The notes beneath the pieces are model-generated. The model was not told where the DNA came from, searched no databases, and worked only from the letters and a program-made list of their open reading frames with translations. This document shows positions 1-64,000 of a stretch of DNA of 64,000 bases, one piece after another. Origin of the DNA: Lunularia cruciata (lineage: Eukaryota > Streptophyta > Marchantiopsida > Lunulariales > Lunulariaceae); the NCBI GenBank assembly GCA_948567375.1, contig OX419758.1, forward strand, positions 10,545,001 through 10,609,000, written 5' to 3'. Made by a program: the position numbers and the translations under genes. Within the stretch, counting starts at the first letter, position 1. Every line of letters starts with the position of its first letter.

Positions 1-379
1 AGGCCTTGGGAGCAATATTATCATATCCCCAACTACTAGATTCCACAAACTCCATGCAAAAGCCTTCTTCTTATCTAACTACAAGCTCCACACCTCCTCT
101 AGCAACATCCTAAGTAGACTAAGGGTATATCGTAGATACACCACTCTCAATAGTAATCATTAGCTATGTCTCAAAAATACCATGCATACTTGGTACATTG
201 CCCCCAACATGTGTTTGAATCATCTTAATACACATAGAGCTCAAAAGTGTTTGAGTGGTGATGCCTATCAATTACATCTTACACTGTTTATTAGTCAATC
301 CAAGGCAAACAATCTAGATCTATAACCTAACTAACACTTGATACCTAGATGGATTTGACACTATTGAAATAGTGGTAAT

Positions 380-1240
380 ATCAATACAAAAACCCATCAC
401 CCATTCTTTCATGGCATTGGTCTCCACCAACTGCTATAAGTATGAGTCCCAAACAAGTCCAAGACCTCTCTACCTATAAGCATGGGAAGCTAGGAAACCC
501 ATGAGTGTGTGTAAAGCAACCTTGGGCTAACCAACAAGTTTCACTATTGCCATAGGTGACTTATCAACCACTCCTACCATTTGAGACTAATGACTAAAAT
601 CTAGAATATCATCAATAGTAAGGTGGGCTAGTCCTTGAATCTCATCATAAGCAAGTTGTATAACCTCTCTAGGTAAGAGGTTTGTCCACCAAAGATGAAG
701 ATGATGAGCCCATGATCCAACTCTGGCTCCATCCACTAACACGGTAGGTCAAATCCAACACCAAACCTAATGCATACTCACCACCACCCATGTGCAAGAA
801 TCACTCATCAAGGGGATATTCTCCAAAATATATCTAGGGGAAAGTGCTTGATGAGCCTAGAGATATTGTAATATACATATCATCTCCCAAAGCATACTAG
901 AATGAAGATCATGTAGATCTTGACCTTATCTAGTACAAGTGTGTCCTTGACATGGCCTTTTAAAAATCCCCAAATAAATAGTACTATATCTTTCTAGATC
1001 CTATACCCCCAACAAAGAAATGTCTAATGATAGGGTCTTTTGGTAACCCTTGCTTGCTAACATCAATAATAACCATAGATATTGATGGGCTAAATGTGCC
1101 ACATGATATAGAGAAACTTGTCTAGAAATCTCATCTCTCTCTACATACAAGTATTTTTGAACACGTATCTTGGCCTGTAATACCATAGCTAATCTAGTGC
1201 TAATTCCACCAAAAAATTTTAATAAGCATACTCCCTTTAT
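380..1240 (-). pseudogene. C5 cytosine DNA methyltransferase domain, decayed, in DNMT-gypsy copy B
   Basis: Read on the minus strand this stretch holds remnants of the C5 methyltransferase motifs. A corrupted motif I (LIKIFWWN) lies near 1210-1235, and motif II (YVERDE) near 1129-1146. Motif IV, PCQG, is intact at 944-955 and includes the catalytic cysteine. Motif VI follows as LENIPLMSD near 805-831. A weak motif IX match (ETNAMKEWVMGF) lies near 395-430. Order and spacing match copy A at 58.7-59.8 kb. Several stops and shifted frames lie between the motifs, so no functional enzyme is made. Family membership rests on motif order, not on a database search. Confidence 0.75.
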
Positions 1241-2605
1241 TGGATACTACTAAGCAATAGGTGTGTGTGGTATCCAAAGGAAACAAGGTAATAGACTTTG
1301 AAAGCTCATCCTCAAATTGATCCATTGGTGGTACAAAGACTCCACTCCAAGCCTTTTGTACCAATTGATTTGCACAATGTTGCAACATCTTATAAGAATT
1401 CCACAATGGAACATCCAAGGTGGATGGAACAACTCCACTCATAGTCCAAATCTAAATGATCTCTTTTGGTACTTGGATATCCTCCACATGGGCATTCCCC
1501 TCCAATAACTCACTTAGCCAAGTAATAAAACCCTAAAAGTAGAGATTGATACCATGTTCGTTGATTGTAGTGAACCAAGACTACCATTATTAAAGCAAGT
1601 TGGTAGGTGACATACAAATCCCTCACCTGATTGCCAAGTTGGCTTATTTGAAATTGGTTACTCCCAATAGTCAATGTTCAAACTCATGGAGTATAACACT
1701 ACTCCACCAAATAGCACATCGTATGATTTTGTTATTATTGTAATGGCCTAATCCTTCAACATAGAACTATAAGTTGGATGATAGGGCTAAATTTGAACAA
1801 TGACCTCACACATGTGATTTCTTGGGTGGAACCACCTCCTAGAGATATTTGGATCTAAAATGGATACCTCTTCACATTGGTCTTCCGTAGCTCAAGACCA
1901 ACAACTATGGCCTTCTCCAACATAAAAGATTGTACACTTGAGTCTAATAAGCCCTTCCTTGAAGGTCCAACCAAACTAAAAATCCCACTTTGGTTGTCCA
2001 ATAGGACAACTCCAAGTGTAAACCAAGCTCACTCAAATATGGTCTAATAAGTAACTCCTCCAATCTAGCAATTGTGACTTACCACAAGCCATTAGTAGCC
2101 AAATGAATCCCATGCTCTTCAATCAAGTTAACTCCATCATTAACCATCTTTGCTCTAGAAGTAAGAACCACAATATCCCTACTCTCACAAATAGTGCAAG
2201 CCAACCAAAAAAGTGGAGCTATGCCAATTCTTGATGTAAACATGTCACTAGTTGAGAACAAAGGGGATGCATAATCAATTGAGCCTCACCTCCCCTCCCT
2301 CCCCCCACAAAACACCATACTAGATGTAGTCTCTATAGAAGTAGGTTGCTGACTAGTATCTAGTCTATCTTGCATTTCATCCGACCTACCACACTTGCAC
2401 TAGGATGCTTAAAAGCCATGGATGTTGTCTATAGTACCTCAAAAAGTGTGGAATATTGGGGAAGTTTGACTTGTCTACCAGGTTCTCCTCTTGGTAGGTC
2501 CAACTCTATTGATGCTCCTTAAGGCTTAAGAACACATATTGCACTCCTAGTCATTGTGGCATATGCATCTATAAGTGTTGATATGCACATGAAGTCAAGG
2601 ACATT
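1241..2605 (-). pseudogene. gag tail and retropepsin remnant of DNMT-gypsy copy B
   Basis: Minus-strand pieces match the copy A proteins. A block around 1250-1442 (SGVVPSTLDVPLWNS) equals SGIVPSTLDVPLWSS of copy A. At about 1936-1944 the residues LLDSS, in the context of LLDFGA in copy A, mark the retropepsin active-site aspartate. The piece at 2079-2261 (SRAKMVNDGVNLIEEHGIH) matches TRAEVVGSGADLVEEHGIH of copy A upstream of the protease. The stretch carries many stops and is not translated as a unit. Its right end merges into other sequence near 2605. Confidence 0.65.
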
Positions 2606-3265
2606 TGGTCGGTTGTAACCAGGTTTCTCTAGACCATCAAGATGAGGATCTTGGTACTTGGGTGGGTCTCTTGTTGGCTATTGGAGGCACTTTAGTTCAT
2701 TTTTTTTTGGAGAATCCTAGGTAGAGCATTGATTCTTGTAAGCAACTTCAGCTGCTCAACATAATCATTGGGTCCATGAGCTGAGCTATTGCCAATTATG
2801 GTTGTAAGAGCTAGCCTATGTGCTCAAGATTGATAGTTCTTGCTTAATTGATCAAGAATTTAACCTTATAAAGAAAATACATTTTTCTCTATTATTCTTA
2901 TTGCTTTTGAATCCATTTCAAGTTGTGAATGTGTGAGTTTGTGAAGTAGTGTTCCTTGATTTGCTCATCATACCAATGTCTACATCTTAAAGTGCCCCAT
3001 ATCATTTTTTGTAGCATTACATTGCTAACTTGAGAATGAACTTAACATCAAGGCCAAAGGGCTCACAAGGAGCACACTTACAAGCCATTTCCTGGGTTAA
3101 GTGTCCAAGGGTCATGTTCCTTAGTGGAGCCAATCACTATGGGAATCTTGCCTATAGTCCCTCTCTAAGCCAAGTGAGAGGCCGGCCCTCTAGGGATTAT
3201 CCCACTATTTTTTCATTCCTATAGCACCCGCACTTCCACTATGAGATAGGACCAACCAACCAACA
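2606..3265 (+). repeat. Probable 5' LTR of plus-strand gypsy-3
   Basis: Homology to the methyltransferase gypsy stops near 2605 and a sequence without ORFs follows. It ends just before 'TGGTGCCACTATTGGC' at 3270-3285. That string resembles the degenerate primer-binding site TGGCGCCGTTGCCGGGG of many plant gypsy elements, which is recalled, not searched. A gag-like region follows downstream on the same strand. About 45 bp at the LTR end resemble 19640-19690. I could not find the matching 3' LTR, so both limits are approximate. Confidence 0.35.
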
Positions 3266-3639
3266 TTTTTGGTGCCACTATTGGCTTATGCACATGTCCT
3301 CTCCACTACTCTTTACAACTCACTTGAGATGTGTTTATTCTACTCCATGTTGTGAGGGAAAAACAATTTTAAGCCCAAGAGAAGCATTACCATTCATTTC
3401 TACAAGCCAGGCTATTTTAAGTTTTGGGGGAAGCATTACCTCCCATTTCAACAAGTGTAGTTGCTAAATTGCAAAAAAGACCTTTCAAGGCAAGCACTTT
3501 TTCCAAAAGAAACTTGTTTGCACCAATTATACAACCTATAGCTATAGATGCCTCCCCTACAACAATGACACCTCTCTCAACTCTTGCAATTCTTGCAACT
3601 ACCAACACAAATGGCATTGATCTTAGGGGGTGGTAACAA

Positions 3640-4830
3640 TTATATACCTCCAAAATAAAAGTGTTCACCAAGCAAGAAGACTTCAAATCATTCCCAAAAG
3701 TGTTTGAGAATAATTATATGGTATGAAATAACTTGGATGATATTGCCATGGCATAAAAAATCAGCCAATGTTTCATTAAAGTCACCCAATATAGGTTGAA
3801 TGGCCTAATCCCTACCACAAGGACAAGTTATGCATTCATACGAGCTGAAGAATGACAAGAATACATCTTGCCAAGGCAGCAAAAAAAACTCAATAACAAG
3901 ATAAACAAGCTTTACAAAGGATACAATGAAACCATGCAAGCATTTATTCAAAGATTCCAATACATAATATCAATGATCACACTGGCCCTAGATCCTACTA
4001 TGGCTCTTAACTAGTTTAAGGATTCATTACCTAAGGATATTCAAAAATTACTGATATGTAACAAAGCTATTGTGCTAGCTTAGGCATTCAAGGAAGCATG
4101 ATGTTGAGCTCAAGCTAATGAGCAAGACATGGCCTTGCTTGAATCCTACTCTATAATATTAGGATTCAAAGGGAACATAATGCATAATCCCTATATTGCT
4201 ACTCAAGGATTCCAGCAGCCAAATTACTGCTATGGAGGAGCCTTGCAACTACACCAGTACCCATATATGATCATATCCCCATAGCTGTGCTAGTTCCCAT
4301 AGTGCCTCTCATAGCTACTCTTGCTTTATTAGAACTATCAATGCACATAGCTACCAATGTTACTGCAACAAACATCAAGATGGAAGACATCTTTGTGAAG
4401 TTGGAACAACTTTAGAATCTTTACTTAGCACAATAGCATCAAGAGAGGAACCTAGTGAACAGTTCTACTAAGGGAAAGATCTCTTGTACATGTAGCTTGG
4501 GATAGGAACACACTAATGCTCAATGTACTACCCTAGATATTCTAAATTACTATGTCTAATATAGAAAGTATGGACATATAATGGCAAATTTTAGGAGACT
4601 TCAAAGGCACCAAGAGCCTCAAGAAGAAAAACACATGTTGTGGATGTTGTTATGAAGTATAACAACTTCAACTAGCATTTACAAGATCCACTTTTCCAAG
4701 GAGGAAGAGGAAACAAACAAGGTAGAGGGCCTCCCAGACCTAATATATGTTGTTACATCCGCTATGAGAATCAGTATGCAAACCAATGCCCCAACAAGCC
4801 TACTTGTTGCAAGCTATAATTTGGTGTACA
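3640..4830 (+). pseudogene. gag of gypsy-3 (retrotransposon gag plus CCHC remnants)
   Basis: The plus strand reads as a broken gag. A segment near 3895-4010 contains NKLYKGYNETMQAFIQRF and then DSLPKDIQKLL, the helical core typical of retrotransposon gag. Two degraded zinc knuckles follow: RKYGHIMANF near 4565-4600, and CCYIRYENQYANQC near 4750-4790. Several in-frame stops (for example after DPTMALN) make it a pseudogene. The protease half of the element is found beyond the inserted LTR-X and copia-1, at 12655-12887. Confidence 0.6.
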
Positions 4831-5506
4831 AACCATGGTACAATGCCTAGAATTTTGGGACTTTATCACTCAAGCACAAGGAGCGCCGGTCTAAACTGAC
4901 CCGCAAATCAACATTGGACTTAATGGGAATGTGCATTTCATTGTGATTGAGGAAACTTCTCCTATGGGAAAAATAGTGCCGATTGAAGAAGATTTTATTA
5001 TAGAGGCACATGTGTTCCTCACAACACACTTTTGTACTTATCTGGCACTTATGTAGCACTGGCCCAAGCCAAGCAACATCTCTAATTTTGGAAATTTGGA
5101 TGAAGAAACCATGTAAGATGAAGCCTATCAGTTTTCCCTAGAAATGTATAAGGTTGTAGTCTTTACGTTTGATATTATGGCAAAGTAGCCACCAAATTTT
5201 GTCATACATGAATATAACATTATTGTTGTCCTGCTTCATATTAGAGCCAACATCACCATCAAGCAACTTTGTAAAGTAACTCCTATGGAGCATAAGAAAC
5301 TACAAAACTTCCTAACACAGGAACAACACATAGTACACTTCAAAGATGTGCTTATTGGGAATGTTGTCTTGCAAGGACCTACTCACATAGATATATCACA
5401 AACTAAAACTGTGGGAATCTTGCACACCATCTCTATTGATATGATTCCAAGTGATAACCATGTGTTTTATACCAAGGTCCACATTCCAAATATTCTCGTA
5501 ACAATC
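4831..5506 (+). other. gypsy-3 internal region between gag and the LTR-X insertion
   Basis: The stretch lies between the gag remnant and the LTR-X insertion point. One open stretch of about 74 codons from 5285 runs up to the insertion and then enters the LTR, so its tail is not element protein. I recognise no domain in it. The last five bases, CAATC at 5502-5506, are repeated at 12655-12659 and are the target duplication of LTR-X. Confidence 0.5.
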
Positions 5507-5734
5507 TATAATACTCTGAGGACAAAAGAACTCTCCAAGAGAGATACAAGAAAACATATGTTTTGCACTCAATACTCCGATGCATCAAAAGAGCACCTTC
5601 TCTTTATTTTATAGCAACAAGGATCCCCTCAAAGGAAGCTCCACCCTTGGATCAGATGCATAGATTGGTGACCTGTCAACGAGCTCCATCCTTGGATTAG
5701 TTTTTTGGATGGGTGACATGTTAATCCTTGTCCT
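5507..5734. repeat. Solo LTR of element X, left part (split by copia-1)
   Basis: This part starts TATAATACTCTGAGG, matching TGTAATACTCTAAGG at the start of the intact solo LTR at 13906. It is colinear with that copy (the 'gcaccttctctttatt' and 'aagctccacc' blocks) until copia-1 begins at 5735. The rest of the LTR resumes at 12257. Flanking CAATC at 5502-5506 and 12655-12659 is a perfect 5-bp target duplication, which shows that a solo LTR landed in gypsy-3 before copia-1 arrived. Confidence 0.85.
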
Positions 5735-5993
5735 TGATCAATAAAATTCATTAGTGCCATATAAACCATGCTGATTCCAAGCAAATTCACACTTTAGACA
5801 GGAATATGTGGTTCACCTCTGTATGAGGCTATGTCCACGGTAAGCATCAAGAAGCTCTTTACTGATTCAGGGTCCTGTCCTTTTACTAGTCCAGTCCTAC
5901 AACAATTTTACAGTCCATACTCCCCACGACCTGCGAGAGAGCAACCCTGACCAGAATACCCGGAACCCTAAGGCATGTCAGTCAAAATTAACA
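5735..5993 (-). repeat. copia-1 3' LTR
   Basis: This 259-bp LTR matches the 260-bp right LTR along its length, including the 'ccatataaaccatgctgatt' and 'ctccccacgacctgcgagag' blocks. It begins TG and ends CA on the plus strand. On its right flank the minus strand shows the purine-rich AAGGGGGAGTT, the expected polypurine tract for plus-strand priming. Confidence 0.92.
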
Positions 5994-6182
5994 AACTCCC
6001 CCTTGACTCTTGTCTTGGGGTTAGTAACCTTGCAACAATTAATCACTAAGCGGGAAGTTCTAGACAGACAGCCAATTACTTGACCCCTCCTCTAAACTAG
6101 GATAAACTAGAACTTATAACCATAGCCCATATAAGGATAGAGTAACCAAAATAGCCAAGGTCACCTCCAATGTTAGGTCATC

Positions 6183-9100
6183 CTACTCATGCTCCACTTG
6201 CACAATTTGCAGGGTAGCACAATGCTTAGAGAAACTTTCTAAAGGTATGACTTTGGTAAAGGCATCAGCCAGGTTGAGCTTACCATCAATCTTGACTAGA
6301 TCAAGCATTTTCTCAGACACAGCTTGCCTAAGAAAGTGATATCTGATGTCTATATGCTTAACCCTGCTGTTCATCACCTGATTTTTAGCTAGGTATAAAG
6401 CACTTTAACTGTCACAATGAAGCATTACATTACCATGTGTTAGCCCCATCTCAGCAACAAGTTTGTCCAACCAAATTGCTTCCGCTGCTGCCACATACTC
6501 CACTTCTGTAGTAGATTGTGCAACACACTTCTGCAAGATAGATCTCCAACTAATGCACCCACTACCAAGTGTGAATACATACCTTGTTGTTGACCTCCAC
6601 TTGTCCGGATCTTGTCCATAATAAGCATCTACATAGCCATCTAATGATGTGGCATTCATTGATCTTCCATCAAATAAGAGCACATAGTCTAGTATACCTC
6701 TTAAATACCTAAGAATCCACTTAACTGCTTCCCAATGTGTCCTTCCTGGATTTGACATATACCTGCACACCTTACCCATTGCTAGCAAGATCAGGTCTAG
6801 TGCAAGTCATCAATAAATGAGACTCCCAACAGCTTTCTCATAAGGAATGTTAGCCATCAAACCCTTCTCCACAGCATCTATAGGACAACATGCCGCTGAA
6901 AGCTTGAAATGAGAAGCTAGAGGAGTACTTACTGCTTTACAGTTCTCCATGCTGAACCTAGCAAGTAACTTCATAGCATACTTACCATGTGTCAACCACA
7001 AATGACAAGTTCCCAAGTTCCTCTTGATCTCCATGCCTAATATCCTTGTGGCCAACCCTAGATCCTTCATCCTAAACTCTGAACTCAAGAGTGCCTTGAG
7101 CTTGTTCACCTCAGATCTATCCTTGGCAGCTATCAACATGTCATCAACATATCGCACAAGAATAATAAAACCAAAGGTCTCATTACTCATTGGTTTCATG
7201 TACACACAGGGATCAAATAAACTCCTATTGAAACCTTGAGTGTGCATAAACACATCAAAACTCTTGTTACATTGCTTGCTTCAATCCATACAAGGACTTC
7301 AGCAATCTGCATACCTTGTCTTCTTGGCCATTCTTCACAAATCCCACAAGTTGTCTCATGAAGATCCTCTCATCCAAGGTACCATAGAGAAATGCCTTGA
7401 CAACATCCATTTGATCTAAAGTGAGACCAAATAATGCAAGGTGCTTGCTTCAATCCATACAAGGACTTCAGCAATCTGCATACCTTGTCTTCTTGGCCAT
7501 TCTTCACAAATCCCACAGGTTTTATCATGAAGATCCTCTCATCCAAAGTACCATAGAGAAATGTCGTGACAACATCCATTTGATCTAAAGTAAGACTAAA
7601 TAATGCAACAAGCATACATAACATACGAATTGTGGAATACTTTGCAACAAGAGAAAAGACCTCATTGTAGTCCACCTCCTTCTCTTGAGTGAACCCCTTT
7701 GCTACCAACCTAGCCTTGTAGATCTTTGATCCCTCCTTAGGACCCTCTTTCAACTTGTAGATCCACTTGCAATCTATCACTTGTTGATCCTTAGGTAACC
7801 TAACTAGCTCCCAAGTCTTGTTATCCCTCAAGGATTCCATCTCCCTCTCCATAGAACCAAACCACTCATCCTTTTCACTAGAAGAACATGCCTCCTTGTA
7901 GGATGGGGGTTCACCTTCTTCCAAGACCAGAGCACGAGCATCATCCACAAAAGTCAAGTCATCATCTAACAACTTTGTTAAATCAATACACTTACCATAT
8001 CTGATTGGAGCTCAACTAGCACGCCTTGATAACCTCCTAGATGAACTCGCCGCTTGATCTCCATTTGTAGGTCCAATGTGAGATTGACCTAGCACATCTT
8101 TTTGCTCATAAGCAACTACTTGCTCCATTTGTTCTTGCTCCTTAAGAACTTGCTCTGCTACAAGAGCACCTCCTTCCTCTTCATCACTTAAGTGATAAAT
8201 CTCCCCTCAACTAGATCTAAGGTGGGAGACTTACCTTTGTCAATGTAGGGAGCCTGAGCATTCTCCCCCTCCTTGAATGATCTGGATTCATTAAAGGAAA
8301 CATCCCTACTGACCACAACCTTACATGTTATTGGATCCCATAACCTATAAGCTTTCACTCCACTTGCATAGCCAAGAAAAACACATTTCTTTGACTTAGC
8401 ATCCAACTTGGACCTCTCTTCCTTAGGTGTGAGTGAATATGCATCACAACCAAATATCTTCAATCTACCATAATCAGCTGGTCGCTTATGCCTCAACTCA
8501 CATGGTGTCTTGAAGTTGATTGCACTGGATGGAGAAATATTTACCACATATGTTGTTGTGTTGATAGCTTCTGCCCAAACTCATGTAGCAACTTTGATTC
8601 ACTCAACATACTCCATGCATGTTCCAACAATGTCCAATTGATCCGCTCAGCAACACCGTTTTGCTGCAGAGTGTAAATTGTGGTAAGGTGGCAAGTTATC
8701 CTCTATTCAATGCAGTATGCCTGAAACCTCTAGAGACATACTCCCCACCATTGTCTAATCTCATACACCTCACCTTCTCCCCAATCTGAGTCTCCATTTG
8801 GGTCTTCCACTTCTTGAAAGTGGCAAAGACTTCAGACTTGTGGTGCATGAAATAAATCCACACAAACCTCAAGTAAATAAATCCACACATTTATTGATGA
8901 TTGTCAATAAATGTTACATAGTAAATTTTTCCAGAGTGTGAGGGTGTAGGAGATGGTCCCCACACATCACTATGTACATACTTGAGTAGACCCTTGGAAT
9001 TATGGGTCCCCACTCCAAAAACAGATCTGTTTTATTTTCCAAAGATGCAATGCTCACAAAAATCCAACTTCACAGTCTTCAAGCCAGATAGCAAGCCATT

Positions 9101-9540
9101 TCTTTTCAAGACAGCCAAACCCTTCTCCCTCAAATGACCAAGCCATGAATGCCACACAGTCGTCATCCCATCCTAAGACCTGGTTACATTGGCTTCTCCA
9201 CACACTATAGTGCCCTCTAATACAAATAGATTCTTTCAAAAGTTACCTTGCAAGATAACCTTTCCACCAGAAGTGACTTGAAGTACCCCATCACCAACAC
9301 TCCATTCATGACCTTTGGCATGCAATACTCCAAGGGAAATCAGGTTCTTCTTCATGTCAGGTATGAACCAAACATCATTAAACTTCCGCATAGCTTCATC
9401 TAACATTTGAATCCTTATGGATCCAATACCCTCAATCCAACAAGGTTGATCATTCCCCATCAGAACTGCACCAATCTATGTTGAAATTGAATAGAAGAAC
9501 TCCTTGATATAGCATATATGGTACAAGCAAGCACAATCTA
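6183..9540 (-). pseudogene. copia-1 pol: protease, integrase, reverse transcriptase, RNase H
   Basis: Minus-strand segments give the Copia polyprotein in order. Protease-proximal sequence lies at 9236-9460 (FIPDMKKNLISLGVL). The integrase core, MRLDNGGEY, lies in 8696-8890, and its C-terminal part with GCDAYSLTPKEERSKLD in 8188-8547. Reverse transcriptase spans 7980-6810, with ARLVAKGFTQ and the catalytic YVDD at 7140-7151. RNase H and the pol tail lie in 6788-6183, ending in the typical LADAFTKVIPLESF block. Frameshifts and stops separate the segments, and a tandem duplication of about 169 bp disrupts the reverse transcriptase. The integrase and protease leaders are badly eroded. Confidence 0.88.
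7273..7610. repeat. Tandem duplication of about 169 bp inside copia-1 reverse transcriptase
   Basis: The segment beginning 'tgcttgcttcaatccatac' occurs at 7273 and again at 7442. Both copies continue through 'ttcttggccattcttcacaaatccca' and 'accatagagaaatg'. The duplication inserts an extra stretch in the reverse-transcriptase reading frame near the VCRLLKSLYGLKQ block. It is specific to this copy and adds to the evidence that it is dead. Confidence 0.88.
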
Positions 9541-9595
9541 GAATCCACTCATCATCCATATTGGGAGATGAGGCACAAAGGGCATACCCACAATG

Positions 9596-10578
9596 TCACA
9601 AATCATACTGATCATCCAACAGATCAGTATCCTCCTCAACATAAGCTATGTTTGCTGAAGAGTCTTCATCTACCTTTCCTTTGCCCTTAGCTTTGCACTC
9701 CTTCTTCATATGGCCTACTTTGCCACATCCCCAACAAGTCACCTGTTTCCTTTCCTTGGACTTGCCTCTTGACTTAGACATGGACCTGGCCTTGCTTTTC
9801 CCCTTATCACCATCACTAGTCCTCCATTGAGGTCTCCCACGTTGGATAACCAAGGCATTGCCCTGAGTAGAAGATGACATTAAGGTTGCAACAAGTTTCT
9901 GTTGCAAGTCATCTGTAAGTAGAGCTACAGTCACCTCTTCAAAGGTAATGGTCTTTTTCTCATGGTGCAACCACACTCGTGAAAGTGACTGATAGGACAG
10001 CGTCAAGGAGCCCAACAAGTGCAGTGCCTTCCACTCCTCATTCAAGTCCTCTCCCAAGTTTGTCAAGTCTACTACTAGGTCACAAAATGCATCCACATGG
10101 TCTCAGATGTTGGTCCCTGGTTTCATCTTGAATGTGATAAGTTTGAGATTGGTGTACAATCTATTTGACAATTCATCTTGATGATACTTGCTCTGTAGTG
10201 CATCAAACAAGGAGGTACAGTCAGAATGCTCCCCTACTTGCTTGATCACATGGGGCTGAAGGTGTAGCAAAATAGTATTCACATCTTGCTCTTGCATATC
10301 ATCCCAATCACTTTGTCTCATATCCTCAGGTTTCTCCCTCAAGAGCTTACCCAAACCAGTTGCCCTCAGAACTCCTTTCACTTGCCGTTCCCACAATAAG
10401 TAAACCATGCACCCATCAAATTTGCCACATCAAACTTGGGTCCACCAAGCTTCAGAGTACCCATCTTGACTTTCTTATGCTCCTCAAGTACTACAGAGGC
10501 TATTGCTGCACTTAAAGACTCTTCTTTAGTCCTTGAACCTTCCACCTTAAAACTCCAATACTCATGGGAGTGGGTCAT
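9596..10578 (-). pseudogene. copia-1 gag with CCHC zinc knuckle
   Basis: Three overlapping minus-strand open segments (10578-10378, 10408-10103 and 10096-9596) give a Copia gag. It starts MTHSHEYWSFKVEGS and contains the UBN2-like region with LFDALQSKYHQDELSNRLY and LHLLGSLTLSYQSL. A basic linker (SMSKSRGKSKER) leads to the knuckle CWGCGKVGHMKKEC (C-x2-C-x4-H-x4-C). Two frame changes break the protein. The acidic tail EDTDLLDDQYDL ends at a stop at 9596. The leader and captured host sequence lie upstream. Confidence 0.85.
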
Positions 10579-10947
10579 AAGATGGAAATCCTCTTTTTTT
10601 TCTTTTTTTTCTTTTTTAATAAATTGTATTTATAGCAGCTTCTTCAAATACTCAAAGTCAACAATAGTTACATCAACTGATAAAATGTTGTCTGCCCTTA
10701 TGACACAACCTTCATCCAAAAACCTTCTACAAGTGTGATTTGCAGTCTCCTGGTGTACTCACTACCCTTTTCTTGAAGCTCAAAACCTTTGGGAAGTTAT
10801 AGAGTGTGACACCAGACTCTCCTGACACTCTTGGGAAATAATGTACAATATTTGCATTAACAGAGGAAGCACATGAAGAATGGACACCTTCACCACGTCA
10901 AGGCATATGATTAATTGCAAAAGGTGGTGGGATACTGTGTGGTTCAA

Positions 10948-11382
10948 TCAATCTTGAGGACAAGAGAGAACAAGAGTGATCAAGAGCTCCACTTTGGTTC
11001 TGAAGGAGAGCTTTGGTAATGTCAGCATCAAACAATTTAATGCCTCAAGGACATCAAACGATGCAAGATTCAACTCCTTGAGAACTATCCAGTATCCATT
11101 CTGTACAACATCCACTAGAATTCCTTCATAGAAGACAAGCTTTCCTGAATTATCTATAACGTAGGAACCTAAGTACTCATGCAGTTCAATATGCTTATGA
11201 TTGTTGATGTGGAAAAACCAATGTCTTGTTTTCAAGGCTAGGTACTCAGTCATGCTCACTTTCCCACTTGAAGTTGGTCTATGAAGCAATACAGGTTTTT
11301 TTTTCCTCTTCGTATGAATATAGCTTGTGCAAGATTCTTCAAGTGTTCCCATTAACTGACAGTCTAAACATAATGCTAACAT
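10948..11382 (-). pseudogene. Captured Midasin (MDN1) fragment inside copia-1
   Basis: This 144-codon minus-strand frame does not look like a retrotransposon protein. It contains a P-loop, RPTSSGKVSM, at about 11251-11280, followed by INNHKHIELHEYLGSY, SGKLVFYEGILVDVV and NGYWIVLKELNLAS (11059-11097), then DVLEALNCL. These match an AAA+ module of Midasin, the giant dynein-like ATPase that removes assembly factors from pre-60S ribosomes. The recalled family pattern is GPTSSGKTS / INNHEHTDLQEYLGSY / WIVLDELNLAP. Walker B aspartate is changed to lysine and the leading P-loop glycine to arginine, so it cannot act as an ATPase. The frame has no intron, lies in sense with the element, and sits between primer-binding site and gag, as expected for a transduced transcript piece. 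Confidence 0.85.
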
Positions 11383-11399
11383 GATTCAAGGGAGGACCC

Positions 11400-11976
11400 A
11401 GATGGTTCATCATCACCTTTTCAACCCAGAATTGTTACGACTAGGTAGCAATCTATGTTCTCAATCTCAATTGCTATCACTATCAGATCTATTTAATAAA
11501 GTTAAAGTTATCTCTTGATTTAACTGTAGTGAAATGAAATCTAAGAATTAGTCCTCAAAGGCAACATATAGATCTTGGGACGACTCAAGTGCACTAGCTT
11601 TGTGGACTTCAATAACAGGTCTATAGAGCTAGCCCTTACAAAGCAAACAAGGAATGTATAATAGAGAGAGGTTGCCAGGAGCTGCTTTGGAAGAATTCTT
11701 GCCTGGGTTGCCTTCAAGCTATCTGTTGATAGCATAGAGTGGGAGTTGATTGCTTCTTGATCACTGACCTCATGCTATGCCCCAACAATATCTTCATGAT
11801 CCCGGAGGCTCATAGCTCCCTTCCTCTAAAAAAAGTACAAAGTGCAAGGGAATGGATGAATGACAAGGTCCCCAAACTGAGGTTCAGCCTTTAGTCCAGA
11901 ATTGCTTCATGCATCAACTTCATCGAGCCACCACTTGTCTCAATTTTCTTGCGGCCTCCATCATCAACCTCAACAT
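11400..11976 (-). other. copia-1 leader downstream of the primer-binding site
   Basis: This is the untranslated leader between primer-binding site and the Midasin-derived frame. One protein-like stretch on the minus strand (11541-11735, with TDSLKATQARILPKQLLATS) has even composition and might be more captured host sequence, but I do not recognise it. No other signal is seen. Confidence 0.3.
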
Positions 11977-11989
11977 CACTCTGACACCA
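11977..11989 (-). promoter_or_regulatory. copia-1 primer-binding site
   Basis: The minus strand reads TGGTGTCAGAGTG two bases inside the right LTR. It differs by a few bases from TGGTATCAGAGC, the sequence complementary to the 3' end of initiator methionine tRNA that primes most plant Copia elements. Confidence 0.85.
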
Positions 11990-11991
11990 TT

Positions 11992-12251
11992 TGATTGATA
12001 AATTTGATTAGTGCCATATAAACCATGCTGATTCCAAGCACATTCAAACTTTAGACAAGAATACGTGGTTCACCTCTGTGTGAGGCTACGTCCACAGTAA
12101 GCATCAAGAAGCTCTTTATTGACTCAAGGTCCTGTCCTTTTACTAGTCTAGTCCTATGATAGTTTTACAGTCCATACTCCCCACGACCTGCGAGAGAGCA
12201 ACCCTCACCAAAATATTAGGAACCCTAAGGCATATCAATCAAAACCTAACA
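11992..12251 (-). repeat. copia-1 5' LTR
   Basis: The 260-bp LTR, read on the minus strand, runs from TGTTAGG to CAATCA. It would hold the promoter of the element. It matches 5735-5993 and is followed at once by the target duplication GTCCT. Confidence 0.92.
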
Positions 12252-12654
12252 GTCCTATCTAGTTGGTCAAACAGGTTTGACCAAAGGGAATCTTTAGGGA
12301 ATCTTCCTATATGGAGCTCAGAATCACATGGGTGAGGTACCATTAGAAATCTCTTGATGAGGCAAATCGTAGGAGAAAGCTCTTGATGAGGTGAATCATA
12401 CAGGGGAGAAGGCAAGGCTTTTCCCTTCCTTGGGGGAGAGGATTCATCCATTTTTCAGGCCTAATTCATCTGTTTACGCCTCCAAAATTTGCTCTATAGT
12501 TTTTAGGCTATTTTTGGCTTCTGCCCTATTAGTAGAAGTACTCTTTTGGTGACACCTTTGTCTGATCTTCCTAGCCCATTGTACACAAAATCCTTCTAGA
12601 TGTTACCAAGCCAATTTTCACCTCCAAATAATATGTCTAGCTACTTGTATTACA
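12252..12654. repeat. Solo LTR of element X, right part
   Basis: After the copia-1 target duplication (12252-12256) the LTR-X sequence resumes ('tagttggtcaaacagg', 'tttgaccaaagggaatc') and is colinear with 14120-14639. It ends CTTGTATTACA, followed by CAATC, the right copy of the target duplication. It shares the 'ctcttttggtgac' and 'gatgttaccaa' blocks once each, where the other copy has them twice. Confidence 0.85.
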
Positions 12655-12887
12655 CAATCCAAGGGAGTGTTATTCTAAATTTTCACATTGACTTTATGTC
12701 CTTGGTAAATATAATGAAAAAAGGTGCAATGGAAACCTTGGGATTGAAGGGTATGGTTAAGACTTTTGCCTTCCTCCAAATGGCTAATGGGAGAAGACAT
12801 CACCTTCTTGGAGTATTGTCTAAGGTCACCTACACTAATTGGTGAGCATATCTTCTTGGTCAATTACTTGATAAAGGATATGCCCAC
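12655..12887 (+). pseudogene. gypsy-3 protease, first part
   Basis: The plus strand reads ILNFHIDFMSLVNIMKKGAM, then ETLGLKGMVKTFAFLQMANG, then LLGVLSKVTYTNW. This is the arrangement of a plant gypsy aspartic protease (family pattern 'DxGxxxNIM...LGL...MANG...LGxLxxV'). The active-site aspartate region is altered. The frame carries one stop and then meets copia-2, whose target duplication CCCAC ends it at 12883-12887. Its continuation is at 19231. Confidence 0.6.
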
Positions 12888-13703
12888 TATTGGGAGAAAA
12901 AAACTTGCAACAAGGAATTTGAGATAGCAACAAGAATCCAATTTTAGCTATGTGATGGAGCATAAATCATTCATCAATCAAGCCAAGAAAAGCATGCATA
13001 GAAATTGTGCCAAATTTCATATGGTTTGGCCAATGTTTTCCTACATCAACAATTGCACAAGATTTGTATTTTACTCTTAAACCATCAATCAAGAACTATA
13101 AAATAAGAACAATCAAAGTCTCTTCTGACTGCCAACTCTACAAAAATTTATACTCTTGCACATGGAGACGCTTATCTAGTTCTAGAAATATGTAGTGCAA
13201 ATTGATCCCATATCTAAACCCTAGATTTTCTAGTACTAATTGATACACATCACCTCACTAAGATCCACAAGGGAGGAACCATGCAAGTAGCCTTCATGCA
13301 AGTAGCCTTCATGCAAGTCTTATACCCATAGGTCCCATGCTCACAAGCCTCGGAGCCAATCCCATAGCCCATAGCTCTTGTAGAACACACTTGTCCTAAA
13401 CTTCAAGTGAGCATAAATTCTTTTTTAGAGTTTTTTTCCAAGATCTTGGTGTCAATGGAAAGCCCTTGAGAAGAGACTTCAAAAAATATAAGGCACATCT
13501 CATTTGCATCTATATTCCCAAAGTTATGAGTCCCAACAAGAATTGTCTTTTTGCTCATTCCCATAAATGGAATCCTATAATGTGAATATGTGTCCCGTAC
13601 TTACACTTCTACACTCCCATAGAAGATTTGTTGATGTATTGACTATTCAACATTCTTGTGCTAATTATCTCATAGAGTATTCTAGTAATAATCACACTTA
13701 ACA
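12888..13703 (-). repeat. copia-2 3' LTR
   Basis: This LTR of about 816 bp aligns with 18345-19230. Shared blocks include 'aagaatccaattttagctatgtg', 'catgcatagaaatt' and the end 'cacttaaca'. The right LTR is about 70 bp longer because of indels. A short internal repeat, 'caagtagccttcatg', is present near 13286-13315. Confidence 0.88.
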
Positions 13704-13905
13704 ATCTCTCACTTGGAGTCTAACATTACTCTCTATAAACAATTTAATTTTGAAGTCCAATTGCAACTATGCATTGCTTGAGCTTCTCAATTGTGACAAC
13801 CTTGGTAAACGTATCTACAAGATTGCTTACTCTTGCAATCTTGACTAAAGTCAATATTCTTCTATCTATAAAATTCACAAATAAAATGATATTACAATTG
13901 GATAT
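13704..13905. other. copia-2 3' non-coding segment left of LTR-X
   Basis: This short stretch of copia-2 sequence between its left LTR and the LTR-X insertion includes the tail of the coding region near 13760-13860. It ends in GATAT (13901-13905), the left copy of the LTR-X target duplication. Confidence 0.5.
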
Positions 13906-14639
13906 TGTAATACTCTAAGGTCAGGAGAAGAGAGAAAACACAGACTTCACACTCAAACATTCGATGCCCCAAAGGAGCACCTTCTCTTTATTATATAGAC
14001 AAAGAGGATCTCCTCCAAGGAAGCTCCACCATAGGATTAAGCACACAGATAGGTGACATGTCAGCAAGCTCCACCCTTGTATTACTTACTTGGATGGGTG
14101 ACATGTCAGTCTAGGTCTTATCTAGCTGGTCAAACAAGCTTTGACCGGAGGGAATCTTTTAGGGAATCTTCTTGTAGGAGTCTCAGAATCACATAAGGTA
14201 CCTTTGGAAAGCTCTCAACGAGACAAACCAGGAGGGAGGCAAGGCCATCCTTTGTTCCATTGGAGGGGGAATCTACACATTTTTTAGGGCTAATTCATCC
14301 GTTTAGGTCTCCAAAATTACCTTCAAAGATTTCAGGCATATTTTGGTTCCTACTCTCTTAGTAGAAGTCCCCTTTTGGTGATACCTCTTTCTGATCTGTT
14401 TAGTCTATCATGTGTAACATCGTTTCAGATGTTACCAAACCAATTCTCACCTTTAAATCATATGTCTAGCTATTGGTTCTAAGGTTCTCAAGTCCATTTC
14501 GGTTTTTACCCTATTAGTAGAAGTACTCTTTTGGTGATACTTCTATCTGATCTATTTTGACCATCATGTATAACATCATTTTAGATGTTACCAAACCAAA
14601 TTTCACATCTAGATCATATGGCTAGCTCCTGGTATTACA
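13906..14639. repeat. Intact solo LTR of element X inside copia-2
   Basis: It begins TGTAATACTCTAAGG and ends CTGGTATTACA, so the LTR itself has an inverted TGTAATACC terminus. GATAT precedes it (13901-13905) and follows it (14640-14644), a perfect 5-bp target duplication. No internal region or second LTR is present, so it is a solo LTR left by LTR-LTR recombination. It contains an internal near-duplication: the 'tagtagaagt...ttttggtgatac...gatgttaccaaacc' unit appears twice, at about 14379-14450 and 14515-14600. Confidence 0.9.
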
Positions 14640-14644
14640 GATAT

Positions 14645-17560
14645 GCTTTGTTGTAGCATAAAACATAGGATTCTCTACAAGAATGAAGCACTCTGGCCAT
14701 CACTATGGCATATATTTTTATCTTGTTTCTTGCCTAGCTCTACCATAACTTTTTCAACCAGATCATTTCCTTGCTAGCCTTTCAGATGGTCATGTACTCA
14801 GCTTTTGTGGTAGAAAAAGCAACACTCTTCTACAAATGATACATCCAACTAATTGCATTACCACCCAAGGTAAACACATACCCTATAGTGCTCTTTTGAT
14901 TGTCCAAGTCTCCTCCCGAATCTGCATATGAAGCCCTCTAAAATAGAATATTTTTGCTTGAAACAAAATGCCTTATCAAAGGTACCTTTCAAGTAGCATA
15001 ATATCCATTTCATTGCTTGTCAATGCTCTCTTCCTAGGTTTGACATGAATCTGGTTATAACTCCCACTGCATGAACAATTTCTGGCCTAGTGCATACGAT
15101 AGCATACATTAAATTGGCACCTGCTGATGCATAGGGTACTTTGCTTGTGTACTCTCTATCTGCATCAGTTCTTGGTGATTGCTCCTTGGAGAGTTTGAAG
15201 TGACTTCCCAAGGGAGTGGTTCAAATTGTAGCATTTTGAGGACTAAATCTCTCCATTAGTTTCTTGATGTACTTCTCTTCAGATAGCTTCAAAGTACGTG
15301 CAAATCTATCTCTTGTAATCCTCATTCCAAGTATTTGTTGTGAAGGACCTAGATCTTTAATTTCAAATACATTAGACAATTGACACTTTAGCTTGTTGAT
15401 TTCCCTCATGGTTGGATCCAACAACCAACATGTCATCAACATACAAGCAACAAGATGATTTATAAATTAGCAAATGACTTAATCTAGAAACAATGGTCCA
15501 TTTTTCATTTGGAGTAACCATTGTAAGCCATAAAAATATCAAACTTTAAGTACCATCATTGATGAGTATGTTTTAAACCAAAGAGACTCTTCTTCAACTT
15601 GTAGACCAAATCCTTTTTGTTTGTGATTTGAAACCATTCAAGCTATGCCATATAGACATCCTCTTCAAGGTCTCCATGTAGAAATGCTATTTTTACATCT
15701 AGCTGCTCTAGATGCACATTCTCTACAGTCACAAGACCTAAGGTCAATCAATGGTAGTCATCTTAACTACTTGAGAGAAAATCTCATTGTAGTCTATACC
15801 CTTTGCCACAAGTCTGGCCTTGTACTGCTTTCTTCTATCATGTTCTTCTTTGATTCTATATACTCATTTGTTCTACAATGTCTTCTTTCTCTGTAGCAAC
15901 TTGGTCAATGATCAAGTCTCATTCCTTTCTAGGGATGACATTTCTTCCTTCATTACAAGCTCCCACTACAATGAGTCCTCCTTTTACATTGCCTTTGTGT
16001 AGCACTCAGGTCTGTTATTTTTGTTAGGAGTAAATAATACATAGATGTGGAATACCTCTCTACTAGTTCACGCAATCTATTAGATCTCCTCAAATCAATT
16101 GTAGGTATGATTGGATCTGGTATGATCTCTCTGGTTTCTACCAAACTCCTTTTTTGTACAACATTGTTCTTTGAAATGTCTTCCAACACTACTTCTTCTT
16201 GATGTTTTGAGTGTTCTTCTGTATAACCTCAAAACCTGATCTAAGCTTATCTTTGTACATAGCATTCTCATGGAAAATGACATCTTTACTTCTCAACACT
16301 TTTCTATCATCTCAAATATGATAACCCATGTCATCTGATCCAAAACCAATGAAGAAGCACTTCTTTGACTTTGAATCAAGCTTGACCCTATCACTATCTT
16401 GAATCCTTGCATATGAGACACAGCCAAAGGTTCTCAAGTACAAGAGATTCACCTTCTTTCTTGACCATTCCTCCTCAAGGATCTTGAATCCCAAGGGAAT
16501 TGAGGGTCCTCAATTTATGAGGTATGTTTTTGTGTTGAATACATCTTTGGCAACAAGGCTTGTAGTCTCATGCATCTGGCTCTCTCATCAAGAGTTCTAT
16601 TCAAGCGTTTAGCCACACCAATTTTTTGGGGTGTATCAAGGAAATTTTTGATCAGTTTGATCCTATTTTTTACACAATACTCTTTTAACTCATTGCTACT
16701 TTACTCTCCACCATTATTTGTTTCCAAGCGCGTGATCTTCAAACCTGACTAGTTTTCAACCTCAGATTTTCATTGCTTGAAAACATTCAACACATCTGAT
16801 TTATTTCTTAGAAGATAAACTCTTCACCCTCACTAGACATGTAAAGCTTGGAGAGTGAGTGCACCTATACCGTCTTGGTAACATCATTTGTGAAAGTGAT
16901 GTTGTAACAAGATCTTCCAAGAGACTCAACTGAAGTTGGGCCATACACTTATGTATGTTTCAACTCTAACTTTCTTGCTCTTTGTACTCTTGTGGCCTTA
17001 ATGAAAGAAACTTGCTTTTGCTTTCCCAAAATACATAGTTCACAAAAGCAAGTTGAATAATCTTCAACTCCAAGATCCTCCCATTGACAGTTAATTCCTT
17101 CTCACTCATGTGACCATGTCTTTGGTGCCATAATATCAAAGGACAAATTGCATCTACAAATGTCATCAAATGGTTGGAGTTTCATGTAACATACAATGTT
17201 CCAACCCTTTGTCCTCATGCCAAAATCAGGTTTTTCCAAGTGATCTTCCATTGCCCACTTTCAAAGGATGTTTGATATCCTTCCTCATCCAACTGACCTA
17301 TGGAAATCAAATTCCTCTTTGATCTAGGGATAAATCTAACATCTATCAATGTCCATACTGACCCTTCACATTACCTTTTCCTTTTATAAGTAGGGGTTTA
17401 TTGCAACAAAGTTGTATATCAACTCTTACATTGGGTAGAATGAAATGATGCACTAGAATCTATCACCCATGATTCTATGGGACAATCCACAAAGCAAACA
17501 AGAGTATATTCTTGTTCTATTGCTATGCTCATTGGGTTCTCCTCCTTTGGACTTTTACAC
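14645..17560 (-). pseudogene. copia-2 pol: protease to RNase H, heavily decayed
   Basis: Recognisable minus-strand segments run from right to left. Protease lies near 17455-17490 (SWVIDSSASFH, compared with the family WILDSGASFH). The GAG-pre-integrase block is at 16966-17169 (LILWHQRHGHMSEKEL), and the integrase C-terminal part at 16312-16494 (LRTFGCVSYARIQDSDRVKLD). Reverse transcriptase pieces follow at about 15900-15221, including INKLKCQLSNVFEIKDLG and LGMRITRDR. The RNase H lead-in is at 15020-15211 (SAGANLMYAIVCTRPEIVHA). Stops occur roughly every 60-80 codons, so nothing is translated in full. Confidence 0.8.
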
Positions 17561-18310
17561 TAATTCCTAAAGTGACCAAGCTTATCGCAATTCCAGCACA
17601 CAATTTCCTTGCATACTTCCTTGTGGCTTATTGAATCTCTTCTCCTTCTTGACTTTGATCTACTATTTTTGTAACTTTGACCTCATTGCGGTCTTCTACT
17701 TTTGCTCTTAGCAAATAGCACTTCATTTGGTAATTCTAAAGGAATTTTTCTATAAATATCTTCATTGAGAATCAAATCTTGTACACTCTCAAACTTGAGA
17801 GCACTTGATCTGAGGAACTACTCACTGTTGTGATTTTTGCTCCCCAATTGTCAAGTAATGAAGATAATAGCAGCAATGCTAAACTTCATCATCAAATTTG
17901 ATCTTCATAGATTCTAGTCTTGAAATGATTGAGTTGAAATCATTGATGTGGTCTTGAATTGATGCTCCTTCTTTCATCCTTATGTTCACCAATTGGCAAA
18001 TCAAAATACCTTGTTTGACATTGAAAGTTTCTTGTACATATTTAACAATGCCTTTAATCAACCTATGAGTGGTCATCTTGTGAGCAATATTATATGTTAC
18101 ATTTCTTGCCAATGTCAATCTGACCACACCCAAGGCTTGTCAATCAAAAAGTTCCCACTCAACTTCTTCTATCTTGTAAGGCTTTTTTGCCTCAAGAAGT
18201 AGGTGTAACTTCTTTTGATATAGGTAGTCTTCAATTTGCATCTTCCAAAATCCAAAAAACTTGCCATTTAACTTGTCAATTTTGACTTTCCTATCTTTTG
18301 CAATCATTTT
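17560..18310 (-). pseudogene. copia-2 gag
   Basis: The minus strand begins near 18310 with KIDKLNGKFFGFWKMQIEDY, the usual N-terminal motif of Copia gag (LNGxNFxxWKxxME). It continues through the helical core in 17879-18133 (YVQETFNVKQGILICQLVNI, DHINDFNSIISRLESM). A knuckle, CWNCDKLGHFRN, near 17570-17610 has lost its final cysteine to a stop. The frame is broken at least twice. Confidence 0.8.
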
Positions 18311-18329
18311 TTCTCTCTCCAAAGACCAA

Positions 18330-18342
18330 CGCTTTGATACCA
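18330..18342 (-). promoter_or_regulatory. copia-2 primer-binding site
   Basis: The minus strand reads TGGTATCAAAGCG two bases inside the right LTR, the common plant Copia variant of the initiator-methionine tRNA primer site. Confidence 0.88.
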
Positions 18343-18344
18343 CT

Positions 18345-19230
18345 TGATAGGAGAAAAAAACTGCAATTAGGAATTTGAGAGAGCCACAAGAATCCAATTT
18401 TGGCTGTGTGTTGGAGCAAATATCATTTATCAATCTAGTCAAGAAAGCATGCATAGAAATTATGCCAAATTTCATGTAGTTTAGACAATGTCTACCCATG
18501 TCCACAATTGGATAGGATTTTTATTTTACTCTTGAACTATCAATCAAGAACTATAAAACAAGAATTGTCAAAGTCTCTTTTGACTACCAACTCTACTCAT
18601 ATTTATACTCTTGCAATTGAAGATCCTTATTTAGTTCTAGAAATGTGTGGTGCAAATTGATACCGTATCTAAACCCTAGATTGTCTGGTACCAATTGATA
18701 CATGTCATCTCACTTAGCTTCACATGTGGGAGGGGCATACAAGTAGCCTTCTCATAGGTCCCGGAGCCTCCTACAGGTCCTAAAGCCTTCCATAGGTCCT
18801 ATGCCCACAAGAGCCATGCTTGCATGTCCCATTGCCATGCCCATAGGTTCCATGCCGGCAGGCCATGTAGCTCCCATAATGGAATCACGTAGCTCCTTGT
18901 AGTACACGTTTGTCCCAAACTTCAAGTAAGCATAACTTCTTTTCTAGAGGTTTTTTTCCATGATCTTGGTGTCTATGGAAAACCTTTGAGAAGACACTTC
19001 CAACAAGATAAGGTGCACCCCATTTGCATCTACATTCCCAAAGATATGGGTCATGAAGTGAACTGTTGTTCTATTCATTCCCATAAATGGAATCTTATAA
19101 TGTGAAGACCTATCCCAAACTTACACTTCTACACTCCCATACAAGATCCATCAATGTATTGACTCTTCAACATTTTTGTGATAATTATACCGTAGAGTAT
19201 TCTAATAATAATCAGACTCCACACTTAACA
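18345..19230 (-). repeat. copia-2 5' LTR
   Basis: This LTR of about 886 bp, read on the minus strand, starts TGTTAAGTG and ends CTCCTATCA. It matches 12888-13703. The flanking CCCAC at 19231 is the right target duplication. Confidence 0.9.
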
Positions 19231-19400
19231 CCCACTCTAGTGCAATTTCCATTGCTCTTGATAGTTCCATGGCTGGTGGATGTTAATGTTGTCACCTCTT
19301 GGCAGACTGGTAAGTTGACCTTTGGAAGGAAATAAACCCACACTATACTTTGAATGTACCCAATTAAGCCTATGTTGAGCTAGATCATGAAGGAGAACCA
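19231..19400 (+). pseudogene. gypsy-3 protease, second part
   Basis: Right after copia-2 the plus strand reads PTLVQFPLLLIVPWLVDVNV, then VTSWQTGKLTFGRK. This fits the protease C-terminus ('LLGRPWL.D...V..D...G.LTFG' in the family) and continues the frame interrupted at 12887. A stop follows LTFGRK. Confidence 0.6.
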
Positions 19401-20330
19401 AGTTTCAACATTGATGCATGGAGCCCCGCTCAAGTTGATAGGAATCAGGAACTCTTGGATGCCATTGCTAATTGTTTGTTTATAACCAAGGAAGAGATGA
19501 GCAGTTTTGCACCACTTGCAATGGTAAGCGGCTGAAAATCACACGGCCTTAGTCCCATCTTCCACCATGGCTGCAAAATGTTCTTGGCATGAATGCTTCC
19601 ACGGCTCTGCAAGGATTGTCTAGTTATTTTCTCATCCCCGTAGCATCCTGCACCTCCACTACAGGATTGGACCAACCTACCAACAACAAGAGCAGCAGCA
19701 AACATTGTCTTCAAGGGCAAGGAGGACCGCTACGCACCCCAACTATCCTCAAATACCTTTATTCCTCTAGCAATTAAAATTTTTGGGCACCTACATCACT
19801 ATTTCATGGTCTCTTCAAGGATGCAACATGGGGTTCTTTGTGGAGGAGAGGAGCATTTGTTGTCTCTCTAGCCATGCTGATTGCATATTATAATGTGTAT
19901 CAATCATGTTACAACATGCTCAGGCTTTGGTCTTCATAGCCGAGTTGCTTGCAATAGGTACACCTAGCACAACTAGGGTCCTCCTTGCCCCATATGGACC
20001 CTAGCCACTTACAAGATGTAACATTAGAGGACCCCTACCACACAATTACTAAATTTTTCTCTCCTTAATCTATTAGATTAGATCTTGTTATTAGCTCTTT
20101 TTTTTCCTATGATACCTTTGGGCCTTGCTTCTATATGTCTTCCTTGGCTGCTTGGGGCAGTTGGCTTTGTGCTCTTTTTCTCTTTTGCACTTGTTCATAC
20201 CTTGTATTCCTTACTTATATATATGACTTTTTCTTTCTCTTTTGTTTAAATTTTTTTCTTATTTCTGGCTCCGTGCCCTAAGTTCAAAAAGTATTGCTTC
20301 CATTGCTAGTAAATGCTAGTGGATGAATCT
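19401..20330. other. Unresolved end of gypsy-3 and adjoining low-complexity sequence
   Basis: A short protein-like stretch on the plus strand (DAWSPAQVDRNQELLDAIAN near 19400-19470) continues element-like sequence, but no reverse transcriptase motif follows. About 45 bp at 19640-19690 resemble the end of the putative 5' LTR at 3215-3260. From about 20090 the sequence becomes T-rich. No gene is supported. Confidence 0.3.
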
Positions 20331-21184
20331 TCAACTATAAGTGAGTGGTTCCCCTAATAGTTTGGACCATTTTCCTTGCACAAAAGATGACCATCTTAAA
20401 TCGCATGAAAGGTAAAAGGTGAAGACTTCGGACTGTAAGCACGTGGATTGAAATCATGACTGGGATTGATTCTTTGGAGTGGACTTTGGTTTCTTTATAT
20501 GAAAGCCAGTGGAGGAAAAGTATTCTCAATTACGGTCATGCAGACGTGTAGTAGATGCATGTACCTCATGAGGAGTTCATTCATATTTTAATCCCGACAT
20601 GCCGAGCATGTTGTCGCTGGTCAAAGAGTCCCTAGTAACTCTGCAGACGTGAGAGAGATTCAGGCACCTTTATCCCTACAAGAGCAAATAATTGTATACA
20701 CATAGACATCTGTGCAGACACAATTGGATAGAACGGAGTCTTCAACTCTATGGTACTATTACTCAAGGTCAGCGGTACCTTACTTCCTTTCCTATAGAAA
20801 CAAACATAAGTGCCAGAAAATAACTGTCAAACGTAACCCAGAGTGTGCGTGTTGCATATATGTTCATATCATACTCTCTGAGTTAACTTCGTGCATGATA
20901 ATCAACATATAATTAACAGTGATTTAATGAATGATCATAGATAGCTGTATCGTTGTGGGACTGGCATCATGCTGCTGTCATGTTAGACTAAATAGATAAT
21001 GAGATATCGACCCTCTTTGTCTAGAAAGAGTAGGCCTTTGTCTGGAGTATCGTTCGGTACACCGACTAGTAAATCGGTATGACTAGTAGATACTTAGATT
21101 ATGCTACGAGAACGCCTATGGTTGCAATACACCGTCCTACATAGATCTCTGTTTGTTAATCTGATCACAAGATGCTTCGCGTAT
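20331..21184. other. No gene seen
   Basis: This is mixed-composition intergenic sequence. The open frames are short, overlap on both strands and resemble no family I know. It marks the start of the gene island to the right of the nested retrotransposons. Confidence 0.4.
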
Positions 21185-21287
21185 ATTACTCCCAGATACA
21201 TGCATATTCCAATATAGACTGTTGGGTCGCCGTTCATCGCAGACCCAACAGTCTCTGCATTAGAATATACATGTAGCTGGGAATAAT
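21185..21287. repeat. Imperfect foldback of about 103 nt
   Basis: The left arm 21185-21228 and the right arm 21242-21287 are near-perfect reverse complements (ATTACTCCCAGATACATG against ATTATTCCCAGCTACATG, ending in a shared GACTGTTGGGTC). A 13-base loop (21229-21241) separates them. The arms of 44-46 nt contain about eight mismatches or bulges. The form fits either a small miniature inverted-repeat element or a microRNA-type precursor. No target-site duplication is obvious. Confidence 0.75.
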
Positions 21288-21856
21288 GCGGTCTCTAAAG
21301 TTCCAATTGTCCAGAAAATGCCTCTACTGTTTCTATTTTGCTGTAGGGAAAATCTGGCGCGTAATTTGACTCTTACTATAGCCTCCAAGCTCGACCAAAC
21401 ATAAGGAATGACTTCATCGCTGCAAAATTACTTTAGTATTTTGATGATGAGCTTTTAGCGAGAAGTCTCTAGAAGCTCGTGAGAAGGAGCTTGGAGAGGT
21501 TTATGGTTTTCTATAAAAGGTTGACCGGTGATGATCCCAACTTCCTTTGATTGAGAGTCAAATTGTACTTCACTGAAAGAACTTACTCGAGTAAATAAAC
21601 GCACAATATGACTTCATTATAGTTTTGACAACACCATTGTTTCTCAATTATATTACCAATACTATTCTCCTAGTAGCATTGGTGAGAGATTGAAAGAGTT
21701 TTGGCTCCCTTCTCAAGGATAAGGGTAGGGTACAAGGATTACAAGGATAAAATATTCTTATTTTCATATGATCCATGTAAACTATGTTTAAATACTTTTA
21801 TTCAATGTAAAAAAACAGATCATTTGCAAAGTTCCAATTTATATACTTGATGTATC

Positions 21857-22306
21857 TATAATACCCAGGGTTTTTTAACATTAAAGAGTTGATAATATTA
21901 ATAAATAATTTACCAAACCAAATTGAATTAAGACACATATAGAGTAGGTTAGTCTCCTTTATATTTCATATTTCTCCTTATAAAAGAATTTCATATTAAA
22001 TTAAATAATTTTGATCTTTAGCTTCAAAAGTAAAAACGACTAACCTTGTTCACAATGATACAAAAAGCTTCTAAAAGATAATAAAATATGTTTCAATTAT
22101 ATTCCAATTTATATTTAAGTAGTAAATATTTGTAATTGTAAGAATTTTATATTTTATTTCAATTAAATTCAAGGAAATTGTTTTATAACATTTGGTTATT
22201 TCATTCTATATTTATTATTATGAAAATAATAAAATAATCTTTATACAATAAATATTATAAATATATCTTCTTAATTGTTTGATGTTAAAGAACCTAGGGC
22301 ATTACA
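21857..22306. mobile_element. Miniature TIR element, 450 bp, with 8-bp target duplication
   Basis: The left end TATAATACCCAGGGTTTTTT and the reverse complement of the right end, TGTAATGCCCTAGGTTCTTT, form terminal inverted repeats extending about 29 bp. The 8-bp sequence GATGTATC lies directly outside both ends (21849-21856 and 22307-22314). The interior is very AT-rich and has no ORF. Eight-bp duplications with short TIRs suggest a non-autonomous hAT-type element. Confidence 0.8.
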
Positions 22307-22314
22307 GATGTATC

Positions 22315-22908
22315 AAAACTCATATGAGTTTAACTACAATATGTAATGTAACAAAAGAAACCCCAAGAGAAATCAAAGAGAAAGAACACTATTCGTAGAA
22401 TCTCTACTATGGTTAAAGTCTATCAGGTTTACGCACAATAAAATAATAAAATTCACATTTTCCGTGAAATTATCTTCATTCACGAAAGTTAATGACGCAC
22501 TTTCACTCAATTTCCTAGTAAACTTGCATACATCTATCAAGCTCCTTAGACTCCTCCCTCATAAGAAAGAGCAATGGACCAAAAGCCACTGGAGAATAAA
22601 GTAGACTAAACCTGAAAAATAAATTTATTTCTTGTTTTGTAAATTTTAATTATACTTAGATGGATTGCACCTATCTAGTGGAAATGCTTTGAAGGCCCTT
22701 CTACTGCATTCATGAATAGTGTCAAAACGTGCACTAACTTAAATTTTTATCAACAAATATGGATGAGTTTGGGATGAATGTGTGATTTGTATGGTGTTGG
22801 AGCTCATGAAAGAAGAACCACAAGATGAGAACCTAACGAGAAAGCTAGTGGAAAGAGGGCTTGAAGTGTTAGTGGTGGGAATTGGCCCGTAGTTAGTGCA
22901 GGATAATG
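22315..22908. other. Upstream intergenic region of the kinase gene
   Basis: The sequence is AT-rich near the inserted element and more balanced towards the gene. No ORF or repeat is clear. It may contain the kinase promoter, but I see no convincing TATA element in a known position. Confidence 0.35.
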
Positions 22909-23136
22909 GTCGTGGCGAAGGATTCTTGCAGATGTATGCACTCTATGCTCTGCGAGACTGAATTGCGTTGGGGAATTGAATCGATTGGCACCTGTCTCAC
23001 AAGTTCAATCGAATAAATAGTGATCGTGGCGAAGGAGTCCTGTAGTTGTATGCACTCTATTGTCTGCGAGACTGAATCGCGTTGAAGGTTTGAATCGATT
23101 GGCATCTGTTTCACAAGTTCAATCGAACAAAGAGTG
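22909..23136. repeat. Two-copy tandem repeat, unit 114 bp, upstream of the kinase
   Basis: Units at 22909-23022 and 23023-23136 share 'cgtggcgaagga', 'tgtatgcactctat', 'tctgcgagactgaat', 'gaatcgattggca' and 'cacaagttcaatcga'. They differ at a limited number of positions. The second copy ends about 135 bp before the kinase start codon, so the repeat falls in its promoter or 5' leader. Confidence 0.9.
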
Positions 23137-23270
23137 CACTTCTAGTTCTTCTGGTGCTTCTGGTAGCAACATTAGTTCGCGATTGTAGGAGAAATTCCTC
23201 CCCATTTCTGGCAGAAACCTTTGGATTCTGACATCGCAGAATTATCAAGGACTTACAGATCCCACAACTC

Positions 23271-25007
23271 ATGAACTGTTACTCTGTGTCGCAAAATTCA
23301 GCACAGTTTTGTAGACCGACTGACCAATTTCTAGACCATGGTAGGAGGAATGCTGGCATTATTGGACAGGACATTTACACATGCATTCTGAAGTTTGGAT
23401 GGGAAACTCAATTCAGGTACAATGCTTTTGGAAACAGAAGATCCGAAGTGGGTTTTAGAAAGAATGGACCCCTGGTTGTTAGATCCCAGACTAAGAATGA
23501 GGAGAATGTGGCTGAGGGATCGTGGTCATCTTTGGGAGTGTTTCATAAAACTGGAGACATTATCGCCGAGAAGTACAAAATTGTAGGTGTTCTCGGCCAA
23601 GGCGGTGTCTGCACAACTTATGAGGCTGAAATTGAAGATGGGAGTACTGTAGCATTGAAAGCAATTTCCCTCAAATTCATGAAAGGATGGAAAGATTTGG
23701 AGCTGTTTGAAAGGGAAGCTAGGGTTTTGAAATCCCTGAGACATCCGGGCATTCCGGAGTATATAGATTACTTTGAGGTTGACAGTGAATCAGATAGAGC
23801 ATTTTATATTGCTCAAAAGGTGGCAAAAGGTAGGGCATTGGCAGACGTTGTGAAGAATGGAGTCCGCATTACCGAAGGGGATGTTGTTAAAATTGCAGTT
23901 GAGGTTTTGGAGGTGTTGAAGTATTTGGGGAATTTAAGACCTCCGGTTTTCCACAGGGATATCAAACCCGAGAATGTGATTATGGATGAGGAGACAGGGC
24001 AGGTGAAAGTGGTGGATTTTGGAGCAGTGCAGGATGCTGCTTCAGTGAGTTTGATTGGTAGCACAGTTGTTGGGACGTATGGTTATATGGCTCCAGAGCA
24101 GTTTCAGAACAAGGCAACTTTGCAAACTGATCTTTATGGGCTTGGAGGTACATTGCTTTATCTTCTCTCAGGTCGTTCACCGTCATCTTTCCCTCAGGCA
24201 AGGCTGAAGGTGGATTTCAGTGGAGTTACGATGAGTCCTAGGCTTTGTTCTGTCATTGACAAACTTCTGGAGCCTGCTCCTGAGGACCGATTCCAGTCAG
24301 CTGAGGAGGTAATTTATGCTTTGAAATATCTCAAAGAACCTCTTCCTGGGCTGAGTTCAGACTCATCTACTGGTGCTGAGAAGCAGCGCATTCAAAGGAT
24401 ACCACAACCAGCAGGGACAAAGGTGGAATTACAGCGGACAGCAGATACTCTGCAGATTGTCGTTCCCCCGGTTGGTCTTACTGCAGAAACTGTTGGAACA
24501 GGTACTTTCACCCTGGCTTGGAATGCCTTCATAATCTTCTGGACGACTACAGCCATTAGAGGGGGAGCTGGCGTGATGTCCTTGTTCTCAATTCCATTCT
24601 GGATTGTTGGTTTTGGCCTCGCCAAGAGTACATTGTCCAATCTTACCGTAAGTGTGGACCTCAATTTTGACCGTGAGAATTTTATTATCGAATGGCGAGT
24701 TGGAAGGTTCTGGAAGCATACGGTTTCTGGTCGTGTTGGAGATATCGACTCCGCGGAGATTATGGCGGAAGGGGAGTTGAATGGGAGGGCAATAACTGTG
24801 TGCAGGCTAAATGAAGGTGTCAACCGTCATCTGTTTGGATCAGGACTAGAACAAATTGAGAAGAGTTGGATCATCCAGGAAATTGGGGACTTCCTGAAGC
24901 TACCCCCTCCGGAACCGGGACCGCTCAGTCGGCAAATGGAAATGCCTAGAAACAGCATGGGAGGAAGAGTGTTTAGACGGAAAAGACGATCATGGAAAGA
25001 TCGCTGA
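23271..25007 (+). CDS. Serine/threonine protein kinase, probably plastid-targeted, with two C-terminal membrane segments
   Basis: A single uninterrupted frame of 578 residues. An N-terminal extension of about 90 residues, rich in S, N, R and G, fits a transit peptide. The kinase domain spans about residues 103-355. It has a glycine loop GQGG (109-112), lysine K130 in VALK, a helix-C glutamate at 147 or 149, HRDIKPEN (228-235), DFG (249-251) and APE (274-276), so all catalytic residues are present. Two hydrophobic stretches follow (about 413-429 and 435-451), then a basic tail of about 130 residues. The GQGGVCTTYEA loop and GTYGYMAPEQF segment recall cyanobacterial-type kinases kept in plastids of green plants. 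Substrate is unknown. The first ATG of the open frame was taken as start. Lack of introns could reflect retroposition or a naturally intronless family. Confidence 0.92.
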   Translation: MNCYSVSQNSAQFCRPTDQFLDHGRRNAGIIGQDIYTCILKFGWETQFRYNAFGNRRSEVGFRKNGPLVVRSQTKNEENVAEGSWSSLGVFHKTGDIIAEKYKIVGVLGQGGVCTTYEAEIEDGSTVALKAISLKFMKGWKDLELFEREARVLKSLRHPGIPEYIDYFEVDSESDRAFYIAQKVAKGRALADVVKNGVRITEGDVVKIAVEVLEVLKYLGNLRPPVFHRDIKPENVIMDEETGQVKVVDFGAVQDAASVSLIGSTVVGTYGYMAPEQFQNKATLQTDLYGLGGTLLYLLSGRSPSSFPQARLKVDFSGVTMSPRLCSVIDKLLEPAPEDRFQSAEEVIYALKYLKEPLPGLSSDSSTGAEKQRIQRIPQPAGTKVELQRTADTLQIVVPPVGLTAETVGTGTFTLAWNAFIIFWTTTAIRGGAGVMSLFSIPFWIVGFGLAKSTLSNLTVSVDLNFDRENFIIEWRVGRFWKHTVSGRVGDIDSAEIMAEGELNGRAITVCRLNEGVNRHLFGSGLEQIEKSWIIQEIGDFLKLPPPEPGPLSRQMEMPRNSMGGRVFRRKRRSWKDR

Positions 25008-26858
25008 GATACAATGCCTTCTTATCAGAACAGCGTTGTCAAACTATAGAATGTTGATAAGACGCAGGTCGGGAAACTCAAAATTTTCCTCCCGCCATGT
25101 TTATATGTTGCAGACTTACTAGCTAACCAGCTAACCCTGGGTCCACTTAAACTCGGTTGCAGATTTGTTGCTGCTCTGTACAGATTGTACTATGAACCGT
25201 CCGTGGGGGGTTCTCTGCCATTTGCCGGTACAAAGTAGGGCATAGGTTCTTGCAGAGTGTCTTCGTTTATTTCAAATGTAATCATTCATTCACTTGGCTT
25301 CGTTTGGACACTGAAATTGAAGTAAGCGGATTATGAAAATTTTCTCTCTGTTCCGAAGACTCTTGCTGTGGAGCTCATCAGACACTGGAAAACTTTGCAT
25401 GCCTTTAAAATTCTGAGGAGGGCATGCTCTAAATGGCCGCGGGAGTAGTCTGTAAAGAATTCATACAACTTTAGAATGAAACAAGTGGGGTTGCTTACAA
25501 GAGTGAAAGTGATTTATTCTACAGACAAGCAAACAGTCAGATCACCTCGGAATTTCCAGCACATATCTTATTCCAGTACATATCTTACTCAACTAAGAAG
25601 AAATTGGTATCACGGACCTGTGTGATATACTTACCCAAATACTGTCACATTTCACCTCCGAATTCCCAGCACATATCTTATTCGACTAAGAAGAAATTGG
25701 TATCACGGACCGTGTGATATACTTACCCGAATACTGTCACATTTCGGTCGCATTGAGAACCCCGGAGATCTGAACATCACTGAAACCCCCGGAGAACTCT
25801 CAAGATGGTCTTGGGTGAGTCACAATAGCTCCAAATTATCGGAGTCCAAGCGGCTCACTTCTTGTGACCTTGATCTGTGTTCAAAGAACGATACATCCCT
25901 TGCTCCGATGGTCCTAGCCCTGAACGGCAGAGTGTCAGCTGATAAACCATCCATCCCCGAAGCTGTCACTCTAGAACCCCAAACAGGCAAGTAGTAATCA
26001 TAGGTAATATACACAAGCATAAAGCCTCACGCTGAAATCGAGCTTTCAACAGAGTATTTCAGTAGGCACACCTGAAAGTTCAGATTCCTTCGATCTGCTT
26101 TCGTGATCTGCCTTAGCAATCTACAAGACAACCAGCCAATTCTTCTAAACATGCTATAAGATCTTAAAGCTCCGATTGATAGACTCGGGTATCCACTCGG
26201 TCAAGTATCGTGAAAGCCGAAACGAAAGAGATTGAACACTCCAACGCTGTACTCACTGATGCATTTAATGGGAACTGCAATGGTTTTCACGGCTTGGTAG
26301 CCACACAAGCTGCTGCCATCGCAATCACATAATTTTCCGTCATCAATATGACGATGTTCATATTACGAACTCTAGCCTCCACATAGTGCTATTTCTGCAA
26401 GTATCCTTAAAACTTCTGATTAAGAAAGATGTCTAGTCTTTCAAGATGTCAATGTATAAAGCCGTCTTTCTTTCGACTTGCACTGATACTCTTGCCCATC
26501 TGACAACTTCAAACCAAACTGAGATGTGACCGAAATTGTTGAGGATCAAGCTCCTCGGGTGAACAAGAAATGTTAGCATCGTTTTCATCTCTGTTTTGAA
26601 ATTTCTATATTTTGTGCGCATTCCCCTTGGAAAAAATAATGTATCGTGGGCACTACTGCCAGTCTTAAGTACAACGTTCCTCCTTATTGGACAATTCAAA
26701 CAGCAGGCACAAAAATAGTGCTCATTGGCATGCTCTTCTACTCACAAACCAAAGGTTCCTAACCACTGCCATCTTCGGAAATAGATATACATCAAAAGCT
26801 GTGAAGCGAGCAGCGAACTTCCCCACCATGAGGACAAGTCATGAGATTGAAGAGGTAC
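25008..26858. other. Kinase 3' flank and HIG1-gene 3' flank; no further gene seen
   Basis: Downstream of the kinase is non-coding sequence that holds one tandem duplication (listed separately). The part from about 26300 is probably the 3' untranslated region of the minus-strand HIG1 gene. Short open frames here resemble nothing. Confidence 0.4.
25543..25744. repeat. Imperfect tandem duplication, unit about 90-110 bp
   Basis: The unit 'cacctcggaatttccagcac' ... 'gtgatatacttaccc' ... 'atactgtcacattt' at 25543-25652 is repeated at 25653-25744. The second copy lacks about 18 bases in the middle. The middle of the first unit contains its own short repeat ('acatatcttattc' and 'acatatcttactc'). Confidence 0.88.
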
Positions 26859-27016
26859 TCATTGCTTCCCACTTGCGACAACTGTGCCCACCATGAGACC
26901 AACGGTGATTCCCTGCATCACCACTCGGGCACGCATAAACATCTGGCTTCGTTGGGACTTCCCTTGCTTGAAAGAATAAAGACCTCCCACCAGAATTGCA
27001 GCAGTTGCTAGTGCAC
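26859..27016 (-). CDS. HIG1-domain protein, last exon (5' exons unresolved)
   Basis: On the minus strand, after a good acceptor (tgatctttcag at 27017-27027), the frame reads ALATAAILVGGLYSFKQGKS, then QRSQMFMRARVVMQGITVGL and MVGTVVASGKQ, and stops with TGA at 26859-26861. This is the second half of a HIG1 (hypoxia-induced gene 1, RCF1/HIGD-like) domain: two membrane helices around a short loop with the R-A-R-V-x-x-Q-G signature. Such proteins sit in the inner mitochondrial membrane and assist complex IV and respiratory supercomplexes. The exon starts after one base of a split codon. A possible donor exists at 27105 (ACTTGGG/gtaag), another at 27259 (GGGGA/gtaaat), but I cannot prove the upstream exons. 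A pyrimidine-rich leader near 27550-27600 suggests transcription starts there. Confidence 0.75.
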
Positions 27017-28188
27017 CTGAAAGATCAGCAGCAAGACAAGGACTGTTAGAGCAGTGATGACCAATACACGTAAGTAGAGCATAACCCCTGGAATACCTAT
27101 CTTACCCCAAGTCTTGATACTTATCACATCAGGGTACGACCTTCATCAAGAATTAGTGTTCAATGCTAATGGAAACTTAATTCTCTCAAATATATTTCGA
27201 GGGGATTGAGAGGTTTATGCATTTGCAACCTCAATACGTGGTGAAATTGCCCAATTTACTCCCCAGCATTTGCAATTTCAGCTCCAGCTGACAGGCAATT
27301 CTGAGGAAAATTGGGTGACAATTCACCGCAGTGCTCAGCATTCCTAGGGGTAAACTGTGCATGCACTGGAAAGTTCTCAACAAGAAAACCCTAAGTTGTG
27401 ATAGTCCAGACATCCTAAGAGATGCTGCGAACGAGCTTATCGAACTTATGTGGTCAAGAGAGAGAGCTGAAAGTCGGGTGCGCAATCAACCGCCAGGTTC
27501 TGGTTGTCTTGGAGAATGGTGGAGAATTGCGACCCGGGACGGGACGAAGCAGATTGTTGTGAGGGAGGAGGGAGGAGAAAGGAGAGGAAGAGAGGAGCTT
27601 CACATGCTTTCCAGAAATAGATGTGAGTGTCTATTATCTTGGGACGATGAAATTGTTGAATCACGAGCAAGACTGCACTTGTTTCACTTCTAAATTATCA
27701 ATTCGGCAGGGTTAAGAGGCAACGATACAAATGAACTCCGATTACTTCCCACAAGTGAGACCTGTGCCCGCCCACCGAGACATATTGACTGGGAGATGTC
27801 TCTACAACTACATAGGAATGCTATCCAGAAGTGTCCGAAACCACTCAACTTTGTCTCGTTAAACCTCAGTTTTCTCAAAAAATAATCGTTTAACCAATGG
27901 GTGAATCTGCATTTCTGTAACTCGCGCTACTCAAGGATGAGCTGACAAGAAGCAATTCTAACAAAGCTACGTCGAAAGGTCCGCAGTATCTGAAACCTAC
28001 TGACAAAAAATGCTCAAAGCAATTCCATGTAATCATGCAGACAAGCGTGAAGATTCTAAAACCGCACCAATTGGTACGAGGGGGTTGCGATGGTCCTTTT
28101 TGCTCGCAAACATATCCTCGCCCTCCGTGAGCCCCAAATCTGCAGCGGTCCCCATAATTCAACCTGCAATTAAAACGCCCTCCACAAA

Positions 28189-28191
<3 letters not shown>
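27017..28191. other. HIG1-gene 5' part and shared divergent promoter region
   Basis: This region should hold the missing HIG1 exons and its leader (to about 27600), then the spacer between two divergent genes. The minus strand at 27600-27540 is strongly pyrimidine-rich, typical of plant leaders. A segment at 27490-27531 is duplicated in inverted orientation at 28284-28321. No other coding exon is convincing. Confidence 0.4.
27490..27531 (-). repeat. Inverted duplicated leader segment, HIG1 side
   Basis: The minus strand reads CACCATTCTCCAAGACAACC followed by AGAACCTGGCGG. The plus strand at 28284-28321 reads CACCATTCTCCAAAACAACC followed by AGAGAACCTGGCGG. Weaker similarity extends on both sides (pyrimidine-rich tract, 'tttccctc' and 'ccgactttc' blocks) over about 110 bp. 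Confidence 0.8.

Positions 28192-28250
<59 letters not shown>
28192..28250. repeat. (CT)n microsatellite
   Basis: About 59 bases of perfect CT dinucleotide repeat, about 29 units. It lies on the pyrimidine strand of the likely LHC-like gene leader, a common place for CT tracts in plant genes. On the minus strand it produces a meaningless RE-repeat open frame. Confidence 0.97.
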
Positions 28251-28253
<3 letters not shown>

Positions 28254-28283
28254 GATTTGCTTTTTTCCCTCCCAGCGCTCAAA

Positions 28284-28321
28284 TCTTCACCATTCTCCAA
28301 AACAACCAGAGAACCTGGCGG
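28284..28321 (+). repeat. Inverted duplicated leader segment, LHC-like side
   Basis: This is the counterpart of 27490-27531 in opposite orientation. The two lie about 750 bp apart and point outward along the two divergent transcription units. A good donor-like sequence, CAAC/gtatgtg, at about 28380 suggests that a 5'-leader intron may follow on the plus strand before the start codon at 28921. Confidence 0.75.
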
Positions 28322-28920
28322 CTAATTCCACATCCGACTTTCCACAACAATCACCACTGTTGTCCGTCTTTCCTGTCAACGTATGTGAAATAATCAGTCA
28401 GATCGGAAAAACGATTCAGAGGAATGAGACATTCTATGAGGGAATTACAACAGAAGACTATCTCTGTGGGACCTGGGGAGGAGATCCATTTACTACTGAA
28501 CTAGTCTATAGACTTGGGGACCGTTTAGGTCTCAAGAAGGGAAGAAGAAGAATCCTTCACCTCCACAGTGAAACTAGCGCACTCGTACAGCCACGTCTAT
28601 TTTGGACTCCGCCACGCAGGACAAATGTGTGCTTTCCGAGCTGCCTCGATGGCAGCAGCGCCAGGACGTGCGCGGCTCGCAGCCTGAAGATCTTCCACCT
28701 CGGCCAGTGTGGAAAATCTTCGTGGTTCACTCAATAGTTCCATGAGGTGTCTGCTTTGGCTTGGCTAAGCTTGGATATCCAGACTCCAGAAAGGAAAGGG
28801 AGATCACAGAATACGGACGGGAAGAAGTTTGGGACTGTGACGTTGAAGAGTGTGCCAGATTTGTGCCAAGAAAAGGAAAACAATTTGAGGGAACAGTGGA
28901 AGGAAAATAAGGTGCGAACA

Positions 28921-30816
28921 ATGGAGGCCGTTCTCTGTAGAGCTTCTAGCTTGGCAGGGCCCAGTTGTTTGATTAGTTCTACCGGGTGTTCTTCCCATGC
29001 TTCTCCATCGAGAAACTTCGGAGATGTCCACGCATTGCCTGCTTCTTCTGCCTCGTCTTCATGTGAGCTAACACACATTGCTGTGTGATTTTGGTGAATT
29101 TGGATGTGAAGACTTTGCGCGAGATGGTTTCTGAATTTGCTTGCAGCAAAAACTGAATCCCGACAAATTGTGGAAATGCCGGACAATCTTTGGAATTCGA
29201 CCAAGTTTTATGTCTCATTTTGGCGGGATTGGCAGTACCGTGATTCTCAGCAACTCCTGAGGTTTAAGCATTTGGAGTTTGCTTATTTAGACGCAAATTG
29301 TGGAATTTGTTGGTTCGAACTTATACTCTTTGACGATGACGTAGATGGGAGCTATTCGAGCTTTGCAGAAGAGGGATTTGGAGTACAAGTGCCAAGACGA
29401 ATTCACAGGAACTCCTCCCGGACTTGGAAGGCCGTTGTTGATGTAGCTGTAAGTTTCTTTAACTTTGTGGAGAAATTCTCTTGCTGCACTGGTGAATTCA
29501 ATTTTAGGAAATCGAGGTGTTCGATTCCAAAATACTCCTTACAGTTAACAAAATGTTTCTTTCGGGTAGTCACAGACAGACCGATCCTACAATTGACCGC
29601 CATTTTCCTCTAAGAATTACCTCGCAACTGAGAACATTGACAATGTACGTGTCATGTTGAATCTCAACGATAAACTGTTCAAAGACGCCAAGCCACTGCA
29701 TCCTAATTTGCGAAGATAGAATTAAGGTGAATATTGACTATATGAAGGCACTCAATTGTCTTCTTAATTGGCTTCCACAGTCTATAGATCTTGGTGACAT
29801 CCAAACATTTTCAGCTTGATCAACCCGAAAGTCCTGATTTCAACAGAGAAATTCTGGACCAAAGTCCGTGTTTCGTTGCGGAGGTGGTTACTCAATTCAC
29901 GCTTCTCAAAACGTGAAACTGAGCAGCTTGAAATTTGAAATTGTACGCGGCGCTTGTCATCTCTGACTTTAAGTGGTGAACTCATTGTTTATGGAAGCTT
30001 TGGAATGTGCAGGGGCAAACTCCTGCACCAAAACGAGTGCGAAAGGTTAAAGAAACTAAGGCGATAGTTATGGTAGACCCAGTGGAAGCTAAGAGGCTAG
30101 CTGCCGTGGAAATGGAAGCTGTCAAAGCTCGACGAAAATTAAAGGTATTTGTATCTCCTGCTTTCCCTCTTTATTCGCTGACTTTGGGTGTTAGTACCGA
30201 CGTCAGAGACTGAAGAAAGTATGAGTGCCACACGCTGGGGGTTCTGCATCCTTTTATGTATCAATACTGTAGCACGTGGACCCATATGGGCCGAGGTTCC
30301 AGGACCGAGAGACTCATCAGAGGAAAAATCATCTCTAGCATGACCATAGCATGTAACTCATCACAAGGTACTTGGCTTGTCCAGAGAGCGCGCGAGATTG
30401 AAGCCATCAACGGGGGATTCGCTGTTCTAGGGTTAACTGCAGGACTAATTATTGAAGCGCAGACAGGGAAAGGCATTCTTTTGCAGGTTCGTCGATTTCA
30501 ACTCTCTTTTTTGCTCGCATTTGATTTGCCAAGCTGTTCTGCAGTAGCTTTCAGCTGAGTCGGAGGTCATATAGATGTTAAATGCTCTACTTACACTCTT
30601 GTTTATAGTCTCGATGCCTACATTGCTTCTCTGGTGGTCACGTTTGAAGGTTGTTGTCGTAATGGTTGACAGATCGCAGGTTACCTCGACTCTCTCGCCG
30701 ACTCCTTGACACAAGCTACAATGCAAGTAACTCCATCCCAGGACTTCGTACAGCGAGTTGGTGAACAATTAAGTTCATCACAGGAGTATCTGCAGAACAT
30801 TGTGAATCAACAGTGA
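28921..30816 (+). CDS. LHC-like one-helix (chlorophyll-binding-fold) plastid protein, five exons
   Basis: Exons are 28921-29062, 29147-29448, 30013-30144, 30385-30486 and 30673-30816. All junctions are GT-AG and the phases agree (1, 0, 0, 0), giving 273 residues. The first exon is S/A-rich like a transit peptide. Exon 3 is basic and helical (PKRVRKVKETKA, KRLAAVEMEAVKARRKLK). Exon 4 holds AREIEAINGGFAVLGLTAGL, then IIEAQTGKGILLQ. This matches the membrane helix of LHC-superfamily proteins (E..NG..A..G), including the glutamate and asparagine that bind chlorophyll. The C-terminus is polar (SQDFVQRVGEQL). One-helix members act in photoprotection or pigment handling at the thylakoid. Exon 2 is long and oddly aromatic, so it may hide an unrecognised intron. 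The gene is divergent from the HIG1 gene. Confidence 0.72.
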
Positions 30817-32086
30817 TTTCTGCAAGTGGTGGGAATAGAATCAGAATTTGAAATGCAGATAAGCGTCAAATATAGTCCATCAATTAGCCTGTGGAATACC
30901 CTGTACTCATGATGCGCCCTGCAAAGTTAAACCTGTTGGATGCACACCAACTAGACAAGTCTGGGGAGTCGATCCTGTAAATTCTCTCCCGTGTACCATG
31001 AGGTATCTAATACCTGGGGCCTACCATTATGGAAGTCATATCAATGTATTCCGAATCGCTGTTACACTTGAAAGAAGCCTTAAAGGGGCGAGCAAAAAAA
31101 TTAAACTCGTTGAATCTAAGCAAAGCGTAGCTGTTCTGACTGTTCATATTCATGACCAAATGCTAATAGAAATTGTGACAATGCGGAATATTCTGCTTCT
31201 ATTTATAGTTCAAGTTCATTCTGACGAAGAATCGTTCTTGATAACTGCAATTAGCCTACACTTAACCTTATGTGCAGTGGTCCTCAGTGCCATGACAGGT
31301 TACTCTGCCGGAAGCAAAATCTACACATACTTGGGACATGCTTCTCACTGAAGTAAATGAGAGTGCTGACGTCTTGAAGAAACGTGAAGTATTCAGAATC
31401 TGTCATAATGTCTTGAACTTCAGTGCGCCATACCCCTGAGACCGTTTCCTCAGTATCATCCTTGCAGCTGTGGCGCCAACAGACGCCGTGTGAAGAAGGT
31501 AACACATTTCAATTGCCGCCCTCAACGACTTTCAGCTGTCCGCGTTAACCTCCGTTAGCCTTGACCAATCTTCAGCTGTACATTACATGGCAAAACACAT
31601 CGTTGTACAGTGCATTGCTTACTAGGCATTTTTACTGTGTTCTGGTCTTGAGTCGGCTTCAGTGGCTAAATGGAAAACCCGACAGTTCCTTGTGGTGCTG
31701 CAAAAACTGGAATGAGACTCACAACCATGTCCTGAAGTAATGGCACGTAAAGAACTTGATGATCTTTTGGAGTTCGGCAACTCTAAACCTTCAGCAAATA
31801 TTATTACTCAAACACCCAACGACCTGATAAAACTTATGGCACATAACTCGGAACGCCATGGAACTTGACAAGAATGACTGACGCTCCAATTATACACTTT
31901 GACAGAAGTATATAGCAGCTCAAATCTCATATTTTTCGATACCTGTACTCCGGAAGTCACTTAGGCCGCAGGTCTTCGGCCACACTGTACATTTACGAGC
32001 TTCTCCACTCCCCTTCCGCTCTCTTCTCAGTTCAATCTGCCTGGGCACACAAATGGAACTTCGAACAACCCTCTTCTGGCTGGAAT
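30817..32086. other. Intergenic; no gene seen
   Basis: The open frame at 30998-31351 on the plus strand has no recognisable domain and no splice partners. The region probably contains the 3' ends of the convergent LHC-like and COQ4 genes. Confidence 0.4.
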
Positions 32087-33704
32087 TTATTTTCGGGGTA
32101 AGGGAGGGGCGGGTACAATTCCCCATTTGCTGCGAACTGCTTCCAGATCTTCAGTCAAATGCTTCTCGTAGTAGATACACATAAGATCGGAGCAAGATCT
32201 ACCGGCTTTGAATGCCCAAGGCGCATAATGGGTGAACAGGTAATTTCGTTGCTTAGGTTTCAGCTTCCATGACGCCCCTGCCACTGACAGAAAACACATG
32301 GGCAGCCCTGTTTGATGAAACTCCACCATTTTGAGGGCCAGTTCACCCATCACACTGGTCGGTAGATCGAACAACACATGCCAAAAATCATGAACCTCTC
32401 TTGCTCTGGTTGCAACATATGCCAGTTCTTCTGTCTCCATAAACCGGACGGGAGGCCTATCATCTGGTGAAAAATTCCTATCGCCCATAAACTTCGCGTA
32501 GGCTGCACCAAAAGTGTTGGCAGGCATATCCCAGGCTGGCCCCATGGCTGCTGAAGTTACACTCGGACGGTCCGCCAGGACTCGCTGCCGGGGAGAGAAA
32601 AGATAGCCAAAATCAGTTACAGCCCTAAATATGGACACGGGAGTCCCTACAAAATCTTCACTTTACTCGGTGTCAAACTATACAACCTCTATCCAAAAGC
32701 TTCTTTAAGTAAAACACAATTAGAACGGTCAACGTTACGAAGTGTTTTGGTTGACTTTCTGGGTGACAAGAACAGTGTTGCCAAAGGTGGAAAGACTTCA
32801 ATGCTAACAAGAGACTTCACAATAATTCACAGCAATGAACTAGACCAGGAGCTTCCGAATTTCAGTCCGTTCCGAGCTTGACACGGGAGAAGCTTACTAG
32901 ATTCCATTCAGGAATCTAATCACCCAACGTGTTCCAAAATGATGGTCCCATTGGCTTATGGCACTCCAGATGGCTCAATGATACTCTGTACTTGAGATCA
33001 TTGAGGAGCAAAAGTTTCATCCAATTGAAGTTAAGAAGCATCATAACGACGTAATGAGAAGTCCCTCTCCTATACTTTCATGGTAACCGATGTGTGGCCA
33101 CACCGTCTTCAGATCGTCCTTGTCAGCAAACTTAAGAATACATGCGATATCCACTATAGGAGAAAAACTTAACCCACAATTCTCGTGGAATGCTGTTCAA
33201 ATTCGGTGACTTCGGATTTAGTTCAGGTAAGTACTCAATGGTAACACTGATAAAGAGAAATTGCAAAAAAGATGACCTGTCTCGGTGACAATTAAAAGGA
33301 GAGAGAATGTTCGCTTTCAAAGAAACAGAGACCTGTCCTTCGGAACTTCTTTTCATTTGCTCCAAGATTTTGTGAAAAGCTGGGGCTCCTGTTGTTTCAC
33401 CCAGAGCTGCAACGAGGTCCGCTCTGGCAGGATTGATCAAAGCCCCAACAGCAGATCCTGCGGCCACAGCTGCCTGCTGCCACATATTCAACGGAACTCT
33501 AGGTCCTCGCCAAACTCTGCTTGCTTCCTCCTCCCATCCCTTTCCTGTAGAAGTGGATGGGAAATGCCCTGAAGATCCATTGTACTCGTGCCTCTGATCA
33601 GTACCCACAACAAAACCTCGCCTGGAAATTGGTCCAATCCGTGAAGACCTCTGAACTTGCAATTCACGAATTCCGATAGTGCAAACCCTCCGCATGTCCG
33701 CCAC
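32087..33704 (-). CDS. COQ4: Ubiquinone biosynthesis protein COQ4, mitochondrial, two exons
   Basis: Exon 1 is 33704-33333 and exon 2 is 32584-32087, joined in phase 0 (CAG/gtctct ... ccccggcag/CGA), giving 289 residues. The N-terminus is R-rich like a mitochondrial presequence. The COQ4 fold begins at [20 protein letters not shown], then [17 protein letters not shown]. Exon 2 carries [29 protein letters not shown] and the metal site HDFWH with the glutamate of VMGE 12 residues on. It ends [19 protein letters not shown] and a short PAPPLPRK tail. COQ4 is a zinc-binding component of the coenzyme Q complex at the inner mitochondrial membrane and is implicated in C1 decarboxylation and hydroxylation of the quinone ring. 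Length and motif order are normal. Confidence 0.95.
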
Positions 33705-34897
33705 TCAAAGCCCTTTCTCTTCACCTCTCAATCCTAATAACAACACTGAAGGTCTCACCAGCTTCCACACTGATCCTTGCCGAAGTCGCTCCTGATACTC
33801 CCTCTCCTCCTCCAATACCTTACCAATTTAAGGGAACCCGTTGCCGCTTCACCTGTTCGTGTCTGACTCAACTTACGTGGGTTTTCAAATACAGCGATCT
33901 CTACAATTCGTTTTCCTTCTTCCGAGTAGGGGTTTGGGACCAACCTAATAAGCAAACGAAGGCATAGTTGTCTTCGGAATGTTCTGAACGCATGGCTTTC
34001 TGTTCCACGTAGAAGGGAGAACGAGTGGATCAGCAGATGAGAATGGGGAGATCGAAAATTTCGTACTGCTGGGGCGATGCATGTGCATGCAAGTCAAATG
34101 TCTAGATGGCCTTGTTGGCAGAACCAAATCCGTGGGGATAGTTGACAGATTCGCTTGCCATTTTATGTTCTCGGAAGGGATCGTTTTGCTGTAGTGTTTC
34201 TTATGGCTTAAGTAAGCAAGAGATGTGAATGGCATTCCCTAAACCCTAAATCTCGTTGGCCGAGTTGAGGTTCTACACGTGGATTTTACTCATGAGTCAT
34301 GACCCAGAAGTGTACCCAGCTACAGTTCAACGATACACTCGTACCATTCCTCAGTGGGTAGTCTCAGACAGGCCTCTTTATCTCTGTAGGCCAAGTTCCA
34401 TCTCTTACTGTTCTGTACTGCAGGGACAAGAATTACAAATAAAGCTCGAATTTGTCAGCGCCCTTGCACCCCCACGTTTCTCTTTATTGATGCGGTAGTT
34501 CGAACTGATGGCTTGATGATAGAACAAAAAATTTTGCTTGCAAATCATATTCTGAGGTCTTTTAGGTGTGCAAGAACATGAATACTGTTCTTTCATGAAT
34601 ACTTTATTATAGTCACGTTTTAGTATCATGGAGCTACAACTAAACAATTAGCGGCATAACCAAATCCTGATCGCCACTATGCGGGATGAACTCCTTCACA
34701 AAACGATTAGTTGAGCCAAAGCATCAGGGCACGAGATGGTGACTGTATATTGGTATCTTGTATAGCATTACTCTTGTAGTAGGCCAGAGACGAATATGGT
34801 TCCATTACACAGTCCTCCAATCATGAGACTTAGGATTATGAAGGAAGTCTTTGCATATATGAGTAAAGGCAGCAGAACCGTTCGTAGAACGAGTTGC

Positions 34898-34931
34898 ATA
34901 TAGTGCATCACACCAAATTGATGCACTATAT
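34898..34931. repeat. Perfect 13-bp inverted repeat with 8-base loop
   Basis: ATATAGTGCATCA (34898-34910) and TGATGCACTATAT (34919-34931) are exact reverse complements around the loop CACCAAAT. A direct repeat, GAGTTGCA, lies just outside at 34891-34898 and 34934-34941, which looks like a target duplication partly overlapping the arm. Confidence 0.85.
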
Positions 34932-34943
34932 ATGAGTTGCACG

Positions 34944-34983
34944 AGTCTAGAGGTCTTCAGATCAGTCTAGAGGTCTTCAGATC
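34944..34983. repeat. 20-bp perfect tandem repeat, two units
   Basis: AGTCTAGAGGTCTTCAGATC occurs at 34944-34963 and again at 34964-34983, directly after the hairpin at 34898-34931. Confidence 0.95.
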
Positions 34984-35594
34984 CAGTGGAGTTCTGCACC
35001 TACAACAGGTTATCATCTCCACAGCAAAGACGGAACAGGTAACCTTTAAGTTCGAAAAGATCAGCATAGTCGCACGTCTCCGGAAGAAAGTCTATGTCGA
35101 CCTCCATAATCGATCTTCTGAACAAAATGGATCCATACCCAAATGATATTTCCTCGTGTGGTCTATCCACATAAGTGATTGTGAATTACGTTATTAAAGA
35201 AGACATTTCGATTTCATGGATATATCTGGCTGCTACATATTGATTCGCATTCGAAAGCTACCTCATCCACATGAAGACGCACTTGTTACCATCCGAGGAT
35301 TCTCTCCATCGAGACTCTATGTTGCTTAGTCTACTCCTTTGAAGAAGAGTGACTCCATTCATGAGGAGCTCGTTTAGTAGGCTCATCTACTGTCTAAGAT
35401 CCCATCCAAGGCTTTAGATTCAAGGAGCAAGGCGGAAAAAATTTGACCCTTGGCTCGGATGATGTATGCACACACCACACGCTTCCAATTGGAATATGAC
35501 CAGCTCTATACAAGTGATTCGACGACGACCTAATAATGTACAGACCAATTTCGGAACAGTAAAGTCTGGTTTCTAAATTTGAGAAGACTTTAGA

Positions 35595-38482
35595 CTACAA
35601 AAAGAAGACTTCTTGAGCTTTGGCTTCGTTTCCACCTTCAGATCCGTCCCTGTTGGAAAGCAGATCTGCAACTTCGCTCCTTAAGTCTTCCAGCTCTTTG
35701 ATAAACTCTGCCTGTTCGTGCTCCGGATCGGAACCCAACTTCTCAAAGTGTAATCTCAGTCTTTCAAGAACAACCTCGACCTGACACACCTTTCTTAATG
35801 TTTCTCGTACTGTACTGTTGACCGCGATCAGACTCTTCAAGGCGTACAATGCCTGCTCAAACCATAAACATTAGAGGCTTAGCAATAACAGATCTTCAAT
35901 CATTGCAAAACTGTAAAACAATAACCATTAAAATCAACTAAGCGCGGAATTACTGTGATCCGATCTGCTCCTTGTGTCTAAAAACTTCAAAACTAGGGTC
36001 TTTCAACATATCTAACAAAAATGTTCGCTTAGATGTACACACCTTCTCTTGAGTATCCATATCATGTGATTCTGTCAGCCCTACAACAGCTATCAGCAGT
36101 CCGTCTTCTAACTTGTATGAATCAAGCTGACCTTTTGCCTCTATTCGTTGTTCTGCCAAGTCACCTACCAAGAACAACGCCTTCTTCCGCAACCTCATAT
36201 CAACATGCTCATAGTTCATCAAGTCCTGCAGATTCACCCTTATCCACAATTAAATATCGAGTATTCATACAGTTCCGGCTAGTTCTTATCTGAAAATACA
36301 GAGCGAACTCACTTTACTTAGCTTTTGAAGCAGGAATAAGTCTTGCAACAACGGTAGGTTTCATGATTGACCAGTGGCTTACGATTCGAGATCAAACTTC
36401 TCAGCAGTTGAAACAAGAGCGCACATCTCTGAATCTTGGGGAACTTAGCTAGTTGTTAACGACCTGATGAGCAGTGTGAGAGTAATATCACGGTGACCCA
36501 AATCGCATACAATGTTGCTCACCTGAAGCAACGCAACTCCTCCATTAATGTAGAAAATCTCATGACCTGATGGATAGTTTCGAATAATTGCTGACACAGC
36601 ATACAAAGCTTTTACAGCTTCTTCTGCATTTGCTGATTGTACCATCTTCATTAGCGTGGGAAGCACACCTTGACGCAGGAGCTGTATGGAGGAGCACAGA
36701 TCAAATCCATTAGGCCAAGTTTCACAACCTTAAGAAACACGGCGTTAAACATGAGAGCTGAGAAGTTCCATTTATCTCGAGGTGCAGAACCCTAGGACTG
36801 TGGACAGCATTACCTGAGATTGAACGAGAGGATTGTTTTGACTGGCCTTCCCAAGGACAGAAGCCGCGGCTGTTCGGAGTTCTACCTCTGATCTCGCAAG
36901 TTCTTCAATGACGGCCACCAGACCCCCGAGCTTGTGCAGATCTGCCATATCTTTACACGATCAATCAAAGATCCGAGATAAGGCATTACTCGAAAAGAAA
37001 CTTCTCGTCATTCTTAAACCAAAGAGCATAGCACAAACACAGATTCCCCTCCTAAGTCTCTAAGGGAGTACTCGATTACACCTAGAGAAGCGCATCCGAG
37101 GGAGGCGACTACATATGCGCTTTATCACCAGATCTCAAGGTTGTGCATGCATATCCAACAATATTACTGCCATGAGAAGAAAGCGATCAAAACCAGTAGA
37201 AGAAGCCTAACTGAGGAGTACCATTGGCATTATCTATGGGTTCGACAAGAAGGAGAAGTTCTTCCAGTGCTCGCTTGCGGCCTTCAGCAGGCATGGACAC
37301 GTTGTGCAAGTCAGCAATAGCTATTTTCATAAGCTCTGCATCAGTTGGCACTCGCAACTTCTCCATAAGTTCCTGCGTACATAAGAAATCCGTACGTCAG
37401 ATGGAGCTCAAGCGAAAAAAGTAAATCTTCCCCGGTGCAATAGTTCTGAAAATTGTAAACCTCAGTTGCATTTGTCACTTCAACACGCAAGTGAGGCCTA
37501 CAAGTCTCCATGAGTCAACTACAAGGTGCTATTAGGTACGTCTAAAAACAATATCAGGGTAGGGAAGTTGGTGGTCCTATGAAGGCGTTACCTTGATTTC
37601 AGTTCGACGCTTCTCAAGTTCTTGAGGAGTCATGCGCTGTACTTCTTGCGCTGCACCTTTCAACTTCTCTGGATCCGCATGACCTGTTTGAGAACAAAGA
37701 AAATGCAAGTTAGAAGGCTTCACTTCGAACTTTATTCACTTTCTTCAAACAATCCCATGTCCATTGCTTTCGTCTGTAGAAGTAACTAGCATTTTTTTAC
37801 CACTGTCCAATACCACCTTCCCCTCAGGCAATGATCCACCCAGACAGGGCTAGTATAATTTCTAAATTGCAATAGGTGAATCTGAGTTAAATAACAGATT
37901 ACTGTTTAGAACATTCGGCAAATTTCTCAAGCACATCTGGTTTAGATTTATCAAGTGGTTGGCCTTGCCAGAATGTTAGTCATTCTTTCTATTTATTTGA
38001 AATGCATGCTGAGAGGTGCGAAGGTTTCGGCTGTGCATCAACGTCCAAGAAAGTGTCTATGAAAATCGAGAAAACTCTGTAAACCAAAAAGTCAGCGCAG
38101 GCCCCAACCATCAGGTGGGAGATCACAATACAAGCTAGATTCATCGTGATCAAGGTAGCTGATCACACATACCGATTGCCCACTGCAACATAGAATCGAT
38201 AGATGTGAATGGCAGCTCCACTTCTGTGTCTCGCTCGACCTTCTCGTCACCGATTACAGAATACTTCTCTTTCTCCATGTTTCCATCGCGATGTAACTCA
38301 TCGCCATCCATCGCAGTAACCCAAGCGTATCCAGCACTCGTCAGGTTGATTGTGGCACCCAGGTCTGACAGTTTTGAAAACCCGATAGCCCCATCGCAGA
38401 CACATATCCCATAAAGTAATAAAATCGAGACCACTACCATTCGTCTACCGAAATGCTCGCCCATCCTCGACTGCTTTATCAT
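35595..38482 (-). CDS. HSP70 nucleotide exchange factor, SIL1/FES1 family, ER type, seven exons
   Basis: Exons are 38482-38173, 37683-37592, 37372-37222, 36950-36814, 36681-36523, 36225-36043 and 35852-35595. All are GT-AG with consistent phases, giving 429 residues. A signal peptide (RRMVVVSILLLYGICVCDG) indicates entry to the ER. The FES1 domain starts at SMLQWAIGHADPEKLKG and continues QRMTPQELEKRRTEIKELME. Armadillo-like repeats follow (LHKLGGLVAVIEEL, AAASVLGKASQNNP, AVSAIIRNYPSGHEIFYING, RKKALFLVGDLAE). SIL1 releases ADP from the ER HSP70 BiP, and FES1 does so in the cytosol. The signal peptide favours SIL1. The C-terminus (AQEVFFL) has no KDEL-type retention signal. The tail from about 345 on is charged and coiled-coil-like. 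Confidence 0.9.
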
Positions 38483-39500
38483 TCTCGCAGCCGTCTCTGT
38501 CTTTCAAAAACCCACACCTCCAGCCCCAGAGAGAAGAATATCTCTCACTGACCCACTAAACACCAAAACCAAATTCAGCCAAAAATCGTCTCCACCATCT
38601 CAAAACCCTGTCACAACTAATCCACCCTATCAAATCAACCAATCAACCGAATCCCACCTCAAAAACTTCGATCTTTGCTCCAAATTCGCAAACTCCTCCG
38701 CCTGCTAAAACTTTACGGGAAAACCATCGCCTATAACCACAAATTTGTAAAATATCCTACTTAAAGTATCCTACTCTGGTTCACCAAATCTTAGCACAGA
38801 GTTATACCCCTGCTGGTCCAGCAGAGACCTTTAACATCCAAGCGACCTCACAATCCAAACTCCAGGAGCACAAATTTACCGTGCCTTCGAGGAGCAGACG
38901 CAACACTCCGTCTCTCCGTCACAGAAGCCCCCTGATTGGCCCTCTCTCGATGCTCTAGAACACACGAGCGAACGACAGTTTCCCTTTGTTTCTTTGTCTT
39001 TTCCGCACAGACTATTGACTGACAAGAACTTAAGAAGAAGGGGAAGAAAAGAGAGAGCTTTAGGCTTTAGCCCTCCCTTGATCCACTGACAGAAACAAAC
39101 AAACAATGCTGGGATTAACCAAACTCTTGTTGAGAACTCGAGCTGAGCTTAGAGGAAAGGATCCAGATACTCCGAATACATAACTGCTCTTCATGTTTGT
39201 TTGTGTAATAAGATAATGAAGAGTAAGCAGAGGCCATCCAAATTGGATGAGTTCAAAGCTGTAAGGTGGTCTAAAAAGCCAACAGGTTGTTATGATTTTC
39301 CCCCTTTTTTTTCTGTCTCATATCGATACTATTGGGGCCTAGCCCCGTTCTACCTCGTTTCGTTTGTCTCTCCCTTGAACGGCTTGATGGGGTCTTCCCA
39401 TCCTTCATGTGTTCTATGTGATCGTCTTTTTACTTTTCTTCTGTCTTGATAGGCAAGATTATACCTTCTTGATGCAACAATAAGCAGACTGTGCAGGTGC
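38483..39500. other. SIL1 promoter side; no gene seen
   Basis: A C- and A-rich stretch upstream of SIL1 (38520-38720) looks like its leader and promoter. The plus-strand frame at 39201-39449 has no recognisable domain. Confidence 0.4.
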
Positions 39501-42500
39501 AGGTGTAGGTGCAAATAAAGATTGACTTCTAGAGAATTTCAATGGGCAAAACAAAGATTTTTGTTGACAATTTTTGTACAGCTAAGTCGTGCAGTAGAAT
39601 AAAAATTTCGCTCATTATTCTAGGCAGGTTTATGCCATTTTACTGAATGCTAGGGACTAGTCAGTTGAGCAAGCCAGAGATTTTGCTCATTATTCTCACT
39701 ACGTGTTTTTTGGCGTTGGTTAGAATTCTATAAAGAACTTAGATAATCCGAGAGGGAGTAGTCAGTTGATCAAGGTAGGTAGCCAAAAGAGAGAGTAGTG
39801 GGTTGAGCAAGATTGAAATTCTGCTTACTATTTCATCTATTAAGATCATTCAACTAAGTTCTATGTGTGTTCTAGTGAATGCCAAATAAGTTAGATGGAG
39901 TAATGAATCAGATCTGTAATATGCTCAGGGTTGAAATGTAGCCTACTCAAGCTAACTTCTTTCAGGTTTCAAAGAATATTAGAGAATTTAACAAATACTA
40001 GAGAATCCTGAAGGAGTAATCAAGGAGGTCTCTAGCATGGTTAACTAGATATTATACATACTCGGTTAGTGAGTTAGTATTATATAATATCAGTAGTAGA
40101 CTATTCTTCTGCTATATTAGTCTCCCCAGACTATAATTCAATAATGGTTTTAAAGCCATTGCTCTGGTTAATCTCTTCTATCTTTCTAGTCAAGAAAATC
40201 TATACACCATCTATCTTAGCTTGTCACTGATATCTAATATTTATGGGAGTCACTCCGTATGCGTGTGTAATTCCTTGATCTAAATGTCTAGTCTATTCAA
40301 TATGTTATCGTGTTATATATATGTTTTATCAAAGCTACTTCTTCACGAATCAGAATTTGACTTGCTTAAGTACTTTAGTATATTTATACGATTTATGGAT
40401 GAAAATAGTACATATATTATATTCATAATTTAAATTTCATTGATATTAGGTGATAAATCAAGTTCTTTAAATTCGAATTTTCGAATTTTTATTTTTTAAG
40501 AAGGATAGTGTAAAATGATTTTCTCCAAAAATCATAATAAGTCTAATTGAGATAGGAATCAAAAAGAGCCAACGGGGATAATAAATCAACATAGTGAAAG
40601 TAGATAATTGAATTATACTCATACTACAAAGTACAATAATATTATCAGATAATAACTAAATTTTAATCTCACTTTCTAAAAGAAACAAAGTCATTCTAAA
40701 CACACAAATTTCAGTATTAATAAATTAAACTGGTACATATCATTTATCATGAGAAAGAATTTATAAGAAATGCCTCCAATTTTTCATAGAGATAAAATTA
40801 TTAAGAAATTTTTTATGTCATAGAGACAAGAATTCTAGTTCTTGAAGAAGGTGAAAATTAATGTAAAGATTTTTGAATTATGTCTGTGCATAAAAATATT
40901 AAAAAATTAACATGTATACTCACTCACATTAAGATTGGATAATAATACAAATATAGTTAGTTAGAAAAAATTACAAGTAAATTTATTTGTAGAATATAAA
41001 GATTGGATAATAAATTCTATTTAAATATATAATTCATCACTTATATTTATATTTATTTGTATTTCTTTTCTTTTCTTCATTTTCCTTTTCTAAGTGAAAC
41101 TACTACTTATATTTGTGGTATTTACACACTGGTAGATAACCATGAGAAATTCAATATGAACATTAAAAACCATGTATTTACATAGAAGAAATATGCAAAA
41201 TCAGCAACTTGAAAATCTAAAAATCCTTTTATCTATGCAATTATAGAAAAAGGCCAGCCCAAAGTTTGTTTTGTTGGTAGTAGGGATCTTGCATACTTAA
41301 GGTAAATATAAAATTAATGTGAGTTATCATAACTTAAACATAGAGTAATTTTTATCATTCATTTTATTTTATTATTCTTCATAATCCATATACCACTAAG
41401 ATATGCATGTATAAATATAGCATATTGAGAAATATTTTCTAAATAACTAAATCATCGTTAACTTCACCAAGGCCAAGTAATAGGTTAGGTAAAAAGAAAA
41501 TGCATCCAAAGTACAAAGTTCATGCATGTTAAATTTAATGATAAACTCTTTGGATTTGCAAATAGAGTAATAGCTCAAGAAAAATTTTAAACCAAGGAAT
41601 TTTCATTGGGTAGTTAGTAATAAATAGCAGGAAATAGTAAGAGATTCTACTTGTGAATTTTTTGTCAAAATCTTCTTTAATTTGTATTTTAATGGGTTGT
41701 GATTTAATGGGTTGTGATTGCATTAAAAATAATTTTGAATTTTACCAATGAGATTAAAATTAAAAAAGAGTAGCCCTAACATAAAAGTTTTGAAAAATTA
41801 ATAGGTAAAATTATTTGTTTTGTATGTGCTTTTTTTGAGTCAAAAATGTAAGACTCAGTGATCAACACAACCTCAAGAATATTTTTATAGTTCAGATAAA
41901 ATGTAGAAGATCCCATCTGTAGATTTTTTTTAACATTTCTATATATGATCTTTTCAAGGGGGTTAAGATTGCATTTAGAAATTCCTTTGAATTCTCTTTC
42001 TATTGTGATAAAATTATAGAAAATAAAGCTCTAGAATTATGTTTAAATGAAATATGTAATTAGTTTCTCTTTTGAGGATCCCATTAATAATCCAAAATGT
42101 ATCATTCCAAAAAATTTTGAATACAAACCATAGATAGTGTTAAAATGTAAAATATTCCATTTGTGAAATTAAAAAAAAATTCATCTAATGTCCATTATAA
42201 AACTGGTTTTAATGATGTGTGAAAGCTCTTTTATCTTCCTCTAATTAAACCAAAATCAAATTATATATGGATTTAATTTTATATTATGGAAAAATAACAA
42301 CTAGAATCTATGATTTCATTGGATAGTGTCTTTTATTATTTCACAATTCTTAACCTTAGATTCAAGAATCAAATGGTCTTGAGTAATATTTAAAAAAATT
42401 TAGTGGAACATGTAAATATTCCATTTAATGAGTTATGGTAAGATTCTAACTTAGTATTTTTCCAAGTTTTTATAATGATATTCTAAAATTTGAAAATCTT

Positions 42501-43287
42501 ACAGCTAATTAGATCAAATCAGAGGAAAAGAACCTTCAACATGAAAACTATAAACAAAATTTGGAAATCTAGTTTATTTGTCTCTAAGGTATTTTATTGT
42601 AGATTTTGAAATCTAACCCATACTACTCAAGCCTCAATAAACTTTATTTTAGCTTTACAATCTTACCTTATTACAGATTTAGCTTTTATATACTTTGAGG
42701 TCTCTAAACATCATACTCAAAAAACAACTTCAACCACACCTACTAATTTACTCACTAACCTCCACATTCATAATTTGAACTTCCAAATGTATAAACCTTT
42801 AACATATAATCTAACATGTACAAACCTAGTGTGGTCTAACTAGTCCTTGCTAGTTCCTTGCAACATGTTCTTAGTATTTGGCATTTGATTTTTTATGTTC
42901 CTCCAACTCATTTGTCTTAATCAAAGATATGAGGACTTTAATTAGCCCAGTCAAACTGACATTAAAAGTCTTCATATTGGATAAACAACTAGCTATGATT
43001 TATTAGTTACAAACCACCAAACACCTTTAATATTTAAAACCATGTCCTTATATAACTACTTATAATTACAATACATGTTAATTCTAGCGTACTTATGTAT
43101 AGAAATAAAAAAATATAATGTATATTATTATTATAATAATCTTTATTCTTGTAAATTTGATTCTATGAAAATATATCTATTTTAAATCTCATAATAAAGT
43201 TTTGTTCGCAAAATTTTATAATATTTTTATATATAAAACATGAATTATATTACAAGTACTTAATGATATGAATAATCTTAAACATAC
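39501..43287. other. AT-rich gene-free stretch
   Basis: Base composition becomes strongly A+T-rich from about 40300 to 43287. No open frame exceeds about 62 codons. I see a short tandem repeat (TTAATGGGTTGTGA twice at 41690-41720) and nothing resembling transposon proteins. It may be very old transposon debris or a scaffold-type spacer. It ends abruptly at the gypsy-1 truncated copy. Confidence 0.5.
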
Positions 43288-43293
43288 TTTGAG

Positions 43294-45835
43294 GTGGAGA
43301 ATTCAGAATGGATATCTCCAATTGTCATTGTGAAGAAAAAGAATGGTAAGCTTTGGGTATGTGTGGATTACAAGAAGCTCAATGTTGTTACCAAGAAGGA
43401 CTACTACCCATTGCCATTCATTGATGAGATCTTGGAGGAGGTTGCAGGTCATGAGAGGTACAATTTTGGAGATAGTTATAGTGGATATAACCAAATCAAG
43501 ATTGCACCCAAGCATCAACAACTCACCACATTCACCACACCTTGGGGAACTTACGCTTTCAAGGTCATACCTTTTGGACTTTGCAATGCTCCAGCCACAT
43601 TCCAACGGTTCATGAACAAGGTATTTGAACCTTTCATTGGGAAATTTGTGAGAGACTTCATTGATGACTTTTGTGTCTATAGGAGCAAGGAGTAGCACTT
43701 TGAGCACCTAATCAAGGTCTTGTAATGCTTGGATGAGGCAAATGCATCACTCAACCCAAAGAAGTGCATTTTTGGATGTGAAGAAGGTCTACTTTTGGGG
43801 CACATCATCTCCAAGGATGGAATAGCAGTTGATCCTAAGAAGGTGAGGAAAATCTCAGACCTTCTATTCCCTTCAAGCTTGACAAAGTTACGCCAATTCT
43901 TGGAGATGGTTGGGTACTATAGGAGGTTCATCTTCTCATTTTCCAACAAGGCTTATGCATTGACCATCTACATGAAGAAGAGTGTAGATTACATGGTGAT
44001 TTTGGAGGACAAGGAGGCTCTCAAATCTTTTGAGGAGCTCAAGCAATCCCTTGTTGTAGCTCCAATTCTTGCTAAACCTGATTGGAGTAAGCCTTTCATC
44101 CTCTACACTGATGCTTCTAATGTAGCTATAGGATGCAATCTTAGTCAATTAGACCAAGATGGGCATGATCATCCAATAGCTTATGCTAGTAGGCAAATGG
44201 TTTCAGAAGAAAAGAACTACTCTGTCACAGAGAGAGAAGGATTGGCAGTGATCTTTGGTCTCAAGAAGTTTAGACACTACTTGATTGGAGAAAAAGCCAC
44301 CATTGTCACAGATCACAAGGCTTTGAAGTACATCTTCAACAAGCCTAATGTTGAAGGGAGATTTGCAAGGTGGATGAAACTCTTGTCTGAGTATGACTAC
44401 ACCATTGAGGATAGGCCAAGAAAGAAACATGCAAATGTTGATTTGTTATCTAGAGCCTATGATCATGATGGAGATGAGCCAGTGGATGATTCCTTCCTGA
44501 ATGAGGAGCTCATGACAATCTCAATCACTCAAGAGGTTCCAATGGAGTACAAGGAGATTGTGGATTTTGTGACAAGAGGTAACTATCCAAAAGGGATGCA
44601 TGCTAGGGAGAGGAAGGCCCTTGCAGCAAGATCTAGACCTTACACAATGGTGGAGGATATTCTTTTTCACCAATGAGCATATGGTCTACTTCAAAGAGCA
44701 ATGGGTAATGAAGAGTCTATCCTACTTGTAAAGGAGTTTCATGAAGGTTTAGTCTGTGGAGGACACTTTGTAGGAAAGGTGATTGCTTTCAAGATTTTAG
44801 ATGCAGGTTACTATTGGAGAGGGATTTTCAATGATTGTCTTGATTATTGCAAAACTTATCATATTTGTCAAACTTTTGCTAGAAAGTCTACATCCACTCC
44901 ACCACTTAGATCAATTCCATCGCTAGGACCTTTTGAGAAGTGGGGAATTGATTTTGTAGGTCTTCTCAATAGAACTTCAAGGAACAATCAATATATTGTG
45001 GTAGTTACTAATTATCTTACCAAGTGGGTTGAGGCTAGACCATTGAGGTACAAGAATGAAGATGAAGTGGGTAGATTTCTTTATGAATGCATTATCACTA
45101 GGTTTGGATGCCCTTTGGAGTTGGTTTTTGATATAGGAGGAGAGTTTATAGGAAGCATTACTACAAACATGCTATGACATTTCTCTATCACACATGGAGT
45201 AACTACATCCTATAAACCAAATTCCAATGGCTTGGCAGAGAGAACCAATCAGACCTTGTGCATGATGTTGGCCAAAGATGTAGAAATGGAGGGAGCTAAA
45301 CATCATTGGGACAAGAGGATTCATGCATTTTTGTGGGAGTATAGGACAACCATGAAGACTTCCCCCAGATATTCTCCATTTCAATTGGTATATGGTATTG
45401 AGTCTACTTGACCTATTCACTTTGATCTTCCTACCTTCCAAAGCATTCATAGGAGATTGAAGAAAGCACAAGGAGGTGATGTAGAGAAGTCAAGGAAGGA
45501 ACAACTCATGGAGTGGAAGAGGCAAGAGCAATTGCTATGGTTTGAGTGGAACAAGCCCAAAGGAAACAAAAGGAGAGCTATGACAAGAGGCAAGGCAAGA
45601 AGAAGGTGGAGCCTTTCAAAGAAGGTGATTGGGTAATGTTGTTTGATTCTATTTGATTCACGAGAGTGCAAAAGAAGTTTTTGCCTAAGTACTTTAGACC
45701 TTTCATAGTGGAGAAGGTGTGGAGAAATTACACCTATGATCTCAAGGAGTTGGGAGGAAGACCCTTTGATAGGATTAACCATGATAAGTTGAAAATGTAT
45801 CATAGAATGAAAGAGACCTTCACTTTGAGGACAAA
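43294..45835 (+). pseudogene. gypsy-1 copy 1 pol remnant
   Basis: Frames at 43294-43695, 43729-44676 and 44701-45177, with later pieces, together cover reverse transcriptase from SEWISPIVIVKKKNGKL through the catalytic FIDDF. They continue through the RNase H segment with YTDASNVAIGCNLS and WARW-like RWMKLLSEYDYTIEDRP, then the integrase zinc region (HICQTF) and core. Stops interrupt all three enzymes, so no full product is made. The RNase H active-site aspartate in DAS is kept here (44110-44112), unlike in copy 2. Confidence 0.9.
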
Positions 45836-45861
45836 GTGAAAACTTAGTCCGGGAGTAAATG

Positions 45862-45978
45862 TAACACCCATTTGTGCATGTGTGTGGTATTGTGATATTT
45901 AGCTTGGTATTACAAGTACTTGAGAGATGTTATTTATATAGAGATAAAGGATGGTTCTACATTATTCATGATTAGCTT
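45862..45978 (+). repeat. Partial LTR of gypsy-1 copy 1
   Basis: It begins TGTAACACCCATTTGTGC like the LTRs at 47818 and 54372 and follows them to 'gattagct', then stops. What follows belongs to a different element in opposite orientation. Confidence 0.9.
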
Positions 45979-46082
45979 GTCGTGCGTATATACATCGCTA
46001 CACAATATACATCATTGTCAACATCATACACTATAGAAGCACAACTCACACATAAGTCATACATAGACTCTAAAGTGCCACA
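45979..46082 (-). repeat. 3' LTR stub of DNMT-gypsy copy A
   Basis: Next to a run of six G on the minus strand (46087-46092, the presumed polypurine tract) the sequence TGTGGCACTTTAGAGTC starts a putative LTR. Only about 104 bp remain before the join to the gypsy-1 LTR fragment at 45978. The LTR start cannot be checked against the 5' LTR, because that end lies outside the window. Confidence 0.45.
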
Positions 46083-46239
46083 GTTGCCCCCCTAGCTGGC
46101 AATTAGGTCCCTCTAACTCCAAATAGTCATCTACTCTAAGTATATGGTATACCCTATAATGGGCAAAGATCAAGAGGCCGGGTGCTATGGAGCCCCATTG
46201 TTAGTTGCCTGTCTGCAATCTATACCATATAAAGAATGA

Positions 46240-46515
46240 ACTAACTATAGGTCAAGTACATCTAGGACATAACCACTATCCTTGAGGAACCACCACGAGG
46301 GGAGGAGTCATACATGCCATATGCCATCCTCTCAAACAACTATCACACACTAACATAGTAGTAGCTCCACCAGAAAAGCCACATAACATACACCTCAAGC
46401 CTGCACGTACAAGTGCCAAGCTTGGGTCCATAGTACCATCAATGTTTGGGAGGTGGCATGGTGCACAATTGTGCACATGATCCTTCCAAATAACCCCATC
46501 ACGTCCTTCTAACAC
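46240..46515 (-). pseudogene. PHD finger at the C-terminus of the DNMT-gypsy integrase
   Basis: The minus strand reads VIWKDHVHNCAPCHLPNIDG, then LRCMLCGFSGGATTMLVCDS, CLRGWHMACMTPPLVVVPQG, a TAG stop, and WLCPRCT. This is the C4HC3 PHD pattern: C-x2-C, then C-x2-C with x4-H-x2-C, then the hallmark G-stop-W-x-C-P-x-C. PHD fingers usually bind the histone H3 tail. It lies directly downstream of the integrase in the same strand, where chromoviruses carry a chromodomain, so an integration-targeting role is plausible. That role is inference. The single stop replaces one residue between G and W of the family's GxW hallmark. Confidence 0.88.
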
Positions 46516-46529
46516 AAGGACTCAAGATG

Positions 46530-47374
46530 GCAAAACCTCATGCACTCTCAAGATAGTGCAGCCTATCGAAACATCAAGTGTTGTCGGTGTTGTCTGCTAT
46601 AGATATACATAGTTGCATGGATGAAATCGACGGATCGAGGGTCTATAACCTCCTCCTTGAATGGTAGCATAGCGTAAAGTATCTCTATGTTGAGCAATCA
46701 CCAAGTTCTCAAAAGCCATCGGCATCACTCTCCAAAAGATCTCTGCCCACTAAGAACATGTGCTCATCCATACATCTGGGTTATCTAAGTTCAAAACTAT
46801 AGTAGCATCTTGACAAATGGCTGTAGGTAAATTTGGATCTTGTCCATAAATTAGAAAGTACGGAGAGAAGGATGCTAAGGAGGCTTGCCGGCTGAACCGA
46901 TAGCCCATGGCCAACCAAGGTAACTAGAGATCCCAATCTCCCAAGTGGCCTCTCTGCAAACCATACTTTTGCAATCCTCTCTTCACCGTCTGAACCACTC
47001 TCTCTGGTAAGCCATCTACTTCAAGGTGATCTCAAGAGGTAGTATGGTGATCAATCAAAGCCTTGTCACACAAGACCTGAAACTCCCCCAAGAACTCTAT
47101 ACCTTGATCAGTCAAAACCTCAACTGGTGCACCAAAATGACTAAGAACTCAATCCAAGAACAAGTAAGTTGTCCCTTTACTAGACTTGTCAGGGAGTGCA
47201 ACCAACTCAATCCACTTGGAGAAGTGCTCCACCATCACCAAAACATACCGATGATGTCTCATGGTCAGCGGTAAAGGTCTAGCAAAGTCCAAACTCCAAT
47301 AGTAACCCAATCCCATGATAGGTAATGCGTGTAATTGTGGCGTAGGAGCATTGAATGATGCTCTAACTTGGTCA
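46530..47374 (-). pseudogene. Integrase core and C-terminal domain of DNMT-gypsy copy A
   Basis: Read on the minus strand from 47374: VCDQVRASFNAPTPQLHALP, then WSLDFARPL (first aspartate), RYVLVMVEHFSKWIELVALP, VLTDQGIEF (second aspartate), then about 35 residues to the glutamate of DGLPERVVQTVKR. After the core come ASFSPYFLIYGQDPNLP, RVMPMAFENLVIAQHRDTLR and a DYVYL-like segment that precedes the PHD finger. At least four stops interrupt it. The catalytic triad is otherwise present. Confidence 0.88.
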
Positions 47375-47379
47375 CAAAC

Positions 47380-47817
47380 TATGACAACCTGGCAAATATC
47401 ACTTTTGCGGTAATCGGGTAATTAAAGTTTGTTCCCGCAGAGATACTAGTCAAAATTGGTCAAATACAAAGTCAAATGTCACAATGTAGTTCTTCTTGGT
47501 TGCATCTTTTATCTCTCAAGTAGAAACCACACCCAGAAGAGAGTAACAAGCACTGATTCGCAGTCTTGTCACAAATTCACACTCCTTAATCTTAACTCCA
47601 TCAAATCTTTCCAAACAATCTTGATTGTGATGATTCAAGTTCTCTCAAAAACAACACTTCACTACAAAACTACTTTGCCTCAGAATTGTGTTCCACCCCT
47701 CCACTAAAGGCATAACTTCCTCGATAAAAATTGCTTCACATCAACTTTGTGCTGCACTCACAAATGTAGAATACTACCAACACTACAATTCCCCTCAGAT
47801 CTATCAAGGCATTACTC
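47380..47817. mobile_element. Inserted sequence X2, left part (LTR-like, split by gypsy-1)
   Basis: It begins TATGACAACCTGGC right after the target duplication CAAAC and resumes beyond gypsy-1 at 55061, ending GTTTACCACA at 56531. The total is about 1.9 kb with TG/CA-type ends (the left end mutated to TA) and no coding capacity. It fits a solo LTR or a small non-autonomous LTR element inserted into the methyltransferase gypsy. Confidence 0.65.
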
Positions 47818-48507
47818 TGTAACACCCATTTATGCATGTGTGTGGTATTGTGATATTTAGCTTGGTATTACAAGTACTTAAGAGATATTATTTATATAGA
47901 GATAAAGGATGGTTCTATATTAGTCATGGTTAGCTAAAGTTAGTCATAGCTAAGATAGATGGGACCTTACTTTAGAGGAAGTAGAAAAGATGAGCACCAC
48001 TATTTTGGATTTTAGTGTGTTGACTTGGTATTATTCCTAGGTGTTTGGCTTTGGGGAAAGAGTTGAGAACTCTTGGGCCCGCAAGCCTTTTTGTTTTGGA
48101 TTCTTCTTTAGTCCAAGGATAGCCCATGTGAAGGAATCCTTGCTTTAGTGGTTGGGTCAAGATAAGACCACATGCTTAGGGGAATATGCCCATGTGAATG
48201 GATATTCCTTTCTACTTTTTGACTTTACTTGACTTTTAGTCTAGTAACTTGAGTTACAACGGTAATTAGTAACTTTGGTACGTAACTATTTCACAAGTAT
48301 ATAAACAAGGGGTGGGGAGGTACTCACCATCCTTTCATTTTGCAACTATCTCTCTCTCATTGAGTTCTCTAGTGAGCAATGTCTTGAGTCTTGGAGTGTT
48401 AGCCTTGGAGGAGTATGATGGAATTGGGGTTCCTTGCCTTCTTGTCTATGGTGCGCTACCATAATAGCCATCAGAGGTTCATCGTGAGTGAGAGATAGGC
48501 CGGCTCA
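47818..48507 (+). repeat. gypsy-1 copy 2 5' LTR
   Basis: The LTR starts TGTAACACCCATTTATGC and ends GGCCGGCTCA. It contains a TATA-type element at 48298-48305. It matches 54372-55060 almost base for base. Confidence 0.94.
48298..48305 (+). promoter_or_regulatory. Putative TATA box of gypsy-1 5' LTR
   Basis: TATATAAA followed by a GC-richer stretch ('acaaggggtgggg') in the last third of the LTR is the usual place for the RNA polymerase II start of LTR elements. It is preserved in the 3' LTR. Confidence 0.6.
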
Positions 48508-48513
48508 CATTTT

Positions 48514-48532
48514 TGGTTCCCTTGCCGGGACC
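48514..48532 (+). promoter_or_regulatory. gypsy-1 primer-binding site, probably tRNA-Glu
   Basis: TGGTTCCCTTGCCGGGACC lies six bases after the 5' LTR. From memory the 3' end of plant tRNA-Glu complements TGGTTCCGTTGCCGGG, which leaves one mismatch in the first 16 bases. The related degenerate site of gypsy-3 differs. Confidence 0.6.
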
Positions 48533-49344
48533 TCTCTAGAAGGCAAGATAATGTTCCACGTCCAATTCTACATTAGGCAGAAGGAGGCTATGAGAGCTCA
48601 CTTGGAGAGAACATTAGGAGAGGAGAGGGCTGACCTTATGTTAGAGAACCAAGATCCATTTGTATACCCTGTAGTTCATTATGATGTCTTTGAGGTGATG
48701 TTGTACATCTTGTACACATGAGAGGAATTGGAGAGATTGTGTGAGGTGGATTGCAGATTTTGGGGATTAAGGTGATTTTGGGCAAAATCTCAAGTTTGAG
48801 ATCTGGACTTGAGATTTCTATACATGATAGCTTGGGTTATCTTTCAGTTAGCACACTTGAAATTATTGAGAGAGCTTCCATGCGCACTGGGCTAGAATTT
48901 TTGAAAGTTGATAGGGTAAAGTGCTCCCGCAACTGCATGCTCTCTGGAAAATTGTACAGAGTCTGCCATTTCTTCAATTTTCAGTGAATTGTCCTGAAAA
49001 TTTCCAAGAAAATTCAGTGCATTGTATCCTACCTACTTCCACAAACATTAGAGAGAGATCGTTTTTGCGCAGGGCGTTATGAGTTTTTGAAGTGAGGGGG
49101 GTGGTTTTCAGACCAAATCTGAAATATGGGTGCTGAATAGAAAGGTGTCTAGGCCAAATGGCTCAATGAAAAGATCTGAAATTTTGCAGGGAGGGACACC
49201 CTGGGTTGTGATCAATTGTGGAAAATTTCAGAGGACTGTGACATATTGGTTGGGAGATTTGAGTGACATTGTGAGGAAGGGTCAATTCTGCAGAGTGGAG
49301 ATCTCATGCATGAGAAGTTTGAGATCAACAAAAAGCATGTTTGA
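48533..49344 (+). other. gypsy-1 leader with broken open frames
   Basis: Open pieces at 48533-48721, 48751-48987 and 49130-49396 have protein-like composition (for example RAHLERTLGEERADLMLENQ) but are separated by stops and shifts. They lead into the knuckle-bearing frame at 49345, so they may be the N-terminal part of the same upstream protein. I recognise no domain in them. Confidence 0.4.
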
Positions 49345-49842
49345 GTGTTTAGATTCATCTTGGGGAACATGGAGGGTCATCAAGAGTGGAAATTGAGATT
49401 ATGCAAGGTTCCCCAAGGGTTTGAGGTGATTGTAGGGGTGGATTTGAGGAAAAGAGAGTTTACAATAGAATTTGAAGAGAGTGTTGAGAGGATCCAAAAA
49501 CCTACACCACTTGGAGGAAAGAGTGAGTCTAAGTGCTTTCTATGTGGAGAGAAGGGACATAAGGCAAGTTCATGTCCATTGACCTTTGAGAGCAAGAGAT
49601 TGAGGGAAAGGAGAGGCTTACTTGACTTGGATTTGCATGTTGGACCTTCTTCACCAAGATTGGGAGGGAGAAGATCTAAGACCAAGGAGTTGTGTGAGGT
49701 TTGTGGAGTTGAAGGACTTCCAAAAGGACATGAGTGTAGTGGAGTAAAAGCACTTTTGGAAACTTTGGTGAAGGATCTTGGAGAGAGTCTTAGTACAGCT
49801 ACAGAAATACTACCACCTTCATCAGCTAGTTCTCAAGATTAG
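49345..49842 (+). CDS. gypsy-1 upstream ORF with zinc knuckles (accessory protein)
   Basis: A 165-residue frame. After about 55 residues a knuckle, CFLCGEKGHKASSC, is seen (C-x2-C-x4-H-x4-C). A basic region follows (FESKRLRERRG), then a second cysteine cluster (CEVCGVEGLPKGHEC) and a polar tail ending SSASSQD. The gag capsid-like region comes only in the next frame at 50078, so the nucleic-acid-binding knuckles are encoded upstream of gag, the reverse of the normal order. It may be a separate nucleic-acid chaperone or the remains of an extra ORF acquired by this family. The true start may lie further upstream, since 49130-49396 overlaps in another frame. Confidence 0.6.
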   Translation: MFRFILGNMEGHQEWKLRLCKVPQGFEVIVGVDLRKREFTIEFEESVERIQKPTPLGGKSESKCFLCGEKGHKASSCPLTFESKRLRERRGLLDLDLHVGPSSPRLGGRRSKTKELCEVCGVEGLPKGHECSGVKALLETLVKDLGESLSTATEILPPSSASSQD

Positions 49843-50077
49843 TGATGGAGATAATCTTTCAACTTATGGATAAACTATCCATGAGAGTTAGATTAATTTG
49901 CACTCTAGGATTTGATGTTGCTATAGAAATCTTGGAGCAACCTGAACCTTTTGTGTTCCCTAGAGTGGATTATTCTCAGATGGTGTTAGTCATGTATATA
50001 CTCTATTAGTAATAGAGTGAGAGAAAAGAAAAGAGAAAAAAAAATTTGAGAGAAAAGAAAGATAGTGAGGGGTTAAG

Positions 50078-52171
50078 ATGGGGAAATTTCCGGTTTTCTT
50101 TGGCAAGGATGGAGAAGATGTGGAGGCCTTTGTGAGAGACTTCAAGAGAGCTTGCATAGGAAACAATGAGAGGAGGAAGAATGAGTGGGCTTCATTATTA
50201 CCAGATTTCTTTGAGGATGCAGCACTTACATGGTATGAGTCAAAATACCAAAAGAGAGAGAGGAGAGAGGGGGAAGAGGAGTCTTGGGAGACTTTGACTT
50301 CAGCACTCATTGAGAACTTTCTTCCTGATGAGAGTTATGAGAGATTGATGAGTGAGGTTACATTTCTCAAGCAAGGAGATGGAGAGAAAGTGAGGGTCTA
50401 TGTGGAAAGAGTGGAAAAGTTGGAGTCCAGATTTCGCATAGTGTTGAGGAAGGGTAGGGATGATGTGGAGACTACAATGATTGGCATAGGGGCCATGCTC
50501 ACCAAGAATTTTGTGGGAGGATTGAGACCACAAATTAGAAGCAAGGTGAGATATGAGAAACCTTCTTCCAAGGTTGAAGCTATCAAGATCGCAATTCGTA
50601 TGGAGGAGAGTTTGGAAGGGGATGAGAGTGATTTGGTGGTGAAGGAGGTTGTGCATCCTCCTCAAGGCTACAAGTATGGTGGAACTTCTGATACTTTAGT
50701 GACAAGGGTTGCACCACAAGTAGTAGTTGCTCCAGTTCTTGCACCTCCACCAAAAGATCCACTTCAAACCATCACAGAACAACTTGCGGATCTCAAGATC
50801 AATGTGGTGCAACTATGGGAGAAGAACCCTACCTTGAGAAAGGAGCTTAGAGGTGGTTTAAGTTCTACAAGGAGCAAGAAGAAGAAGAAGGCAAAAGTTC
50901 CAGTATCAATGAGGGTGGTGGATGCCAAGCCAGCACCATGGGAAGCTTGTGAATATGCCTCCAAGATTGATGTGAGAGTGAATGGTCACAACATCAAGGA
51001 TGCATTGGTTGATGGAGGATCAGCAGTGAATGCCATGTCAGAAAGGTTGATGAAGAAGTTGGGTATGATACCCTCAAGACCTTCAACATTTGTGGTGAGC
51101 ATGGCAAACAAGCAACAAGTTCAACCAATAGGGGTGATGGATAAGGTGGTAGTTTCAGTTATGGGAGTTCAAAATCTCATGACTTTCCAAGTCTTGAAGG
51201 ATTCAAGCTATGACTTACTTCTTGGGAGGCCATGGTTGAGAGCAGCACGCACAACTGATCGATGGCACAAAGGGTACTTGAGGATTGGGCCATCAAACCA
51301 TAGAGTCACAGTTCCTGTGACTAACACCACCAACACTTCACATTCAGATACACCATCTTCTGATTATTGGGAATCAGATTATGAAGAAGGAGCTTCAGGT
51401 GTGGACACAAGCATGGAAGAGGAGACTTCCACGGAGGAGGATGAATCTGAATCTGATTCAGATGTGTATCCTTTGTGTGCTATGGATTTTGCACCTAAGC
51501 CAGAGGTTTTGAAGGACCCAGATAAATCACCATTGACACTTGAGGAGGTAGAGAGAAGGTTATCTACCCTCAAGTATGGCCCAAATGTTACCAAGGAGGA
51601 GAAGGTGAGATTTGAGGAGATTTTCCGCAAGTTCATCCATGTGTTTGCTTTTAGTTACAAGGATTTGAAGGAAGTCACCTTGGAGGAGCACAAGATAGAG
51701 GTGGAGTCACATGCAAGACCAATCCGCCAAAAGCAACGTCATATTAGCCCACCAATATCTTTGGTTGTGAAGGAGGAGATTGATAAGCTCAAGGAGGCTG
51801 GATTTATCTTTGAGGTGGAGAATTCAGAATGGGTGTCTCCAATTGTCATTGTGAAGAAAAAGAATGGCAAGCTTCGGGTATGTGTGGATTACAAGAAGCT
51901 CAATGTTGTTACCAAGAAGGACTACTACCCATTGCCATTCATTGATGAGATCTTGGAGGAGGTTGCAGGTCATGAGAGGTACAGTTTTGGAGATGGTTAT
52001 AGTGGATATAACCAAATCAAGATTGCACCAGAGCATCAACAACTCACCACATTCACCACACCTTGGGGAACTTACGCTTTCAAGGTCATGCCTTTTGGGC
52101 TTTGTAATGCTCCAGCCACATTCCAACGGTTCATGACAAGGTATTTGAACCTTTCATTGGGAAATTTGTGA
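50078..52171 (+). CDS. gypsy-1 copy 2 gag-protease-reverse transcriptase (5' part of polyprotein)
   Basis: A 697-residue frame. A gag core (about 1-180) contains FVRDFKRACIGNN, LLPDFFEDAALTWYE and FLPDESYERLMSEV. A linker with PPKDPLQTITEQLADLKINV follows. The protease region (about 300-400) shows ALVDGGSAVNAM, where the usual DSG is DGG, and LLLGRPWLRAA. After an acidic spacer (EEETSTEEDESESDSD) comes reverse transcriptase with SEWVSPIVIVKKKNGKLRVC, VDYKKLN, YYPLPFIDEIL and MPFGLCNAPATFQRFM. The frame ends wrongly just before the catalytic motif because one base is missing at about 52135 compared with copy 1. The stop is at 52169-52171. Confidence 0.9.
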   Translation: MGKFPVFFGKDGEDVEAFVRDFKRACIGNNERRKNEWASLLPDFFEDAALTWYESKYQKRERREGEEESWETLTSALIENFLPDESYERLMSEVTFLKQGDGEKVRVYVERVEKLESRFRIVLRKGRDDVETTMIGIGAMLTKNFVGGLRPQIRSKVRYEKPSSKVEAIKIAIRMEESLEGDESDLVVKEVVHPPQGYKYGGTSDTLVTRVAPQVVVAPVLAPPPKDPLQTITEQLADLKINVVQLWEKNPTLRKELRGGLSSTRSKKKKKAKVPVSMRVVDAKPAPWEACEYASKIDVRVNGHNIKDALVDGGSAVNAMSERLMKKLGMIPSRPSTFVVSMANKQQVQPIGVMDKVVVSVMGVQNLMTFQVLKDSSYDLLLGRPWLRAARTTDRWHKGYLRIGPSNHRVTVPVTNTTNTSHSDTPSSDYWESDYEEGASGVDTSMEEETSTEEDESESDSDVYPLCAMDFAPKPEVLKDPDKSPLTLEEVERRLSTLKYGPNVTKEEKVRFEEIFRKFIHVFAFSYKDLKEVTLEEHKIEVESHARPIRQKQRHISPPISLVVKEEIDKLKEAGFIFEVENSEWVSPIVIVKKKNGKLRVCVDYKKLNVVTKKDYYPLPFIDEILEEVAGHERYSFGDGYSGYNQIKIAPEHQQLTTFTTPWGTYAFKVMPFGLCNAPATFQRFMTRYLNLSLGNL

Positions 52172-54147
52172 GAGATTTCATTGATGACTTTTGTGTCTAT
52201 GGGAGCAAGGAGGAGCACTTTGAGCACCTAATCAAAGTCTTGCAACGCTTGGATGAGGCAAATGCATCACTCAAGTGCATTTTTGGATGTGAAGAAGGTC
52301 TACTTTTGGGGCACATCATCTCCAAGGATGGAATAGCAGTTGATCCTGAGAAGGTGAGGAAAATCTCAGACCTTCCATTCCCTTCAAGCTTGACAAAGTT
52401 ACGCCAATTCTTGGGAATGGTTGGGTACTATAGGAGGTTCATCTTCTCATTTTCCAACAAGGCTTATGCATTGACCATCTACATGAAGAAGGGTGTAGAT
52501 TACATGGTGATTTTGGAAGACAAGGAGGCTCTCAAAGCTTTTGAGGAGCTCAAGCAATCCCTTGTTGTAGCTCCAATTCTTGCTAAACCTGATTGGAGTA
52601 AGCCTTTCATCCTCTACACTAATGCTTCTAATGTAGCTATAGGATGCAATCTTAGTCAATTAGACCAAGATGGGCATGATCATCCAATAGCTTATGCTAG
52701 TAGGCAGATGGTTTCAGCAGAGAAGAACTACTCTGTCACAGAGAGAGAAGGGTTGGCAGTGATCTTTGGTCTCAAGAAGTTTAGACACTACTTGATTGGA
52801 GGGAAAGCCATAATTGTCATGGATCACAAGGCTTTGAAGTACATCTTCAACAAGCCTAATGTTGAAGGAAGACTAGCAAGGTGGATGATACTCTTGTCTG
52901 AGTATGACTACACAATTGAGGATAGGCCAGGAAAGAAACATGCAAATGCTGATTTGTTATCTAGAGCCTATGATCATGATGGAGATGAGCCAGTAGATGA
53001 TTCCTTCCCGGATGAGGAGCTCATGACAATCTCAGTCACTCAAGAGGTTCCAATGGAGTACAAGGAGATTGTGGATTTTGTGACAAGAGGTAACTATCCA
53101 GAAGGGATGCATGCTAGGGAGAGGAAGGCCCTTGCAGCAAAATCTAGACCTTACACAATGGTGGAGGATATTCTTTTTCACCAAGGAGCAGATGGCCTAC
53201 TTCGAAGAGCAGTGGGTAAGGAAGAGTCTATCCTACTCATAAAGGAGTTTCATGAAGGTTTAGTATGTGGAGGACACTTTGTAGGAAAGGTGACTGCTTT
53301 CAAGATTCTAGATGTAGGTTACCATTGGAGAGGGATTTTCAAGGATTGTCTTGATTATTGCAAAACTTGTCATGTTTGTCAAGCTTTTGCTAGAAAGTCT
53401 ACATCCACTCCACCACTTAGATCAATTCCATTGCTAGGACCCTTTGAGAAGTGGGGAATTGATTTTGTAGGACCTCTCAATAGAACCCCAAGGAACAATC
53501 GGTACATTGTGGTAGTTACTGATTACCTTACCAAGTGGGTTGAGGCTAGACCATTGAGGGACAAGAATGAAGATGAAGTGGGTAGATTTCTTTATGAATG
53601 CATTATCACTAGGTTTGGATGCCCTTTGGAGTTGGTTTTTGATAGAGGAGGAGAGTTTACAAGAAGCATTACTACAGCCATGCTACGACATTTCTCTATC
53701 ACACATAGAGTAACTACATCCTATAAGCCAAATTCCAATGGCTTGGCAGAGAGAACCAATCAGACCTTGTGCATGATGTTGGCCAAAGATGCAGAAATGG
53801 AGGGGGCTAAACATCATTGGGACAAGAGGATTCATGCAGTTTTGTGGGAGTATAGGACAACCATGAAGACTTCCACTGGATATTCTCCATTCCAATTGGT
53901 GTATGGTATTGAGTCTACCTTACCTATTCACTTTGATCTTCCTACCTTCCAAAGCATTCATAGGAGATTGAAGAAAGCACAAGGAAGTGATGTAGAGAAG
54001 TCAAGGAAGGATCAACTCATGGAGTTGGAAGAGGCAAGAGCAGTTGCTATGGTTCGAGTGGAGCAAGCCAAAGGAAACAAAAGGAGAGCTATGACAAGAG
54101 GCAAGGCAAGAAGAAGGTGGAGCCTTTCAAAGAAGGTGATTGGGTAA
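52168..54147 (+). CDS. gypsy-1 copy 2 pol, 3' part: reverse transcriptase end, RNase H, integrase
   Basis: A 659-residue frame starting within reverse transcriptase at MRDFIDDFCVYGSKE (catalytic FIDD instead of YxDD). RNase H follows with YTNASNVAIGCNLS: the active-site aspartate of the DAS triplet is asparagine here (52621-52623) but aspartate in copy 1. The integrase zinc region has CKTCHVCQ. The core has WGIDFVGPLN, LVFDRGGEF and NGLAERTNQTL, giving the D-D-E set, then GYSPFQLVYGIESTLP. One base missing at about 54068 relative to copy 1 shifts the last codons, and the true C-terminal tail continues at 54117. Confidence 0.9.
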   Translation: MRDFIDDFCVYGSKEEHFEHLIKVLQRLDEANASLKCIFGCEEGLLLGHIISKDGIAVDPEKVRKISDLPFPSSLTKLRQFLGMVGYYRRFIFSFSNKAYALTIYMKKGVDYMVILEDKEALKAFEELKQSLVVAPILAKPDWSKPFILYTNASNVAIGCNLSQLDQDGHDHPIAYASRQMVSAEKNYSVTEREGLAVIFGLKKFRHYLIGGKAIIVMDHKALKYIFNKPNVEGRLARWMILLSEYDYTIEDRPGKKHANADLLSRAYDHDGDEPVDDSFPDEELMTISVTQEVPMEYKEIVDFVTRGNYPEGMHARERKALAAKSRPYTMVEDILFHQGADGLLRRAVGKEESILLIKEFHEGLVCGGHFVGKVTAFKILDVGYHWRGIFKDCLDYCKTCHVCQAFARKSTSTPPLRSIPLLGPFEKWGIDFVGPLNRTPRNNRYIVVVTDYLTKWVEARPLRDKNEDEVGRFLYECIITRFGCPLELVFDRGGEFTRSITTAMLRHFSITHRVTTSYKPNSNGLAERTNQTLCMMLAKDAEMEGAKHHWDKRIHAVLWEYRTTMKTSTGYSPFQLVYGIESTLPIHFDLPTFQSIHRRLKKAQGSDVEKSRKDQLMELEEARAVAMVRVEQAKGNKRRAMTRGKARRRWSLSKKVIG

Positions 54148-54323
54148 TGTTGTTTGATTCCATTCGATTCAAGAGAGTGCAAAAGAAGTTTTTGCCTAAG
54201 TACTTTGGACCTTTCATAGTAGAGAAGGTGTGGGGAAATTACACTTATGATCTCAAGGAGTTGGGAGGAAGACACTTTGATAGGATTAACCATGATAAGT
54301 TGAAGATGTACCATAGAAGGTAG
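54117..54323 (+). CDS. gypsy-1 integrase C-terminal tail (GPF-type), shifted frame
   Basis: This is the continuation of pol after the frameshift. EGDWVMLFDSIRFKRVQKKF, LPKYFGPFIVEKVWGNYTY and LKELGGRHFDRINHDKLKMY form the GPY/F module of gypsy integrases, which binds DNA and supports multimerisation. No chromodomain follows, as the frame stops at 54323 only 48 bp before the 3' LTR. Confidence 0.85.
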   Translation: MEPFKEGDWVMLFDSIRFKRVQKKFLPKYFGPFIVEKVWGNYTYDLKELGGRHFDRINHDKLKMYHRR

Positions 54324-54371
54324 AGAGACCTTCACTTTGAGGACAAAGTGAAAACTTAGTCCGGGGGTAAA

Positions 54372-55060
54372 TGTAACACCCATTTGTGCATGTGTGTGGT
54401 ATTGTGATATTTAGCTTGGTATTACAAGTACTTAAGAGATATTATTTATATAGAGATAAAGGATGGTTCTATATTAGTCATGGTTAGCTAAAGTTAGTCA
54501 TAGCTAAGATAGATGGGACCTTACTTTAGAGGAAGTAGAAAAGATGAGCACCACTATTTTGGATTTTAGTGTGTTGACTTGGTATTATTCCTAGGTGTTT
54601 GGCTTTGGGGAAAGAGTTGAGAACTCTTGGGCCCGCAAGCCTTTTTGTTTTGGATTCTTCTTTAGTCCAAGGATAGCCCATGTGAAGGAATCCTTGCTTT
54701 AGTGGTTGGGTCAAGATAAGACCACATGCTTAGGGGAATATGCCCATGTGAATGGATATTCCTTTCTACTTTTTGACTTTACTTGACTTTTAGTCTAGTA
54801 ACTTGAGTTACAACGGTAATTAGTAACTTTGGTACGTAACTATTTCACAAGTATATAAACAAGGGTGGGGAGGTACTCACCATCCTTTCATTTTGCAACT
54901 ATCTCTCTCTCATTGAGTTCTCTAGTGAGCAATGTCTTGAGTCTTGGAGTGTTAGCCTTGGAGGAGTATGATGGAGTTGGGGTTCCTTGCCTTCTTGTCC
55001 ATGGTGCGCTACCATAATAGCCATCAGAGGTTCATCGTGAGTGAGAGACAGGCCGGCTCA
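54372..55060 (+). repeat. gypsy-1 copy 2 3' LTR
   Basis: It starts TGTAACACCCATTTGTGC after a purine-rich CCGGGGGTAAA and ends GGCCGGCTCA. It carries the transcription end signals of the element. It differs from the 5' LTR at about five positions, including one missing G near 54867. Confidence 0.94.
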
Positions 55061-56531
55061 TAGCTCTGATTGCACTTCACTCAAGATCAAACACACAAAA
55101 TGAAGATCAAGGTTACGGAATCCAACATCCAACAAGCACACTGACTTGCACTTCAAAATTCTCCCAACACTCACAAACACAAACACAAAATTGATACTTG
55201 GAATCAAGCTCAAGTGACGAGCACTGCTTCATAGCACTTTGCTTTATCTATTCTAAGAAATAATGAGCATTAAACAACATATGACTACAAATGCCACTCT
55301 TAAATAGTAAAGCAATTGATAGTTACTAACAACTATACCCTTCTATAACAACTCTACAAACCTGCAGATCCGAAATGACAATGCACCTCTTCATATCTAC
55401 CCCTTCAAATCTCAAATCTGTTTCTACTCCGATCCAATGTCTACCTTGACTTTGGCTTTCAATCCCTAAGTAACTTCACTTACTACTACTCTATCCTCGG
55501 GTTTCACAACTCCCAAATCTTCTACTAATTCTAACATTTCTCTTTCATGATCTATAATTCCTATCATAGTTAAGCCTTTTAAATCTCTCGACCCACTCTT
55601 CTCTAAAGTGTCAAATGTCAAATCCAAAGACACATGCACTCCTATATCTCTTACTTTGGGTCTAACTACTATCAATTCCTTTACTAATTCTACTATGTCA
55701 TCATCAAGAATTGTAATTGAAAGCATGAGTACACTATCTACGCCTTCAATTTGCAACCCACTTCCCCTAATCACTCATGTAATTGACTCAAAGACACTTA
55801 CTATCTCATCTTGCACTTTGGGTTCATTCACTACGGCTATTTCTCTTCTAATTTTATCCTATCTTCAATCAAAATTGAAATTGAAGTCATGGGTATCCTA
55901 AATATTGTTTTTCCTTACTCTAACTTCCTCTAGTCCTCATGGCAAGACTCCCAAAGTCACCTTCACTGCACTCCAAGGTCCGACTACCTTAGGTTGAATC
56001 ATATTTTTCTTGAGGTAAAGTCTTTAGACCCGAAGTCATGTAAACCCAAAATCCAAAGTCCAAAGTAGTATAGACTCGAAGACACCAACCCAAAGACACT
56101 AAACTACTTTGTACATCCACTCCCAAAACTTCAATTGCTTGTAATTTGTGCTACATACCTCTAAACTCAATGATTTTGGTAGCAATGGAAAGCCCTAAAC
56201 TAGACGTTTCCAACGAAATATAGCATGCATGATTTGGACATGTTGTCATTGAGATACAACCCCCGCAAGAATCCTAACTTACAATTTCTATTCCTCCTTC
56301 GGGTCTGCCCTCCTTCAGCGTCTGATCCAAGTTTTTCCTCCTCTGACACGAAGTAAGCTTCTTTGGGTTTGATCCAATCTGAGTTCTTCTTCTTTTAACA
56401 CAAAATTTACTTCCTCAAGCCTGATCAAAACACAAGTTTCCACTCATTTCTTCCCCATTTGGTTGCAATTTGGTTTCAGCAAGGCACTTCTTCTTCAAAA
56501 CTCGTCTAAAATGAAAAATGTGTTTACCACA
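55061..56531. mobile_element. Inserted sequence X2, right part
   Basis: This is non-coding, A+C-rich sequence continuing from 47817. It has short repeated words ('ttctactaattct', 'tttactaattctac') near 55500-55700 and no transposon protein. It ends GTTTACCACA, followed by the target duplication CAAAC at 56532-56536. The open frame at 55608-55901 has low-complexity S/T/L composition and is not considered a gene. Confidence 0.6.
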
Positions 56532-56536
56532 CAAAC

Positions 56537-57129
56537 CACACATCTGGCAACAAACTGCTGCACCTCGGTCTGCATACCGTGCCACCAATAATGACTCTGG
56601 ATTTAGCTATATGTAGGTTTGACTCCAAAATATCCTAGCTCCTCATGAGCATGACGGACCAACTGTGGTCTTTGAGATGGAAGTGGTACTACTTGCACTC
56701 TACCATCCTCTCATACATGCAAAAGGTGACTACCCTCCAATCTAAACCATCTGGCTTGCTGAAGAACACGGTCTCTCTCCTTGGTCCCAACTATGCCACC
56801 CACAACACTAGTGTGAAGATAGTCCATCACTAAGACATCATCATGAATGTCTTGCTGAATTGTACCAATATCTTCACTCTCTGGATCTGTGACCTCAATA
56901 ACTCCTCCTGTATGGGCTAAGAGAGATACCACCAAAGCCTCAAAAATATACATAGAAAGGCATATGCATGCCAACTTGGCACCATCTCCTCATTTGTCTC
57001 ACCATGCTAACGTGCTCCGGTCTAATCTTGCTGGCTAGGACATGGGTTTCTACTCAACCCATCTGCATCACAGTTCACCACTCCAAGTATATAAACAACC
57101 ATAAAATCATACTCCTATAAAATCAGAGC
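56537..57129 (-). pseudogene. Integrase zinc-binding (H2C2) region and RNase H-integrase connection of DNMT-gypsy
   Basis: On the minus strand the segment ends with HYWWHGMQTEVQQFVARCVV, the second half of the H-H-C-C zinc region. It continues in frame at 47374 after the inserted sequence. Upstream (56711-56974) is the spacer with QARWFRLEGSHLLHV, typical of the pre-integrase part. Stops occur. Confidence 0.8.
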
Positions 57130-57410
57130 TCATTGTGCAAGCTTCCTTGAAAGCTTATCGGACTCCATCAACCACTTCAATGGCTGATGACCAGTGATGA
57201 GAGTGAAGGGGTTACCAAATAGGTAACATAAAAAATGTGCTACTACCCAAATTGCTGCCAAGCACTCTCCCTCATATGAACTATACTTTGCCTTTGCTAA
57301 ATGATTGGAGCGACTAGCATAGGCTACCACAAACTCCTTCCCCTCATCATCATGTTGGGTGAGCTCCGCTCCAAGCCCCAACATACTCCAATCAATATGA
57401 ACCTGAAATG
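57130..57410 (-). pseudogene. RNase H of DNMT-gypsy copy A
   Basis: The minus strand reads HIDWSMLGLGAELTQHDDEG, then KEFVVAYASRSNHLAKAKYS, SYEGECLAAIWVVAHFLCYL and FTLITGHQPLKWLMESD. This is the gypsy RNase H with the E of YEGE. The first catalytic aspartate is in HIDWS and the third is altered (TGHQ where TDHQ is usual). One or two frame breaks are present. Confidence 0.88.
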
Positions 57411-58350
57411 GTCATCCTCTGATCAGTCTCCTCAAAATAGGAGCAGATGTCAACCTCTCCTTGAGCTCTACAAAAGCTCTCTCCTGCTCATCTCCCCAAC
57501 ACCACTCTTGTGTAAGCTTGGTCAGCTTCGTCAAGGCCTTGGCAATGGCACTAAATCCTCTAACATAGCGGCGATAGAAGTTTGCCAACTCAAGGAATGC
57601 TCGCACTTTGCTCACATCCGTAGGCCAAGGAATACATGCAATAGCTTCCACCTTGGTTTGTTGAACACCAAGTCCTCCGAGGTAGATAGTGTGACCCAAA
57701 TACTCAACCTGCTTGTAGAAGAACCTACACTTCCCAAGATGTAATTTGAGTCCATGAGATCTCAACATCTCAATAACCTCCAACAACTATCTCTCATGCT
57801 CCTCCACAATAGTGTTATAGACCAAAATGTCATCAATATAGCACCGAGCAAAATCCAATCCAACTAGGATCCTATCCATGACCCTTTGGAACTCAATAGG
57901 AGCATTCTTTAACCCAAACGGTAAGAACCTCCACTAATATAACACATACTTGCCGTGAGGATCAATAGCCTAAAATGTTGTCTTGGACTTATCCTCCTCC
58001 CTGATTAGCAACTAATGATATCCCGCTCAAAGATCCAAAGTATTGAAGATCTTTTCATGCCCAATCGCATCAAAAATCTCCTTCGGTGTAGGCATGGCAT
58101 ACCGAATAGGCATGGTCTATCGGTTGATAGGACGGTAATCTCCACACATCCGCCTATCTGTGTAGTTGCTATGCATATCCTTCTTGGCTAGCATCATTGT
58201 CACTGATGCATACTCTCTATGTGAAATATACATCAAACCAGCCTCAAAAAGGTCACTACTTTGGCTTTGAATCAATGTCCTCTCCATCTCACTATATCAA
58301 TAAGGACATCAAAAAACTGGTATATCGCTAGTCAGCTCAATCTGTATACC
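57411..58350 (-). pseudogene. Reverse transcriptase of DNMT-gypsy copy A
   Basis: The minus strand carries RMCGDYRPINR, MPTPKEIFDAIGHEKIFNTL, DPHGKYVLY, WRFLPFGLKNAPIEFQRVMD, ARCYIDDILVYN (YIDD at 57829-57840) and EYLGHTIYLGGLGVQQTKVE, ending PWPTDVSKVRAFLELANFYR. All seven blocks of a Ty3/gypsy reverse transcriptase are recognisable, with about five stops. The domain follows the methyltransferase directly, separated by about 350 bp. Confidence 0.9.
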
Positions 58351-58699
58351 ATGTCCTTTCAGAGTACCCAAATCCTTCATACTGAATGCAAAACAACTTG
58401 TGTGGCTCCTCAAGAACCTCCAAACCCTCCGTCTTACCTCTCCAGTAAGCTTGGGTCCAAGATCTGGCTCCCAAGTATCCTCTTTAATTGTAGTAGGAGT
58501 AGAAGACGTACTGACTGGCTGCTACACTAGGCCCTTGGGAGCAATAGTGTCATGCTTCCGACCGCTAGAGATCCCAACCTCTGTGTGAAAAACTCCCTCC
58601 ACTTTGGCTGCAAGCTCCACACGTCCTCTAGCTGCATCCCATGTGGACCAAGGGTGTAATCCAAGTAGCACACGCTCACCTAGATGGACTCCAAGTAGA

Positions 58700-59830
58700 C
58701 CACTCTCCCTAGTAGCTATTGGATGTGTCCCAAGAGTACCATGTCCACTCAGTCCATCACCCCCAGCATGTGCCTGAATCATCTTGATAGGCACAAGGCT
58801 CACAAGTGTCCGAGTGGTGATGCCTATCAAGTGCATCCTACGCTGCTCTACCAAGCCAAGGCTCACAATCCAAGTCAAACAGTTTAGGTCCATAGCCTGA
58901 CCTAACACTTGACGCCTGGATGCCTCTGACATTGCTGGAACAACGGTAATACTAGTGTGAAAACCCATCGCCCGCTCTCTCTCATCAGCGTTGGGCTCCA
59001 CCAACTACTATAACTGTGAGTCCCAAACAAGTCCAGGTCCTCCTTCTCAAAAAGCATAAGAGCCTAGGAAACTCATGAGTGTGGGAAATGCGGCTCTAGG
59101 TTGTCCAACTAGGTTCACCACTGCCATAGGTGACCTATCAGCCACTACCACTGTTTGAGACTTACGCCCAACATCCAAGATATCATCAACAAGGACGTGG
59201 TCAAGTTGCTAAATCCCATCATAAGCATGATGTAAAACCTCTCTGGGTAAGAGGTTCGTCCACCAAAGACAAAGATGATGAGCCCGTGATCCCACTCGGG
59301 CTGCATCTAACAATACAGCAGGTCCCATCCAAGAATGGACCTGATGTGTACTCGCCACCACTCTAGTGCAAGAATCACCCATCAAGGGAACGTTCTCCAA
59401 AAGGTAAAGTTGGAGAAACAGACTGATGAACCTGGAGATGTCATAATATACGTAACATCTCCCAAACCACACGAGAATGAGGATCCTGAAGACCCAAACC
59501 TCTACCAACACATGTATGTTCCTAACATGGCCATCCAAAAATCACCAAGTGGATAGGCCCATGTCTCTCTAGATCATGCACCCCCAGTAAGGAAATATCT
59601 TCTGGTAGGACCTTTTGGTAATCTCTTACTGCTGACATCAATAATAGCTTTGGATATCGATAGGCCAAGTGTGCCACATGATGTAGAGAGACTCACCTAA
59701 CAATCTTATCTCTCTCTACATACAAGTACCTCTATACTCGTATACTTGCTTGTAATACCGTAGCTAGTCCGGTGGTAATCCCACCAAACAACTCCAATAG
59801 ACATATCCCCTCTATAGGGTACTACCAAGC
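58700..59830 (-). pseudogene. C5 cytosine DNA methyltransferase domain of DNMT-gypsy copy A
   Basis: Minus-strand motifs are in the canonical order. Motif I is LLELFGGITTGLATVLQ (from 59800) and motif II YVERD (59708-59722). Motif IV is IFGWPC (cysteine codon at 59525-59527, followed by a TAG), then RGLGLQDPHSRVVWEMLR. Motif VI is LENVPLMGDS (ENV at 59389-59397), then GPAVLLDAARVGSRAH and LWWTNLLPREVL. Motif IX is EPNADERERAMGF (58961-59003) and motif X LGQAMDLNCLTWI (58882-58902). C5 methyltransferases attack cytosine C6 with the motif-IV cysteine, activate it with the ENV glutamate and use S-adenosylmethionine bound at motifs I and X. The domain lies between protease and reverse transcriptase. 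At least three stops and one frameshift inactivate it. Copy B keeps PCQG in motif IV, so the enzyme was once complete. Confidence 0.92.
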
Positions 59831-60540
59831 AATGAGTGTGGTATCTAGAGGTGTTAAAGTAATCAAAACGGGAGGCTCATCCTCACACTCATCTCTTGAT
59901 GGTACAAAGGCTCCACTCCAAGCCTGCTGCACCAATTGATCTGCATGTTGCTGCAACGCCTCCTCTGAACTCCACAATGGAACATCCAAGGTGGATGGAA
60001 CAATCCCACTCATACTCTAAATCCGAGTGATCTCCTCTGGTACTAGAGTATCCTCTACATGGGCGTTCCCCTCCAACAAGTCACCAGGCCAAGTAACTGC
60101 ACCACTAAAAGCTAAAACTGATGCTACCATGGTCTTGGACTATAGTGAGCCAAGACTGCCACTACTGAAGTGTACTAGTAGGCAACATACCCGTCCATCA
60201 CTAGATTTCAAACTTGGTCTATAGGAGGCTATCTCCTCCCAATAGTCAATACTTAAACCCATGGGATATAACACTGCTCCCCCCAACTAGCACATCATAT
60301 GACTCAGCTACTGTTGCAATAGCCTGAGCTCTCACCCCCAAGCTATCAATCAGATGACCAGGCTGAACTTGGACAACAAGCTCCCCACATGTGATGAACT
60401 ATGTTGAACCACCACCTAGAGATGTTTGGATCTGAAATGGACACCTCTCCACATCGGTCTTTTGTAACTCCAGACCGACAACCGTAGCCTTCCCCAACAT
60501 AAGGAGCTACGCACCAAAGTCTAACAAGACTCTCTATGGT
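59831..60540 (-). pseudogene. Retropepsin of DNMT-gypsy copy A
   Basis: The minus strand from 60535 reads RVLLDFGA (aspartate at about 60519-60521; the family DSGA here has F for S), a stop, then LLMLGKATVVGLELQKTDVE and PFQIQTSLGGGST. Near 60290-60310 comes SYDVLVGGSSVISHGFKY, the second conserved protease block. The segment 59822-60013 (SGIVPSTLDVPLWSSEEALQ) is the linker to the methyltransferase and is also found in copy B. Confidence 0.8.
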
Positions 60541-61600
60541 GTATAGACCTTCCCTGAAGGTCCCACCAAATGGAAAATCCCCCTCTGGTTATCTAATAGG
60601 AAAACACTTGGTGTGAACCGTGCTCTCTCAAAGGCCGGTCTAGTTGGCAACTCCTCCAATCTAGCCGCTACTGCCTGCCATAAACCACTAGTTGCTGAAT
60701 GGATCCCATGCTCCTCAACCAAGTCAGCTCCACTACCAACCACCTCTGCTCTAGTAGTAGGAATTGCATCATCTCTACTCTCACAAAGTGTGGCAGCCAA
60801 CCGGAACACAGGGGTTGGGTCAACTCCCAATGTAAACATGTCATTGGCCAAAAACAAAGGATGCCACATAATCAGCTGAGCCACCCCCAACATCATGCTA
60901 GACTCAGTCTGTGTAGTAGCAGGTGGCTGACTAGTAGGTAGTCCATCATGTACTCCATCATCACCTACCACACTTGCATTGGGATGTCTAGGAACCATGG
61001 ATATTGTATGCAATGCCTTAGATAGCGTGAAAGACTGGGGAAGTCTGACCTATCTCCCAACCTCTCCTCTCTGTGGTCCAACTCCACTAATGCTCCTCTA
61101 GGCTCTGGAGTACGTACTGCACTCTTAGTCACTACTGCAAATGCATCCACCTGTGCTACTTGGCACATGAAGTCCAAAGCATCTCTATCACAAACATATG
61201 AGGTCGAAGCCTCAGCACCCAAATCTGATCTCCTCTGAGCAATAGCTATACTAGCCAATCTTTGCTCCAATTGCTCAATCCGAGTAGCCATAGTTGTATT
61301 AGAAGTAAGGGTAGGTACTGCACTCCTATTAGGTGTAGATCCTCTACCGCCACCTCTACCTCCTCGTCCTCCATGAACTAGAGCTCCTCTACTACTTGCC
61401 ATAACAGCCCTACCACTCCATAACTCTGGGTGTAGGTCAAAACACCAATCACTAGTGTGACCAAATCTATGGCAATGCTCACACTGCTTCTGTGTTGGCT
61501 GTGATGCACCCAAGGTATCAGGTCCACTGCCCTGAGTACACTCTCTCCAATGGTGAGGTCCACCACAAGTCCAACAAGCAACACCACAACTCATTGGTTG
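60541..61600 (-). pseudogene. gag C-terminal part with two zinc knuckles, DNMT-gypsy copy A
   Basis: Frame 61594-60965 (209 residues) begins with CWTCGGPHHWREC, an irregular C-x2-C-x3-H-x4-C knuckle. A regular one follows, CEHCHRFGHTSDWC (C-x2-C-x4-H-x4-C). A glycine-arginine-rich run (GGRGGRGGGRG) and a coiled-coil-like TRIEQLEQRLASIAIAQRRS come next, then a charged tail. A following frame (61013-60534) continues to the protease. The knuckles bind genomic RNA during packaging. Confidence 0.85.
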
Positions 61601-62809
61601 CTACTGACCCAAAAATGAAGGTAAGGGTCTAGAGCTACTAGGCACTCCACTTGCTCCATAGGATCTGGGCTATCCACCTTGTCCTCAAAACCCAACTGGG
61701 CATGGTGCACTCTATTGCGCTCTAGAAGAAGTCATAGCGGTGGATGAGGTCTCCCTACCAAATCTCGATGTCACCACTCTCTCCTCCACCATGTTGAACT
61801 CAATACGCTCAGCCAAACCAAAGACCATTGCCAAAGTAGGCAAAGTAGCCTGCAACAACGTAGCATCACGAACTCTACGTCATAACTCCCTGTCCAATAT
61901 CCCATACCAAAATTGGACTGCCTGGGCCTCAGTAACTCCCTGAGTGAAACTGATCAGCCACCTCATGCAAGTGTTTGCCTCACGTATGCTCTCTCTAGCC
62001 TTCTGTTGGAACTCTTGCAAGCTCCTCAGCTTGTCAATCCGCACTTCCTAGTAGTTCTGCCTCAAACATATGAAGAACTCCACCATGAGGTTAAACCCCG
62101 GTACCACACCACCTCCTGTAGCAGTACCTCCACCCGTAGTAGCACTATCTCCAGCTAGTGCACCTCCACTACCTCCACCAACACTATTCGAGCTAGAACT
62201 CGTAGGTATAGCCAATCTACTCCTGGCCACTGAGCCTGAAGTGATAGAGACATAGTTTAGAGACCAATATTATCTCCATAACTCAATCTCCTCCAAATGA
62301 GCTCTCTTGAACTCATGGTAGTCATCCATTGGCAGATCCTCCAAATGTTGAAACAACCACTTCCATGCCATGAAGGGTGTAAACAAAGTCGGGTTCTACA
62401 TCTGCTACAGATCACACCAACTATCAAACTCCTGGATGAAATCATCCAACTCAATGGTACCCACTGTACCAGAGTAACGCCTAGGGCCTTTAGAGGCCCC
62501 ATAAATCTCATCCATGTCCCACAACAATGGTGCGGACACACCAAGTGCACTCTGAACTAAATCAGCTCTTGTGTCAAACTCCAACTTAGAGTCAATCTCC
62601 TCCCTCACTGGGACCTGAGATACAGGCTGATACCAAGTGCCACTCTGAGTAAACCTACTATGTATTGCAGTGCTATCTCCTTTGGAATCTCCAAAGAACT
62701 CTATTGTGACAAAGTAACCGCAACAACAAACCAGAACCACCAAATGCAACCACAAGTCGCAACTACAAGTACCCCACCAAGTGCCAACACCATCACGTGC
62801 CAATATCAA
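61601..62809 (-). pseudogene. gag N-terminal and capsid part, DNMT-gypsy copy A
   Basis: The minus strand from 62809 shows SRFTQSGTWYQPVSQVPVRE and then WDMDEIYGASKGPRRYSGTV, IELDDFIQEFDSWCDL, WKWLFQHLEDLPMDDYHEFK, a glycine-serine-rich stretch (GGGSGGALAGDSATTGGGTA), and a capsid-like tail (EFQQKARESIREANTCMRWL, LERRVRDAT-like). This is the order of a gypsy gag. Stops break it at several points. Confidence 0.75.
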
Positions 62810-63135
62810 CTAAGCACCACCCACTAATGTAACTCTAACCAAGATAACTACACTAGGAGAAAGGGCAACCTGTAACCTACCATCATAACACGCACTCTCA
62901 CGATCTGCAAGTCATCACTTCCTACTTCATCGGAGAGAAACAAAGGTAGTCTGACTGGTCATCACTCAACCTCACTATTGAGAGCACACTAGAGCACCAA
63001 CGCTCAAAAGTCAAGGCACCTCACACAAACGTGGTGCACAAACAAGATGTAGAGAATGGAGGGGGTCCAATCACAAGAAATCTAAACAAAACCCTCCATC
63101 TCATAAAACAACATGGGACTGACTCTACCACCATT
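62810..63135 (-). other. Leader of DNMT-gypsy with candidate primer-binding site
   Basis: Non-coding leader. At 63118-63134 the minus strand reads AATGGTGGTAGAGTCAG, a poor match to the initiator-methionine tRNA primer site (TGGTATCAGAGC). No other signal is seen. Confidence 0.4.
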
Positions 63136-64000
63136 TGGCATTTGACATAAGAGAAGTTTGTATCTAAGTCCTAAGCTACCATGATCACCAAGAACGGGAT
63201 CAAACTGCCTCTCCTAGCCAAAGCTACATGTGTATAGATAACAATGGCATAGTTATTAGGACAACAAGTGAGGGTGGACCAGTTGGCTAGGGCACCAGTC
63301 TAGGAACAAGACATCTAGGTGTCAAACCCTGTTGCACAAATCTAGTAGGAAAGGCAGATTTTGCCAACCAATGACCAAGATCTACTCTAAACTAGCTAGC
63401 CTCATGCCATCAAGCTAGCTTGCTGGCCCTTCTAGGCCTTCATAGCCCTATGCCTCAAAGCCTCTAAATGCCCAAATGAGGCTTTTCTTCTTGCCACTTT
63501 GAACCTCCTCCAAACTTGCAAAACTCCTCCAAATCTGGCCAAAATTTGATGTAAACCTTAGAGTTGGTTGACCACCAAATCCCCCGCTAACTCTTCACTT
63601 GAGCCAAATTGAAAACATAGGTTTCTCCAAATCACAAATTTACAATAATAACTTCCCAACTCCACCTTCAATTTTACTTTTTGAGCCCAACTCATAACAA
63701 ATTGGTCATGCCTTCATCTCTTGAGCTCAAAATCACAACTGCTAAAAAATTGCTCATTCTTTGCTCAAAAATTGGCAAGCACTTCCGTACACCGTCTGCC
63801 TTACTGCTAAATCTACATCAATTGAACAAGCTTCTGCACACTAGGGAAAAATGAACTTGAATCGAGCTACCAACGATCCACAAAGCTTGGAAATACAACC
63901 AATACTCAGTTCTTGCACCTGATTTCCCATTGACTTGACTTCTTTGATGTAATTAGATTGTTTACTATTCTCAACTCAACTCAATTCAGATCAGGACTTG
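63136..64000 (-). repeat. Probable 5' LTR of DNMT-gypsy copy A, running off the window
   Basis: The region right of the candidate primer-binding site has no ORF and is C- and A-rich on the plus strand. It would start with TGGCATTTGACA (LTR end ...TGCCA on the minus strand). It cannot be aligned with the 3' LTR stub, which represents the opposite end of the LTR. Confidence 0.4.

What the first reader, a model, noticed from the sequence alone, without database searches (positions are those of the whole stretch)
58700..59830. A Ty3/gypsy retrotransposon that encodes a C5 cytosine DNA methyltransferase
Minus-strand motifs I, II, IV, VI, IX and X of C5 methyltransferases occur in order between the element's protease and reverse transcriptase, in one polyprotein-like layout. 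An element that can methylate DNA could silence itself or host loci, mimic host methylation, or protect its cDNA. I recall reports of methyltransferase-bearing retrotransposons in a charophyte alga and dinoflagellates. A copy in what looks like a land-plant genome would extend that range.
Basis: partly seen in the sequence, partly recalled or inferred. Interest (0 to 1): 0.93.

Follow-up and report, generated by a model that had tools for sequence, protein, structure and literature searches.

The report
Liverwort retrotransposon carrying DNA methyltransferase
An abundant jumping gene in a plant genome, probably a liverwort's, carries its own DNA-methylating enzyme, shaped like the animal enzyme DNMT3, in the same protein as its shell-forming Gag, which opens a way to ask why a parasite would bring the very mark that normally silences it.

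Summary

Relatives: Marchantia, one Sphagnum model, and unnamed metagenome proteins, in 19 of 24 of which the MTase instead follows RNase H. The ends are split direct repeats, not plain LTRs, yet 6 of 7 insertions carry 4-bp target duplications.

The kind is published (KnitGypsy-Dnmt3 of the alga Klebsormidium, 2018). New here, as far as four answered searches show: bryophyte hosts, high copy number, the MTase in the Gag frame ahead of a readthrough-type stop, two layouts, and the end structure. Most likely role (inferred): methylating the element's own cDNA. Descent from host DNMT3 is not shown.

The parts
58879..59842 (-). C5 cytosine-DNA methyltransferase domain, decayed (9 stops, 1 frame change)
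   Evidence: tblastn with L028:4040-5002
58525..58878 (-). C-terminal tail of ORF1 behind the MTase, open in this copy
   Evidence: tblastn 86%, no stop
58522..58524 (-). in-frame UAG between ORF1 and ORF2, followed by CAG CCA
   Evidence: (UAG CAG + YYA in 15 of 15 distinct copies in which the junction was found), place
60197..60572 (-). aspartic protease region, decayed
   Evidence: tblastn
61430..62515 (-). Gag core (62515-61820) and two CCHC zinc knuckles (61624-61430), decayed
   Evidence: tblastn
57622..58341 (-). reverse transcriptase, 8 stops
   Evidence: tblastn 83%
57097..57516 (-). RNase H, 3 stops
   Evidence: tblastn 87%
56531..56722 (-). integrase, first part (before the nested insertion)
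   Evidence: tblastn
46966..47382 (-). integrase, second part (beyond the nested insertion)
   Evidence: tblastn
46255..46410 (-). PHD finger at the C-terminus of ORF2
   Evidence: tblastn 90%; Pfam PF00628 in L029 and L030
63950..64000 (-). end of the 5' repeat A1; continues about 146 bases past the window (L027 450-646)
   Evidence: blastn with the A repeat of copy C8b
47380..56529 (.). insertion that splits the element, holding another Gypsy element (+ strand, 50069-54320)
   Evidence: gap in the blastn match to the 3' side of C8b; other Gypsy mapped

Best explanation
What it is (near certain): a dead copy of a large, in part recently active Ty3/Gypsy-type retrotransposon family, in a genome that is probably a liverwort's (Lunularia cruciata likely), which encodes a DNMT3-like C5 MTase. 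How it most likely works: ORF1 is translated as Gag-protease-MTase, so the MTase is made and packaged at Gag level. A UAG-CAR-YYA stop is now and then read through to add RT-RNase H-integrase-PHD. Inside the particle or preintegration complex the MTase methylates the element's new cDNA (probably at CG), so that the copy arrives already carrying the mark of the silent chromatin in which it can persist. Shown: domain content, order, stop motif, end structure, target duplications, purifying selection. Inferred: readthrough, packaging, activity, substrate and benefit.
Against: No activity, expression or methylome data here. The published KnitGypsy-Dnmt3 MTase gave no methylation in yeast (its authors call that inconclusive). 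C/T differences between copies are 5-6 times as frequent per site at CG and CHG as at CHH, but a Gypsy family without MTase shows a like pattern (4-7 times), so no footprint of this MTase was found. No RNA structure beyond chance behind the stop in the one copy folded (z 0.13). 15 of the 22 MTase copies came from the best matches, and a floor of 88% identity was set, which favours well-kept copies. Motif VIII arginines vary in 1-2 of 22 copies.
Confidence: 0.6

Rival explanations
1. The MTase acts on host loci (for example to silence defence genes or to shape the methylome at large), not mainly on the element's own cDNA.
For: Many copies (124 scored of 13,257 candidates) could give a real dose; the PHD finger suggests chromatin contact.
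Against: The MTase is fused to Gag-protease ahead of the stop, which points to particles; the mutation pattern is like that of another Gypsy without MTase.
Confidence: 0.15
2. The domain is kept for a non-catalytic or RNA-directed job (nucleic-acid binding, tRNA or genomic RNA methylation).
For: Some metagenome relatives read GWEC or GFEC in place of GWPC in motif IV (P0027, P0034, P0039, P0042).
Against: The motif IV Cys is invariant in the 9 rows of A2 and in at least 90% of the 32 rows of A1, E and N of ENV are invariant in both; the fold is that of DNMT3 over nearly its whole length; DNMT2 is a weak profile match (1e-3).
Confidence: 0.12
3. The MTase restrains the element (self-limited copy number), to the benefit of host and element.
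For: Raised by de Mendoza et al. 2018 (discussion read).
Against: The family has at least 124 well-kept places and several young copies (repeat identity 97.3-99.1% in 5 of 6 copies).
Confidence: 0.1
4. Chance or artefact: a host MTase gene fragment caught by one element copy.
For: The window's own pieces give no Pfam hit.
Against: 124 of 124 scored places (one is the query's own) match 320-321 of 321 residues; the stop junction is alike in 15 copies; 46 relatives elsewhere.
Confidence: 0.01

Closest known systems
KnitGypsy-Dnmt3 of Klebsormidium nitens (de Mendoza et al. 2018, PMC5890265; sections 9-11 read)
   Same: Gypsy enzyme set, DNMT3-like MTase under purifying selection (Ka/Ks below 0.2 there), and repeats 'the same as that of a DIRS retrotransposon' (Fig. 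4 legend)
   Different: There the DNMT is described in the Pol ORF and the host has fewer copies than Symbiodinium; here it ends the Gag-protease ORF ahead of a UAG, relatives are in bryophytes, copies are many.
SymbioDIRS-Dnmt3 and SymbioLINE-Dnmt of Symbiodinium (same paper)
   Same: Retrotransposon-borne DNMT; the DIRS version methylates CG in yeast
   Different: Other retrotransposon classes
DIRS/PAT-type elements with split direct repeats (recalled)
   Same: A1 ... B1 A2 B2 arrangement
   Different: rve (DDE) integrase and 4-bp target duplications here; no tyrosine recombinase in the Pfam lists
DNMT3A/DNMT3B
   Different: 19-26% identity; no other domain of DNMT3 in ORF1; a PHD finger sits in ORF2
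Readthrough-expressed viruses and retroelements (TMV-type UAG-CAR-YYA; recalled)
   Same: Stop context
   Different: Here the frame ahead of the stop includes protease and an MTase; readthrough itself not tested

Membership tests
C5 cytosine-DNA methyltransferases | Profile match over curated cut-off | tested here: met
   PF00145 in L006, L007, L008, L028; the match covers only about 80-110 residues of the profile
C5 cytosine-DNA methyltransferases | Motifs I, IV (Cys), VI (ENV), VIII, IX, X in order | tested here: met
   Cys and E-N unchanged in 22 of 22 copies; motif numbers recalled
C5 cytosine-DNA methyltransferases | Fold | tested here: met
C5 cytosine-DNA methyltransferases | Catalytic activity | not testable with these tools
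   Needs an enzyme assay
DNMT3 subfamily by descent | Groups with cellular DNMT3 rather than with bacterial or viral MTases | tested here: inconclusive
   PDB: DNMT3A 70 bits against HhaI 34-35; but MTases of IMG/VR contigs reach 61 bits and the host DNMT3-like gene 53 with the same profile, and 12 retro MTases form one side of a long branch (100/100) with host and viral rows on the other
Ty3/Gypsy retrotransposons | PR-RT-RNase H-integrase order | tested here: met
   protease by motif and by Pfam in relatives P0013, P0018, P0020
Ty3/Gypsy retrotransposons | Two identical LTRs at the ends | tested here: not met
   A1 at 5', B1-A2-B2 at 3'; so Gypsy-type by enzymes, not a canonical LTR element
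Ty3/Gypsy retrotransposons | TG...CA ends and short target duplication | tested here: met
   TGTC...GACA; 4-bp duplication in 6 of 7 copies with both ends read
DIRS order | Split direct repeats | tested here: met
DIRS order | Tyrosine recombinase, no target duplication | tested here: not met
   rve integrase found and no recombinase family listed up to E 1; duplications present
KnitGypsy-Dnmt3 | Direct sequence relationship | not testable with these tools

The most novel reading that the evidence does not exclude
An old retrotransposon lineage, neither a plain LTR nor a DIRS element, makes an MTase at Gag level through a readthrough stop, methylates its own cDNA in the particle, circularises it and reopens it at the palindromic B|A junction by a DDE integrase; its bursts contributed to the doubled genome of Lunularia. 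Pre-methylated insertion would be a parasite strategy that exploits rather than evades host silencing.
Probability: 0.25. Interest if true: 0.85.

Novelty: new variant of a known kind. Interest (0 to 1): 0.62.

Why it matters
Cytosine methylation is a main weapon of plants against transposons; an element that carries its own writer, kept under selection and present in many copies, is a direct test case for what such enzymes do. Marchantia polymorpha holds relatives (14 of 46 hits) and is a genetic model (recalled), so the question could be tested in a living host. The end structure also bridges LTR and DIRS-type replication.

Tried and rejected
Host capture from liverwort DNMT3: not shown. Twelve retro MTases form one side of a branch (100/100) with the host DNMT3-like gene and 10 viral MTases on the other, and viral MTases score as well. 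The host DRM-like frame gave no match to the retro profile at E 1e-6, its motif order turned round.

A methylation footprint of the element's own: none beyond the CG and CHG excess also seen in another Gypsy. RNA structure behind the stop: none beyond chance in one copy, L029. A second MTase in the C-terminal tail of metagenome relatives: suspected by eye; no PDB sequence match for the P0041 piece, no such Pfam family in the 5 relatives with that tail region scanned or their kin.

A first dN/dS run mixed in other Gypsy copies and was replaced (88% identity and 90% coverage floor). A first window mapping used a shifted frame; replaced. The integrase tree (23 rows, 3 of 20 inner branches well supported) did not put P0043 and P0046 beside the bryophyte elements but beside P0041 (89/86). 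Genome-wide copy count by DNA pattern did not complete. The top 50 rows of Foldseek and VIA show no DNMT1 or DNMT2; that is not evidence against kinship. Dropped rows: 8 of 46 relatives from the MTase tree for length.

Papers: answered searches were. One search (Marchantia, retrotransposon, DNMT3, gypsy) listed 2 papers, seen as listing only, neither on this by title or abstract start. One search held 70 papers, 20 listed. PMC5890265: abstract, sections 9, 10, 11 and passages read. PMC12344493: passages; it says DNMT3 members occur in Copia and DIRS elements of streptophytes and dinoflagellates. PMC12885004: passages. PMC9985172: passages and section 6; 'methyltransferase' occurs 0 times in its main text. 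Absence from print is only weakly tested.

Full report
OBSERVATION. The window lies at G000:C7:10545001-10609000 in a 565,766,749-base, 74-contig genome. On the minus strand, 59842-58879 is homologous over 321 residues to an MTase frame that is open in other copies. The window copy has 9 stops and one frame change in the MTase, 8 stops in RT, and a 9-kb insertion (47380-56529) inside its integrase that holds another Gypsy element. A second, older element of the same kind lies at 137-2596, with MTase homology at 1264-332, 60% identical, 11 stops.

FAMILY IN THE GENOME. A Pfam PF00145 search gave 2161 candidates, of which 123 were scored; most matched about profile positions 48-120, many in long frames. 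The hits include host genes read as DNMT3-like (L001, L004) and DRM-like (L002) from their motifs. Searching with the 321-residue MTase gave 13,257 first-look candidates; 124 were scored, one of them the query's own place, and all 124 matched 320-321 residues at 95-100% identity, some with 1-4 stops. The copy number is therefore at least 124 and probably thousands (inferred). A count by DNA pattern did not complete.

LAYOUT. Nine copies were read in two stretches each. ORF1 is a 1428-codon open frame in C1a and C8a; its first Met in C8a is codon 99, where Marchantia relatives start (MDEIYGA against MDGMYGA). It holds Gag with two zinc knuckles, a protease (LLDSGAQ in C8b, F for S in C8a) and the MTase. 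It ends at UAG, and ORF2 goes on in the same frame: 1037 codons open in C8b and C1b, with RVT_1, RNase H, H2C2, rve and a C-terminal PHD finger (2.2e-10 and 7.4e-10). Most copies read have a break somewhere in one of the frames. The stop context is UAG CAG followed by CCA (13), CTA (1) or TCA (1) in 15 of 15 distinct copies in which the junction was found, the window's included; the pattern allowed four substitutions, the stop among them, so a worse-kept junction would be missed. That fits UAG-CAR-YYA, which I recall as the readthrough motif of tobacco mosaic virus. The MTase is thus ahead of the recoding site, which would put it at Gag level (inference). In Marchantia and Sphagnum I saw proteins only: most models end behind the MTase, and six run on into RT, RNase H or integrase stretches (P0004, P0006, P0009, P0011, P0012, P0022), so the stop was not tested there.

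ENDS. The 5' end is one repeat A1 of about 450 bases; the 3' end reads B1 (108) A2 (450) B2 (108). B occurs twice in 8 of 9 copies. The outer ends are TGTC and GACA, and 4-base target duplications match exactly in 6 of 7 copies with both ends read; C1b fails. A1/A2 identity is 98.0, 97.6, 98.7, 99.1, 97.3 and 89.4% in six copies; C8a has only 77 bases of A1 left. So several copies are young. Fourteen bases right behind A1 are the reverse complement, with at most one mismatch, of a segment within A1 in 6 of 6 copies, which suggests self-priming of the Tf1 kind (recalled). A G-rich tract abuts B1 in 9 of 9 copies. Primer site and G-rich tract predict LTRs of the form B-A, yet inserted copies begin at A and end at B. 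The B|A joint is the palindrome GACAGCTGTC in 6 copies and one base off in 1; it was not found in 2 of 9. I infer that the cDNA is joined end to end and reopened at B|A by the DDE integrase. The legend of Fig. 4 in PMC5890265 describes the same mixture (Gypsy domains, DIRS-like repeats) for K. nitens.

RELATIVES. One protein search, which scored only 7989 candidates, gave 46 relatives: 14 named Marchantia polymorpha (56-73% identity), one Sphagnum fallax model (49%; as annotated it lacks motif IV), and 31 unnamed metagenome or other proteins (31-67%) whose hosts I do not know. Two layouts exist. The Marchantia, Sphagnum and seven unnamed proteins (P0003, P0013, P0014, P0016-P0018, P0020) have the MTase at the end of a Gag-type protein or ahead of RT; P0043 and P0046 have MTase-RT-RNase H-integrase in one frame. 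In 19 of the 24 proteins P0023-P0046 the MTase follows RNase H (14 of them run on into the integrase), and in 3 (P0031, P0040, P0045) no RT is in the protein, so the order is open. In the MTase tree (40 rows; 8 of 46 relatives dropped for length) the first group is one clade, 100/98, with P0043 and P0046 as sister, 88/86; those two have long branches. In the RT tree (22 rows, no outgroup) the three bryophyte RTs at hand join P0043 and P0046 at 100/99; the integrase tree, poorly resolved, does not show this. One relocation of the domain within one lineage is the simplest reading, not a proof.

ORIGIN. Scored with the retro profile, MTases of IMG/VR contigs reach 61 bits and the host DNMT3-like gene 53; in a tree of 23 rows (12 retro, 10 viral, 1 host) the retro MTases are one side of a 100/100 branch (viral rows chosen by score from 80 loci, itself capped). 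'DNMT3-like' is thus a statement about fold and profile; descent from host DNMT3 is not shown.

HOST. Plastid psaB matches PDB 9lut_B best (1714.6 bits), ahead of 8htu_B (1672.9) and 6l35_B (1670.6; Physcomitrium by recall); the organism of 9lut was not shown. The eight large contigs seen make 558 Mb (lengths). A 2025 paper quotes 565.6 Mbp for Lunularia cruciata (PMC12885004, passage), against 565.8 Mb here. A 2023 paper ascribes the doubling of that genome to Ty3/Gypsy bursts, without the word methyltransferase (PMC9985172). With Marchantia as nearest kin, Lunularia is the likely host; this is inference.

MUTATION PATTERN. Between seven copies (3' side), C/T differences per site are 0.087 at CG, 0.069 at CHG and 0.014 at CHH; between segments of another Gypsy family 0.34, 0.21 and 0.05. 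Both look methylated at CG and CHG; no signature of the element's own enzyme shows.

VERDICT. The finding is real. It is a new variant of a published kind, with relatives in bryophytes, an unusual placement of the enzyme and unusual ends.

Noticed in passing
window 137-2596, minus: A second, older MTase-bearing element (60% identical MTase, 11 stops in the MTase)
   Followed up: partly
window 50069-54320 and 43287-45807, plus; L025 2804-7636: Another Gypsy family without MTase, one copy nested in the MTase element; a 1611-codon open frame exists in L025
   Followed up: partly
P0023, P0041, P0045 C-termini: Metagenome relatives end in a region that by eye resembles a Rossmann N6-adenine methyltransferase (DPW.GT ... 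DLNP ... TSPHF in P0041); no PDB sequence match for the P0041 piece and no Pfam family
   Followed up: partly
L029, L030 ORF2 C-terminus; P0023 and kin: PHD finger at the end of the integrase ORF in place of the chromodomain known from other Gypsy elements (recalled)
   Followed up: partly
P0027, P0034, P0039, P0042: Motif IV reads GWEC or GFEC instead of GWPC in some metagenome relatives
   Followed up: no
MTase element versus other Gypsy: CpG observed/expected is 0.49-0.54 in seven MTase-element copies and 0.13 in the one other Gypsy measured
   Followed up: no
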